From Sipunculus nudus (Eukaryota > Annelida > Sipuncula > Golfingiida > Sipunculidae), in NCBI GenBank assembly GCA_026874595.1, contig CM049317.1:34810901-34874900 (forward strand): a stretch of DNA of 64,000 bases. Direction: 5' to 3'. Below are positions 1 to 64,000 of this stretch, piece after piece. The translations under genes and the position numbers were made by a program. The notes beneath the pieces are model-generated. The model saw only the letters and a program-made list of their open reading frames with translations, did no database searches and was not told where the DNA came from. Each line of letters begins with the position of its first letter. Positions within the stretch are counted from its first letter, which is position 1.

Positions 1-240
1 GGATTTTATAACATAGGTATTTTAAGATCCCCAAATATGACAAGTTAATGAATTAACATGTTACCACTGATTATTCTGGGATACAATACCCTTTTAAGCC
101 ATTTAAGACAACCACGTCATTACGCACGCACCCGCGGACAGGTAGCCTTGTTAAGGGGGTAGGGGTATGTAAATGCTTATAGCTTGCTTAATATTTGACA
201 TATTCACTTCAAATAAACTGCATTGTACCTGATCAGAGTG
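1..240 (-). repeat. Copy 1 of a 230-240 bp dispersed repeat (inverted)
   Basis: This segment reappears in reverse complement at about 2885-3165 and 3650-3885. Shared blocks include the segment around GCTACCTGTCCGC and the block around CCCCAAATATG. With the copy at 3650-3885 it forms long inverted ends around about 3.4 kb, which could be a non-autonomous element. The left boundary may lie outside the window. Confidence 0.7.
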
Positions 241-2884
241 AACACTTTTTATGATTTCTTTTCAATGCGTAAGTAATGGAAGGACGTGGTAGGAGTACAT
301 GTATTAACAGCGGCGAGAAAATAGAGGAGCGGAGGTTTCACAGGGAGAGTACAATACAGACAGGGAATCATATCTGTGCTATTCATTGTGAATAATCTAT
401 TTTAAAACATACATATGATTTCTGATTGTAAAAATTACGAAAATTGGCGAAGTAAACAGAAAGAAGCTATGGGTTCTAAACAGAAATGGACAAAGTCTGT
501 GCCCTTACACCGGGCACAGTTTTAAGGCACAGATACCATTTAGATTACTAATAAATATACAATCTCTGACGTCTGCATCCAAGTGTAGTATATATATTTG
601 TACTATATATTTTATTTTGGTATAACTCAGCTTCTGTAAAATGGTGTTGTAGACATATAACATTCAAAGAAATGGGTCTTATATATACCGCCAATGAAAA
701 TTTGAGAGGATTCATCCTCTAGCTCCTATGCATTTTAGTCTTCAATGATACGTTATTTATGATGAGACATTCTGCAATTTCAATATTAACTGAAATTATA
801 ACATTCTGAAATTATAAAACGGAAGACCATGGATATCATGTTGCCTGTAAAAGATAGATTAAGAAAAATAGTCATTCGCGTTTATACACAAGACAGACTT
901 TAAGGCCTATAACCTCAAAACGATTCAACATGTAGCGAGATTAAAATGCCTGCTAACAATTTGGTAAAATATCCATCTCGTTAAAAGTTCAATTAAGCGT
1001 GAGCATGACACAAATTCATTTCGCTCAGTTAATCCTGTACACCCGCCTTCATATGCCAGTCCTCAAAATACGTGTTTTAATGAAGAATCATTTAGATTTA
1101 AGTCCTTACTTCTGGAATTATAAAATTTCAACGACATTTTTTCGTCAAGTTAATGAAAAACGGACCCCTTATTTCTCCGGGAGCGGTCGATGTTATGGAA
1201 CTCCCAATCTAATTCAATACTCAATCATTCAAGGCTATGTATGCAAGCACGAAGTTAAAGCCTCACATTTTTAAAGCATTCAATTCGACTGTCGGGAGAC
1301 ATTGTTGAGAATCCGCTTCCTAGTTTATAGTGTAGTTTAATATTATTTAACAGATAGGTGATATAAAAAAAATTCCAATCTTTCTTTACAGTCCCTGCAT
1401 AAACATCCGCTAATATGCACACAATGTCTTCTGGGGAGTATACTCAATACTATATATTTAGATCCTCTCCTGAAGTCTCATTACAATATTTCATTCAAAA
1501 TAATATTCAATGCTGATAAAATTACTTAAATAAAATAATATATATGGTCACTGCCGGGAATTCATCTAATCAGTCTAATCAGTAAAATGTTACCAACAGT
1601 TCAGAACATTCTTTTCAATGCAAACACGCTTACACATTCAGTGAGGTTTATTTTTCTAATCGGAATTGAAATTTTTCTTAATATTAAGATAGGCTTTCTA
1701 CTTTATAATACTGGCAGCTTTAATACTGCATTAGGTCTCAGCTCGATCCATGTACCAGAATCGAGGTGCCACAATGGTCTGTTTTTTCCATGATATTATA
1801 TGTATTTATCATTAGAATCGCCACATTTTTATTTAAATAAGGTTTGTTCACAAGTGGTTATTCACCCTCTTTATCTTGACAAACTAAATATATGTCTTTA
1901 TTTGATGTCTGCCAGGAATATTAACCGGTTACCGTGATCAACATAATATGATTTTGTTTGAAGGAATATTTGGTATTAAGAGATTATATTTTTGTCTATG
2001 CAGGGGAAGAGACCTTTCGTCAGTCAAAGGTACTAAGAGAAAGGTGCACATTTCTGAATATGTAGAACGTTTATCCCGCTCGAATGCACAGTTCTGACTT
2101 ATTTTAGCCGCTTATTTTCTGGTAATCTGAGCTCACCTGTGATGCAAGCATCCAATTGGTGAAACGTAAACAATTACTCTCAGCTAAAATTAATATAGTC
2201 CCATGGTTCACGGACCACACATTGAATTTTGACCAGGATCCATCACTGGTGATCCTTGTTATTGGCAGAGATATGCGTGTTATTTTCAGTGCTATTTATA
2301 TACACTTTATACGAATTGATATCAATAGTAAACGCATAGACAATAAAGACAGACGCTTCAATATTAGGTATTACACAATGTACATTACCCCATTTTGAAA
2401 TCGGCCAAAGGATGACACAATATGACAGAAAAGATTTACATGGTATAAGGTCATGAGGACAAAAACCTCAACATTTCGGAAGGGTATACATATAACCGGG
2501 TTAGTCCTTATACTTGGAGAAAGTTTATATCCTTATACACTTATATATTCAAAATGATCTGGATAAAGAATTTACTAGTGTTTATACCCTTAGTTTCAAA
2601 ACAATGACTATTTACGCTATTAGGGAAGTTTCATGGTTAGGTACATCGAGAGAGAAACACCGGAAAACTCGTATACCGTATACTCCTATACAGAATAATA
2701 GATTCATAAACTAGAACCCCAAAAAGTGTCAAAATGTCTTGTGAAATCATCAACAGCGAAGAGTTTGAATAAAAATCTGTGAAACTTAATCAGGATGTTC
2801 TATTAATATCATTATTAATTGTTTCATCACCAAAAACATTTAAGAAATATATATGATTATATCTATCAGTGACTTTTTCTGACT
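241..2884. other. No recognisable gene
   Basis: AT-rich sequence with frequent stops in all frames. The longest open stretches (about 90 codons at 999-1274 and 80 codons at 2156-2398) show no family motif and no convincing splice context. It lies between inverted copies of the 240 bp repeat, so it may be the interior of a large non-autonomous element. Confidence 0.5.
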
Positions 2885-3007
2885 GTTTGCAAATATTTGA
2901 AGTAAATATGTCAAATATTAAGCGAGCTATAAGTTTTGAAAAACCTTCTCCCGTAACAAGGCTACCTGTCCGCGGTTGTTGTGCGTAATGACGCGATTGT
3001 CTCTCTC

Positions 3008-3049
<42 letters not shown>

Positions 3050-3165
3050 ATAAAAAAGTAGTGTATCCCAAAATAATCAATTTTAACATCTTAATTCATT
3101 AAGTTGACATATTTGGGGATCTAAAAAATACCTATATCATAAAATTCCTATATTATGGCTTAAAT
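2885..3165 (+). repeat. Copy 2 of the 240 bp dispersed repeat
   Basis: Same repeat as 3650-3885 in the same orientation, and inverted relative to 1-240. It is interrupted by a CT microsatellite at 3001-3048, which explains the apparent ERERER open frame on the minus strand. Confidence 0.7.
3001..3048. repeat. (CT)n microsatellite
   Basis: Nearly pure CT dinucleotide run with one CA interruption, inside the dispersed repeat copy 2. Confidence 0.95.
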
Positions 3166-3649
3166 ATGATTATATTTGTATAATTATTATACGTAAAAAT
3201 ACCCCAAAAAAGGGTTTCCTTTATTTTTAAAACCAATAAACACCTTCAGGTCCGACAAATAACAATTAATAGTATCAAGGAAGCATCACAGTAAAAATCA
3301 ATTCATCTGGAGAGGAAAATGGAACACCACATTCATCTTATAAACAAGGGATCCCATAAAATAGAATTAACAATGTGTCATTCTTTGCAGGTGTAAATGG
3401 TCAAATATTCATAATTTTATCCACAGAATTTGTAGGAATGACAGGAACTAATGCACTAGATATTTAGAAATGCAACATCATCTCGAAAATGAACTACCTT
3501 TGGGAAAAATGAAAGAAAAAGCTGTTAAATTTTCTTTTTTTATATTTTATAAGTATAGTGATTAATTTATTAATCAGCAAAAATACATAACACATTTATT
3601 TGATTATTGTTGTCGGTAACTTTTCCCCACTATTTGAAAACATAATGCA

Positions 3650-3885
3650 GGTTATTTGAAGTGAATATGTCAAATATTAAGCGAGCTATAAGCATTTACA
3701 TACCCCTACCCCCTTATCAAGGCTACCTGTCCGCTGGTGCCGTGCGTAAAGACGCTGTTGTCTTTAAATGGCCTAAAAGGGTAGTGTATCCCAAAATAAT
3801 CATCATAATGTTAACATCATAATTCATTAATTGGACATACTTGGGGATCTAAATATACCTATGTTACAAAATCCCAGAGGGGGTG
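3650..3885 (+). repeat. Copy 3 of the 240 bp dispersed repeat
   Basis: Closely matches the reverse complement of 1-240, including the CCCCTACCCCCTT block that copy 2 lacks. It is probably the right-hand partner of the copy at position 1. Confidence 0.7.
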
Positions 3886-3921
3886 CACGGTGACCCCTCC
3901 TAGCCCATGGACTACTATTCT

Positions 3922-3927
3922 TTTATT
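3922..3927 (-). terminator. AATAAA poly(A) signal of the 4.0-4.6 kb gene
   Basis: TTTATT on the plus strand reads AATAAA on the minus strand, about 80 bases after the stop codon at 4006. The distance suits a short 3' UTR. Confidence 0.5.
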
Positions 3928-4005
3928 AAATTATAGGTTTTATACTTCACTCGGTGTCCGCTTCATTGACCTATTATGACATTAAGACTATTCATCCTAT
4001 AGCCA

Positions 4006-4131
4006 TTAACCGTTGCCAGCAAAACGGATATCACCATTGTGAGCCCAGCGAGGATCTCCAAATGCCAATATTGTTATATTTCCTTTGACTATCAGCACAC
4101 CGGCTGTGTAACCGCTTGGATTGGCCACAGC
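4006..4131 (-). CDS. Last exon of unrecognised gene
   Basis: Open for 41 codons plus TAA. It encodes the NPSGYTAGVLIVKGNITI region ending FAGNG. The acceptor is TTTTGTGAG|GCT, preceded by an A/T-rich tract. Confidence 0.5.
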   Translation of the reverse strand, partial: AVANPSGYTAGVLIVKGNITILAFGDPRWAHNGDIRFAGNG

Positions 4132-4607
4132 CTCACAAAATTTTTTAGTTCTCATTTGATTCATAAACAAATAATAAGCAACCCCCCCCCCCACATTTTA
4201 GGTATGTTAAACTACCATAAACACAATATTTGGTTTTTTTTTTATTTTTACAGGTCTAGCGGTTTCCTTTTTAGATGGCGGTATCCAGGATCCTTTGTCC
4301 CAAATATATGCTGTATCGCGAGAGCTAGAGCTAGTCTAGGCTCGATTATGAGCTGGAGTATTAATACAGAACAACAGACAAGGAATTAGTTATAGCACAA
4401 ATTTATATTTATTGTAATTATATGATCTTTATATGATATACAGTGTTGAACTGTATACAGATGATTTTCGTACATACCTAACGGGGACCCCTGAAGAGTG
4501 ATGGTTTCTGCTGATAATGTAAGTGGAAGGATTGAAATTGAAATGATCAGCTTGGCCGGTACAGCTTCGCTCACAAAATTCAGCATATTGACTTAGTTTT
4601 TCAGTAG
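4006..4607 (-). CDS. Unrecognised gene, C-terminal three exons (partial)
   Basis: Three exons join in frame on the minus strand: 4607-4478 (enters phase 1, leaves phase 2), 4324-4252 (phase 2 to 0) and 4131-4006 (phase 0 to a TAA stop). The joined peptide is about 109 residues. It begins with a Cys-containing stretch (EFCERSCTGQ), passes a segment reading TAYIWDKGSWIPPSK, and ends in a hydrophobic, Gly-rich stretch (AGVLIVKGNITILAFGDPRW, then FAGNG). Donors are GTATGT and GTAAAA; the middle acceptor CTCTAG is chosen because it keeps the frame. An AATAAA lies about 80 bases past the stop. The alternating beta-like pattern suggests an extracellular sandwich domain, but I do not recognise the family. 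The 5' exons were not found before the LTR at 5436 and may lie within or beyond it. Confidence 0.5.
4252..4324 (-). CDS. Middle exon of unrecognised gene
   Basis: 73 bases, phase 2 to phase 0, encoding SRDTAYIWDKGSWIPPSKKE and a few more residues. Other AG acceptors just upstream lead to stops in the required phase, so this one was chosen. Confidence 0.4.
4478..4607 (-). CDS. Upstream exon of unrecognised gene
   Basis: 130 bases, phase 1 to phase 2, encoding ATEKLSQYAEFCERSCTGQ and continuing to SSGVPV. Donor is AG|GTATGT. The acceptor (CATTCAG|CT) sits just after an in-frame TAA, consistent with an exon edge. Confidence 0.45.
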
Positions 4608-5435
4608 CTGAATGGATCCAGTATTACGACTGGTCGTAACTCTATTTAAATCGATTCTTACTTTGGTAACTCCATTTTACAGAGGTTTTCATCTAAATTT
4701 ATAGGAAATATAACCAGAGATTTTCTGTAATACGTATTTGCACCGTCGTCATTAGCAACTGATAAAATACAATTAGACAGGTCACATTATTATAAAAGAC
4801 AAATATAGCTTAATGATTATTGATAACACACAAGTACTGACATTAAAACTGAGTCATTTTCCCTGGGTACTATAATATTACAACGGGAAGCATAAAAAAA
4901 TATAATTTCATTATCAGATATAACCATAAACGTAAAGACTTGTTATTTATTAATTTGGTAACGCGTAAGCACGGTTAATGCATTTGTATAATTAATTTGT
5001 ATTTATCATTGTTTCATATATTTTACTTTGGTTTATTCTATTTGTTAATCGAGCTGTGGGGTGATGCAAATTAAGCGAGCTGCAACATTGACAATCACTG
5101 ATTATTTTAATATAAATCTAATCTTCATGCCCTCGAATAATTTGACAGGTAAAACCGTATGTCTGGTATACCACATTATTTATTTCACATGGTTTTTCAG
5201 AATAACTTGACAATAATACAATACTAATATTTAAAAAAAGTTGGTACATGGGTATTCAAAAAGAAGAAATATTAGACTCGTGCATTGTTTTATATGGGCG
5301 GGAAAACGAGTGGGCCAGAGTGAATCATGAGGTTTTTACATTTGGAAGGAGACCATTTTAGTTTCTGGTTTACCATAGGTGCGGACATCTCAGTTTCTAG
5401 CAGCCAAACTAAATTTACGATATTGAACCTGTAAA
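4608..5435. other. AT-rich stretch, nothing recognised
   Basis: No exon-like open frame with matching splice phase was found. Upstream exons of the 4.0-4.6 kb gene could be here but cannot be supported. Confidence 0.4.
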
Positions 5436-6817
5436 TGCTTTTACAGATGTCTCTTTTATTGTGTGCATCAGTCTTGCATGTGTCTGTGTAGCGCTAGCAT
5501 TGTCCGTTGTCATTGGAGATGCGCTAGCAGGGCCGTCCCACGTTTTGGGTCTGACATGTAGAGACACAGCGCTCATGCTGATCTTGGGACTTTCTTCGCT
5601 GGTCGCGTTCTATGAGCGCGTGGTTGTTATGTTCTTTGGGCGTGTGTATTATGTATTGTTGGGGTCTTTCGATTGTTCGTGAAATAGACGTTTCTAGAAT
5701 TTTCGGATGAAAAGTTATAAATAGGGGCTGTGTTTTAGAGCAAGAGGGAGGAGAGAGAAATAGTCAAGCGGACACGAAAGAGTGTGAGTCAGTTTTGGAC
5801 CTATCCGATAATTGCAGTAGTGTCAGGGATTCTACGGACTCTATGCAGATTTAGTGCGGCTTGTCTCCAGTATACTTTCGGGATAATTACAAGAACTTCA
5901 CTTTTGGATTACAACATATTGATTTTGTGATTGAATTGGACAAATCTTCTCTGGGAAGATTTATGTGAACTGTTCATCTGGATATAGCGTCATATGGACC
6001 CTCTGGCATTACGACCAGATTACTAGCGCCAGAGTGTCATGACATCTATGTCTGAGGAACGCATTTATGTAGATGCAAACATTTTCGTCATTTCTGACAA
6101 TGCTTCATGGCCTACAGGTAAACTGTCAATCAACATAAACCAGACCAATCCAACGCATTTCTTATGTACTTTCTAATAATACCAAACACGGGCGAGAAAA
6201 ATTTTGTTTAAACCCAGCACATTGGTAAACCCTTTGGCGTGTTTGTTGAATTTATGATCGCATGCACACAAGCATGGCTCGCATGGGTTACAGGACGCAA
6301 GCAGCTTGCAGGAGATACAGGAAATGACCCGTGTCCATGGAGACGGTGTTTCCTTTTGGGTTGTGAGCTAACATGTATACTATTGTGTAAATTCATTATT
6401 TTTAGCATAATATTGAGATTATGGGCCGTTTACCACGATATAAATGCAACCTGATGCAAGACCACTGCGATACGTTCCTAGATATAACTTGTATCCCGAC
6501 TCGAGTAGGCTTACCAGCCCAATTATCCGATTGCCTACTGAGTCGGGTTGTCACGGCTAATCTGAATAATACGATTTAATTGTATTGATTTACTGCTATA
6601 TTGTTGTTATATTGTGTAATTGTATTGATTTTGTGTATTGTTATGTTAGGACTGTTTTAAGAATAAATTATGGTTATTTGTTAACAATAAATCATTGACT
6701 TCTTTATTCATTCCCCTGGACATTTCACGCTGCCTAGTGTTACAGAATTATTTATCTCCGTAACAAAATGTATGCTGCTCATGACTAAGTGATCTGTTGA
6801 TATTAGGTTCCGTAACA
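5436..6817 (+). mobile_element. Solo LTR copy A, interrupted by another repeat
   Basis: It shares blocks with the LTR copies at 8778-9537 and 36666-37512 (both reversed) and 39035-39421: a 5' end near TTTACAGATGTCTCTTTTAT, a TATA-like TTATAAATAGGGG near 5717, a TGTGAGTCAG block, an ATTCATTCCCC block and a 3' end GTTCCGTAACA. It is about 1.38 kb against 0.85 kb for the complete copy C because a 0.55 kb unrelated repeat sits at about 6005-6558. No gag or pol lies beside it and no clear target duplication is visible, so it is an old copy. Confidence 0.75.
6005..6558 (+). mobile_element. 0.55 kb dispersed repeat X, copy 1, nested in LTR A
   Basis: Blocks such as TTACGACCAG, ACAAGCATGGCTCGCA, GATACAGGAAAT, GTTTACCACGATAT and GCCTACTGAGTCG recur in order at 29085-29620 (same strand) and in reverse at 52983-53500. 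LTR sequence resumes on both sides, so X inserted after the LTR. No coding capacity is evident. Confidence 0.7.
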
Positions 6818-7396
6818 ATGCACAGTTTAATTTTATACATTTACACATGCTTTGTCATACATACACAAATACCACAATCATCTGACCAGAAGTCGGATTT
6901 TGATACTGATCATTTTTGGCTATTTGCAAATGGAATTTTTTTATCGCTCTTATTTCATGTTTGTTATGTTACACAAGGCAACAACAACTGACAAATCTCA
7001 GCGTTTGTAATACTGCACAATGCAAATATAAAACTAACAAAACAGTTTTACATAATAGGCCTATATGGTAATAACGACCGTGAACAACGAATGCATTAAT
7101 ACTAGTAAAGTAATCAATGAAGTTTATTCCTCCTGTAAACGAATAATACACTCAATACATATCAAATGCGCAACGCATGTAAGTTTGCCATCACAAATAA
7201 ATTACAAGTGTCCCGGATTTAAGAAAATATAAATATATGAACGTTCGACTGGATCCTCCCAGTCAACTCAAATGATTTAAGCCATTGATTAGCAGTAATT
7301 GAATATATCAATAACTCCTTCTATAGGAATAATATTCAGTGCAATTGAGGGATCATGAAATATAAGTAAGTACAGTATTAATAAAGTCCCCGTGAA
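6818..7396. other. Intergenic region and 3' UTR of the minus-strand receptor gene
   Basis: The segment runs from the end of LTR A to the stop codon at 7397. It contains a candidate poly(A) signal at 7123-7128 and no convincing exon. A short plus-strand frame starting at 6818 with a hydrophobic N-terminus has no support. Confidence 0.4.
7123..7128 (-). terminator. AATAAA poly(A) signal of the minus-strand receptor gene
   Basis: TTTATT on the plus strand, AATAAA on the minus strand, about 270 bases past the TAA at 7397-7399. Confidence 0.45.
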
Positions 7397-7490
7397 TTAT
7401 GTTGTCCTGATCTCAGCATTGATCCCATCCTCCACTTGTGTAACAATAACCATAAGAGGCACGACCCTCTTCTGTTTAATTAGCCAATAT
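7397..7490 (-). CDS. Receptor gene 1: cytoplasmic tail exon with stop
   Basis: Acceptor TTACAG, phase 2 entry. It encodes YWLIKQKRVVPLMVIVTQVE and ends INAEIRTT, TAA. It aligns in position and pattern with the last exon of the plus-strand paralogue (EKEVSIAVYVEETDGD). There is no canonical ITIM or ITAM. Confidence 0.7.
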
Positions 7491-10400
7491 CTGTAATAAA
7501 AAGTCACCTTTTGTGATCTATGGCTATGCAAATAATGCAATATGACACATGAATGTTAGCTGTGCAGAATGGTTTGATATGATAAACTAACGGAATGTTT
7601 TAAATAATAAAATGCGCTGTAGGTTGTATTGCTTGTAATACTTACCGTCGCCCGACGTGAAAACTCCCTACTGTCAGAATAAACGTCACCATTGTCAGAA
7701 GAACAAGACTTTGTAACCCGGTGATATTGTAATCATAAGTTGCTGAAATTATTAATTATGATTGAACTACAATTACACAGAAAACAGTGTGTCCGTATAT
7801 GAATAAAGCGTAGAAAAATAAACCTATGAGTTTATTGTAGTTTCAGCGAGGATGCAGTATAAAGCGCTGAAATGTACGAAAAATATATATTTACTAGTTT
7901 GAGATTATTTAAGCAAAGTTCTCTATAATGCAACATGTACAGATAATAAGCTACATTTGATCGTTAAACGATTACTTAATGATTATTCCAGAATGTTTAT
8001 GAGAGGTACACTATTATGTTTAACTTTTTCTCACGCACATGTGTCCGAATTTCGTAAAAATGTCTCCGTGGTAAAATGTTTGTCTGGAAAATAATTTTTT
8101 TCAGTAAATTTATCTTTATGATGTTCAGTGTACAGAGGCGGGACAAGTTAGAGCGTGACAGAGTACACAGACGCAAATAAGTAAAGAAATATTAAAGTTT
8201 TAAGCAATTTAAGTTTATCAATTATACTGAATCAGAGTTTAATGGTTACTTATGGCAACTATAATACCTTTCACACTTCTAGTACAGTATAAAGACAGAG
8301 TCTTGCAGAGTAAAATTGCATAGTTTAAAACTATGAATGCAAGAGAAGTTTTGAATAGGTTATGTTTACGGTTATGGGAATACACTGATTAAAACCATCA
8401 TTTCCAGAGACTGATTTTCACTCACGTATAAAATCTTAAACTGCTAAAGGTAATAATTATTTGAGAAACATGGATAATATACACAAACAGTAAACATTCG
8501 TAAACAAACCTATGCACTGTTTTGTCAGCTGATCACTGTCTGTTTGATCATTGTTTCTACTTTCGTGGAGGTGCTGTAGGAGCATTTCAGCCATCGCACC
8601 ATTATTAATTCTGTCTGAAATTGTATTCAACACGATTCAAATTCTGCTTTGAAAATGAAGCATAAAGCGTGTAAATTAAATATTTGAAAGAACAGCTATC
8701 CATTTACTCAAATTCAAAATTCGATGACGATGAATAAAGATTTATGTTTAAAAAGGCATGATGGTCCCTGAAGTAGAGTGAAATGTCTAGGGGAATGAAT
8801 AAAGAAGTCAGTGTATTTGTTAACAAATAATTGTAATTTATTCTTAAAACAACCCTAACATTACAATACACCAAATCAATACAAATACACAGTTTAACAT
8901 CAGTATAACAGTAAACCAATACAATTACATAGTTTAATAAATAAAGTGTACAGTACCAGAGTGTCCGGATCCTAGGCTTTTCTGGATACCACCACTGTCA
9001 CAGCTCAACAAGCCATTTAAAACATATAACCTAGATGAACAGTTCACATAAATCTTCTTAGAGAAAAATAGTCCAATTCTATCCCGAAATCAATCTGTTG
9101 TAATCCAAAGGTGAAGTTCTGATAATAGTCCCAAAGGCAAACTGAAGACTGAATAAAATATGTTGCAAAGTTAGAAGAATATCTATAAGTGCTGCAATTA
9201 TCGGAAAGGTCCACAAACTGACTCACATTCTTCCGTGTTCGCTGCAATATTACTCTCTCTCCTCTTCCGGCTCTAAACAGCCCCTGTTTATAACTTTTTC
9301 ACCTCAAGCCCAGAAATTTCCATTTCACGACCAATCCAAAGAACACAACAAGACTAATAGACTACGAACAGCCGAGAAAATTCCAGATTAGCACAAACGC
9401 TGTGTCTTTACAAGCCAGGTCAACTAGTACGGATTACACCGAACCCTTTGTCTCTACACGCCATAGCAACGTCCAGGGCTTGAGCCTAACACGAATCAGA
9501 ATGTCAAAAGCGCACAATAAAAGAGACACCTGTAACATACCTCGGTTCTCCACCATAGGCTCACCAAAGTATGACTCCTGGGATAATTAGTCTTGTTCTG
9601 ATAGCAGAACGCTCTTAAGAGGGGGTGTGTTACGGAGTGACATAAAAGCGGACAAACCTGTCTCGTTAGTGAAGCTTGCTTTTCAAGTGAAGCGGTTTGT
9701 ACGCCGGACTCGTGCGCCACCAACATGGGTTCGAAACCGGGATAGGCCAAATGTTTTCCCCTGAACAATTTGTCTTCTTAACAAAATGGAGGCTTGTTCT
9801 ACGTGACGGTAACTTTGTGGCCCATGGAATAAGCTCACCAAAGTTTGACTCCTGGGATAATTAGTCTTGTTCTGATAGCAGAACGCTCTTAAGAGGCGGT
9901 GGGTTACGGTTTACATAAGGCGGACTAAACTGTCTCGCTATAGTCCCCGGGATACATCGATTTAATTGTAAAATTTTATCGTTAATCTTAGGTTTATTTT
10001 CCGTTGAAGTATACTTTGAGACATTAGAAAATGGCTGTCTTAAGTTGCACAGATGGTAGTTCTACCCTGTAGCTAAAAAAAAGCCAACCCCCATCCTTAT
10101 ATCGGTGAATTGCCACAATCATGCCATGCAACCTTCGGATCACAATATTTCTGGAATGCCTTGGCAGATTTGGATAGTCTCGGTATCTAGTTGTATGTTT
10201 TCAAGCATGGCCGATATGATAAGCATAATTTCATGGCCAACTGAGGTCAAAATCAAGGCCAAAGGTCAAGGTCACTTCAAGGCCCTAAAAGCAGATGATA
10301 TTCTATTTTTGCACGAAATCTTTATATATATTATTATTATTTTGACACAATCTTACAGTTTCAGTGAAATCAGTGGAAGATTGATTAATTATGGTTCCGA

Positions 10401-13400
10401 TAAAGTAGTTCTCAAAGCATACTAACTTATTTCAAGGTCAAGGTTATCAGTTACACGAAACATAGGGTTAGGTTGATCCGTTGTATGGTAACACAGACGA
10501 GTTTTAGTACACTTATCTGATTAATTAAGATATGATTCTCTTAGTCACTTGCAGAATGTACATACAGATATGAACCGTGTGGTACACACTTCTTCCCAAC
10601 AAGATTCCGCAGAGAAAAGCAAAGCAAACTCTAAGCTCATTTCCTTTGACCCCGCCAACCTTCCCCCCTGCCTCTATGTCCTTGAGCAGAAAATCTCCAG
10701 GGTCAAACTTGTCAACCATATCTCGGCAAATGCGCACAAGCCTCATATAAATGAATGGGACCCCTGAAACATGGTTGGATGAAAAAGGAAATTTCATCCC
10801 TAAATTGTTTGATGGAGAGTGAGTTCCGAATAACCTGATTCATGAGGAAAATGAGACAGAGGATGATGACATGAGCGATATTGAAAATTATGAAGAAGAC
10901 AGTGAGAGTGACAATGGGAGCAGAGTTCAAATAAGTGAATATATAAACTCACTTCACGTGATAATTATTTAAGCAAATGAGCTTATTTCATGCACATATC
11001 AATATTCAACTTTGTTTTAATTGTATATAAGAAATTAGAACATTTTTTTTTATTTTTTTAGCATAAATTTTAAATCATTATCTTAAATTTTGCTTAATTT
11101 CGACCATGGCACATTTTTCCCTATTAACACTGATGATTCCAGTTTCACAGCATATTCACATTAAGATTGAATCTTTAAATATATGAAATATCAAAAGGAA
11201 TTGATTAAAAATTTCGAAGAATTGATTAAGAAAAGTATATTTTTTTTCAAATTACACAGACCATGTCAACTTTTTTTTTTTTATCAACTTCGCCCAGTAC
11301 GATGATATATACAGCCCTGTGTTATGTAACCCGATCCAGGCATCTGCCCTAGCTCAGGTTGGATGTGCTTCCACTCTGCCCTACAACCCCCCCCCCCCCC
11401 CCCCCCCACCCCAGATGATGTGTCAACTAGACGAATATTGTAATTTTCTATATTTGATTCATTCTTGTTCAAGACTTTTGCTTCATTTTGGATTACGAAT
11501 TGTATCGCAAGGTGTTAAAATGATTAAAGTGAACATTTAATTATGTCCACAAATTTAGGAATGCTACTAAATTGTGGATGTTTATAGGATGAGGATTTCC
11601 TTACATCAGAACAGTAAAAACCTTTGAATATTTTTTTCAGCAGCCCTATTCAGTCACCTGCACGTCTCTTCGTTGACCTTTAAGGCTAATTATATACGCT
11701 TAAGGCGGGGCATACTGGTCAGCGAGCTCGCTCTTGGCAGGCCACATCTGGCCCTAGGTGCCCAACCCCCCTGCTCTAGTATTGTTTTAGTCAATAAGTT
11801 GTTTTGGTTTATAATAACAACATAAAAAAAATAATGAAAAAGGGAATTAATATTTAATGAGTAACAGGGAATTTCCTTGCAATTACTGATGTTGTATTGA
11901 TCTTGTATGAATGGCCCTAAGTGCATTCCAAATGACACCATGTAGTCACCTTTGGGTATTTTTCATTTCAAACTTTATAATAAAAAAAAGATTGAATAAA
12001 ATTGATTTATACTTTTACTGATGATATGAAGCAAATCAATGATAGACAAGGCTGCAGTTGATTATATAAAAATTAATCTAAATTTACAGGCATTTTCCAA
12101 GTGTTAGAATTTGTTAAATTATATTATTTGCATGATTTACAAAAAAAAATAAATATATGAAAGAAAATTTAAATTTTTCCAAGATTAATACTCATTACAG
12201 ATGTCATTAAGTTTGACTTATGATATCAAGAGTCATGGCTATAACATATGTCACATGATACTATGTAAGTAATCAAAATGTATATTAAAGATCCCTTTAT
12301 TTCCTCATCTCCAGTTTGCTCCCTGATAACTTATCGGGTGTTTGAAACCTTGAGGTATTTTTTACATGTGTATTAGTTTTCACTGAGATTACTGTTCATC
12401 TTTTTCTATATATGTATTAAAAATAAAATTATTCAAATGTGATTAAACAAATTAGAGCTTAGACAAGTTCTCATTATGTCTACAATGTTAATAATTGTCC
12501 TAAGACTCTTGCTATGTCCAGTGTGGAACATAAATTAACATATGTTAAACATAAATTAAAGCCGTATTTCCAGTTACGTATGAACCTTATTTAAAGGGAA
12601 ATTATCAGAGCAATATAATGCTTATTCTCTCAAATTCTCAGTTCAGTTTCGCTTTATGCAAATGTTTCCCAACAAAACCGTCCCAGCTCTTCACACAAGG
12701 CTGTTTGACCTTTTTATGGCTCTGCGTGTTTCTGAACATAGTCCGCGTGTGTCTGTTTGCCATAACAAGGCCGCGTGACCGGAGGGCGTGTGAGCCTCAA
12801 CACGCAATGTTTCAGCCGACGGGAACATGTATTACATTTTCGGGGCCGAGTCAGTCAGGGCACCGCATGATTGACAGGTGGTGTGGTTGAATCCCGAGCG
12901 AGGTGTTATGTTGACACTTGTGATGGCGCCCGGTCCACTGTTATTAATAATTGTTTACAGGAGAAAGCAAACAATTTCAGGAAAATATTTTGGGAGGTAC
13001 AATTTTTATAAGAGAAGAAGTTATTTTTCGTGTCAATATGACGTGCTTTATAGGTGAATAGGCCCCCTTTAAATTTGTTAAATTTGTGTGTCTTAGATTC
13101 CCAACAATTTTGTTTGACTAAAACTGAATTAATACTCATGAAATACAATTTACATGATAAAAACTGACAAAATATAGTATACTTGGAGTATCAGGCCAAG
13201 GCACTCCATTTCCAAATTCCTCTTTTCATTTGGCAGGATTTCATCAAAATCTTTCATAACAATGGTTCCTTTGTCTAAACCAGTTGGTTGTTATACCTAC
13301 AATAGGTATTAGGAAGAACTAATTTTATATTTTGAAACTGGTTTCGAATATTTAAAGTGTATGTACGTTCAACCAGTGAAAAAAAACCAGAATCAGTTCA

Positions 13401-16350
13401 TGATTAATCAGTATAGTCAAACTCGTCTATATTACCACCCAACGAATCAAACTGACCTTATACGTTATTTCGCATACCTAATGACCATGACCTTAAACCA
13501 AGTTACTTATCTGAAACTCATTCAATCAATCTCCCACTAAAACTATGATATTGTGTCAAAATAAAAATATATATAGAGATTTCGTGCAAAAACAGGCTAT
13601 CATCTGCTTTTAAGGCCTTGAAGTGACCGTGACCTTGACATTTGACCTTGCTTTTGACCTCAGATGGCCATGAAATCATGTTTATCATGTCGGCCATGTT
13701 TGACAACATACAACTAGATACCAAGACTATTCAAATCTGCCAAAGCATTCCAAAAATATTGTGATCCGAAGGTTGCATAGCATGATTGTGGCAAATCACT
13801 GATATAGGGGTAGGGGTTGGCTTTTTTTTAGCTGCAGGGCAGAACTACCGTCTGTGCAACTTAAAACTACCATTTTCTAGTGTCCCAAAGTATACTACAA
13901 TGGAAAATAAACCTAAGATTAGAGATAAATTTTTGCAATAAATCGATGTATCCCGGGGACAACTAGTACAGCATGCTTTTGTAGCGAAGCGGTTGGTACG
14001 CCGGACCTGTGCGCCACCCACATGGGTTCGAATCCCGGATCGGCCCAGTATTTTCCCCTGAACAATTTGTCTTCGTAACAAAAGCCATGTCTTCTTCTTA
14101 GTGCCATTTAGCTATTTCTTGTTTAGGTTACATATAAACAGTTCCTACCTCCCAGCACACAAACAGAGAAGGCATGAAGCTCACAGTCAGCTGCTCGCAC
14201 TGTGTACTGGGAATTCGATTTCCTCAAGATTGCGCAGTCACCGTAACTGTCTGGCTCTCCGGCTCCCCAGTACAAACCACTGATGTGGACAGCTTATAAA
14301 CGATACGTACAGGATACATTAAAAATTAAAATAGCCTTCCCGTTACATATTGTGTAAAGACACTTGGGACCTTATAATACTTTTATCTAAGAAATGAATG
14401 GAAATGTTTGAGGGGTAGGACAGCAGCAGTTACAACTCTGAATAGTGACGATGTGTGTTAGATGGTTATTTTAAATGAATTAACATGTTCGGTTTAACCA
14501 CTAGAAGTTAGTATTTTGGAGAATATACGTACAAGTATTTAAATTCGTGTAATTTAGTTCAGATGTAACGTTACCTGCATCAAGATACGACCATTCCTCT
14601 CTCCTGAGTCCAATCCAGAATTCACTACATTGATTTATAGACGACAGACTTCGTGCGATGGTTTTCAGCTTAGGTCCCGAATCATCATTGTGGCTGAAAA
14701 CTGACAGTTTTAAACCAAGAGACTCGCAGAAAGCACGTGCCCCGTCCCAAGAGTAACTGTTGCATGTCACGCGATACAAGTTCCCCTCTATCAAGACACA
14801 ATTCGGCGGGACGCAGACAGGCCGGTCTTTTGGAAGAAAGTGTATTTTGAAGTGACTCGATACATTTTGGGATGGTGTGAACGTTGTAAAAGAATAGATA
14901 AATCTCACACTACACTATATGATCACTGATGGTCATAACAATACCCAATACAATTATCAATGGCTCTGAGAATAACAACTACACTGATGGAAGGCTCTGG
15001 CAATATCCAATATGAGTATCGATTGCTCTGACAATTACAATTTAAACCTGGCTCTAACAATGACCAATATTATTATCGATGCCTCTGACAAAACACATCA
15101 TAATCATCATAAGCATTTCATAATCGATGGTTCTGACATTCACGAATGATGACTTTGACAGTAACCTGTATGATAATCGATGGCTCTGAAAAGATTCGAT
15201 ACCGTTATCGATGACACTGACATAATTCGCTACCGGGATCGACAATTGTATAAGGAATTGGCTAATGTCATGTTGTCCCTGAACTCATGACGATTATCGA
15301 TATGATCGTATCTTCCGATATCTAATCAAACATTTTATTGATTACTTAATGCCGTGCGACATTAATAACTCTAATATACATTAGCAATTTACCCATTTTC
15401 ACTACTTGCAATCTACACTTTTCTATGTTCCCTCTATACTGCACCCTGGTTATCTTCTTATGTTTCTATTCTTAGATAAGTATAATATCCAACCCAACAG
15501 TTAACTTTCTCACCGTTTCCATCACATATCACAGGTTGTGGTTTGTTACAATAATCAGACACTAGTGCCGACCTCTTCACGTCTAGGTACACACAATGTT
15601 TCCCCGCAGTCTCCGGGTCAGGCGACAAATTAGGAGCTATAAGAACGGAGACTTATCCCTTTACCATGATGATCTTGAAATAATTTCTGACATTTTATAT
15701 TAAATTGAAGAAATTCCAGGAATGTGCTTAAATATACAATCATCTTGAAATGCCATTGTCTCTTAATAAGTTTAAGTCATTTATTTAACAACTTTTCACA
15801 TAGCAACATCTACTGTAAAAGAAAGAAAGCTTCTTTTTGCAACTTACGTGCAGGTTCGTAGTTGATCCAGGTAAATCCCGCAAGTCGACGTCTCCGTATC
15901 GGTAACCATGTTTCGTTTACGTTGTGATACTCCATAGCGTTCACAAGATTAGTGTACTCGGTGCCGTTTGGTAGGATCGGAAGTGACCACGTGATTCCCT
16001 TAGATAAACAACCAAAAGATGCCTTTTTCCACGACATCCTCTGTTGTACGCGGTAGACAGCCCTTCCAGCTTCAAGTAATGGTTTTACAATTTATGTTCC
16101 TTATATGTCTTATGTAATATTACACTTTACTGCTCAGGTCTCGAGAAAAATCATATACTAAATTTAGATTTCCTTGTAACATTTTCTATAGAATATAATT
16201 TTTAGACTAACTTCAACTTTACAAAACATAATTAGTTTATTCCTAGCAGAACATTTTTATACTTGCACTTACGTATCGCATTTACTTACATGCATTAATA
16301 TAAGGCAATAAATAAACTAGAAGCAAACTAGAGCGAATAACATGTGTCAT
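7397..16350 (-). CDS. Two-CTLD single-pass membrane receptor, short tail
   Basis: Nine exons join in frame to about 380 residues: 16350-16290, 16069-15848, 15636-15514, 14826-14575, 14292-14149, 8614-8510, 8083-8039 (least certain), 7742-7646 and 7490-7397. Residues 1-20 are a signal peptide (MTHVIRSSLLLVYLLPYINA). Residues 21-135 form a divergent CTLD1 and 136-267 a CTLD2 with FWIGL, an EPD motif and conserved cysteines. A polar linker covers 268-318, a membrane helix about 327-345, and the tail has about 35 residues. The first seven junctions are phase 1; the helix exon ends in phase 2, exactly as in the plus-strand paralogue. Intron 5 (5.5 kb) holds an LTR, SINEs and an inverted repeat pair. 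C-type lectin receptors bind glycans or proteins at the cell surface; the ligand here is unknown. It lies head to head with the gene at 17512. Confidence 0.8.
7646..7742 (-). CDS. Receptor gene 1: transmembrane exon
   Basis: 97 bases, phase 1 to 2, with acceptor ATTTCAG and donor GTAAGT. The helix reads LQSLVLLTMVTFILTVGSF and is followed by HVGRR as stop-transfer charge. An N-I-T glycosylation site lies just outside the membrane. It is the counterpart of 24435-24549. Confidence 0.8.
8039..8083 (-). CDS. Receptor gene 1: small linker exon (tentative)
   Basis: 45 bases, phase 1 to 1, encoding KHFTTETFLRNSDT. The acceptor TTTTCCAG is good, but the donor GTGCGT is weak. A stronger GTGAGA three bases on would break the phase. 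The exon is included because it fits between neighbours and matches the position of the 24206-24292 exon in the paralogue. Confidence 0.4.
8510..8614 (-). CDS. Receptor gene 1: juxtamembrane exon
   Basis: 105 bases, phase 1 to 1, acceptor AATTTCAG and donor GTTTGT. It encodes a polar, charged segment (MAEMLLQHLHESRNNDQT) comparable with the 23806-23904 exon of the paralogue (RRAIDRNEENRQRNYEQE). Confidence 0.6.
8778..9537 (-). mobile_element. LTR copy B, 3'-truncated, in intron 5 of receptor gene 1
   Basis: Read on the minus strand it begins TGTTACAGGTGTCTCTTTTA at 9537, contains the TTATAAACAGGGG promoter-like block near 9290 and the GTGAGTCAG block, and ends near the GGGGAATG block at about 8795. 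Compared with copy C it lacks the last 100 bases or so. No internal retrotransposon genes are present. Confidence 0.75.
9567..9640 (+). repeat. 75 bp direct repeat, left copy
   Basis: The block from CTCACCAAAGTATGACTCCT to GTTACGG recurs almost unchanged at 9833-9915, with the tRNA-like SINE head in between. The pair could be an old target duplication or a tandem dimer of one element. Confidence 0.6.
9655..9775 (+). mobile_element. tRNA-derived SINE
   Basis: Contains GTTAGTGAAGCTTGCTTTTC, an A-box-like AGTGAAGCGGTTTGTACGC and a B-box GGGTTCGAAACC. The same head occurs at 13968-14083 and 37605-37865. It is not a functional tRNA: there is no matched acceptor stem or plausible anticodon arm. 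Confidence 0.65.
9833..9915 (+). repeat. 75 bp direct repeat, right copy
   Basis: Near-identical to 9567-9640, including TAGTCTTGTTCTGATAGCAG. It lies immediately before the long inverted repeat arm that begins at about 9945. Confidence 0.6.
9945..10480 (+). repeat. Left arm of a 0.5 kb inverted repeat pair
   Basis: Reads in reverse complement at 13400-13965. Shared blocks include CCCCGGGATACATCGATTTA, the CCTTCGGATCACAATATTT region, the AAGGTCAAGGTCACTTCAAG region and TTTTGACACAAT. The arms are about 2.9 kb apart, inside intron 5 of receptor gene 1, so the pre-mRNA could fold back here. Each arm carries AAGGTCA-type half-sites. Confidence 0.8.
10546..10965 (+). pseudogene. Degraded transposon-type coding fragment, frameshifted
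   Basis: One frame reads SSQQDSAEKSKANSKLISFD, then LPPCLYVLEQKISRVKLVNH and INEWDP before a stop. A one-base shift restores ETWLDEKGNFIPKLFDGE, and a further shift gives a very acidic ending (EENETEDDDMSDIENYEEDS). The order (K-L-I-S-F-D-P, L-P-P-C, FDG[DE], acidic tail) resembles an uncharacterised transposon-associated protein I have seen in invertebrates, but I cannot name the family. At least two frame breaks mean it is not functional. It lies antisense inside intron 5 of receptor gene 1. Confidence 0.5.
11391..11409. repeat. Poly(C) tract
   Basis: A homopolymer run of C with a single A, giving the false polyproline frame around it. Confidence 0.9.
12835..12910 (+). mobile_element. Possible tRNA-like SINE remnant
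   Basis: GAGTCAGTCAGGGCACCGCA followed by GGTGGTGTGGTTGAATCCCG resembles an A-box/B-box pair of a Lys-type tRNA head. The surrounding 12640-12925 is noticeably more GC-rich than its neighbours. Confidence 0.3.
13400..13965 (-). repeat. Right arm of the 0.5 kb inverted repeat pair
   Basis: Reverse complement of 9945-10480 with moderate divergence. On the plus strand it reads from the TTGTGTCAAAATAAA region to AATCGATGTATCCCGGGGAC. Confidence 0.8.
13968..14083 (+). mobile_element. tRNA-derived SINE
   Basis: A-box-like TAGCGAAGCGGTTGGTACGC, B-box GGGTTCGAATCCCGG, then a tail CCCCTGAACAATTTGTCTTC shared with the copy at 9655. It abuts the inverted repeat arm. Confidence 0.65.
14149..14292 (-). 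CDS. Receptor gene 1: CTLD2 second half
   Basis: 144 bases, phase 1 to 1, donor GTAGGA. It encodes LYWGAGEPDSYGDCAILRKS and then YTVRAADCELHAFSVCVLG. EPD lies in the position of the Ca-site-2 sugar-specificity triplet; the usual WND is replaced by RAAD. The three cysteines needed for the C-terminal disulfides are present. Confidence 0.85.
14575..14826 (-). CDS. Receptor gene 1: CTLD2 first half
   Basis: 252 bases, phase 1 to 1, acceptor TTCTTCCAAAAG and donor GTAACG. It encodes CVPPNCVLIEGNLYRVTC, then SWDGARAFCESLGLKLSVFS and EFWIGLRREEWSYLDAG. These are the typical W-x-A-x-x-x-C helix and the WIGL motif of a CTLD. Confidence 0.9.
15514..15636 (-). CDS. Receptor gene 1: CTLD1 second half
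   Basis: 123 bases, phase 1 to 1, the same length as the paralogue's exon at 20848-20970. It encodes AGKHCVYLDVKRSALVSDYC and then PQPVICDGN. Acceptor TTATAG, donor GTGAGA. Confidence 0.85.
15848..16069 (-). CDS. Receptor gene 1: CTLD1 first half
   Basis: 222 bases, phase 1 to 1, donor GTAAGT. It encodes MSWKKASFGCLSKGITWSLP and then NVNETWLPIRRRRLAGFTWI. NETW replaces the canonical WIGL and carries an N-glycosylation sequon. It is very similar in layout to 17878-18108. Confidence 0.85.
16290..16350 (-). CDS. Receptor gene 1: start and signal peptide exon
   Basis: ATG at 16350-16348, then a hydrophobic stretch ending PYINA, donor GTAAGT in phase 1. The phase matches the next exon, and the layout (20-21 codons plus one base) matches exon 1 of the paralogue. 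Confidence 0.8.
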
Positions 16351-16782
16351 TTCCCTTGTTTCAGGTAGACGAGACACGCAAAAGGAATTCGGGGACGGCT
16401 GTACATTTGTTAACTTTGGGATAACTATATATCTGTCAAGGAAGTGTTTCAGGGTTGATCAATAGAAGCAAACCTGTTCACCATAAGTCATAAGCCACTG
16501 TAATGTCTTGTTTCTATATATTTTTTTCTGTCATTATACAGGAAGACAAACAATAAATTACAGCTTAATAACGCTACCCCATGCATCTACCGCGTGACTG
16601 TGGGTATGATTACGTGTCATTTAGTTGGATTGTCTAGTGGCATACACTTTTATATTACATAACAAATATATATAACACCTTTTTCTATGATTATTAATTT
16701 AATTGATTGTTATTTTTAAGTATTGGGTGATTTATTTTCTTAAGGAAATACAGGACAAATACAATATTTTATGCACAAACAT

Positions 16783-16816
<34 letters not shown>

Positions 16817-17511
16817 ATATGCGCAGTTATAGTGTCTCACTTTTGTCCCTCACATTTCCTTGTTTTGGAGTAATATAACATGCACAAACATGTTACTAAT
16901 AAGAATATGTTTTATTTGAGGAGTTCCTGTTCCAACTCTGTTGGTTTGTGCAAATTCTGATGGCTCTTATGCGTTCATGAGTGAACGAAAACATAATTAA
17001 TGCATGCACAAATATATATGTATATATCTACGTGACCTCGACTATTATATGACATCACGCAGAAAAAGGAAGTCAGTTTACGTTTTATAATCTCTTCCAG
17101 GCAACTAGGTGTTTGGAAAAGATTCTTCGAAGGTTACTTCCGTGTTTACAGGACAGTTTTATTAATTTGCGTAGGAATTAAAGCGAAACTATCCGTGGGT
17201 TTATCATATGTCGTTCGCTCTAGGTCACACATGTTAACATAGTAATTATGTAGCAATACTCGTGGTTGCTCCCTCCATATTCAAATATAAACGACATTAA
17301 TGCAACATTGCAAGATCCCGAATTACAATGCGGGGAAGGATACACGAATAAATATGAAGTAAATTATAATGTTATGGGCTCGACAATTCTATGTAATTAT
17401 GCCCATATGGATGTTGATAATATACTATCCTATAGATATCTAGAAATACATCTTCCTTAACATGAATTTAATATATATCACTGAACACTGTACGGTACGC
17501 CACATTAAAAA
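16351..17511. promoter_or_regulatory. Shared intergenic region of the head-to-head receptor pair
   Basis: About 1.16 kb separates the two start codons, so both promoters and 5' UTRs should lie here. It contains a (TA)n tract at about 16785-16812 and no other gene. No individual promoter element can be assigned with confidence. Confidence 0.45.
16785..16818. repeat. (TA)n/(TG)n microsatellite
   Basis: TATATA run leading into GTGTGTATATG, inside the divergent intergenic region. Confidence 0.9.
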
Positions 17512-17575
17512 ATGCCAATCATTCGGTTCATTGGTGCGTTTCTCATATCCGCGCTAGCGGCTCATTTTAAATATG
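17512..17575 (+). CDS. Receptor gene 2: start and signal peptide exon
   Basis: ATG at 17512, encoding MPIIRFIGAFLISALAAHFK and Y, donor GTAAG in phase 1. Cleavage is likely after SALA. Confidence 0.8.
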
Positions 17576-20500
17576 GTAAGATAAACATTCATTCAATACT
17601 TGAATCAGTTACCGGAAAAGAATGAAAACCCTCTCATTTTGTATTATAAGGGAACTACGCAATATAATAATAGTGCACAGGACAATTTTTATTTTTTTTA
17701 AAGAGAATGGATGCCAATTTTTAAAAGATTTAAACATTTTTATTTTCCTAGTAGATCGAATGGTATATATTCTTTTACTTATTATAACTAATACTTATTC
17801 TTTCGTTCAGTATTAGCCATGGATGTTAAATAAAATCAAAATGACACACACATCTGTATTATCACACTAATATGTAGCTTCCGGCGACACTACCACCTTA
17901 TCATACGTTCAGTCCTGCAAGCCGTGGGAGGAGTCGGCACTTGGATGTCACTACGCGGGTTCTGGGTGGACGTTGCCAGTGATACAGGGATCAGACGACT
18001 ACCAGCGACTGAAGAAGGTCCTAGAAAACAACCATCTAAACGAAACATGGATACAGCTACGAAGACGCCACCTAGGAGGCTTTCGTTGGCTCAATTGCAG
18101 CAGTCCTCGTAAGCGTACAACCTTTTTTCAATCCATTCATAGTCTTTCAAACTCTAGCAGCGGCCTTGAACACTGTTGCTGTCTTTATTCATGTAAATCA
18201 GTCGTGACGAAATCCCAATCATGCAGGATGTACAGAAATACGATATAATGTGAAACCTCGTTATGTCGAAGTCGAAGGGATCCACAAAAAAATTCGACAC
18301 ATCCGAGGTTCGACACAAGCGGGTTTTATTTGGTAATGATTTAACTAGATTTTTCCGGAATATCGAGTCTGTAACTTCGACATAAACGGGGATATTCGAC
18401 TTAAGCGTGTTCGACACAACGAGGTTTCACTGTATTTATTTAAAATAACTAATAATGAAACTAAAAATCAGTATTCTAATGAATGCAAGCCTCCAACATG
18501 TGGGGGTCCCTATTGTTGGATGCTAACCAACCCTTGTTTGCATTCACGTATTCGGCTCATATCATAGGTTACAATTATGTGGGTAGTCGAGACCACACCA
18601 TCCATGTTCAGGTGCAAGTCCGAGTCCAGGCTTAACTAGTTAAAGTCGAAGTCTGAGTCCTTGAGGTTCGAGTCCAAGTCTACTTTCTTCGAGTCCGGGT
18701 CATCTGGAACCCGAATCCAAGTCAGAGTTCGAGAAAAAAATCTTTATAAAAGAAATTTATCATGACACTTTGAGATAAATTTGAGAAGTATATCTATGTT
18801 AGTTTACACATGCCTTTTACGTTAAGGTGTAAATGCATTTAGCTCCCGATGCAGACTTTAAGTTGGTATATACAGTCTGTTTTTGTAATATTATCTAAGT
18901 AATTCGCTCATGTATATAAATGTCTTTATGGTATGTGACAAAGGTTTCCTTCTGCTGGATTCAAGATGGACTTGGTCTGACCCTCGAGTCCAAGTCCGAG
19001 TCCCTAAAAAAAGAAGACTCGGGTCCGGACTCAAGACCTTCATTCGGGCATCAGTATATTTACATTCGTAAATATTTCTTGATGTCATTCCTGATCTTGT
19101 GGCGGATCCACACCAAATTCAGCCCATTCGCAAAATGCCGTTCATGCTTACGCGAGTTATATTGTGAACAAACACACAAACACACCATTACATGCACGAA
19201 AGGGGATGAACGCATACCCTGCTAAAGCAAAGGGGCCCAATAATGAACAACTGAAGGGTCTAACACATACTTTTGGCACGCTGTTTACTGAGATTGGCTT
19301 GAAATAGAAGTGCAAGAGACTTCCTCCAAATCTAACATTCGAAACAAAATTTTCACCACAAAACTTTACTTTACTTTGAATGAGCCTTTTTTGAAAGTTT
19401 TGTAATACTTTCAAAAGGGAAGAATGAAGGCTATAGTTATGCCTCCCTTTAGGGGTTGATGAGTTTATATCTTCTTTATTAATATGCTGTTTTGTTTCCT
19501 CTTTCTTTTCTTCCTTTTTTTCTGTCAGTTTTTGAGGAAGATTTGGTAGTTGGCTGATTTTCAGGAACCGACCTCTGGACAAAGTAATAGTCATACGTAA
19601 TAGATTTGCAACTAATATTATGATTTCACATTTATCGATTGGTTCTGTGTTTGGATCTTCAAGCCCGCTGATTTCCCAAAACTAACCCTTTATAAAAGCA
19701 AAAATCGGAGAAATTTACACCTGATATTTATTGTTAACCATGATCTAATTTTCAAACTACAGACAATTGTTCTGTTATTGCTCACTTGCGGGTAAAGGTG
19801 TAGTGATGGGGATGGTGATGGATTGGTCCGGGGTTGAGTTGTGTAAGGGGGGGGGGGGTTCTTCCTTGGCGATCGCCCGGCGATTTCAGACGTGTAGGAT
19901 TCCTGGGCTCTAATCTTGGGAGATTAGCTAATTGATCACTTTAACTAGTCAATGTTTATCCTGGCCGGAGTTCATTATAATAACACGACAGTCAATAATT
20001 GTTCACAAAATAAGGAAGAATTAGAATTTACACAAGAATCCACCGCCGGACGAATTATAGTGAATTACATAATCAGTCCTGTTGTTCCCTTACACCTTGG
20101 CCGCCATGTTTTTAACCAGGTCGACGGACATTATAATCCAGGTCGATGACGTATGTCACGGCCCGCGATCTTTAGTTTATACCAAACGTATCCACAGTAC
20201 CTACGCTTTATTCAAGTCCGATCGGCTATTATTCTTTCCCCGATCATGGCCACCACAGACGTGCCTGGATATCTTCCAGCCATTTTTACCAAGTCATCCG
20301 TAACTGAATGCATCTGTTATCGTTCAAAACGTCTTACCTGAATATGTGACGTCGTACCCTGGGGGGATGGGTCGCCACACATGTGAATGGATCTTGCTTT
20401 TAATTAAATAATATACTTTAACATTGCAGTCCGCACCTAACACACCTACAGAACCAAGGACACTCGTAGTGGTTACCCAGCTATCAAAGCATTGACCATG

Positions 20501-21103
20501 TACAATTTCCTGTGATTAATAACATCGCACATGAAATCGCAGGATATTGTATTAAATCTCAAGGTTTTGATCATGTTTTAAAACTGTGGACGGGTCATGG
20601 TAAAGCGTAGGATATCGTATAGACAAGGCTCAGATGTGGAGAGTTTGTGGAGAGTTGGCACACAATCACAGGTAGACGTCAATCGCGAAAGCCTAGGGAC
20701 CATGTGTGGTGTGAGGGGTGGTAGCTCCTGTTTCACGCTTCTGGTCTCTAAAAATGATAAAATAGCGAGCCGGTCTAAATGATTAGAACCCTCCAGTTTT
20801 TCTTTTCACAAAAAGGTGACACAATTTTGTTAACTTTATATCTTCAGCAACCACTTTCACTTCGCAGATGGTTTCGGAAAATTCGGGGTGCGCGTACCTT
20901 GATGTTGCATCGTCATCGCTGAAGACTGACGCGTGTTCAAAAGCGTTCGGGGTGATATGTGACATACCAGGTATTAACTTTAATCTATGTTTAAAATGCA
21001 CATATTCACATAAAGTAAAAGGATCATATTATCCTAAGTCAGCCTTTTCTCACAGACTTGATGAGGAATTCTGTAAGGAAAGGCTGACTTCATATCATAC
21101 ATA

Positions 21104-21153
<50 letters not shown>

Positions 21154-24100
21154 TTATGGAATCTTTATCTTATTTTCATATATATAATCAATTATTTTTA
21201 TTCTTAATGGCTTTAAGGCTCATTTCGATTTGTTTTAGTAAAATATTGATCTTGCAAGTTTTTAAAGACCAGTTACATTTTTTACATTTTTATAGTCCAA
21301 TGACAGAAAGTCTCATATTTTTATAGATAGATTTTTTATATTTGTTTTTGTTGTAATCGTAAAAGATTTTAAAATCCCTACCAAAGACTGCGGGTATTGT
21401 GAGCACTACCCCTGCGAACGTCACGGGGCTGGCTGCTACCTGAGGTCCTGCACATCGTTTACGTGGGAAGCCGGCAGGGCGTACTGTAAATCCCTGGGAC
21501 TCGTTCTTTCCGTCTTGTCTGACAAAGACCAAATCATCTCCGACCTGACCGGAAGCAACTGTAAGCGATATTGGGTAGGACTCAGGAAAGAAGAGTGGAC
21601 TTACCCAGGGGCAGGTAACACTTATTTTTACTGACAATATTATTGTTAAATAAATTGTTCTAGTTTTGCTAACGTTTTTAACCATCATAGCTCTTTTTAC
21701 GTATATATTCACCTTAATGATACCGTAATATCATAGCCTGTTAGTTCTAGTGCCATATAAATATAACACTATAATAAGAAACATGATCCATTCAGGTTAA
21801 GTATTTCCTCTGAAAGACCACGTCAAATATATTACACGTATTCCATTTTATACAGAATGTAAATTTGATGTGTATAAGAACATACACAAATACTCATTCA
21901 AAATGTTTACATGTATTTACTCGTTTCTCATCCTTTCCCGTTTTTTTTCGCTCTATCTACCAGGCTTTCTTTCTCTCTCAGCATTTCATCTGTCTTTTCT
22001 TTTCAACTTCTGTTGTTCTTATATCCTTAGTCTTTTCTCTTTTACTTTTTTTCTGATTTTTTTTATTATATTTTACATTTTTTTTCTGCCAATTTTAATT
22101 TTGGATCTATTAATCCAAATCTATTTGGATCTTTCCCAGTGTCCATTGGAGGGTTAGAGTACCAGGAGAAGAGTGATACAATTCTGGATTCATATAATTT
22201 AAATTTGCTTGTTGTTTCTTTACTGTCTTCAGATGCCCAGAACATGACGTCTGTATACTGGGGACAGCAGGAGCCTGGTCAGAAGGGGGACTGCGTTGTC
22301 ATGCACAGATTCAACTCAGGTTACAAATGGCGGGCGGCTGATTGTACAGAGTCGTATCAGTCTGTGTGTGTACCTTCAGGTATATATGTCATAACCATTG
22401 CATCTTTATCATAATTAACGGCGGTCGCATATGGTTGTTATCACAGAAATCCTCCGTGACCAAGCCTCGGATTTGCACGTGTTTAGCCATAAACCGTCGT
22501 AGTATATCCTTATTTCTCCTTATATTCAGAGATATTTCGAACAAAATTTTTCGGGTCCTCTGTCGAAGCATACTTGATATTGTGAATCAAAGGCAGAAAG
22601 CACTTTCCTATTCTAATCAAGGCCGGTCTGAAGCCCTCCAAACACGTGTTCTGAAACAGGGTATGTGGAAAGTAAGGTTAATATGTATAAACCAAACTTG
22701 TGTTTTACCGATTGCTCACTATTTTACGATTTATTTTGAGGCCTGTTATACCTATTGCTTTTGTAGTTGTTAACCTCTCATGGACGTGCTCTTGTTATAT
22801 ATTAATATTAAAATAATATAAAAAATATATTAGCCAGTCTACATTAAATTTAGTCACCATATCGTATTTGGGATTAAACTCAACTGGTGTTAAAGTAAAA
22901 AATGATAAACGGGTCGGTAAAGTTAGTACATCTTACATAGAAACGGTCATATAATGGTCGCATACAAGAAAGAATGGTAAGATATTCAGTCATTGTTTAC
23001 AAATTACAATAGAACGGGCTTTTGTTCATTTCGAACCAACTTGTTAAGGGAATGGGCGATAAAAGGGATGTAAGAGAGGTAATAGGCATCTATGAAATAC
23101 AAACTACGAGACTTCACTATATATTAATAAGACTTCCCATTACTTATGCTAACAAACGATGTGTTTGCCTAAAAAGTTGACATAACGAACACACGCTTGT
23201 GTAAAACCATAACGTTATATTGCTTAGTTACTACCCGATGTTATAGCTTACATAATTATGCCACATATAAATAAATTTAAGGGCAAATGGAAACACACAT
23301 AACCACATAAAAGGATGTTCATTAATGATCGTGCAGGATACATACAAAGCACTTAATAGCGTTTTGTTATTTAAACTTGGTAAATATATATACGAAACAG
23401 GTTGCACGGCTGGAGTTCCGATCGATGTGTCAATAAATTGTTTGTTATATGGTTTTGTCAGACCTATTGACATTTAACGATACTTCTTAATTATATTCAT
23501 TTACCTAATAAACATAGAGACCTAAGTTAAATAAAGCGCGTGTGGTCGTTTATGAGATGAAATGTGTGATCCTTAATCAAAAGTTAATAGATGACGCCAC
23601 ACGTACGATACAGGCGTATTCGTTCAATACGTTTTCTGCTGTTCACAATATTGCTTAATTTGAACAAATCACTCCCCCTGTTTACCTTGAACAACTTATT
23701 TATATGAATACATAAATGTACGGGTAGTAAAACCTGTAAATATAGATCAAGACTGATTATAACTGATTAAATTATCATTTAATAAACAATAGTCCTTTTT
23801 ATCAGACAACTCCCGGAACATATTACCATGGTTTCTTATGCGACGTGCCATTGACCGAAATGAAGAAAACCGACAACGGAACTATGAGCAGGAACGAAGT
23901 AAAGGTAAGCAAGGTAATGAAAACGTCAGTGTTACACTATTGGCAAACAAAGAATGCTAAACATTTTTTTGTAAGGAATGCCGTAATGAATTTAGCATGT
24001 TTGGTCAAATAATTCTTTTAACCCAAGTCTCCTTTAGAGGAACAGATAGCACAGACCACTTGCCCACGCACTAGATATAGGAGATGGATTGGTTCATCAT

Positions 24101-25035
24101 TCTATATTTTCACAGATAACCTTCCCTTACGCATGTTTTCTCTCCTATTCCCACGAAACAATGTTTCTTATCGTTATTGATATATCGATATTTTATTCTT
24201 GTTAGGAAATCCTGTTTACACCTCTTCAGTTGTGACATCATCAAATGACGTCACAACCAAGCGCGAAAAGGATGATCCATCGTACAGAAAAGGTGAGGAC
24301 AGTAAATTGATTTTGCTGGTCTCTTCTACATGGTGTCTTTCACTAAAATGCTGTATTCACTAAATTGGAGTATTTCCGGGAAACAACAACACCCTATAGC
24401 ATATATAGATCAAAACTTTTTCCATTATTTGAAGTTTGTGAGTGTGAGGGGAAAGTATGCCACACCAGCACTGCCCTCGTCTTATCGTTGCTATTGGCAA
24501 CCTGCTTGATCATGGTGTCCTACAACCTGGGCCGTTATAATGCTAAGAGGTGAGGAAAATAAAAATATATTTTTATAACATTGACGTACCTTCCTCTAAT
24601 TTTTGCAATTAATGGTCTAACTATTTGTTTTGTAGACTAAAAATCAGATATGATATATATTTATATAATTAATAATATCAAATGGTTAATAATATAATTA
24701 ATAGATTATGTTATATAATTATTGAATTATTATGGACATAGTAGAAACATCAGTGAGCCGATATATAATGCAGGTTTCCGATAGATTTAGTTTAAATGTA
24801 AATATATATCTAATACACTATTTCTCCTTCAATTAAGATTTCTTAGTTTTTATTTGTTCATTTTGTTTTTTTTGTCTTGATGATTGTATTATTTATAACA
24901 TAATAATGGACACACTGCATGTATATTCAAAGGGAACCGTGCTGTGGTCGGGAAAAAGAAGTTAGTATTGCGGTCTATGTAGAAGAAACGGATGGTGATT
25001 TGCTGGCCAGCATAAAGCAAAATAAATTAAAATGA
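17512..25035 (+). CDS. Two-CTLD single-pass membrane receptor, short tail
   Basis: Nine exons join in frame to about 405 residues: 17512-17575, 17878-18108, 20848-20970, 21366-21614, 22233-22379, 23806-23904, 24206-24292, 24435-24549 and 24933-25035. Residues 1-17 or so are a signal peptide (FIGAFLISALAA). Residues 22-139 form a divergent CTLD1, 140-271 a CTLD2 with YWVGL, and 272-343 a charged linker. The membrane helix lies at about 345-363. The 42-residue tail has a CC pair that could be palmitoylated and one tyrosine (SIAVYVEE), without a canonical ITIM. Every junction is phase 1 except the last (phase 2), which matches receptor gene 1 exon by exon. The two genes are therefore duplicated, inverted paralogues. 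Ligand and partners are unknown. A glycan- or pathogen-recognition role follows only from the family. Confidence 0.85.
17878..18108 (+). CDS. Receptor gene 2: CTLD1 first half
   Basis: 231 bases, phase 1 to 1, donor GTAAGC. It encodes PWEESALGCHYAGSGWTLPV and then HLNETWIQLRRRHLGGFRWL. It shares the NETW and RRR positions with receptor gene 1. The acceptor TATGTAG has a weak pyrimidine tract. Confidence 0.85.
18246..18433. mobile_element. MITE with pogo/Tigger-type terminal inverted repeats
   Basis: Ends read TGTGAAACCTCGTTATGTCG and CGACACAACGAGGTTTCACT, inverted copies of each other, flanked by TA. About 187 bases, no coding capacity. The GTGAAACCTCGTTAT-type terminus is typical of pogo-like Tc1/mariner MITEs. 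Confidence 0.75.
18590..19045 (+). repeat. Short relative of the 27-bp GAGTCCAAGT minisatellite element
   Basis: Repeats of GAGTCCAAGT-type words at 18600-18735 and 18975-19040 flank a non-repeat core. The outer parts match the ends of the expanded array at 55860-56835, including TTCGAGTCC and the TTTGGAAC/ATCTGGAAC block. Few units remain here. Confidence 0.65.
20848..20970 (+). CDS. Receptor gene 2: CTLD1 second half
   Basis: 123 bases, phase 1 to 1, acceptor ATCTTCAG and donor GTATTA. It encodes SENSGCAYLDVASSSLKTDA and then CSKAFGVICDIP. The C-x-YLD and ICD positions match the paralogue at 15514-15636. Confidence 0.8.
21107..21152. repeat. (TA)n microsatellite
   Basis: Pure TA run inside the intron between the two CTLDs of receptor gene 2. 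Confidence 0.95.
21366..21614 (+). CDS. Receptor gene 2: CTLD2 first half
   Basis: 249 bases, phase 1 to 1, donor GTAACA. It encodes CGYCEHYPCERHGAGCYLRS, WEAGRAYCKSLGLVLSVLSD and RYWVGLRKEEWTYPGA. An alternative in-frame acceptor at 21387 would drop seven residues. The acceptor used (TCGTAAAAG) follows the better T-rich tract. Confidence 0.9.
22233..22379 (+). CDS. Receptor gene 2: CTLD2 second half
   Basis: 147 bases, phase 1 to 1, acceptor GTCTTCAG and donor GTATAT. It encodes VYWGQQEPGQKGDCVVMHRF and YKWRAADCTESYQSVCVPS. EPG stands where EPN or QPD sits in sugar-binding CTLDs, and RAAD replaces WND. Confidence 0.9.
23806..23904 (+). CDS. Receptor gene 2: charged linker exon
   Basis: 99 bases, phase 1 to 1, acceptor TTTATCAG and donor GTAAGC. 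It encodes PWFLMRRAIDRNEENRQRNY and then EQERSK. It has a helical, highly charged composition. Confidence 0.7.
24206..24292 (+). CDS. Receptor gene 2: second linker exon
   Basis: 87 bases, phase 1 to 1, acceptor TTGTTAG and donor GTGAGG. It encodes a Ser/Thr-rich segment (PVYTSSVVTSSNDVTTKREK), a likely O-glycosylated stalk. Confidence 0.7.
24435..24549 (+). CDS. Receptor gene 2: transmembrane exon
   Basis: 115 bases, phase 1 to 2, donor GTGAGG. It encodes CECEGKVCHTS, the helix TALVLSLLLATCLIMVSYNL, and GRYNAKR as stop-transfer charge. Confidence 0.8.
24933..25035 (+). CDS. Receptor gene 2: tail exon with stop
   Basis: Phase 2 entry at TTCAAAG. It encodes EPCCGREKEVSIAVYVEETD and ends SIKQNKLK, TGA. 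It is homologous in position to 7397-7490. Confidence 0.75.
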
Positions 25036-25129
25036 AATGCGGGAAGTGAGCGCTTTTGTCAAAACGTTGTTCTTTAAACAATAACTGAGGATCTATTCTG
25101 TATTATACCCCTGTTGTACGTTGAATGAA

Positions 25130-25135
25130 AATAAA
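25130..25135 (+). terminator. AATAAA poly(A) signal of receptor gene 2
   Basis: About 95 bases after the stop codon at 25035. A second AATAAA occurs near 25446. Confidence 0.5.
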
Positions 25136-26831
25136 TCGGATACTTTATCTTTAGGGGGATACCAGATGGATGAAATGGCTTAACGGACGACATTGCCTTT
25201 AGAAACACGATAAACTGTGTCGTAAGATACCGGAGGCATTGAAGGACAGCTTTAATCCGGACGCTATAAGTTTTGTCAGCGAAAGGAAAACTTCTTAAAA
25301 AGCCTTCGCGAAGGGAGGGCTCAACTGTGTGTGTATATGCGTGTGTGTGTCCACAAGATATTAAAAGAATGGTATCACGGATGTAATTAAAATTAAACTG
25401 TCATGTACATTTCCAAGTAATAATTTGTATTTTCGATCCAAGCATGAATAAACCCTGGGATGAACGTTTTACGAGATTTTATTGCACATTTGTATACGCT
25501 ATGATCTGACCATATGGTCATCTTTGGATCACAGAACACAACGACGTCACTCCACGTGCAGTTTCCCTGAACGGTGTCAGTAATGGGAGGCCATGGTTGT
25601 TGTTTGTTGTGTTTATAGTCAAGGGCAGCAATACCACGATGTCCAGGTTTTTTTAAAATATTTTCAATGAAAAAGGACCCAGGAATAACACGGGTTTAAT
25701 TAACATTCCAATCTACCAACTTCCCAAAGCGTTTGCGTCCCAATAGCAGACGCTTTGTGTATTTTACTGATGATTTTTACGGATAATCCGCTCTCCATCA
25801 CAGAAGACTTAATGTTATAAAAATACATCCAAAACATTCGGATGTTAAAATATTTGTTTACTGTATTTAAAACGGGTTTTTCTTATATAATAAACACATA
25901 ATTTATATATTCTATTTATTTGTTCAAAATATTACTGAAATATGACTACATAAGTTCGTTTGTATCGCGCATGCTGTCTCTGTCAGAACGTTTTTCTGTG
26001 AACTTTTCTGTAAAAAGGACTTATTTCAGACATTTTACCTGCTAATTGGCGAAGCTAAACTAATTGAATTTATTGTTCTTCATACGTTCAACATTGTACC
26101 ACATACTGCTAAAAAAAAGCAAATTTGAATCACAGTATTGTATTATTATGTGGTATATTATGCTGGTATATATGCTGTTATTGACATTATTTTATGCATA
26201 GTCTGATATAAGGCTAAAGTCAACAATATCTGTGGATGAAATACAAATATCTCTAAGTATTATCCCTAATTTTAGTTCAGTCCCTCAAATATAATATAAC
26301 GAATTCTAAGCATTGAATGACATTACCTCTCTTAATGTTTTATATATTAGTATTATTTGAGTTAAATACTCCTTGTTAATAATGGGAACATTTAATATAA
26401 GCTTAACATTTCTCAAGACAAATAATCATGCCGATTAAAATGTTACATTTGCATCTCTTGTATATATGGATGTTCAGCACATAGCCCATATGAGATAATC
26501 TGAAATATAAATAAATACATAGTGGGACAGCTGATACTCACAGACGTCACCACAGAGCAGGTTTATGAAATCAGACGGGTGTATATAAATACACGAAATG
26601 ACAATGAATTCAGTATCCCATGCAAATACACCCGGACGACATAATGATGATGTTGGGTAATGAATGACGATCTAAAATAATAAAGTTATTTATCCTCACT
26701 GGCACCTTCGTCAACTCGAGCAGCCCGACAATAGTCACTGACAATAAACAATGATCCAAATAGGTTAGATCACATGGAACCCCAACAAATAACCTTAAAG
26801 CTACAAACGTTTAAAACTGTTCCTCTTTACA
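25136..26831. other. Convergent intergenic region
   Basis: It lies between the 3' ends of receptor gene 2 (plus) and the long-tailed receptor (minus). AT-rich; no exon, RNA gene or clear repeat was recognised. Confidence 0.5.
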
Positions 26832-26837
26832 TTTATT
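26832..26837 (-). terminator. AATAAA poly(A) signal of the long-tailed receptor
   Basis: TTTATT on the plus strand, about 213 bases past the stop codon at 27050. Confidence 0.45.
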
Positions 26838-27049
26838 AATCCAGAATTCGGGGAATCCAAGTAAAACACGTATCCGCATCTGCTGAATAATATTTAGCAT
26901 TCTTGTGACGTTCCTATAGTTACCATAGTAATTAAAGCATAAACCTCAACACAACTTTATAATATGACGCAACACATTTAAAGGTAATTTCATACAATAC
27001 ATATTGTCACTATTATACTGTGTTATGTTTTGGCTAATCAAATTTGATT

Positions 27050-27977
27050 TCAGGGCTTCAGTTTTTGACGTTTGCCTGTCATGTCCTCGTACACGTCTTC
27101 AGAAGACCCCGGTGACGCAATAAAGACCGGAGGTGGAATAAACAGGTGATGGCGAGTCCTGGGTGGGCGGGACGGGGGGTTAGTTTTCATGAGTTCTTCA
27201 GCCTGCGAATTAGCTATCTGGGTATCAAACAATGCTGGCGAGGGTTTACCACGTTTCCCCCGCCAAGTTGCGAAAATGCTTTTATCGGGAATATCGTAGT
27301 TGTCCTCTGGTACAGCTCCGCCAGAACCGCCATCGTTGCTTAAGCGCGGAACAGAGCCAAAATGGCTACCGGATGTAATGCCTAGTTGCTGCTTGAACTG
27401 AAGAGGATGCGTATAGATTGGAATTGCAGTATTTGAACTTTTAGGTGGTGATAACGTAATCTGCGCTATATTGGCGTTTGGCGATTTGCAAATATTGAAC
27501 TCCTTTGTGACGTCACCTGATGAATCTGGCAGAAAATATACAGGTTCCGGTTCCTGTACTCCGTACGTAATTTCAGCCTCTTGCCCGATTGGTTGAAAAT
27601 AATCATCTGTTTGGTCATCGGGAATTTGCCCTGCTATTTCTGTAGGTACGTCATACTCGACTATCATATTTTGAGAGCTGTAACCACCTTTCTGTGTACC
27701 GAAGACCTCACGGTTTTCTGGCAGTTGTTGACCACGTGACCATACGGCAGTATACAGCGCTTTTCCTTGATCGTTGCCGGAAGTGTAATGTAACTTTGCT
27801 TTTTTGGCAAAATCTCTTTCAACTTCTGTATATCCCTTTGAGGAAACAATCAGTCTTGAATGTCGTCCTGTCGTATTGAATGTTTGGTTTCCCATTTCCA
27901 AGTGGCATGATGGTAAGACCTCGATAGACTTGGCTACGGGGGATGTCCAATTCGGTTCCAACCCAGGGAAGTATGCC
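27050..27977 (-). CDS. Long-tailed receptor: terminal tail exon
   Basis: 928 bases, phase 2 entry at TATAAAG, ending KRQKLKP and stop. This is the largest exon in the window. Tyrosine motifs in order: SKGYTEVE, LHYTSG, ALYTAV, VEYDVPTE, DDYFQP, ITYGVQ, PVYFLPD, PIYTHP, DNYDIPDK and DVYEDMTG. A proline-rich NPPSRPPRTR precedes the last one. Low hydrophobicity throughout indicates an intrinsically disordered signalling tail. Confidence 0.85.
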
Positions 27978-28987
27978 CTTTATATAAAATATCAATATAC
28001 TTTTAAAATGTTTAATGAAATAGTTAAAACGCTTACAATGCTACAAATGTTATATAATAACCCTTTGAGCTTACTATTACTTTATGAACCAAGATGAACT
28101 ATAAATGGCATTTTCACAGGAGTACCCGTGATATTAATCAACTTCAAAACCGAAAAGTTGCTTTATTGTTATCCTAAACTTTTATGCCAAAAAGCAAACT
28201 TGTTTCGTCAAAAGATTAAACAATATTTAATTAATTCAACTTAACTATATAATTGTCGTCTTACAATATATGCGAAACACGGCAATTGGCGTAAAGGTTT
28301 CATAGAAATTAGTTAAATTAGTGTGTGTACATTTTGACTGTGTGGAAATTCATAAACAAGAATGGAAAGTTCCAAACAATTGGAGGTGTTAGAAGCTGAT
28401 CTGGAATCAAATGCGGATATAGGAGTAATATTTGTCTAAGTGCGTGTCTGTCTGCGTGTTTTTATTTACAAACACCTCAACACGTCTTAGATGGGTATTC
28501 TGTGAAGAATTTTGAGGCAAGGCCATGTGGAATAATCCCTTTTTGGCGGAATCAAGCGCCCTTCATCCTGTGTTCTGTTTAAATAATTCCTCATTTCCAT
28601 CCGTAATGTCAGCTTAAATCCATGCTCTAATCCCTAAATATGAAACAATTATAAACTGACAACAAACCTGTGATTAAAGTCCTGCCTGTCAGCATCAGGA
28701 CCCCGGCCCTCAGCGTCCTGATAGTAGCCCTCCGGCATGGCGTATTCACTGGCTATCCTCGGGCCCTTTAATGTCCACCACTGCGGGACTTCTCCCATGT
28801 TATTGCCGGCCCAAAACACTTCCTCTGCGTTCTTTGGTCTTAACATTTGGAAATAAATAAGTGTGCAAGAATAAATGTTTAAAAACATGAGACCCGAACT
28901 CAAGTTTATCCGTGGGCATAATATGTAAGTAGCTGTAGACCGTATGGTTACAGAACTCACACACACACATAGAGACACACACACACA

Positions 28988-29028
<41 letters not shown>

Positions 29029-32000
29029 AATTGACTGAAACACCTTTTGGATATATTTGTAATTGACCTTATAAAATAGTAGTTGCGCCTTACGACCAGC
29101 ATACTAGCGTCAGAGTGCCTATACATCCTTCAACGATAACTGCCCTATAAGACACTATGATGATGCAAATAGTTTTGTTATTTTTGTACCCTATCACTTG
29201 GCATAAACGAGACTAGTCGTGAACCTATTTAGTATATTTCTAACAACACCCATCATGTGCTAGATAAGATCTGTTTTAAGTCAGCATACCGGTAACTCCC
29301 TCTGCATGGTTGTTGAATTTCTTAGTACAAGCATGGCTCGCACGGGTCACAGGAGGATAGTCAACTTGTACGCGATACAGGAAATAGCTAGTTACCATAG
29401 AGACGAATTTGCAAATTTTTGTGAGTTCAAATGTATTCTTTTGTTTTAATTCATCAGTCGTAGCCTAACGTAAAGAGTTTCGGTTGTTTACCACGATATC
29501 AATGAAACAGAAGTCGATGGTCTTGCAGTACATTCCACCGTATGGCATGTATCACGATTCAAGTCAAGCTTAAAGTCCAATATAAATGCCTACTGAGTCG
29601 TGTATTTACGGCTAATGTTATTGATGAAGCTATAGTTTTCACATAACAAAATGGCGGCGACGACCTTAATGTAATTTCCGGTTAATTTATATTACTTCTG
29701 AACAGAGATAGGAGAGATGTTCGAGCAAAATAGATAAGTGATTTGAAAAGTGTAATGCTTACCGTTTTCTTGAACATATGCATATACATATAACGACGAA
29801 GGTGGTGAACAGTGTCGATCCAAGAGACGCAACAATTATAATCCACATGACTTCCCTGTCTTTGACTAAAAACAAAGGTATCAAACAATACATATCAGTA
29901 ACCATAGGCTTACATGCTGTAACAATTGAAAATATACGTATGAAAAGAGCAAACAAATATGTGCGCTCATTTTAAAATACTATAGTTCCCAGTCATCTTG
30001 AAATCATTAACGTACGGTCCAAATACCAAATACCGAGTTAAAAGAATAGGAGCTGTAGGGAGAAGCAGTTATTACTTAGAGAAAATGCTCTAAATAATAA
30101 ACATTCAAACATATAATAAGAATCTTTGGATCAACACAGAGCTTGGTTCCTTCCAGTTGAAATAGGTAAAGGATTCCCATTGTTAGAAAACCAATTTTAC
30201 CAGAAGGCGTCCGATGCCAATCCGAGGCTTCATCTGTGATATTTCCTGTCTGTGATATTTCAAGATTCGTGGTCGAACCTGGAATCAAAGAGACAGAAAG
30301 ACACAAATCAGCTGAGTGGGTTAAGGGTATGTATGTAATAATTATATAAACGTTTCTTGATTTCATTTTCCAACATGTAATCATGACCTGGACCAGACGA
30401 TATTAAATGCATTTTAGGTTCTCACATAGTTAAATCACCTACCATTTCGTCCATCAGTATCGGTACTGCCAAGGCTGTCGGAAGGTAACGTACTTTGCTG
30501 GTCTTTTCTTTTCTCTACAATTAAAATTAATGATATATTATACTTAAAATGTCATTATAAACGGAAAATATTTGGAATATTATAAACACTTTAATAGAAA
30601 TAACATATTAATTAATATACACTTGATTGCAAATTGGGCATGTATTGAGTTTATGATGGTAGTATCAACGACATCACAGTGAGAAAAGTCGCCGTAGAAT
30701 ACAGTATTTTTTATTGCAAGTAAGTCGCAAACTTGGTTCTATTTACACAGTCGTGTTTCATTACATTTGCTACGCTCGTTATTATAAAATGTTCATACAG
30801 AAATTGATATTATAATGCATGTTTAGTGTGATGTATAAAAATGTACACCTATCGAATGCTATCGAAAAAAATATTATTTTATTTGAGTCAAATGTTCAGG
30901 TCTAAGGAGAGAAGTGAAATGTCAACATGTTGTTCACAAAACATGTTCACGTGTTATTATCTCATACGTTACAAGCAATCGATATACTTCTTATAACAGT
31001 CCTATAACTTAGATCACGACTTATGGTCATGTACCTGTTTTATTGACACAGATAGCTGGTGCCCTCTCGTGGCAAGGACGTGGTTTCCATACGGGTTCAG
31101 AAGACATATCGAGAACAAAACACGTCATGTCAGAGGAAACGTCTGACCTACTTTCAAACAGCACTTCGGAAGGGAACGTCTGTTCTGTGCCTGAATTAGA
31201 TAAATTATCTAATTTTAATTAATAATAACTTTTTTTTTTAATTTATGAAATTTATAAAAATAACTTCCCTCAAATGTGTAAAATTTTAGCGGTTATAGCA
31301 TTGTTTATAGGAACTTTTACATGAACATCAGAAAGAGGAATTTGGGCCAACTAAAGGTTCATGGTATGACAATTTAACAAGTCTGTTGATCAAACGTCAC
31401 TTTAAAACGCCTTAAAGTGGTAATAAAGAAAAAAATTAATAAACATTTGTAATATATTGTGTTATATTCAGTCGAAATCAAATATATATATATTGAAAGG
31501 AATCTATACATAGGACATACTCTAATGATACAAATAAGCTTAAGGTCATGTTATATTATAAACGGGGATCGTTGAGCTAATAGAGTGTACATTTCGATGA
31601 CAACCTGAGCTTTCTGTCCCAAATTTCCAACTTTCAGCATTTAGTCCAATCCAGAACTCCTGTGTAAATTTCATGGTCATTTTATTCATGGCGTCGTTGA
31701 TGCTACTGTTACCAGATGTATCCCACAAATCTCCGCCCATAGCCCTGCATGCCGCTCGCGCATGATACCACGTGGGTGCTCCATACCGTTTTATCAGGCA
31801 GCCTTTCCCTAAATTGTGACAGGACCATGTGGGACATATAGAACAACCTGTTAACATAAAAACAATGTCGATACTGTGATTTGCTCGCTCTTCATGGGGT
31901 TAAAATTCGCGATGGTTCCAATTTCCGATCTCACAATGCAGAGTTTAACCATTATAATGTGAATTTACTATGTCAAATATTTTGTGCACAATATCTTTGC

Positions 32001-35000
32001 ACAAAATTAAACTTTATATATTCGTTTATGGCAGACAATTTGACAGATCTGATATAATTTAAAATGTAAATCTGTGAACATACATGATCTATTTTGATTG
32101 CATATCTTAACAGTTTACTATACAGGTGCTAACGCGTTCATCATCCTTTGAGTGAAAGTTTTGTTTGTAGTGACATTGAAAATATCCAATGGATATCTCT
32201 CCCTGCAACTGAAGGTTATGAAATTATATCTTGTTATATTGAGACAACAAATATCGTTTGAGACCTTCAATCCAATTCTTTCGAAATATCCAACGGACAT
32301 TTGATTTTCGCATTTGTGAAATATGCGCATATTGTACTATAATGAACGAGCATCTTGGCAACCAAAGGATAAAGTATTCTATGTTTTCCTCTAACGTCGT
32401 CCAAAAATATGCATGCTTATGCAAAAAAAAGGGGAAACAATGAAATGTCGGTTTTATAATTTGAACTCAGACCTTGAAGTGACCTAACAATACAAATATA
32501 TAATAAACCTTTTGCTATGGATAAAATTTCATATAATTTCTATATATTTATCTTCTTTCCCAGGTATTTATGGATAAATTGTTAAGTGATCAACGTGCTA
32601 AAACAATTACTTGTCCGGCTCAATCTTAATACTTATCAATAATTTCCGATATACAAGAGTCATGTGTCTCCTTCTAATATTAAAGAGTTTAATTAAGATT
32701 TGATAATTAGTATATGTGGTTGTCATTATATTATAATTTGTTTAACTGATTTGGTGACAAAATTTCTATCCGTTTTTAAGGAAAATGTAAACAGCTTACG
32801 AGAAAGTTTACAGTGAAATTGGGAGAAACTGGCGTATTTTTCATGTTTTTTTATTGTCAGAATCACTCATCGTTATCGCATTTACTATATTATCCTCAAG
32901 TTTAATCATTTATCCTTGATGGCGTGTGTTTATGCTTTACATGTGTTGAAACACAGCGGAGATAACCGACCGTCGACCCTTGTGTAACAGCATAGGGGGA
33001 GTCAAGCGTGACGACACCTTGTACAGGCGCCATGGTAGACTGACCAAGAAAGGACTTTGATGCAAAAACACACGTCGCAGTTCTCCTCAGTACCCGAAGA
33101 TGGAAAGTACCACTTTATATTTTATATTTAAAACTCTGACGTAATGACAACACGAGCGGATGAAGGGTCACATTGTTTATTTATTCTTATCTTGACATTA
33201 TTTAATTTCATTCTACAAAAAGCTTGTACATAAGATCAAGAAAGTGGAGGGAAGACCTGTTCCGGAGCTTCGTGGTTTTGATATTCCTATTTATCATGTC
33301 GATCAGTAATTTCACGGTCACTTGGTGTTCATAATAATGACACCTGAAGAAAGAAGATATTCATTTTCGAAATTGTATTCATTTTGTATTTCAATATTTG
33401 CACAATGGAGTCGTTATTCAATTATGCATGTGAATGTTCACTATCAAAATTGTGTAAATTGAATGTTTGAAATTCTTAAGAACTTCTAAGCGTGTATCAT
33501 TTGCCTGATTTAATTTTTAAGGAATTATCATTGAATGTAAGACAATGCATTTGATTGTTTATATAAAAATTACAAGTATAGTTTTGAAAATTTGAGTTTT
33601 TTTTATATATGGTAAAATATATATTTCATAATTTTTAATGAGAGTAAAGTAACGTTACTAGATTGAGGGTTTTGTCCTGTTTGACATAAGGGAAGTGGAG
33701 TGGTGCGGGGTTTTTGAGCGGTATTTCTTTGGATTTTTCCCACACACCTTTTCTCTAAAACTCATTTCCTTTTGGTCTAAGAAAGCTGTGACCTAGCCAC
33801 TTTTAAAAAGAAGTTTAAGACATACTTATTTGTGAAATTTTTTGTTGATTTGTTATTTGCTGATTGCGAACATTCTCATTTTTATATTGTGATTTTAAAT
33901 AATTCTATTTGTTTCATGCCACATCAGAGTATAATGTTCGGGGTTTGTTTTTAATTTATTTAATCAAAGTAACATCTGTATTTTCCTTTTCGTAATTTTT
34001 CATATCCTATGCAATTGCTTGTTTGTAATAAATTTTAGAGCACATTATCGTGGATTTGACGCTTTATATAATAAAAATTATTGTTAAAATAATAATAATT
34101 ATTATTATATTATTATTATTATTATTAAAAGGACTATGGATAGGTCGTTTGGTGTTACCTCAACTTGACACTTTTTTATACCACTAGACATTCTTAGATA
34201 TTTTGCACATGACATCCACATGGCATACTTTGTTAAATTATCAAATATAATTTTGGGGTCAATGTGGTTATTTTTGCAGTATATGAAGTTAAAAATTGAC
34301 ACATGTGCTGGGTTTTTATATATTATAAATAAGGGGGAAACAAAATTACATATTTTAAAAAATTGACTGACAGATTTTTCATTTTATTCTACATAAATAT
34401 GCAGAATTAAATGTCAATCATATTTAAAGACAAAAATATGTATGTCAAAAGATTAAATATTAAAATATCAGACAAAAATATGAAAATTTTGGAGATTTTT
34501 AGTTTAGTCAACTCCCCAAAGGTGTTCCTTGCGATTCTGAGACAGAGAGCCAGTCCACTCTTAAATAGCTGTTGGCATAAAAAAATATCTATGTAATCGG
34601 CTTTTAAAATGCCCAGATCAAAAGAAATAAAATAGATCAGCACTCAAAAATATGTGTAAATACTAGTACTAATTATCTCTTCAGCATTACACAGTCAATG
34701 TCACTGACAATCACATGGTGATATTTATGCTCTGTTTTGTCATCTATTTGCAGCTGTCAAAATTCTCAGTTGACTAGAACTCAAGATCCGTTAGTATGTT
34801 CCTGAACTTGAGCCTTTTCTAATGATATGATGTTTGAAAATTTCTAAGTTACAATGTGTTACTGGTTATAAAATTATAAAAATAACCTGTTTCACTGAGA
34901 AATCCTACAATTGTGTGAGCCATATTTCAAAACCAAGAAAAATATTCCTACTTCCATCATTTTGGAGTAATATAGATAAATCAATACATATACGGATATT

Positions 35001-36622
35001 AAACCTGCTGTTTTCAAAGGATCCCTTCAAACCAATAGAGGGCTTATTGCAAATTTCAGATCACCTTTTACCCGAGCAGGTACAGGGCTTTAATTACATA
35101 ACAATCAAGGATACTCATTTTATATTTATTTTTGATAAATTCAAATTTTGTCTACATTCAAAATAAGTGTATACTACGTACCTCAGGTATTTTTATCACC
35201 TGCCGGTGAACACACACCCAAAAATTGCAGCGCCCCCTACTGTTAGCAAATATCTCCGAGTGGCCGGTGGGGAACGGACATTTTGTAAATTTTATGTGGC
35301 AGGGGCGATGTATTGGCAATCATTCGGTTTTCATATGAATTCAGTAAAACTACTGCGAGCCCTCTATATTACAATTAAAGAGAATCATAAAGAGAATGAC
35401 AGGTATCTTAGTCAAGAAACACATAAATCATTGCCGATTAGCAATTCATTAGCGTCAAGCAGATGCGCATTGGCTAATCAGCGAAACTGAAGTTGGTACA
35501 TGGGTTTCATGCATAATAAGTAACACATTAAAATATATTCGAATGTTAGTAAATACGTAATACTTATGAAACACGTGTCTTTAAATCACATGAAATCCAA
35601 TAATAGTCTTGAGTTGCTTAATAGGACTATTTTTCCTTAAGTAATCCATTGAAAGCGCTGCTGATCAGCGAACTAGTCACTGTCAGGTATGTTGCGTTTC
35701 TTGTATAATAATTAACAAAATAAAAATATATCTGTTTGTTTGTAAATACGTAATAGTGATAAAAAGATGTCTTTTAATCATGTTTATTCACACAATAATC
35801 GAATATTGCTATATTGGGGATAATTTGCTTGAAATTAATGCCTTAATTGAAAGGTCGCTGATCAGCTCGCTGATCAGCGAATTATACCCTCCCGCCTCAT
35901 GACAATTCCACTAGAAATCTTTAATTTGCATTATCATCATTGGGGGGGCCAGTAAAGTGTAAAGTTCACCCTTAACGTCCTCGATTTTTGCGTAAAGTTG
36001 CTAACAGACAATTGTAAAATGAACCAACGATCCAAAGGGAAATAAGATAACCTTCGCCTCCGTTTATAAGTACATATTTTACAATAATATCTATAATATA
36101 CCAAAAGAAGATACCTTAACCTCTCGTCATGGTCATAGACCAATAACACAAAGTTTCTGCAGCAAAAGGTAATATATTCTCTCACCTGAAATGTGACAAA
36201 GAAATCCAGTGACTGTATCCTCATAGCAATTAATATTCTTTAGTTCAGGAGGGTTATTCCATTTCACAGCTTTGCAGTTCTTTCCTAAGTCATCTGCTGC
36301 AAATAGTCAGATATACAAAGTGTGCAATTCTGTATGACGTTAATTTATATGGCTTATTGATTCCCCCATGCATAGTTGAATATACAAAACCTACCTGAAT
36401 TATCCTGATATATCTGTCGAGTTCGAACAGAATTAAACTTCTCAGTGGGTGAACTGGTGATATTGAGCCAGGTCTGGTTAATTCCTTCCGTGTCCATGTA
36501 TTTCTTAACACTCTTTTTCTCGTCAACCATGTTGCCAGCTAACAAATACCCACCAAATGATCTGCACAAGTTCCTTGCTTCATTCAACGTAACGTTTGTC
36601 TCGGGTAAGAAATATTCATCTG

Positions 36623-36669
<47 letters not shown>

Positions 36670-37536
36670 ACGGAACCTAATATCAACAGATCACGTATAC
36701 CTGATGAACATAAATTTTGTCAATGAGAAGAAAAAATATCAGATTCTGTAACACTTGGCAGCGTGTAATGTCAAGGGGAATGAATAATGAAGTCAGTGTT
36801 TTTTTTTTGTTAACAAATAACTATAATTTATTTTTAAAACAACCCTAATATTACAATACACTAAATCAATACAATTACACAGTATAACAGCAGTATAACA
36901 ACAAATCAATACAATCACACGAAAAAATAAACAAAGTGCACAGTACCTGGATACCACTGTCACAGCGAAAAGTCCTTTATAATGTATAAGCCGGATGAAA
37001 AGTTCACACAAATTCTCTCGGAGAATAACAGTCCAATGTAAAGCTCTTGTAACAATCCAGAAAGTAAACTTGAGACAGGCAGCACTAAATTGTGAAGTGT
37101 CAGTAATAGTAGAATCCCTGAAATTACTGGATTATCGGATAGGTCCAACACACACTGACTAACACGCTTCCTCGTCCGCTGGAATATTCTATCACCTCTC
37201 TCTGCATTAAAACACAGCCGCTTATTTATAACTTCTCGCCACAAGCCGAGAATTTTCCACTTCTCGACCAGTCTAAAGAATCCAACATAATACACACGTT
37301 CAAAGAACATACCAGAACAAAAAACGCTGTGTATTTGGGGTTCAACCAATGCGGATTAAACCGAGCCTGCAACATCCGGCCAGGCGAGGCCGCTACAACA
37401 CGAGCTATGCGTGGCACACAAACAAAATGCCAACAACACATGGAACATCCGTGTGCACAATAAAACAATCATCTGTAAAACCGCTGCATACAATAAAAGG
37501 GCAGCTGTAACAATATATACATATATATGTATATAT

Positions 37537-37603
<67 letters not shown>

Positions 37604-37861
37604 ACCGGACACACAAAAGCGTTCCTACTGGCCTTGTTAGTGAAGCTTGCTTTAATGGCGAAGCGGTAGAACGTCTGACTTGTGTGTCACAGGGTACGGG
37701 TTCGAACCCACATTCGGGCCTGTTTTCTATTTTCACCCGTTACAAATGGGGTCAGAAGTGGGATCCGGGGAGTTGGTGTCGTGGCATGATGCCCCACCCA
37801 GTTCACGTGTGTGACCCCCGGGATAGATCCCACGTTCTGGGGACAGAACGTCCTCGGAGAA

Positions 37862-37895
<34 letters not shown>

Positions 37896-40800
37896 TGTAT
37901 ATATGTGTGTATTTTGATCTAAGGAAGGTATGAAAGATTTCAATGTATGTTTTAAGGCAAGGAAGCTCTTCCTAAAGAAAAAAGGAATATGTATACCTCG
38001 TATGTAACAGAAGCGGACCCACGGGGGAGTCCATGAAAAAAAATACACACACTTTTCAGCCGCTGCAGCCTTTTTTGAAGGCATTCAGAACATCCCCCCC
38101 CCCCCCCCCCCCATTTTTTTCATAGTCATGGGCCATGTTATTAAGTGTTGTCATTGATGTTCGTCCATCGCTATGCAAAGATGACCATGATGATCAAGGT
38201 TTGGTAGTTGATCTAACTTTGTGTGTCCGGAGATGACTTGTCAGGCCAATCCGGGCATGGAAGTACCTCCGACAGGTTTGACACTTAAGATCGGTGGTTG
38301 CTGTTAAGGCAGTTGCCATCCTCTCCGTGCGGATCTCAAGCTTATCTGTGTACAACTGCACGCCAGACTTTCGTCGCTGACGATGGCGGGAGAAAAATCG
38401 GTCGTCAAGCCTAGGTCACAGCACGTTCAGTCTACGGTTCAGTATGTTCTTCAAAGTCGTGGGGGAAATTTACCGTATGGGATACCGTGAATGAACGGTG
38501 ATGGTCCAGAGGGGTCCATGTTCTTTAGAATGGTCCTTTTTACAGAAATGTGCAATTTTCGGCCAGCTGGAAGGAACTTGATTCTGGGTATCAAGCCCTG
38601 GAGACTGGCCATGGCAAATTCTCTTGTCACCCCAGAGCGTTTCCAATTACCTTAAGGACACCGTAGGAAAACGTGACTGTACGAGGTTACATTGAAGTTG
38701 CCGTAGGTGAATTTAGATAACAGTAGCAGTATCGCGGTGAGAACGTAGCGACTACTGTCAGGAACGGGGCCATCTTCGTTGTTCTACAGCAAGGTTTTAC
38801 TGTGTGAGAGTGGTTTTATGGCAATGCCGTAGCAAGGGGGGGGGGGGGGGAGGTACTCGAAGCGTTCGTAAGCCGAACGATTGCATAACGAACTCGTTAC
38901 TCCTTCGTTTCACATTTTTGCGTAACACGAACCATTCTTTATTTTATTCTCGTTCGGAAAATCCTCAAAATTGTCGTTATCCTAACGGACGGTCCAGACC
39001 AATTATAGATTTTCAGAGACTTTCTCCTTGATTTTATGCATTTGGACTTCAGTTTACTTTCTGGGTTGTTCCAAGAACTTTACACTGGACTGTCATTCTC
39101 CGAGAGTATACATTTAAAGAACTTATCGTGGTGACGGTGTTGGTATCCAGGTACTGTGCACGTTATTTTCTGTGTGATTGCATTGACTTGTTGCTATCCC
39201 GCTGTTTAACTGTATAATTTTATTGATTTAGTGTATTGTTTTGTTAGGGTTGTTTTAAGAACAAATTATAGTTATTTGTTAACAAAAAACCACTGACTTC
39301 TTTATTCATTCCCCTAGACATTTCACGCTCCCTAGTGTTACAGAATCTGATTTTTTTTTCTCCATTACAAAATTTGTGTTCATCACGCATACGTGATCTG
39401 TTTATATCAGGTTCCATAACAACATAAAACGAATATATAATACAGAACATTGGAAAATTGTGTTAAAATGTCCTAAAATTGAGCTGTATTTCTACAAAGG
39501 CGTTTATTTTTTAAACTTATTGAACCCTAGATGTTTTCAATGCTTGAACTAATGCCTTAAATACACAGTTACATTTATTGTTTTTAATTCTCTTTTTTCC
39601 CTTTGGAAACATTATCAAAAACATAACATATAAAGTACATATGTAAGTCTATCATTTTCAATTGTATGTATACTTTTTATTTTTTCTCCAGACTACTAAA
39701 CGCAACCATATGGGCACGAAGAGGGCTTAGGATTAGTTATGAGAATATTTATGGCAAACGATTTTATTCAAAACTGCAAGTGAATCATAATATAATTACT
39801 CCTAATATTTAGTGCAACAGCGGGAAAAAAATATTGCATTGGAAAATATTGATGACGAGGTCTATTGGTGTCTATTTTCCCTGCAAATATGGGCAAGCAG
39901 GAAATATTTAATAGCTTTTAACACATGCATTTATAAACATATAGGCCTAAAAATACGACCCTTTTACGCGGTCCCGGATGCGGTACGGTCGTACTTGCGG
40001 ATCGAGTCAAAAATATTGTATTATGATTCTTTTTATGCGGTTGCGGCACCATACGTAATTTTTTTTCCTTAAACAATAGTTAAAACTTATTTTTAAACAC
40101 AAAGTTTTAACACACTTGATTACACGAATATCACACCTCAGTTTTGAAACATAGAATTGATCATTTATAAACTTAAGGGAAAATCAGCACTTTCGTTCTA
40201 TCCCCTACACAACAAGCGTTCATTTGTAACCATGACAATTACACAAGTTTAAAAAACAAAAGATTAAAAAAACATCACTTCGTGTTCTTATTGCAGAAAT
40301 GAAATCAAATAATCGTGATTTAAAAACACAATAAAGTGTGAAAGTTTTTAAGCAAGTATCTAACCAAAATGCTTTCTGTATATACTAACTTGATCATGCA
40401 ATGCTTATAATTACTTTCTAAAAATACAATTTATGGTTATGAGCTTTTCTTCCATCGGCTCCTTCAAGTGAATAGATTCAAACCTTCAATATCCTGTTAA
40501 TCTATAAAATAAGCTAATTACCTGTTTTATGTGTTAAATGTATGTGATTTCTGGCTACTCATGGTATACATTTATGAACTTCTACGCAGACGAGTTCTTA
40601 TAACGCCTCTGTCATAAGTGTATGAGTGGGTATATCTACAAGCTGTGTTGCAACCATGGCACCATTGTAATAACGGTCACTTTTGTAATAATTATTACAT
40701 AGTGGTTGGTAAGGGCCAGTTTTTGCCAACCACTATTGTAATGACGGTCACTATTGTAATAATTTTTACATCAGTGGTTGCAAATACTATTGTTATAATT

Positions 40801-43800
40801 TTTTATTACAATAGTGGTTGATGTTGCAGGCGGAAATTTTTCCCAGATTCGTCGAGATTCTTCCAAACAAATGACATTCCCGAAAATAAAACCACACAAT
40901 TCATACTCAGTATCCCCAAAAACGCATCAAAATGTATTTTATATGTTATTACACTAGTGAACTTTATTTCATTATTGACCGTAGTAATGGTCACTATTGT
41001 AATAAAAAGTAGCGGCTGCTTTTATCTAACCACTGAATAAATAATTTTCCTTTACCATTTACCATTGATTCATATTTGAGTTTATTTTACCACTGAAGAA
41101 ATAATTCTATCGTCGTTCATCTTGAAATGCCACCATTGTTTTAAATTTGTGTTCAAGTCTGAAATGCTGCAAAATAGTAGTATTCCAAACTTTATAATCC
41201 ACTCTTACATCATTAATTATAGAAATAACGAAATTTATTACAAAAGTGAACGTTATTACAATAGTGACCGTGTCGGGCAACCATTATTTTAATAACGGTC
41301 ACTATTGTAATTAAAACGAGCGGCTGCTTTTATCTAACCACTGAATAAATAATTTTCCTCACTGTTCATCTTGAAATGCCACCACTGATTTATATTTGAG
41401 TTCAAGTGTAAAATGGTGAGGAATTAAAGTATTCAAACCTTGTAATTAACTCTTACGTCATGAATTATACCTATATCGAAATTTATTACAATAGTGAACG
41501 TTGTTACAATAGTGACCGGGTGGAGCAAACACTATTGTGAAAAAGGTCATTATTGTAATAAAAACTAGCCACCACTTTTTTCTCACCACTGAAAAAATAA
41601 TTCTATCATCGTTCATCTTGAAATGTCACCATTGTTTTATGTTGGTGTTCTCGTGCCCTTGCATAGCTTTATAACATACACTAAAATTGGTGGCGCCACC
41701 TGCAACCAATTTTGCACAGCGTCCATCTTTTTCATCTACCTTGGGATAAAATCAAACATATCTCTGCATTGGTTGGATTTATCTACCTGAAGTTTTGCAT
41801 GCGTATACATCCTGGATAGCTTTCTTTATTTTATGATAGGTGGCGCCACCTACATTCACGTTCAGACTGCAAACATATAGGCTTATATCTCATAAGATTG
41901 ACATATTCTTTTAAAATTGTACAAGTGTATAGATATCACATAGGTCTTTATCATACGCAAAACTGATAGCGCCACCTTCCACCATTTTTGCACAGCGTCC
42001 GTCTGCTTCTCTGCCGTTGGATAAAATCACTTATATCTCGGCATTGGTAATTGACTTATCTGCCTAAATTTTGCAGATTTACACATCTCAGTTAGCTTTC
42101 TGGATTTTGTGGCAGGTGGCGCCACCTATATTTATGTTTACGCTGCAGACATCCAGGCGTATATCTCAGGACTGGTGTTTGCTGTATCCTCCTGAAATTT
42201 TGCATGTGTATAGATCTTACATAGCTCTTTATCATACACAAAACTGGAGGCGCTACCTTCCACCATTTTTGCACAGCGTCCGTTTTTTTTTGTCTGCCGT
42301 GGGATCAAATCACTCATATCTCAGTAGTGGTTTGACTTATCTGTTTAAAATTTCCATATTTATACATCTTGGATAGCTTTCTAAATTTTGTTGCAGGTGG
42401 CGCCACCTACATTTATGTTTACGCTGCAGACATCCAGGCTTATATCTCAGGACTCGTTTGACATATTCCCCTGAAATTTTGCATGTATATAGATATCACA
42501 TAGATCTTAATTATGCACAAAATTGGTGGCGCCACCTTCCACCATTTTTGCACAGCGCCCTTCTATTTGTTTGCTGTGGGATAAAATCACTCATATGCAA
42601 GTAGTGGTTTGACATTTTTTGCATATCTATTTAACTTCGATAGCTTTCTGGATTTTGTGGCAGGTGGCGCCACCCTACATACACATTTCGGCTGCAGACA
42701 TCCATGCTCATATGCACCACACCTCACCCTATTTCTCCTTGCCACTCAATCCATGCCTCACTTCACCCATCCCACTCTGATTTCGGCGGATACACGTAGT
42801 CGCTTTTCGACTACCCGTATTCTAGTTTCCTTCATGGTTCATCCTGAAATTCCACCGTTGTTTCATATTTGTGTTCAAGTGTAAAAATGCTGGGGAATCA
42901 TAGTATTCCAAACGCTGTAATCTACTCTGACGTCATTAAGTATACCTCTAACGAAATTTATTACAATAGTGAACGTTATTACAATAATGGCCAGGTCGAC
43001 CAACCACTATTGTAATAACGGTCACTATTGTAATATGAAAATAGCCGCCACTTTTATCTCACCACTGAAGAAATAATTTTCTTCATAGTTCATCTTGAAA
43101 TGCCACCATTGTTTTATATTTCTGTTCAAGTGTAAAATAATGGGGATTTATAGTATTCAAAACGTTGTAGTACACTATAACGTCATTAGTTATACAAATT
43201 ACGAAATTAATAAAAGGAAAAATTAAACCATTATAAGACATACAATATATAAATCTGTCTCCTTGTCAGTTTCTGAAGTTAATGAGGGCAGATTTTATGA
43301 GACCTGAAAATAAGATTCATTAGAGGATCGACTCCACTGCGACATGAAAAAGAGAGAAATGTGTTCTTTGGCTAAGAAAATAGCTTGAGCAGTCGTAGAA
43401 TTGAAACAAATTAAGTCAACCAGGAATATACAAGGGAAAAGATGATCTCAGGAACAGATCTAGTATGTCCCCTGCCTGTTGTGGATATAGCTTGAAAAAA
43501 GTGGTGAACACCTATATGAAATTAGAGATGCGTCAATGTTAGTTTGGTAACTGTGCTTTAAATTCTTTTTAAATTATTGCGATGCACTTTTTTTAACATT
43601 GTTGCCTCTGTGACCTTGAAATATATTTCAAGGTCACCAATATTCGAACTCGAATTAGCCCTTGATCAGACGCATCAATGCTGCATGTTTGGTGGCTATA
43701 ACTGAAACTTTTTTTGAGTATTTGCGTAAAATCATTTTAGCGTAATGGCCGCTGTTAACTTGAAAAATGCGTCAAGGTCATTTATGTTCGACCTTGACTT

Positions 43801-44449
43801 AGCCATTGATAAGGTCCATCAAAACTGCATGTTTGGTAACTGTACCTCAAAATCTTTTCCAGTTATTGTGTTAACATCGATTTAGCATTATCGACATTAT
43901 CGACACTGTTATCTTGAAAAATGTGTCAAGGTCATCCATGTCTTAGCCCTTGATAAGATGCATCAATGCTGCAAGTTTGGTGGCTGTACTTCAAAATCTG
44001 TTTGAGTTTTTGCGTTACCTGTGATGGACGGATGGACGGACGGCACGACGGAAAGACGGACGGACGCTGACCATTTCTATGAGCCCCGCAGACGGAGGCG
44101 GCGGAGGATAATTATAACCCAACCATAGGGGGCGTAGTAAAGTAGGCCACAGGGCCTTGCTCCCATCCCCGGTCCTCCCGTTTGGTACTACCCGTTATCC
44201 CGGGATGTCACTTATCTGTCAGTTCACATGCAGATACATTGAGCTACAACCTTAAGCTGAAATATCGGAGTTTGCTAGAATATAATCAAGAAAATTTAAG
44301 CCCCATAAATGACGGCTAAGGTGTCTGTGAAACATGTATTCATTAGAAGTGCAGTTATTGAGATTTTATTCATCGATAACTCTACACGACAAATATATTT
44401 AAATATATTTTATTTCTTCATCTTGGACAAAAGTACTAATTGGAATGAA

Positions 44450-44522
<73 letters not shown>

Positions 44523-44679
44523 GGTACAAATAGCACTCTGGTATGATTGGCAATTGTACCAGTACAGATTGCAATTGGGTTTCGTACCAGTGAAAGTCCC
44601 AACTGCGATCTGTACTGGTACAATTGCCAAGCGTGCTAGATTGCCATTTGTACCAAAACATATATAAATATAAATATAA

Positions 44680-44727
<48 letters not shown>

Positions 44728-46919
44728 GCAAAATAAAGTAATTTCTTGTTATATAAATATAATATTAATATAATTACATAATAATAGTTAAGATAAATAA
44801 AGACGTACCTGTGTTCACATGGTGACGTTCTAAATGACATTAGATACAAATCGAGTGCACTGGATGTTTGGGTGTCTCTATACATGCATGCTAGTATTAA
44901 GCAACATATGTGGATCATTTCAAATCAACCGCGCATCTATCACCAGCTGGCCTCATTGTATCAGTGATATCGTTAAACACTGGACCCTTGTCAACCATGA
45001 AAACACTCGATTTTTTTTAGGTGTTTATATCGAGCCGCTCATTAACACCCGGGTGTTTATACTGCTCATGTTATAGGGGCTGATGAATTAATAAATAAAG
45101 GGAAGGACATTATAAGACCTATTAAACCTCAAATACCCAAATTAATTATTTAACTGCAAATATATATGGTAAAAATACTGACCGCTGACAATAATGCTTG
45201 AAATTCGTGTATGTATATAAAATGTTACTTCTTGAGTTCATTTACACACATTTGAAACTGTTACAACGTAGTGAGACATTTGTTGACACTTTTAAAGGGA
45301 CATTTAAACATGTTGGTAAAAGCACGTCTTGTGTCTATCAGTAGACACCTGTGTTTTCTGCATAAACACGAACGTTTTATACACGTGAGTATTCAAATAT
45401 AACACTGGTGTATTGTAGAAAACATTAGACGTGTTACCATTTTTTACAGTGTAAGGGATTAGCTATAACTGTTATTGTGTTATATGTTTAATTACGTTTA
45501 TGTTTAATTAATTTTACACTATTAAAAGGGTAGGGTAGGTAGCGCTAACTGTCTGGTTGATGAGAAAACTTTCCAAAATAGATGAACATGCCAAATTGCA
45601 GACCAACACATTGAACCACTCCTGAGATATGAGCAAGTTTTACATAAAGCAAATGTATGGATGGATGCCACAAAAAAAATTGCAGATGGCGCCACCAGTC
45701 TTGAATATGAGATTGAGGTATCCAAGATCTATGTACAAGCACAATTTCAGGTCAATGCGGCAAATCAATCCTGAGAAAAGGGCATTAATATATACTATGA
45801 AATCGATAAGGTTGGTGGCGCCATCTTTCTTGGTGTTTTTTTTAGAAAAACTTTCCAAGATAGATTTACATGCCAAATTTCAGACCAATAAATTGAACCA
45901 CTCCTGAGATATGAGCAATATTCACCTAAAGCAAACGTACGGATGGATACCACATAAAAACGATTGAAGATGGCGCCACCAGTTTTAAATTCAAGATGGA
46001 GGTATCCCAGGTCAATTGTCATAATAAATTTCAGCCCCATCCGTCCATTTGTTTTTGACTTATAATGCTTACAGTACTGACAAGTGACAATGACTGGATA
46101 TTAAACGGCGCGAAAACAAGAAAAGGACAGAAGATGGCGCCACCTGTCTTCTGCAGAAGGCAACATTACACCCTTCCGCCAGACGTCGTTTTTACTCAAA
46201 ACGAATCTCTTCTGTTTGGGCACTGCGGGAAGGACCGAACTACTTGACAGGTGTAGCCTGGTACCAAATTCTCTTAAATTCTTGGTAAAGATCCGTGAAA
46301 TATTTTTATCTCGCATGAAAGAAATCTCTACAGCGGTTGCATAGGCGGCGGCGGCGCGACCGCATCTAAACCATAGCATCCCGACTTTGTCTAAGGATAC
46401 CACAATAAAAAACAAGTTCCCTGTTTTTACCTCTGAATGAGGACTACAAACATGTAAATATGTGTTTAAATGGTCTAGTTTTCTTGACGACGTATACAAC
46501 GTCATGAACGACGTTATGTAGCGGAGGACATACACTTCTGGTAAATTTGTCCAGTTTAACGGTTTTATTATTCCTAAAAAGTATTAATTTACATTAAATA
46601 ACCCTAAATTTTGCTTAATTATACATCTGTTAATTATAATTATTGTATAATTTCTACTATATTCATTGTAAAAATTGTTAATTCAAGATTTTAAAATACC
46701 CCATAAAAACACCGTTACCAGTCTTATGACATATACAATCAGCTCTGTTCATATGAAAATTATACTGATGACCCCTCATTTTCCAATTTCAGCCCCTATC
46801 CATGTCGCATGCTGTCTCTCGGAGGGCCACATTTTGGACCGAGCGACCCCTGACAAAACGTCATGATATGGATGACGACGGTATTCATGCAGGCAGTTGC
46901 GGCAAATTTTCTGAGTGGC

Positions 46920-46983
<64 letters not shown>

Positions 46984-49972
46984 AACTAAATAAATTCTAT
47001 AGATTTACTAATCTATAAATCCGAGCTTTCGAGGCACGCAGGATTCTTCGTCAGGAGGTGAATGGCAACGGGTAGGGAGGTGTTTTATATAACAGAGTAA
47101 TGTAGGAAGTCCATAAGGCAAAAAAACATTTTACACTTGAACAAATAAAAAACAACAAGATTAACGCAGAAGGAAATTATTTCTTCAGTGGTGAGATTAA
47201 AGTGGCGGCTATTTTTTATTACAGTAGTGACCGTTATTACAATAGTGGTTCCTCGACCCGGCCACTATTGTAATAACGTGAGAGTGGACTTCAACGTTTG
47301 GAATGCTAAAATTCCCCAGCATTTTACACTTGAACCCAAATAAAAAACAATGGTGGCATTTCAAGATGAACTATGAGAGAAATTATTTCCTCAGTGGTAA
47401 AATTAAGGTGGCAGCTAATTTTTATTACAATAATGACCGTTATAACAATAGTGGTTGCTCGACCCGGTTACTATTGGAATAACGTTCACTATTGTAATAA
47501 ATTTCGTTTTTGCTTTAATTAATGATGTAAGAGTGGATTATAAAGTTTGGAATACTACAATTCTGCAGCATTTAAGACTTGAACACAAATTTAAAACAAT
47601 GGTGGCATTTCAAGATGAACGACGATAGAATTATTCCTTCAGTGGTGAAATAAAGGTGACCTCAATTTTTATTACAATAGTGACTGTTATTACAATAGTG
47701 GTTTCTCGACATGGTCACTAATGTAATAAAGGTCACTAGTGTAATAACATATAAAATACATTTTGATGCGTTTTTGGGGATACTGAGTATGAATTGTGTT
47801 GTTTTTTTTTCGGGAATATCATTTGTTTGGAAGAATCTCGACGAATCTGGGAAAAATTTCCGCCTGCAACATCAACCATTATTGAAAAAAAAAATTATTA
47901 CAATAGTGGTTGGCAAAAACTGGCCCTTACCAACCACTATTGTAATAATTATTACAATAGTCAACGTTATTACAATAATGGTTGCAACAAAGCTGTTAGT
48001 AAACACTGTACACGGGGCCATGTTGACAAACAGAAAAAAAAACATGACCGGAGGTACCTGTTTACGCACGTAAATCAAGCAATTTCTTCCTCTGCCACCA
48101 ACCTCTGTTTCGTATAGTTTGCCAATTGATGGCCTTGCTTGGATTACGATTGATGGACATTTTAACGGGTCCCCCCAATTGTTATAACCACATGGATATA
48201 TGAAAAACGGACATCTTGTGCATAGAAGGAATGGCCAATTCCTGTTTCTTTGGCTAATTTATATAAAAGGTTCAGTCTATTACCTTTATTTGATACACGT
48301 CAGAAATATTCATGATAGCTCATCCGTCGTTTGTCCGTCGGTCCGGTATCCGCACACAATCGCAAATAAATCATCCTTTATTTCTCGACTGATCTTGATT
48401 GTAATTGTTAATCTAATAATGCTAGCTGTTGGCTTTTCAACTGACAAAAATAAGTCACTACTCAGTAGAGCTCCTGTAAGCCCCCCCCCCCCCCCCCCCC
48501 AGAACTAAAGTATCCCCTTGGCTTAAGGCTTTAAACGTAACAATAAACATTTTTTAACATAAAGTGTATGGTTGGTTGAAAAGGGTAAACATGATTTGGC
48601 TTCCATTTTGCATAACGAAACGCTTTGTATAGCGTCCTCTAAACCTTTAATGTAGTTATCTAAACACGTACAGTAATTCCATTCGTATTGTTGAACATTA
48701 AAACCAGCCTGGAAAAGACTTTTATGGTTATCTGAGGTCCTACGAATCGTAGGATTTTCCTACGACAGCCCAGCAATTGACGCTCGTTCTACCTCTGGTC
48801 CTACGAATGTTCTACCGTTGTTGGCTTTGGCTTTGGCCGTGGCTTCAGCTTAAACCGAAGTCATATACATCGCACAACACATATACGTTAGGTCTACGAC
48901 AGACAATGGGGAAATTTTTCTTTTGTATTACGACCATCTTAAGGACCTCAAATGAATGTCGTAGGAAGAGCTACCATTAGACTTAGACAGATACAATATA
49001 TATTTTATACATGAACGCTTCGTGAACGTGAACGTCGGGGGAACAGGTCTTCAATTTCAAAACGATCAGTCATGACAATACTTCCTTCTGGCCTGCCTTT
49101 CTGAATAGCGAGACACCGTGGTAAGTGAGATCTAAGCTAAGAGGTTCTTTTGTCATACATAAAAAAACCTCCCTACCACTGGCTGGGTTTTTGGGAGTCG
49201 CAGCTGATCGTAAATATTCTGCGGTGGCAAATTATCGTGCGACTGTCACACAATTGTAAATTACCCAGTCGCTACCAACCATATTCTTCTACGACCAGGT
49301 GTTCTCCCGACAGTCACTAGACTATCCTACGACCACAAAATTTTCGATATAAAAAAGCCTCGCTTTTCGAAAAAAAATTCCAATCAATTACAAGAATATG
49401 GGCGAAATCCTGGCAAGGGCCGAAACATGCTATTGTCAGATTCGAACCTGCACCTCCCAGTGAATTGGCTCGGTGGTAAGACACGCGAACCACTCGTACT
49501 ATTAAAAATGTGGTAATGATCTTTAACAGGGATATCTCAGCATGGAAAGATTTGTATGCGAGTCAAGCTTGCTCATCTTTGCACCAAAATGTTCCGTATG
49601 CATTGCGTTATATAATATAACTTTATTCATCTTACACTGACTGTAAAAATAGTTAATTACTAATCAAGGCACTCTCCATGGCTCCGATGATGGCGTTTGG
49701 TAGCCTGTAGGGTTGGAGGAAAGCAGAGTAGGCGGAGAAAACCACGGGCCTTGGGCGGCTCGGTATCTAACCCGGGTCGCAAGGGGAGAGAGACGAGCGT
49801 TTTATCCCTTGACTGTCCATATGTATGTGCTGATGAAAATAAACATTTATATGTGTTGATTGTCTTGTGTTTTATACCAGTAATACTTACCAGTATTTTC
49901 ACGAGCAAGGGCAGGCTGGCACATCAAGACAAGGAAAGTTATTGGTATAAAACTCTTAATCGTAAACTCCAT
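27050..49972 (-). CDS. Two-CTLD membrane receptor with long tyrosine-rich tail
   Basis: Ten exons join in frame to about 722 residues: 49972-49891, 36619-36395, 36296-36186, 31847-31605, 31190-31035, 30514-30443, 30278-30201, 29865-29763, 28838-28668 and 27977-27050. Signal peptide 1-23 (ITFLVLMCQPALA), CTLD1 about 28-139, CTLD2 about 140-272, a Ser/Thr/Asn stalk to about 328, membrane helix 329-353, then a cytoplasmic tail of about 370 residues. The tail holds YDVP, YDIP (Crk/Nck-type SH2 sites), YEDM (p85-type YxxM), several other tyrosines and PSRPPR (SH3 type). All joins agree in phase: phase 1 up to the helix, phase 2 after it. The head exon is 13.3 kb from the next exon; it is linked by phase and layout only and could belong to another gene. 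It is presumably a signalling receptor. Ligand and activating or inhibitory sense are unknown. Confidence 0.75.
28668..28838 (-). CDS. Long-tailed receptor: membrane-proximal tail exon
   Basis: 171 bases, phase 2 to 2. It encodes PKNAEEVFWAGNNMGEVPQW, then SEYAMPEGYYQDAEG. The donor is GTTTGT. Joining the preceding CG and the following G gives arginine at both junctions. Confidence 0.8.
28989..29023. repeat. (TA)n microsatellite with adjacent (CA)n
   Basis: Run of TA preceded by CACACA, in the intron between the helix exon and the tail exons. Confidence 0.95.
29085..29620 (+). mobile_element. Dispersed repeat X, copy 2
   Basis: Shares ordered blocks with 6005-6558, from CTTACGACCAGCATACTAGC to TGCCTACTGAGTCG. 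It inserted in the intron just downstream of the helix exon, antisense to the gene. Confidence 0.7.
29763..29865 (-). CDS. Long-tailed receptor: transmembrane exon
   Basis: 103 bases, phase 1 to 2, acceptor TTTTTAG and donor GTAAGC. It encodes VMWIIIVASLGSTLFTTFVV and then ICICICSRKR. The cysteines at the inner leaflet may be palmitoylated. Confidence 0.85.
30201..30278 (-). CDS. Long-tailed receptor: stalk exon
   Basis: 78 bases, phase 1 to 1, acceptor GATTCCAG and donor GTAAAA. It encodes STTNLEISQTGNITDEASDW, with an N-I-T sequon. Confidence 0.7.
30443..30514 (-). CDS. Long-tailed receptor: stalk exon
   Basis: 72 bases, phase 1 to 1, acceptor TTGTAG and donor GTAGGT. It encodes KRKDQQSTLPSDSLGSTDTD, a polar spacer. 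Confidence 0.65.
31035..31190 (-). CDS. Long-tailed receptor: CTLD2 second half
   Basis: 156 bases, phase 1 to 1, acceptor AATTCAG. It encodes DVSSDMTCFVLDMSSEPVWK and then CHERAPAICVNKT. The cysteines are kept, but there is no EPN/QPD or WND, so Ca-dependent sugar binding is doubtful. Confidence 0.8.
31605..31847 (-). CDS. Long-tailed receptor: CTLD2 first half
   Basis: 243 bases, phase 1 to 1, acceptor GTTAACAG. It encodes CSICPTWSCHNLGKGCLIKR, WYHARAACRAMGGDLW and EFWIGLNAESWKFGTESS. The donor CAG|GTTGTC is weak but is the only one that keeps phase near the position seen in the paralogues. Confidence 0.8.
32118..32330 (-). other. Possible CTLD1-like exon relic
   Basis: A minus-strand frame reads CRERYPLDIFNVTTNKTFTQ, loosely like the CTLD1 first-half exon. 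It ends in a stop without a donor and is not needed by the gene model. It may be a decayed duplicate exon or chance. Confidence 0.2.
33690..34130 (+). mobile_element. Possible LINE 3' end with (ATT)n tail
   Basis: A frame reading ESCDLATFKKKFKTYLFV resembles the C-terminal ending common in LINE ORF2 proteins. It is followed by AT-rich sequence and a TTA/ATT repeat at about 34083-34127. No reverse transcriptase core is present. Confidence 0.3.
34131..36185. other. Intronic, nothing recognised
   Basis: The upstream part of the intron between CTLD1 and CTLD2 of the long-tailed receptor. AT-rich; the open stretches at 34407-34643 and 34834-35490 have no family motif. Confidence 0.4.
36186..36296 (-). 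CDS. Long-tailed receptor: CTLD1 second half
   Basis: 111 bases, phase 1 to 1, acceptor ATTTGCAG and donor GTGAGA. It encodes LGKNCKAVKWNNPPELKNIN and then CYEDTVTGFLCHIS. Confidence 0.8.
36395..36619 (-). CDS. Long-tailed receptor: CTLD1 first half
   Basis: 225 bases, phase 1 to 1, donor GTAGGT. It encodes EYFLPETNVTLNEARNLCRS, GGYLLAGNMVDEKKSVKKYM and INQTWLNITSS. NQTW occupies the same position as NETW in the two short-tailed receptors. The acceptor TTTACAG follows a (TA)n tract instead of a pyrimidine tract. Confidence 0.85.
36627..36665. repeat. (TA)n tract, left of solo LTR C
   Basis: TA run that directly abuts the TGTTAC end of the LTR and lies next to the splice acceptor of the CTLD1 exon. 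Confidence 0.95.
36666..37512 (-). mobile_element. Complete solo LTR (copy C) inserted in a TA microsatellite
   Basis: 847 bases. On the minus strand it starts TGTTACAGCTGCCCTTTTAT and ends GGTTCCGTAACA, i.e. TG...CA with short inverted ends TGTTAC/GTAACA. ATAT lies on both sides, consistent with a 4-5 bp target duplication. It contains a TATA-like TTATAAATAAG and an AATAAA-rich 3' part. No internal genes, so it is a solo LTR formed by recombination. It is antisense to nothing: it has the same orientation as the host gene. Confidence 0.85.
37513..37600. repeat. (TA)n tract, right of solo LTR C
   Basis: Continuation of the TA microsatellite split by the LTR; produces false poly-YI open frames. 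Confidence 0.95.
37605..37895 (+). mobile_element. tRNA-derived SINE with (TA)n tail
   Basis: Head GTTAGTGAAGCTTGCTTTAA, A-box-like TGGCGAAGCGGTAGAACGTC, B-box GGGTTCGAACCC, then a body with GGGGTCAGAAGTGGGATCCG, ending in (TA)n at about 37865-37892. It is the longest of the SINE copies. Confidence 0.7.
38094..38112. repeat. Poly(C) tract
   Basis: Homopolymer C run at the boundary of the LINE fragment. Confidence 0.9.
38113..38480 (-). mobile_element. LINE 3' fragment encoding a C2H2 finger
   Basis: Minus-strand frame reads ATTDLKCQTCRRYFHARIGL then TSHLRTHKVRSTTKP and stop. It is a C-x2-C-x12-H-x3-H finger of the kind found at the C-terminus of many invertebrate LINE ORF2 proteins. Only the end of the element is present. 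Confidence 0.6.
39035..39421 (+). mobile_element. LTR copy D, 5'-truncated
   Basis: Matches the 3' half of copies A-C: AGTTTACTTTCTGGGTTGTT, GGTATCCAGGTACTGTGCAC, the ATTCATTCCCC and CATTTCACGC blocks, end GGTTCCATAACA. Sequence upstream of about 39035 no longer aligns clearly. Confidence 0.65.
39422..40617. other. Intronic AT-rich stretch
   Basis: No gene or clear repeat recognised; within the 13.3 kb first intron of the long-tailed receptor. Confidence 0.4.
40618..41650 (-). repeat. Left arm of a large imperfect palindrome (CACTATTGTAATAA satellite)
   Basis: Built from roughly 245-bp units that contain inverted words such as CCACTATTGTAATAACGGTC and TTACAATAGTGACCG. The same sequence occurs in reverse complement at 47160-48000, including the CGACGAATCTGGGAAAAATT region and the GGCAAAAACTGGCCCTTACC region. 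Confidence 0.75.
41680..42890 (+). repeat. About 278-bp tandem satellite with GGTGGCGCCACC palindromes
   Basis: About four tandem units. AGGTGGCGCCACCTA recurs near 41842, 42114, 42394 and 42663, alternating with a second GGCGCCACC site near 41690, 41966 and 42525. Shared spacers include TTTTTGCACAGCGTCCGTCT and TTTTGCATGTGTATAGAT. The unit may be a dimer of about 140 bp. The same family occurs at 58360-59290 and, reversed, at 45535-46175 and 60660-61050. Confidence 0.75.
42891..43200 (-). repeat. Further unit of the CACTATTGTAATAA satellite
   Basis: Contains CCAACCACTATTGTAATAAC and GTCACTATTGTAATATG, in the same orientation as 40618-41650. Confidence 0.65.
43530..44035 (+). repeat. About 165-bp tandem repeat with CAAGGTCA motifs
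   Basis: Three units share TTGATAAGATGCATCAATGC-type, GCATGTTTGGTGGCTATA-type and TGTCAAGGTCAT-type blocks. A GGACGGACGGACG-rich end follows at 44028-44070. Related units in the opposite orientation occur at 51800-52265. Confidence 0.65.
43610..43637. repeat. 28-bp perfect palindrome of two TCAAGGTCA sites
   Basis: GTGACCTTGAAATA followed immediately by its reverse complement. Each arm contains TCAAGGTCA, the extended half-site recognised by ERR/SF-1-type nuclear receptors. Confidence 0.8.
44452..44520. repeat. (TA)n tract, left of foldback element
   Basis: Long TA run ending at TATTATGGTAC. Confidence 0.95.
44522..44655. mobile_element. Foldback (hairpin) MITE inside (TA)n
   Basis: Arms of about 58 bases are near-perfect inverted copies: TGGTACAAATAGCA...GGCAATTGTACCAGTACAGA on the left and the reverse complement on the right, with a loop of only about 15 bases. 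TA microsatellite flanks both ends, as for elements that target TA. Confidence 0.75.
44684..44723. repeat. (TA)n tract, right of foldback element
   Basis: TA run following ATAAATATAAATAAA. Confidence 0.95.
44724..45534. other. Intronic, nothing recognised
   Basis: Contains a short GTGTTTATA-rich part near 45020-45060 and 45350-45440, but no gene or defined element. Confidence 0.4.
45535..46175 (-). repeat. GGCGCCACC satellite, reversed cluster
   Basis: Contains GATGGCGCCACCAGT near 45690 and 45970, GGTGGCGCCATCTTTCTT near 45823 and spacers such as TGAACCACTCCTGAGATATG. Orientation is opposite to 41680-42890, so the two clusters are mirrored within the large palindrome. Confidence 0.65.
46921..46979. 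repeat. (TA)n microsatellite
   Basis: Uninterrupted TA run, followed by sequence reading ATCCGAGCTTTCGAGGCACG. Confidence 0.95.
47160..48000 (+). repeat. Right arm of the large imperfect palindrome
   Basis: Reverse complement of 40618-41650: GGAAATTATTTCTTCAGTGG, TTACAATAGTGACCGTTATT, the GACGAATCTGGGAAAAATTT region and the GGCAAAAACTGGCCCTTACC region appear in mirrored order. Confidence 0.75.
48480..48500. repeat. Poly(C) tract
   Basis: Homopolymer of about 20 C. Confidence 0.9.
49430..49505 (-). mobile_element. Possible Leu/Ser-type tRNA-like SINE head
   Basis: On the minus strand: CGAGTGGTTCGCGTGTC about 50 bases before GCAGGTTCGAATCTGA. The spacing resembles a class II tRNA, but no acceptor stem can be closed. 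Confidence 0.35.
49665..49815 (-). mobile_element. SINE tail-like repeat beside receptor exon 1
   Basis: Minus strand: GACCCGGGTTAGATACC (degenerate B-box) then AGGCCCGTGGTTTTCTCCGC, CTCTGCTTTCCTCCAACCC. This CGTGGTTTTC...CTTTCCTCC tail is common to many tRNA-derived SINEs. Confidence 0.45.
49891..49972 (-). CDS. Long-tailed receptor: start and signal peptide exon
   Basis: ATG at 49972-49970, encoding MEFTIKSFIPITFLVLMCQP and then ALARENT, donor GTAAGT in phase 1. It supplies the phase required by the CTLD1 exon at 36619; the 13.3 kb intron between them is full of repeats. No other exon in between fits as partner. Confidence 0.6.
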
Positions 49973-51799
49973 GCTCACTTATCTCAGCTTTTCATCATAT
50001 TACTCTCCAGTGAATCTTGTATGTGTACATATAACCACATCACTCTCATTATTGTCTGCAGTCATTGTCCACACCTCAAAAAACGCTGATGTATTCATCT
50101 ATTGTAATACTTGGCTTGAGTTAAAAATTAATACTCACCATGTGACATATATCACAAGGGTTGTAACCGTATACGCATACTGGGTATTATAAAATCTATT
50201 TTATATATATGAACACCAATTAAATAAAGAACAATGTAAAGATACTATTTTCTGTTTCCTCGTGTGTTTGATAACCACAGCTCTGTTTGACAGTTTAACC
50301 AGACAAAGGCAAGGCCACCATGGTTACACGTCAGACATCAGATGACAGTTGATTAAAAGGATGTTCATACTTGGGCGCTACGGGCGGGTACAGCTCAGCT
50401 TGGGCTCAGCAGTTATATCAGAGAATACAATGATCACTGATCATTTGGTAAATACATCCGTATTAAGATAAAACTAAACTATGCAGGGGCCTGAATTATA
50501 TGGAAAAACTAAACTTACGCCTTTCCTGTTTGTGTGCACGAAAATTTAGTGAATGTTATTACCTATGGGGAATACCCGTAACCATGTTTCCCGGTGTGTG
50601 TGTGTGTGTGTTTTTTTTTTTTGGAGGGGGGGGGCATGTCCCCATCACTTTAACTGGAACGGGGACAAAGTATGTTTTGTCCTAATTACATTTTACACTC
50701 ACAAAACACATTTTTTAAAATTTTCATGATAATTCTGTAAATCAATTTGAATTTTTTTAATATTTATATCAATAATATCTAAGATATATTAATCTCATAT
50801 TGAGAAAATTAAGGATATTGCCTGTGTCAAATGCGTCGTTGAATTGGCATAAAGTATAGCCGATGTTTCTCAATTTGAAATCGAATGTAAGTTTGAATAA
50901 TATAGTGTTGAACATTTTTGAGCGAACATTATTTTCGTTAACAAAATGAAATTAATATTTTTCATAATATATGTGATTATTTCGGGGGGGGGGTTCTGTC
51001 AGTAATAATGTGGGCTGCCACCATCATATTTTCATAGAAAACAAGGCCCCTTCAGTAAACGAAACTTAGCGTTTGATTCTTGATAAATTTATACGGGGGT
51101 AACAAAATGTAGTTTCTGTTGCGTAACACCCTACTGAAATAAGTAACAGCTTTTATGTAACCATGACGGCGAGTGTGAGTCATCTCCTAATTACAGTTTA
51201 ACGATGTTAGAACGGTACAAGTTAATTAATATTAAAACATACTTGGTAATTAAACCCCCACCAAAATTACTAGATCCACCCCTGTCTAAAGCTCTGCCTT
51301 GGCTGAATTATTTTGATCAAAATAATTGTTGCTGGGGTGTAGGATTTTCCATGTACTCCTTATAGATAACCCCTCACCCCCACACTATAAGTTGGCTCAA
51401 CCATTAATGCCCTGATAATGATTACAGCCAGTTAAGGGGGTGGCATAGGATTCAGTCTCGAGTTAGCGGGCCTGGAGGACGTCCTCCAGGGCCCACAGGT
51501 AAGTCCTTAAGGGAGTAGCTGGGGTCCCTACGGATGTTTAAGGAAATGAAGCCTGTGAAGCCAATGGTAAAGTTGAGTAACCGGCCACCCTTCAGATCTT
51601 TAGTAAAGCCTACACCCGAAGCATACCCTCCGTATCTGTAGTAAAGCTTACCCCCTATGCACTGACTGACAGTATATTGTTTTGGCATGTGAGTAATAAA
51701 CATTCTATATTCGGACAGGTTTTTGATCTGTTGGTGATGTTAAACTTAAAATCCTGTGTTGTTTTCTATTATCTGTGGGAAAACCCCTACAGGGGGACA
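49973..51799. other. Upstream region of the long-tailed receptor, no gene seen
   Basis: Probable promoter and 5' UTR close to 49973, but no element can be assigned. Poly(T)/poly(G) at about 50610-50635. A minus-strand frame at 51452-51703 (QCIGGKLYYRYGGYASGVGF) is open without family match. Confidence 0.4.
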
Positions 51800-52265
51800 T
51801 GGAAATGGTGAGCGTCCGTCCGTCATGCCGTCCGGTCGTCCGTTACAGATATGAAGATTATGCTATAACAACAAAGAAATTAATATACAGTCACCATACT
51901 AACCCGATATGATATGCTAAGTCAAGTTTGAATATGTATGACTTGATGCATTTTTCAAGGACAAAGAGGAGATCATGCAAATGATGTTAACACAATAACT
52001 GGAAAAGAATTTGAAGTACAGTTACCAAACTTACAGCCCTGATACACTTCATAAAGAGCTAGGTCAAGGTCAAATATTGATGACCATGACGCATTTTTAA
52101 GGGTCACAGAAGCGATAATGTTAAAGTGATGTTTATGCTATAACTTGAAAGAATTTGAGGCACAGTCAGCAAACTCCCAGCCATGACTACCTCATGAAGG
52201 GCTAGGTAAAATGAGATCATGGCTGACCTCAATGCAGTTTTCAAGGTCATAGAGGCATTCTTGGT
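51800..52265 (-). repeat. Tandem repeat with GGTCA motifs, reversed relatives of 43530-44035
   Basis: Begins GAGCGTCCGTCCGTCATGCC and holds about three units with AAGTCAAGTTTG, ATGACTTGATGCATTTTTCA and AACTGGAAAAGAATTTGAAG blocks, mirroring the 43.5 kb array. Confidence 0.6.
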
Positions 52266-52982
52266 GGGTAACATTGACCTATCTCAGATTTCATATAGGT
52301 ATTCACAGCCTTTTTTCCCAGCTACTTCCACAACAGGCGGGGGGCATACCAGATCTGTTCCACAGGTCAACTTTTTTTTATGGTTAAAAAATTGTGGGCT
52401 TATACCAAATCATAAATTATGGCCGATAAAACCATATGTAGTTTTTATTACAATATAACTGCGGCATGTCACTTATATTGTATTTACATGCAGGTATTAG
52501 TGTTTTGTTTGTTTTCATGGTGGGATAAAACCGATACAGGGACCAAGCTTTCATTCATATCCTAGAACACTTGGTGAAACACCGACCAAAATATTATTTA
52601 GTCAAATTGGCAGTGACATTTATAATATTTATGGTTAAGCGGTCATATGGTTATATGGCATTTTTCGAAAATTAAATGTGTGTTGTTATGGGGGTTTTGT
52701 GTACCTAAACAACCGTCATAGATAATAGCCAACCCTCATTTTCTTTATATTAGTTACCGGGTCAATAATCTAATCTCTGTTTTCAACCTTCATAAATAAT
52801 GCACATGCCATGATGTTCACCGCCTCAAAAGTTTCCTTTGTACGAATCTGAAGGTTTCAGGACAATTACACTTTACAGCCATTTTTTAAGAGAATATGTA
52901 CCCATGGACTAACCTATACTTTCATTATAATACAAAAATATCTGTACTCAACCACCTCTGGCAACAATAAAGTGATCATGTT

Positions 52983-53500
52983 AGCTAGCCGTGAATTCAC
53001 GACCCAGTAGGCATTTATGTTGAACTGGTAAGCCTTAATTGAGTCGTGATACAAGCCATACTTGGTGAATGTACTGCATACTCATCCATCCTGTCACATT
53101 GATATCTTGGTTAAAAGCCGATAATCTCAATATTAGGCTACGAAAGATGATTTAACACAAAGAAATACACGTGAGGTCACAGACCAAACTAAAAATCCGT
53201 CTCTATGGTAACGTGTCATTTCCTTTACCGTGTACAAGTTGGCTGTCGCACTTTGCTTGTATCCACGCGGTTAATAAATCAACAAACATTTAGAGCAATT
53301 TACTTAAATGCTGAGTAAAAACGAATTGTTTCTCACCAATTTAGGTTTGTTAGAAAGTGTACCAAAACATCTGTTGATTGGTCTGGTTTATGTGCAACCA
53401 TATGTGTCGGCGATAAGGCGTTGTCAGACATGACGAAAATATTTTCATCCTAAGCAAGCGTTACTGTGCGGTTCTCGATGCAAGATGTAAATTCGCTCTG
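52983..53500 (-). mobile_element. Dispersed repeat X, copy 3
   Basis: Reverse of copies 1 and 2: CACGACCCAGTAGGCATTTA, GTCTCTATGGTAACGTGTCA, TTTCCTTTACCGTGTACAAG and TGGTCTGGTTTATG appear in mirrored order. Confidence 0.7.
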
Positions 53501-53649
53501 ACACTGGTAATTTCAGAGGGCCGAAATGGCGCTAAGTGTTAAGGGGCTTTTTTTACGAGAGATACGGGACAGTTTACACAATACTCAGCTGGGTTAGACG
53601 AGGTGATGGAGGGTTGTCGTGTTACTGGTTTACCGTTAGACGTGGAATC

Positions 53650-53717
<68 letters not shown>
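53650..53717. repeat. (TA)n microsatellite
   Basis: Long TA run near repeat X copy 3. Confidence 0.95.
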
Positions 53718-53719
<2 letters not shown>

Positions 53720-53829
53720 CCGTGGTTGTAGCTTTAACTGTCAATATGTTCTAGAATTTAAATTTTTGAGAATGGTTTACATACGCATTACATTGTATAT
53801 TAATAGATCGGTATAGCCAATGTCACCAT

Positions 53830-55130
53830 TACAATGACTGCATTCTATCAATGGGTCATTTTACGAAAAACGACCCATTTCAGCAGGTACAAAATCTGAA
53901 AAATAACGTATCATAATATTTATTTTATAGAGTTTCACATGGAAATAAAAAAATGTAAACTTAATGAAATTAATTTTAGTAGAGCACTTTATTCAATGGA
54001 AAGTTATAGTTTTCGCTAATTTAATGTCCTATGTGTATCATCAATTTCAACACCGTTACAGACTTTAAGCAATGCTTGGAAATTATTTTGAAAGATTGAG
54101 CTGGATATTTTCATGCCAATTTCATGGTCCCACTTAATAAATTTAGAAAAAAAACAAGAAAGGCTCACCTGTACGATGTATTTTATTATAAAAATAACCC
54201 TTTAAAAAGCATATTTTTAATTTTATGAGTTACGTTTAAATCCTGAAACAAAATATAACCGCAACCCACAGAAGGTATAATAAATTAATAGAAGGAAAAT
54301 TTAGCAATCTACGTCTGTAAATAAAATATTTAGGAGATAAAAGCATTTTCTAATATGTTTCAAGTCATTTTTTTTCTTGAAATTATGTCTTTTTCAAATA
54401 TAACGGTGTTGAAAAAGGATAACGGTGCTGAATTACAATGAATGTAATCATTGGCAAAATTATTACTTAAAGCAAGCAGACTTCTTATAAAATATTTTAA
54501 AGTTTAATATTAAAAAATCATAACACAGTGATTGTTATAAAAACTATGAAATTCCTGAATAACAATGCCAGTTTGTAGAATTTAGATCTTACATCCATCC
54601 TGCCACCTTTTTCTTTCAACACCGTTCATTGACATTCATCACCATTAAAAGTGAAAAGTAACGGTGTTAATGCAAAATGGTGTTGAAAAAAAAATATAAT
54701 ATTTAAAAAAAACCCTAATTACTCCTTCAACCATTCTAGTACTCAGTATATGTATGTGTTGACAGTGAGAGCTATATTCCAAAACTAAAAAAACGGAAAT
54801 ATCTCCATTATTTGCGAGAAAAATAGGTAACGGTGATGAAAAGCAATAAATATACGGACATTTTTACACAATTATGGAAATTTCCTGTTGTAAAATGACA
54901 AAATACACACCGATAATGATGGTTTTGTGGAGTCATTCTGTGACGTTACTTCAACTTAGGTGGGTTTTAAACAAGGAGTTATCAATCAACATCGTGTCAT
55001 AGCGATCAAATCTTCTTTATAACGGTGTTGAAAAGAAAATCTGGGGACACACATTTAATCGCAATAAAAGTGGAAAAATTAGAGGGAATTTTGTGGACGT
55101 TTTTAAGGAATGATTTTATTAAACATGAAG
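53830..55130. repeat. AT-rich segment with recurrent AACGGTGTTGAAA words
   Basis: The word or its reverse complement (TTTCAACACCGTTA) occurs near 54045, 54401, 54421, 54614, 54658, 54677, 54828 and 55021, in both orientations and irregularly spaced. No gene is seen. Confidence 0.6.
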
Positions 55131-55345
55131 AGTGAAAACATTTTAGGCCTATACCATTTTTAATAAAAATAAGAGGATAATCAGTTTTGTATTATGGCCT
55201 GGGGACAGGTACTTTGTAATGACCTTTTAACCATTAAGTATAGATTTGAAGCATTTTAGGTTTTACTTCGCTAAACAAATAAGCTCAAATTAAGCAGAAA
55301 ATATAAGATACTAAAATTAAATCCCGAAAGCACAATGACAGATGA

Positions 55346-55383
55346 TATATATATATATATATTATATATATATATATATATAT
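55346..55383. repeat. (TA)n microsatellite
   Basis: TA run with one phase slip. Confidence 0.95.
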
Positions 55384-55859
55384 GTACTATTGCACTGTGG
55401 GTCGTTTTCTGTAGAATGTAGAATTCTGTAGAATGGCCCCAATATGCTACATATTCTCGCACCTAGAATATATAAAGGATATCGCAAAATATTGTTTAGA
55501 CTTTATCCAATAAATATATCAAAAGTTGCTCAGCTTTGGGATGGGGAAAACTGAATGAAGGAAAAATAGACAAGTACATGTTATGATGTATACTGATATA
55601 TAAAATGACATATGTATCAATGATTTTGCTTTCATGACACTAGCTTGTCTTTATTTTTGGTTGATTTGATTTTTCCACCTCTGTTCTCGATCCTGTTGAG
55701 CTGAGTTGGGTCGTTAGGTGTATGCATCCCGGCTGTTGTCAGTCTGCAGATTAAAAAAACTACGGGAAACTGTAGAAAACAAGAGAAACTCGGGTCGATT
55801 TGTGTTTAATTGGGCCGCATCGCAACGGGTAGACTGTGTGATATATCAAATGATATCTG

Positions 55860-56510
55860 CGTTCGGGTGCAAGTGCGAGTTCTAGCCGATCGAGTCCAAG
55901 TGCGAGTCCTGGCCATTCGAGTCCAAGTGCGAGTCCTGGTCACTCGAGTCCAAGTGCGAGTCCTGGCCACTCGAGTCCAAGTGCGAGTTCTAGCCACTTG
56001 AGTCCAAGTGCGAGTCCTGGCCATTCGAGTCCAAGTGCGAGTCCTGGTCACTCGAGTCCAAGTGCGAGTCCTGGCTACTCGAGTCCAAGTGCGAATCCTG
56101 GCCACTCGAGTCCAAGTGCGAGTCCTGGCCACTCGAGTCCAAGTGCAAATCCCGGCCGGCCACTCGAGTCCAAGTGCGAGTCCTGGCCACTCGAGTCCAA
56201 GTGCGAGTCCTGGCCACTCGTGTCCAAGTGCGAGTTCTGGCCACTCGAGTCCAAGTGCGAGTCCTGGTCACTCGAGTCCAAGTGCGAGTCCTGGCCACTC
56301 GAGTCCAAGTGCGAGTCCCGGCCACTCGTGTCCAAGTGCGAGTTCTGGCCACTCGAGTCCAAGTGCGAGTCCTGGCCACTCGAGTCCAAGTGCGAGTCAT
56401 GGCCACTCAAGTCCAAGTGCGAGTCCAGGCCACTCAAGTCCAAATCCGAGTTCTTGAGATTCGAGTCCAAGTCCACCTTCTTCGAGTCTGAGTCATTTGG
56501 AACTCTAATC
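55860..56510 (+). repeat. 27-bp minisatellite, about 24 units
   Basis: Unit GAGTCCAAGTGCGAGTCC plus TGGCCACTC, 27 bases. As 27 is a multiple of 3 and the unit has no stop, long false open frames appear on both strands (e.g. SPSASPGHS repeats). Units vary by single bases, mostly TGGCC/TGGTC and AGTCC/AGTTC. Confidence 0.95.
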
Positions 56511-56729
56511 AGATACAAATAACCTTATTAAAATTATTTTTTACAGGATATTTAGGATATATGCAAATTTAACGTAAGTTAACAACTGTCCTTAACTTGA
56601 ACTAAACATTGGTATATATCGTCTTATTTGTTGTAAGGTTCTGTTAGTAGTTCATCCATATGTGCCATCGTTATATTGTATATGACAGAGTTTTCTTTTT
56701 CTACAGGAATCGGGTTGACTCGGCCTGAT

Positions 56730-57030
56730 TTCTCGAGTCCTTATTTCCGAGTGTGAGTCCAGGGCTATCGAGTCGAAGTCCGAGTCCTTACAAAATGGAC
56801 CCGAGACCGGACTCGAGTCTAAGTCCGGAATCGTGTCCTACATCACTATTGTACAGTAAAACCTCAAAATTACGACCACCAACAGGAGCTCGATAAAGTG
56901 GTCGCATTATCGAGGTAGTCGTATAGTAATAAGGAGCAAAAACGAATCGAGACCGTGAACGAGTGGTCGTTATTTTGAGGTAGTCGCTAAACCGAGGTGG
57001 TCGTTAGAAGAAGTTTGACTTCTTCTAAAT
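56730..57030. mobile_element. Minisatellite flank followed by pogo/Tigger-like MITE remnant
   Basis: 56730-56835 carries TCGAGTCC words matching the right end of the 18.6-19.0 kb relic. From 56856 ACAGTAAAACCTCAAAATTA, ACGACCACC and later AGGTGGTCGTTAG form degenerate inverted ends typical of pogo-like MITEs; the right terminus is lost. Confidence 0.5.
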
Positions 57031-57569
57031 GGACGCAATAGAACACAAAGAAGTGTTCTACATACAGGCAGCAGGCCTAAAGCTTGACATCCAGTGGTGT
57101 AAGAATTTGTGCCACAGTTAACTGACGGCAGACAGATGATAGACCTGGCCAAGGGCGAACTCTATAGTTAAGATGACTTCCATGAACACATAATCCCAGA
57201 ACTGAGAATGTAACAAACACTCTATTGAATACAATTAAATACATAAATAAAGTAAAATTCGCACTGTCCCAAGTCTTGGTCAACTGACTTAGCTAGTCAC
57301 GAATTATACGCTTTAAAAAGTTTCATGAGAATCTATGGGTCCTTGCTGAGAAACTGGCCCATTTCTTTCAGAAACACTAGTAATTATCATAGAACATGTC
57401 GAAAAAAATGTGGTGCCAACAGTCTAGTTAAACTGAGAAATCCCAAGAGCCACTGGCATACAGGGAAACTCACAATATAACTGCTGTTATTCAGCTGTCC
57501 CAAAATACATAAACAAGAAAGTTGTCAGAGGCTACAACCGCAGCCAGGATCAGAATCAAACTAAACAAC

Positions 57570-57960
57570 AACCGAGGAAATGATTAACATCTGTTAACAA
57601 GGCACAAATCATAAAAACTGGACCTAGAATCTTCATTCTTGACACACAGGGAGACCCATGAAAAGTCTCCATGGAAACCTGAAATTAGTTCTCTGTTACT
57701 GATGGTCATGATTTTCGGCATGCATATTGATCATGAGCTGTTCCATCAGTTTCTGTAGACTGGGTGCGCCACCTCTATTTTTTTCAATCTTTTACGAATT
57801 GTTTTCTCTTTTTTTAGACCTTTAAAGATATGGTTATCTGTCAACAGGGTACAAATCGCAACAACTGGACCTAGAATCTTCATCCTGTCATGCAAGGAGG
57901 CCCATGAAAAGTGCGTGTACAAAACTTGAAATTAGGTCTCTGTTACCCATATCCTTCAAG
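57570..57960 (+). repeat. About 255-bp direct duplication
   Basis: ACTGGACCTAGAATCTTCAT and CCCATGAAAAGT with CTTGAAATTAG recur near 57620 and 57865. It leads into the GGCGCCACC satellite and may be its outer part. Confidence 0.6.
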
Positions 57961-58359
57961 CTATAGGACTCCGAAGTATCCCTCAGAATAATGGGCAATT
58001 TGATACAAAAGCTGAAGTATCTGAACAACTAATGCGGAGATCACCATGATTCTTTGCATGGATATTGACCATTAAGTGTTTTTATTAGTTTCTGCAGACT
58101 GGTATATAGAGCCACCTGTATTTTTGTATGGATACTATGTTTTTGACCGGGTTCCTCCGCCGCCGCCGCTTTCGTTTCCAGAGAACTCCTCTCAGACTAA
58201 TGGACCAATTTTTCCGAAACTTACACCAATTATCGGGTCACATGTGAACTGGTGCCTAACCTATTTGCCTTGACCTCTGACCTTTCCTCTCTGCCACGCG
58301 TCCATTTGTGCGTCTGTTTCCACACATAAACCCTCATATCTCGGGAACCGTTTGACCGA

Positions 58360-59290
58360 TCAGGAAATAAAATTTATACAAATGTAGCCCTTGGATAGCT
58401 TTATAACATACACAAAAATGGTGGCTCCATCTGTAACCATGTTTGCACAGTGATCATCTGTTCATCTGACTTGGGTTAAAATCACTCATATCTCTGCAGT
58501 GAATTGACTAATTCACCTGAAATTCGGCATGCATATACATCCTGGATAGCTTTCTTGATTTTATGACAGATGGCGCCACCTACGTTCACGTTCACGCTGA
58601 TTACATCCAAGCTCATATCTCGGAAACCGTTTGACCGATTGGGCCAAAATTGTGCATGTGTATAGATCTCACATAGCTCTTTATCATACGTAAAACTGGT
58701 GGCGCCACCTGCGACCATTTTTGCACAGCGTCCGTCTAATTGTCTGCCGTTGGATAATGTCAGTCATATCTCGGCAGTGGTTTGACATATCTGCCTAAAC
58801 TGTTGCAGGTTTATACATCCTGGACAACTTTTTTGATTTTATGACAGGTGGCGCCACCTACATTCTAGTTAACGCTGCACACATCCAAGCTCATATCTCA
58901 GGAACCATTTGACCGATTGGGCCAAAATTGTGCATGTGTTTAGATCTCACATAGGTCTTTATCAAACACAAAACTGGAGGGGCCACCTGCAACCATTTTT
59001 GCACAGCGTCTGTCTGTTTGTCAGCCGTGGGCTAAAATCACTCATATACATGTAGTGGTTTGACTTTTCTGCCTAAAATTTCGCATATGTATACAACTTG
59101 GACAGCTTTCTGGATTTGTGGTAGGTGGCACAACCTACATACACATTTAGGCTGCAGACATCCATGCTAATATGCAACATATTTCCCCTTGCCACTCAAT
59201 CCATGCCTCACTTCACCCGTTCCACTCTGATTTTGGCGGATACACGTAGTCACTTGTCGGCTACCCGTATTCTAGTTTTTAAAGTTTACA
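58360..59290 (+). repeat. GGCGCCACC satellite, second plus-orientation cluster
   Basis: About three 278-bp units: GGCGCCACCTA near 58570 and 58848 (degenerate GGCACAACCTA near 59127), GTGGCGCCACCTGC near 58700 and a variant near 58978, with TTTTTGCACAGCGTC spacers. It ends in the same TACACGTAGTC...CCCGTATTCTAG block as the array at 42890. Confidence 0.75.
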
Positions 59291-60659
59291 CATTTTTTCT
59301 CTATTTTTGAGATATATAAATACAGACTAAATCTTGGCCTGTTGGTTAATCTGTTTGATGCTTCATTTGAATGGGTATATACTACCACTCTGATGATAAA
59401 ATTTCCTTTTGTGAATCTCTTCCCAGTCAGCTGAGCGTCATGACCCATGGGTCACTTGTTTTTTTACATTTTAACCTCTCCATCGACTCCATTAAAAATG
59501 AATACATTGTTCCTAGGGTGTTATATTACCTCCCACAAAATTAAAAATTAAACCTCTATAGAGAAGACAATGCGCAGAATTTTACACAGACAGAACAAGA
59601 TAAAATATAATAAATCTCGCTTAATGGTGGAGTTATAAAACGCGTAAAATAAACTGTATGTATTTTCAACAAAGACTGTCCTGAATAAGACTCACAAGGG
59701 CACGACTTTGCTGGTTAGGGTTTTAAACATTGAAATCTAAGCACCACGATGCACCGTGGCTTCTAAATACACCAGCGGAGTAGGTATAAAGGTATAAAGA
59801 GGGTAATGTAATTCGATGGATTAAAATTGTTTCGAGGAAAATTACAAAAACACGGATTTTTCGGAGGTAAGGATTCCGTGGAATATGTAGTATTTTATAA
59901 GCATGCACATATGTAATATTAAGAGAGTTTCCTGAGAAAGATAACACAATTTGATTTTGAAGCCTTACAACAATAAAAGCTATCCCAACAATAACAAATT
60001 GGAAGAGTATCGCTTTGAGTAGAAACGACCTCTGTTGGAAATTTGACGAACCTGGTCAATAACTAGAAACTTTGTCGTAAATTACAAAGATAATGCGTAT
60101 TATTCACCAGTATTGTGCTACCCGTCATCCACAGTTAAAGAACTGTCTAAAAACATTAGAATTTTGAGACATTCTAAACAGTCTTTCTTTTTTTTTAGAT
60201 ATCTTATATTTCCTGAGTTTTAATTTCAAGGCTATAATCCCATATTCTAGTTTATATTGTCATCATTTTGCAGAAGTCACCACACATCAATGGAACTGTT
60301 TTTTTTTTTTTTTCAAATTTCATATACATGTATATGGGATGCTGCACAACTTTTCAATTTTTGGTTGACATCAACAGTTTTATTTCACAGGCTTCAGCAC
60401 CAACACAAGGTCTAAAGAAGGATAAAAACATTTCCCAATGTTATACGTTTAAAGGCCAAACAGTAACTGCACTAACAACGAACAGACGGTCAGACGACCC
60501 CAGTATCCCAAGACGCATGGATGGACGAAACTATTCATTTTTTAAGAGGCACCACCAGTCATGTGCCCAAGATCATGCCATCCTAGACCTATAGGCACGC
60601 AAAATGTCAGGCAGATACGTCAAATCATTCCTGAGATAAATGCATAAATGTATTTTTAA

Positions 60660-61050
60660 AATACACTTTTAGAGATGGCACCACCAGTCTCGCCAACGAG
60701 AAATCGACACTAGATGGATGAAAAGGCGAGCCGGCAGGCAGATGCATTCATCAATTTTCGAGTTACACGCAATTTTCACCAAAACCGATTTATGAATGGA
60801 CGCTGAGCTAAATTGACTGAGGTGGCTCCGCCAGTCTTGAGTACAAGATGGAGGAATCCAAGATCTATAGACATGCACAATTTCAGCTCAACACATTGGA
60901 CCACTCTTGAGATATGTGCTGTTGCTACTAGGATAAGACGCACAGATGGACATTACTCGAAAAAGATGGCGCCACCCATCTTTCTTTAGTAATCCAATAA
61001 ATATGCGAGTTTCAGAAAGATCGGTCCAAAAGTCTTAGAGGAGTTCTTCG
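60660..61050 (-). repeat. GGCGCCACC satellite, reversed degenerate cluster
   Basis: GATGGCACCACCAGTCTCG, TGGCTCCGCCAGTCTTGAGT and GATGGCGCCACCCATCTTTC at about 60674, 60825 and 60966. Same orientation as 45535-46175. Confidence 0.6.
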
Positions 61051-62453
61051 TAGATGAACGCGGCGGCGGGACCTACGTGAAAACAGTATTCACAAATCCC
61101 TGTTTTGGAGAATACAAATAAACGATGCCACATAATTCTCCTTGTATATAGATCTCATCCCACGTAAACTGGGTAAGTATAAATATCATGAAATTATTTA
61201 TGTTTATACGGTAATAATGGAAAATGAATCATGGAAAATTACCTCACAGTGAACCATTCACTGTAACGTAAACGCTTTACTCGAATGTTAAACTATTCAT
61301 GATTAGTAAAACATAAAGCTAGTAGGGTCATTGACACCACAGATAACTGTAAAAGTAATAGCTATTATTCCATCAGTTGGGGTCCTTATACCATTACTGG
61401 TTAAAATTTCATATTTGTTGCCTCCGCCAGGAGTAGACGCGTTCATTTCCGTTCGTGTGTGTGTCTGTGTGTGTTTGTGCGTTTGTTCTCAACATAGCTC
61501 ACACACTCATGAGCGCAATCTCACGAAATTTCAACCACTCCTGAGACATGTGCTATTGTTACCAGAGAATGACAACGCAATCATGAAAGGTTTCTCGTGA
61601 AATTTTCAGGGCATTTCACAAATGGGCCAACGAAGAATCGATTTTGCAGAGTTACTTATGGTGGATGAACCTAGGAATATTGACCGAATAAGTGAATGGC
61701 ATTGGCGTGATACAGGGCCATAAGTACCCCTGGAGTTCTGACAACCTCATAAATATTAGAGAGAACTTTATCACTTAAACACGCATGCTTACGCATAATT
61801 TACATCTGTGATACATAGGTCAGGCAAAAAGGAGTATTTCATTTTTTTTATTTCACGCAACAAACATGACAACATTCAAAGTATACACTTGAACACATAA
61901 TGCGTTCTATATTTCACGCAAACATCCAGTTTAAAACAAACAGCAGGTATTGTTCATTGTGGAGAGTTAATTAAAAATGCATCGTCAACTTAAACTCAGA
62001 TCGTGGAATTCAAGATAGATAATAACAAATAACATGTTTTACACATATTCAAATTGTGTTAGTTTGAGTTTGGCCTATTAGTTTAATACAAACCAGCTAT
62101 CATTACAAATTTACAAAAGGGCTTCAAACAGAATGCTTACCTTAGGTTTATATGCGGATAGAACAGCTTTTATAAGACATCAACTTGTTCTTTACCTCAT
62201 TTAGTTTCAAACAATATGTTTATCCTGATACTCGGATTTGGAAAAAAAAGGTTCATTTAGAAATAGTATAAGGATTACAAAGCTATCTGGTATTTTAGTA
62301 TTCTGGCACAGTATTTGAGAATAATCTCGTGCAGAAAAAGGAAACATTCAGCTTTAAATCTCCAAGATATTTCGATTACATTTTCAGTTGCATTTTGGGG
62401 CATATACAAGATGTGGACCACGACATCTGAATTATCCATGAATATACAGCTCT
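61051..62453. other. Intergenic and 3' UTR, nothing recognised
   Basis: A GTGTGTGT-rich patch at about 61455-61485 and AT-rich sequence. The end adjoins the stop codon of the SnoaL-like gene. Confidence 0.4.
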
Positions 62454-62532
62454 CTACACTCCCTGGTTCCAGCAGTCGTGTGATATGAGAAAGTCTCCTG
62501 TTATCTTGTCTTTTCTCAAGAAGACCAGTTTC
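62454..62532 (-). CDS. SnoaL-like gene: last exon
   Basis: Acceptor ATTTGACAG, completes a lysine codon from the previous exon, 25 residues and TAG. Confidence 0.7.
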
Positions 62533-63349
62533 CTGTCAAATATGATATAATGAATGTAAACATTATTTTAATGGTTGTTTTCTAACCACATTTTTATTAA
62601 GTTAGTGCCAGGAACCCCTTTTGAAATACGGTGTTACTTTGCTGTGCCACATGAGATCGTATACGGAAGCGGCAAGGGATCAAAATGTTCTTCATCAAAT
62701 TTTGTAGAAATATACACTGAGCACCATGCTTACATTTTATATTTCATCGAAATGACATAAAATATTTGGCAAAAAGTATTCTTTTTGTGTCTTTGCATAT
62801 AATGTATTTTTCAATATGCAGTGAACAGGATACAATTACATGTGCACTTTTTAAATTATTTGTCATATTACTGATATGAATTAGGATACCAAAATGATGT
62901 CTGGTATATCTACAAATCACAATGTGCATTTCCTCATTATTAAAGAAGATAAATTTCAAGAACCCGGTCATTGTGTATAATAAATTAAGAGTGACCAGGT
63001 TTGCATTATTCTGTAAATATTAGATTGTCCCGGTAAATAACTTGTTTCATTTTGTATAGACCGTATCTCTGTATATACTAGTAATACAACTAACAAATAT
63101 ACGTGTCTGTATGTCTTACTTTGTTTGACATGTTAACTTTCTATTCATCACTGCCTATTCCTGATAACAAACTCGTGCACATGGAAAAATGCACTTACTT
63201 GCCAGTATCAATCGTTTTATCACCAGCGACGATCTTGTAGATGGCATGGTAACACGCTACGTCACCATGCACTTCAACGACTGGGTCTAAGATCTCTACC
63301 TCTGTAACTCCCGCTCTGAACATTCCCTCATATAACGACTGCACCGCCC
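62454..63349 (-). CDS. SnoaL/DUF4440-like protein, C-terminal two exons (partial)
   Basis: Exons 63349-63199 (phase 1 to 2) and 62532-62454 (phase 2 to TAG) join in frame to about 75 residues. The first encodes AVQSLYEGMFRAGVTEVEIL, then GDVACYHAIYKIVAGDKTID; the second LVFLRKDKITGDFLISHDCW and NQGV. This is the C-terminal half of an NTF2-like alpha+beta cone domain: helix, then beta strands, with the usual 'GxV..GD.A' and 'DxGK(x)(L/V)V..R' layout of the DUF4440 family and a final W-N. Members act as small ligand-binding or association domains; no reaction can be assigned. The 5' half lies upstream of the window, unless hidden in 63350-64000. Confidence 0.7.
63199..63349 (-). CDS. SnoaL-like gene: penultimate exon
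   Basis: 151 bases, acceptor GTTCACAG and donor GTAAGT. Open in one frame only, with the family-like helix and first strands. Confidence 0.75.
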
Positions 63350-63904
63350 CTGTGAACGAAAATTAAAAAGTTGAATGTGAGAAATGATAAACGGCCGGCT
63401 GACGTGGGATGTCAGTCTAAGAGATTTAAAACTAAGGACCCCCAATAACCGATTATACAGATTAAAGCCGTGGTTGAAGTTGCGCTAGCTTGTGTTTTTA
63501 TGTGTTAATATGTAACCAGACCTTCTTATATGACATGTATCTATGGAATCGGACATGGTTTTAAAATGCTCTTGAGTTTTCTTTTGACGCCATCTAACGA
63601 CAGAATCCTACTGCCAGACATGCCCTTTTGCACTTATTGTCATATACGTAAATAAACTTTTTTATACTACTACTTTTAAAAATATTTTTGTTTATAATTG
63701 ATTGATTTAAATTGGATTGTTTCAAATTGTTATTTGATTCGTATTATCATTTTGACCTTAGGGGATTCAGTATCTTGCGCCCGATAGTTTTATGGCACTC
63801 GGAGACTGTTTGTTACGTTAAGAGGACCTTATCATAGAACAAAGGTCTTATCACGAGCCATGTGGCACTTAAATTTTGACCGTGACCCACACGTATGCAC
63901 CCGT
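63350..63904. other. Upstream intron or flank, nothing recognised
   Basis: No exon in the phase needed to precede 63349 could be supported. Confidence 0.4.
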
Positions 63905-63905
63905 G

Positions 63906-63937
<32 letters not shown>

Positions 63938-64000
63938 AGAAGAAGAAGAAGAAAAAAAAAAGGGAAGAAGAAGAAGAAGAAGAAGAAAAGATTTAGAAAG
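63905..64000. repeat. (GA)n then (AAG)n microsatellite
   Basis: GAGAGA run followed by AAGAAGAAG and a short poly(A), reaching almost to the end of the window. Confidence 0.95.

Follow-up and report, generated by a model that had tools for sequence, protein, structure and literature searches.

Tyrosine-based C-type lectin receptors signal via ITAM, hemITAM or ITIM motifs and Syk or phosphatases. Tyrosine signalling by C-type lectins is already known in invertebrates, as described in oyster reviews (PMC13027682, PMC12842671), in which the membrane C-type lectins CgCLec-TM1 and CgCLec-HTM are reported to carry a hemITAM that binds Syk. In the excerpted text of an account of bivalve C-type lectins (PMC10140915), the counts of domains and membrane helices are given and the tails go unmentioned. 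Tails with several YxxP sites are described for DCBLD2 and DCBLD1, which have seven and eight of them, respectively, and bind the SH2 domains of CRK/CRKL once phosphorylated by FYN or ABL (PMC8015000). According to PMC5043372, the preference of the CRK SH2 domain for YxxP is pre-metazoan: membrane proteins whose cytoplasmic parts are rich in YxxP occur in choanoflagellates, a choanoflagellate Crk binds pYDVP peptides derived from one such protein of a second choanoflagellate, and DOCK180 and C3G are partners of the Crk SH3 domain.

Here we describe a gene (gene C) of Sipunculus nudus, in a window of 64,000 nucleotides (the whole stretch of DNA that was analysed), in which a C-type-lectin-like ectodomain is joined in the gene model to a long tail with an array of YxxP sites. 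Our literature search gave no paper combining the terms 'YxxP' and 'C-type lectin', although spellings such as Y-x-x-P would escape it. Judged by title and opening lines of the abstract, none of the literature matches listed combines a CTLD ectodomain with a YxxP tail, and such receptors may sit unnoticed in public animal genomes.

Exon structure and ectodomain of gene C

Nine exons on the minus strand, running from 36619 to 27050, join in frame to give a type I receptor with, in order, two C-type-lectin-like domains (CTLD1 and CTLD2), a stalk, a membrane helix and a 369-residue tail. Each domain is encoded in two halves (CTLD1 at 36395..36619 and 36186..36296, CTLD2 at 31605..31847 and 31035..31190), followed by two stalk exons (30443..30514 and 30201..30278, both phase 1 to 1) and the membrane helix exon (29763..29865, core IIIVASLGSTLFTTFVVIC), which runs from phase 1 to 2 as it does in the neighbouring genes A and B. 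The tail is encoded by two exons, 28668..28838, which contains YAMP, and 27050..27977, which includes the stop codon. AG precedes all nine exons, GT follows the first eight and the ninth closes with the stop, and the intron phases are consistent throughout, being 1 as far as the helix exon and 2 beyond it. A possible poly(A) signal lies at 26837, beyond the tail. This exon structure is seen in the DNA itself, and from it we infer that the exons would be spliced in the modelled way.

The product matches Pfam Lectin_C (PF00059) with E = 3.8e-15 (57 bits, compared to the curated cut-off of 22.6) and has two stretches at E ≤ 1; CTLD1 alone scores 25.2 bits. Together with the exons joining in frame, this match supports the original prediction that 27050..36619 is one gene with a CTLD1-CTLD2-helix architecture. 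The predicted start at 36619 is that of the first lectin exon and not of the gene, which is tentatively placed in a signal-peptide exon at 49972-49891. Scanning both strands of the window for signal peptides gave 6 hits, among them the first exons of genes A and B, and upstream of gene C there were two candidates. The one at 49891..49972 (minus strand, phase 0 to 1), 13 kb upstream, encodes the signal peptide MEFTIKSFIPITFLVLMCQPALARENT and was preferred because the other, at 47931-48021, is one long hydrophobic stretch and was disfavoured; phase and hydrophobicity are what mark 49891..49972 as a tentative first exon.

It is very improbable that gene C is a model artefact or a decaying gene. 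Its introns are large, (AT)n adjoins one acceptor, both the acceptor and the donor of exon 28668..28838 look weak by eye and the first exon is tentative, but all ten exons are open and in phase and the longest of them is strongly periodic.

In gene C, as in genes A and B, Lectin_C was the only Pfam domain above its cut-off; TMEM154 (15.7 bits, E = 0.014) fell short of the 30.3 bits required. Among PDB sequences, gene C is best matched by mannose receptor 2, bitiscetin and mannose receptor 1. The calcium/sugar motif of C-type lectins consists of EPN or QPD together with WND. A check for this motif found no EPN, QPD or WND in gene C, with EPD in gene A, EPG in gene B and no W.D. Because the motif is absent, we refer to a CTLD protein rather than to a demonstrated sugar-binding lectin; gene C would thus have non-canonical ligand sites, and sugar binding is not implied by its sequence.

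Several repeats were observed in the window. A dispersed family occurs in both orientations at 5625-6819, 8775-9445, 36661-37367 and 39051-39426, and two of its copies lie a short way ahead of gene C's first lectin exon. At 41081-42713, 47127-47984 and 58387-59278 there are satellite-like arrays (units of 248-281 bases) of two families, one with inverted copies at 47 kb and the other with direct copies at 58 kb. Neither Rfam at the gathering threshold nor ARAGORN (bacterial code) gave a match in the window.

Two short-tailed relatives in the window

The two short-tailed sisters that had been predicted beside gene C were found, and their exon phases and domain architecture match those of gene C. 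Gene A (7397..16350, minus strand, 8 exons) has 38 residues beyond the helix core and gene B (17512..25035, plus strand, 9 exons) has 40. All three genes follow the order signal peptide, CTLD1 (two exons), CTLD2 (two exons), stalk, membrane helix and tail, with intron phase 1 before the helix exon and 2 after it. Genes A and B are arranged head to head at their starts, and B and C tail to tail at their ends. The helix exon of gene A, which follows the last lectin exon at a distance of 6.4 kb, was missed by a strict scan and found by a relaxed one, and its tail exon was identified by reading the sequence. PF00059 scores are 72.7 bits for gene B and 50.7 bits for full gene A (27.2 bits for its CTLD1 alone), all above 22.6, and the best PDB sequence matches of gene B are mannose receptor 1 and members of C-type lectin domain family 4.

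A tblastn search of the window with all protein pieces of A, B and C revealed no further member, the best match outside the 27 model exons having E = 0.24. A good-looking signal-peptide first exon (4478-4586, minus strand, phase 0 to 1, donor gtatgt) was observed 2.8 kb downstream of gene A and possibly opens a fourth gene that continues beyond the left window edge; tblastn of A, B and C to the left of it gave no convincing match (best E = 1.4, low complexity).

The original prediction had likened the three genes to a paired-receptor set, in which similar ectodomains are wired to different outputs. Paired receptors have highly similar ectodomains, with an ITIM in the long tail and, in the short-tailed partner, a charged residue in the helix. 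It is true that A, B and C are clustered, share exon phases and domain order and differ in their tails. However, identity between the lectin domains of gene C and their A and B counterparts is only 18.9-29.2%. CTLD1 is 18.9% identical between C and A, 29.2% between C and B and 35.1% between A and B, and the corresponding values for CTLD2 are 25.2%, 26.0% and 43.0%. For CTLD1 the A-C and B-C alignment scores stayed within the range of 1,000 shuffles (z 2.3 and 3.6), and for CTLD2 they lay above it (z 7.8 and 11.4). Moreover, the 19-residue helix cores of all three genes contain no charged residue, so that no ITAM adaptor would be expected to be recruited via the helix, and the tail of gene C has no ITIM, ITAM or YxxL. 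The short tails also speak against the set, since the A and B tails are possibly akin, with 6 of 33 residues identical and an alignment score reached by 0.4% of 5,000 shuffles. The comparison with a paired set therefore did not hold, and we regard a shared ligand with opposite outputs as highly improbable. Instead, A, B and C look like an old receptor family, one branch of which bears a long docking tail.

The short A and B tails contain no recognised signalling motif except for one YWLI, noted by eye next to the membrane in gene A and absent from gene B. A faint V.V....DG..A.I pattern, which is no recognised motif, is visible by eye in both (7397-7490 and 24933-25035). The resemblance between the A and B stalks is not significant (14% of 5,000 shuffles) and no shared stalk helix is claimed. 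A likeness at the C-terminal ends of B and C was set aside as chance.

Coding potential and motifs of the long tail

The open frame at 27053-27979 spans 309 codons. With stops occurring at the background rate of 0.061, the probability for one frame to stay open for 308 codons is 4e-9, and about 3e-5 such frames are expected in the window. The 3-base periodicity of the 928-base tail exon, taken as the unevenness of base composition by codon position, is 26.2 and lies above all 702 of 702 background windows (924 bases, overlapping, step 60; maximum 21.9); for comparison, genes A and B reach 11 and the other exons of gene C 23. Open far beyond chance and with a periodicity above every background window, the exon is very probably coding. 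The smaller tail exon, 28668..28838, is open in the required frame, and its periodicity is equalled by 6% of 903 windows.

A codon score was trained on the lectin-receptor exons, a small set that was scored on itself and whose amino-acid make-up differs from that of the tail. It gave 0.005 for the big tail exon, compared to 0.13-0.24 for the three receptor genes used in training, -0.04 to 0.07 for the other frames of the same exon and 0.35 for the small tail exon. This score fails to distinguish the big exon from other open frames, as 8 of 72 outscore it, six of these eight within one minisatellite. A 27-base minisatellite of about 22 copies was observed at 55863-56472, open in several frames on both strands, and the repeat itself accounts for the long open frames there. 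Repeats shared within the window (blastn, E ≤ 1e-15, >120 bases) overlap none of the 27 exons in the three gene models, and the tail as part of such a repeat was therefore rejected.

The two tail exons could also, or only, encode a separate cytosolic Cas-like docking protein translated from an internal start. An in-frame ATG lies in the open frame a few bases ahead of the acceptor of exon 28668..28838, whose weak-looking splice sites would fit such a start. Against this, the helix exon ends in a good phase 2 donor (gtaagc) that requires an exon downstream, and a tblastn search with the A and B tails gave no match at E ≤ 10 in 27978-29762 apart from the model exons. We consider a separate protein improbable, and hold with high confidence that the tail exons and the receptor exons are one gene.

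A tail of about 370 residues with YDVP, YDIP, YEDM and a PxxPxR site had been predicted, and all four motifs were recovered in the 369 residues, the last as PSRPPR. Four further YxxP sites, YAMP, YFQP, YFLP and YTHP, are absent from that earlier list. Thus, 6 of the 15 tail tyrosines have proline at Y+3, namely YAMP (28733..28744), YDVP (27644..27655), YFQP (27590..27601), YFLP (27527..27538), YTHP (27404..27415) and YDIP (27287..27298). PSRPPR (27158..27175), an SH3-type ligand that fits PxxPxR and also PxRPxR, and YEDM (27080..27091), a p85-type YxxM site, follow on the same minus strand, all these positions having been derived by hand from the exon coordinates.

In 100,000 shuffles of the tail, YxxP occurred 1.4 times on average and six or more times in 0.13%, and the hypergeometric value for the enrichment is 0.0013. 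At the seven other offsets from the tail tyrosines, proline was found 0 to 2 times each, compared to six at Y+3. YxxP also occurs outside the tail, at 2 of the 7 tyrosines of gene C before it, 1 of 17 in gene A and 0 of 20 in gene B, so that single sites mean little and the case rests on the array. Crk SH2 favours D at +1, as in YDVP, and four of the six sites lack it. The grouping Y[DE]x[PM], picked after the sites were seen, covers three tail sites and is reached in 0.1% of shuffles.

CD19 uses YEDM for p85; PxRPxR suits amphiphysin-type and PxxxPR CIN85-type SH3 domains. At least one YxxM was present in 22% of shuffled tails and at least one PxxPxR in 29%, so that the single copies in gene C are unremarkable; PxRPxR is rarer (0.7% of shuffles). 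Of the SH2- and SH3-type docking originally predicted, the SH2-type sites are thus present and stand out as a six-YxxP array, and the p85 and SH3 claims are without statistical backing. The array makes Crk docking more credible than could be told from the shorter list of sites.

A motif scan of the tail found no YxxL/I, ITIM, ITAM, NPxY or YxN, and gene C as an ITIM/ITAM or hemITAM receptor was rejected on the absence of these motifs. Pfam gave no match for the big tail exon, and a PDB sequence search returned one nanobody at E = 0.69, which was read as chance. Comparison of this exon with viral contigs (7 pattern matches) and prokaryotic genome contigs (19) confirmed none; these collections are not intended for animal sequence and have no bearing on animal relatives. 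A composition-based disorder index also places the lectin domains on the disordered side and was therefore dropped, and the tail is presumed to be flexible.

The same tail may be read in another way, with gene C as an adhesion or endocytic lectin receptor whose tail flexibly links it to the cytoskeleton and whose YxxP sites are unused for Crk. The big tail exon without a Pfam domain and the YxxP sites outside the tail would agree with this, and a single YEDM is compatible with a YxxPhi uptake signal, for which the lone YEDM here could serve. On the other hand, proline is enriched at only one of the eight offsets, Y+3, and a count of six YxxP is rare in shuffles, and we regard this reading as unlikely.

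A candidate Crk-docking receptor and its known counterparts

Our preferred reading, and probably the right one, is that gene C encodes a type I two-CTLD receptor whose presumably flexible tail would act as a multi-site docking platform for the Crk SH2 domain, much as DCBLD1/2 or the substrate region of p130Cas do. The exon structure, the domains and the YxxP enrichment are present in the DNA; every step from phosphorylation onward, as well as the cell type, we infer. Binding of a ligand or of a neighbouring surface would cluster the receptor, and a Src- or Abl-type kinase could then phosphorylate the YxxP tyrosines of the tail. The phosphorylated array would bind Crk multivalently, and the Crk SH3 domain would in turn recruit the exchange factors DOCK and C3G. 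Through Rac or Rap1, local changes in actin and adhesion might follow, leading to engulfment, spreading or adhesion, with YEDM possibly adding PI3-kinase and PSRPPR an SH3 protein. Since a choanoflagellate Crk binds pYDVP peptides, an invertebrate Crk would be expected to read the YDVP of gene C.

More tentatively, a lectin-like receptor with its own Cas-like tail may lead from recognition to Crk-DOCK/C3G-Rac/Rap signalling with no need for ITAM, for Syk or for Cas as a scaffold of its own. This direct route from lectin to Crk would lie beside relatives of the same family whose short tails have no recognised docking array. A CTLD receptor with built-in Crk sites, if true, would represent a different wiring, in which recognition is linked directly to adhesion and engulfment. 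It would also suggest that receptor families swap tails through exon exchange at a fixed intron phase.

Among known systems, the CTLDs of the mannose receptor family (MRC1 and MRC2) are among the nearest solved-structure sequences to gene C, which differs from this family in having just two CTLDs and a long tail, with nothing else recognised by Pfam in the extracellular part. CgCLec-TM1 and CgCLec-HTM of oyster are similar to our proposal in being membrane C-type lectins that signal via a tail tyrosine (PMC13027682, PMC12842671). Unlike these hemITAM lectins, gene C has two CTLDs and, in place of YxxL, six YxxP sites. The substrate domain of p130Cas/BCAR1 resembles the tail in its repeated YxxP, YDVP included, and the choanoflagellate YxxP proteins are, like the product of gene C, membrane proteins (PMC5043372); gene C differs from both in its CTLD ectodomain. 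Whereas the Cas family (BCAR1) has an N-terminal SH3 domain and a C-terminal FAT-like domain, gene C has no SH3, FAT-like or SH2 domain by Pfam. DCBLD1 and DCBLD2 are likewise type I single-pass proteins, with a long tail and several YxxP sites (7-8, compared to six in gene C) for Crk-type SH2 domains (PMC8015000). Their ectodomain is CUB-LCCL-discoidin, in contrast to the two CTLDs of gene C, in which Pfam gives no CUB, LCCL or discoidin.
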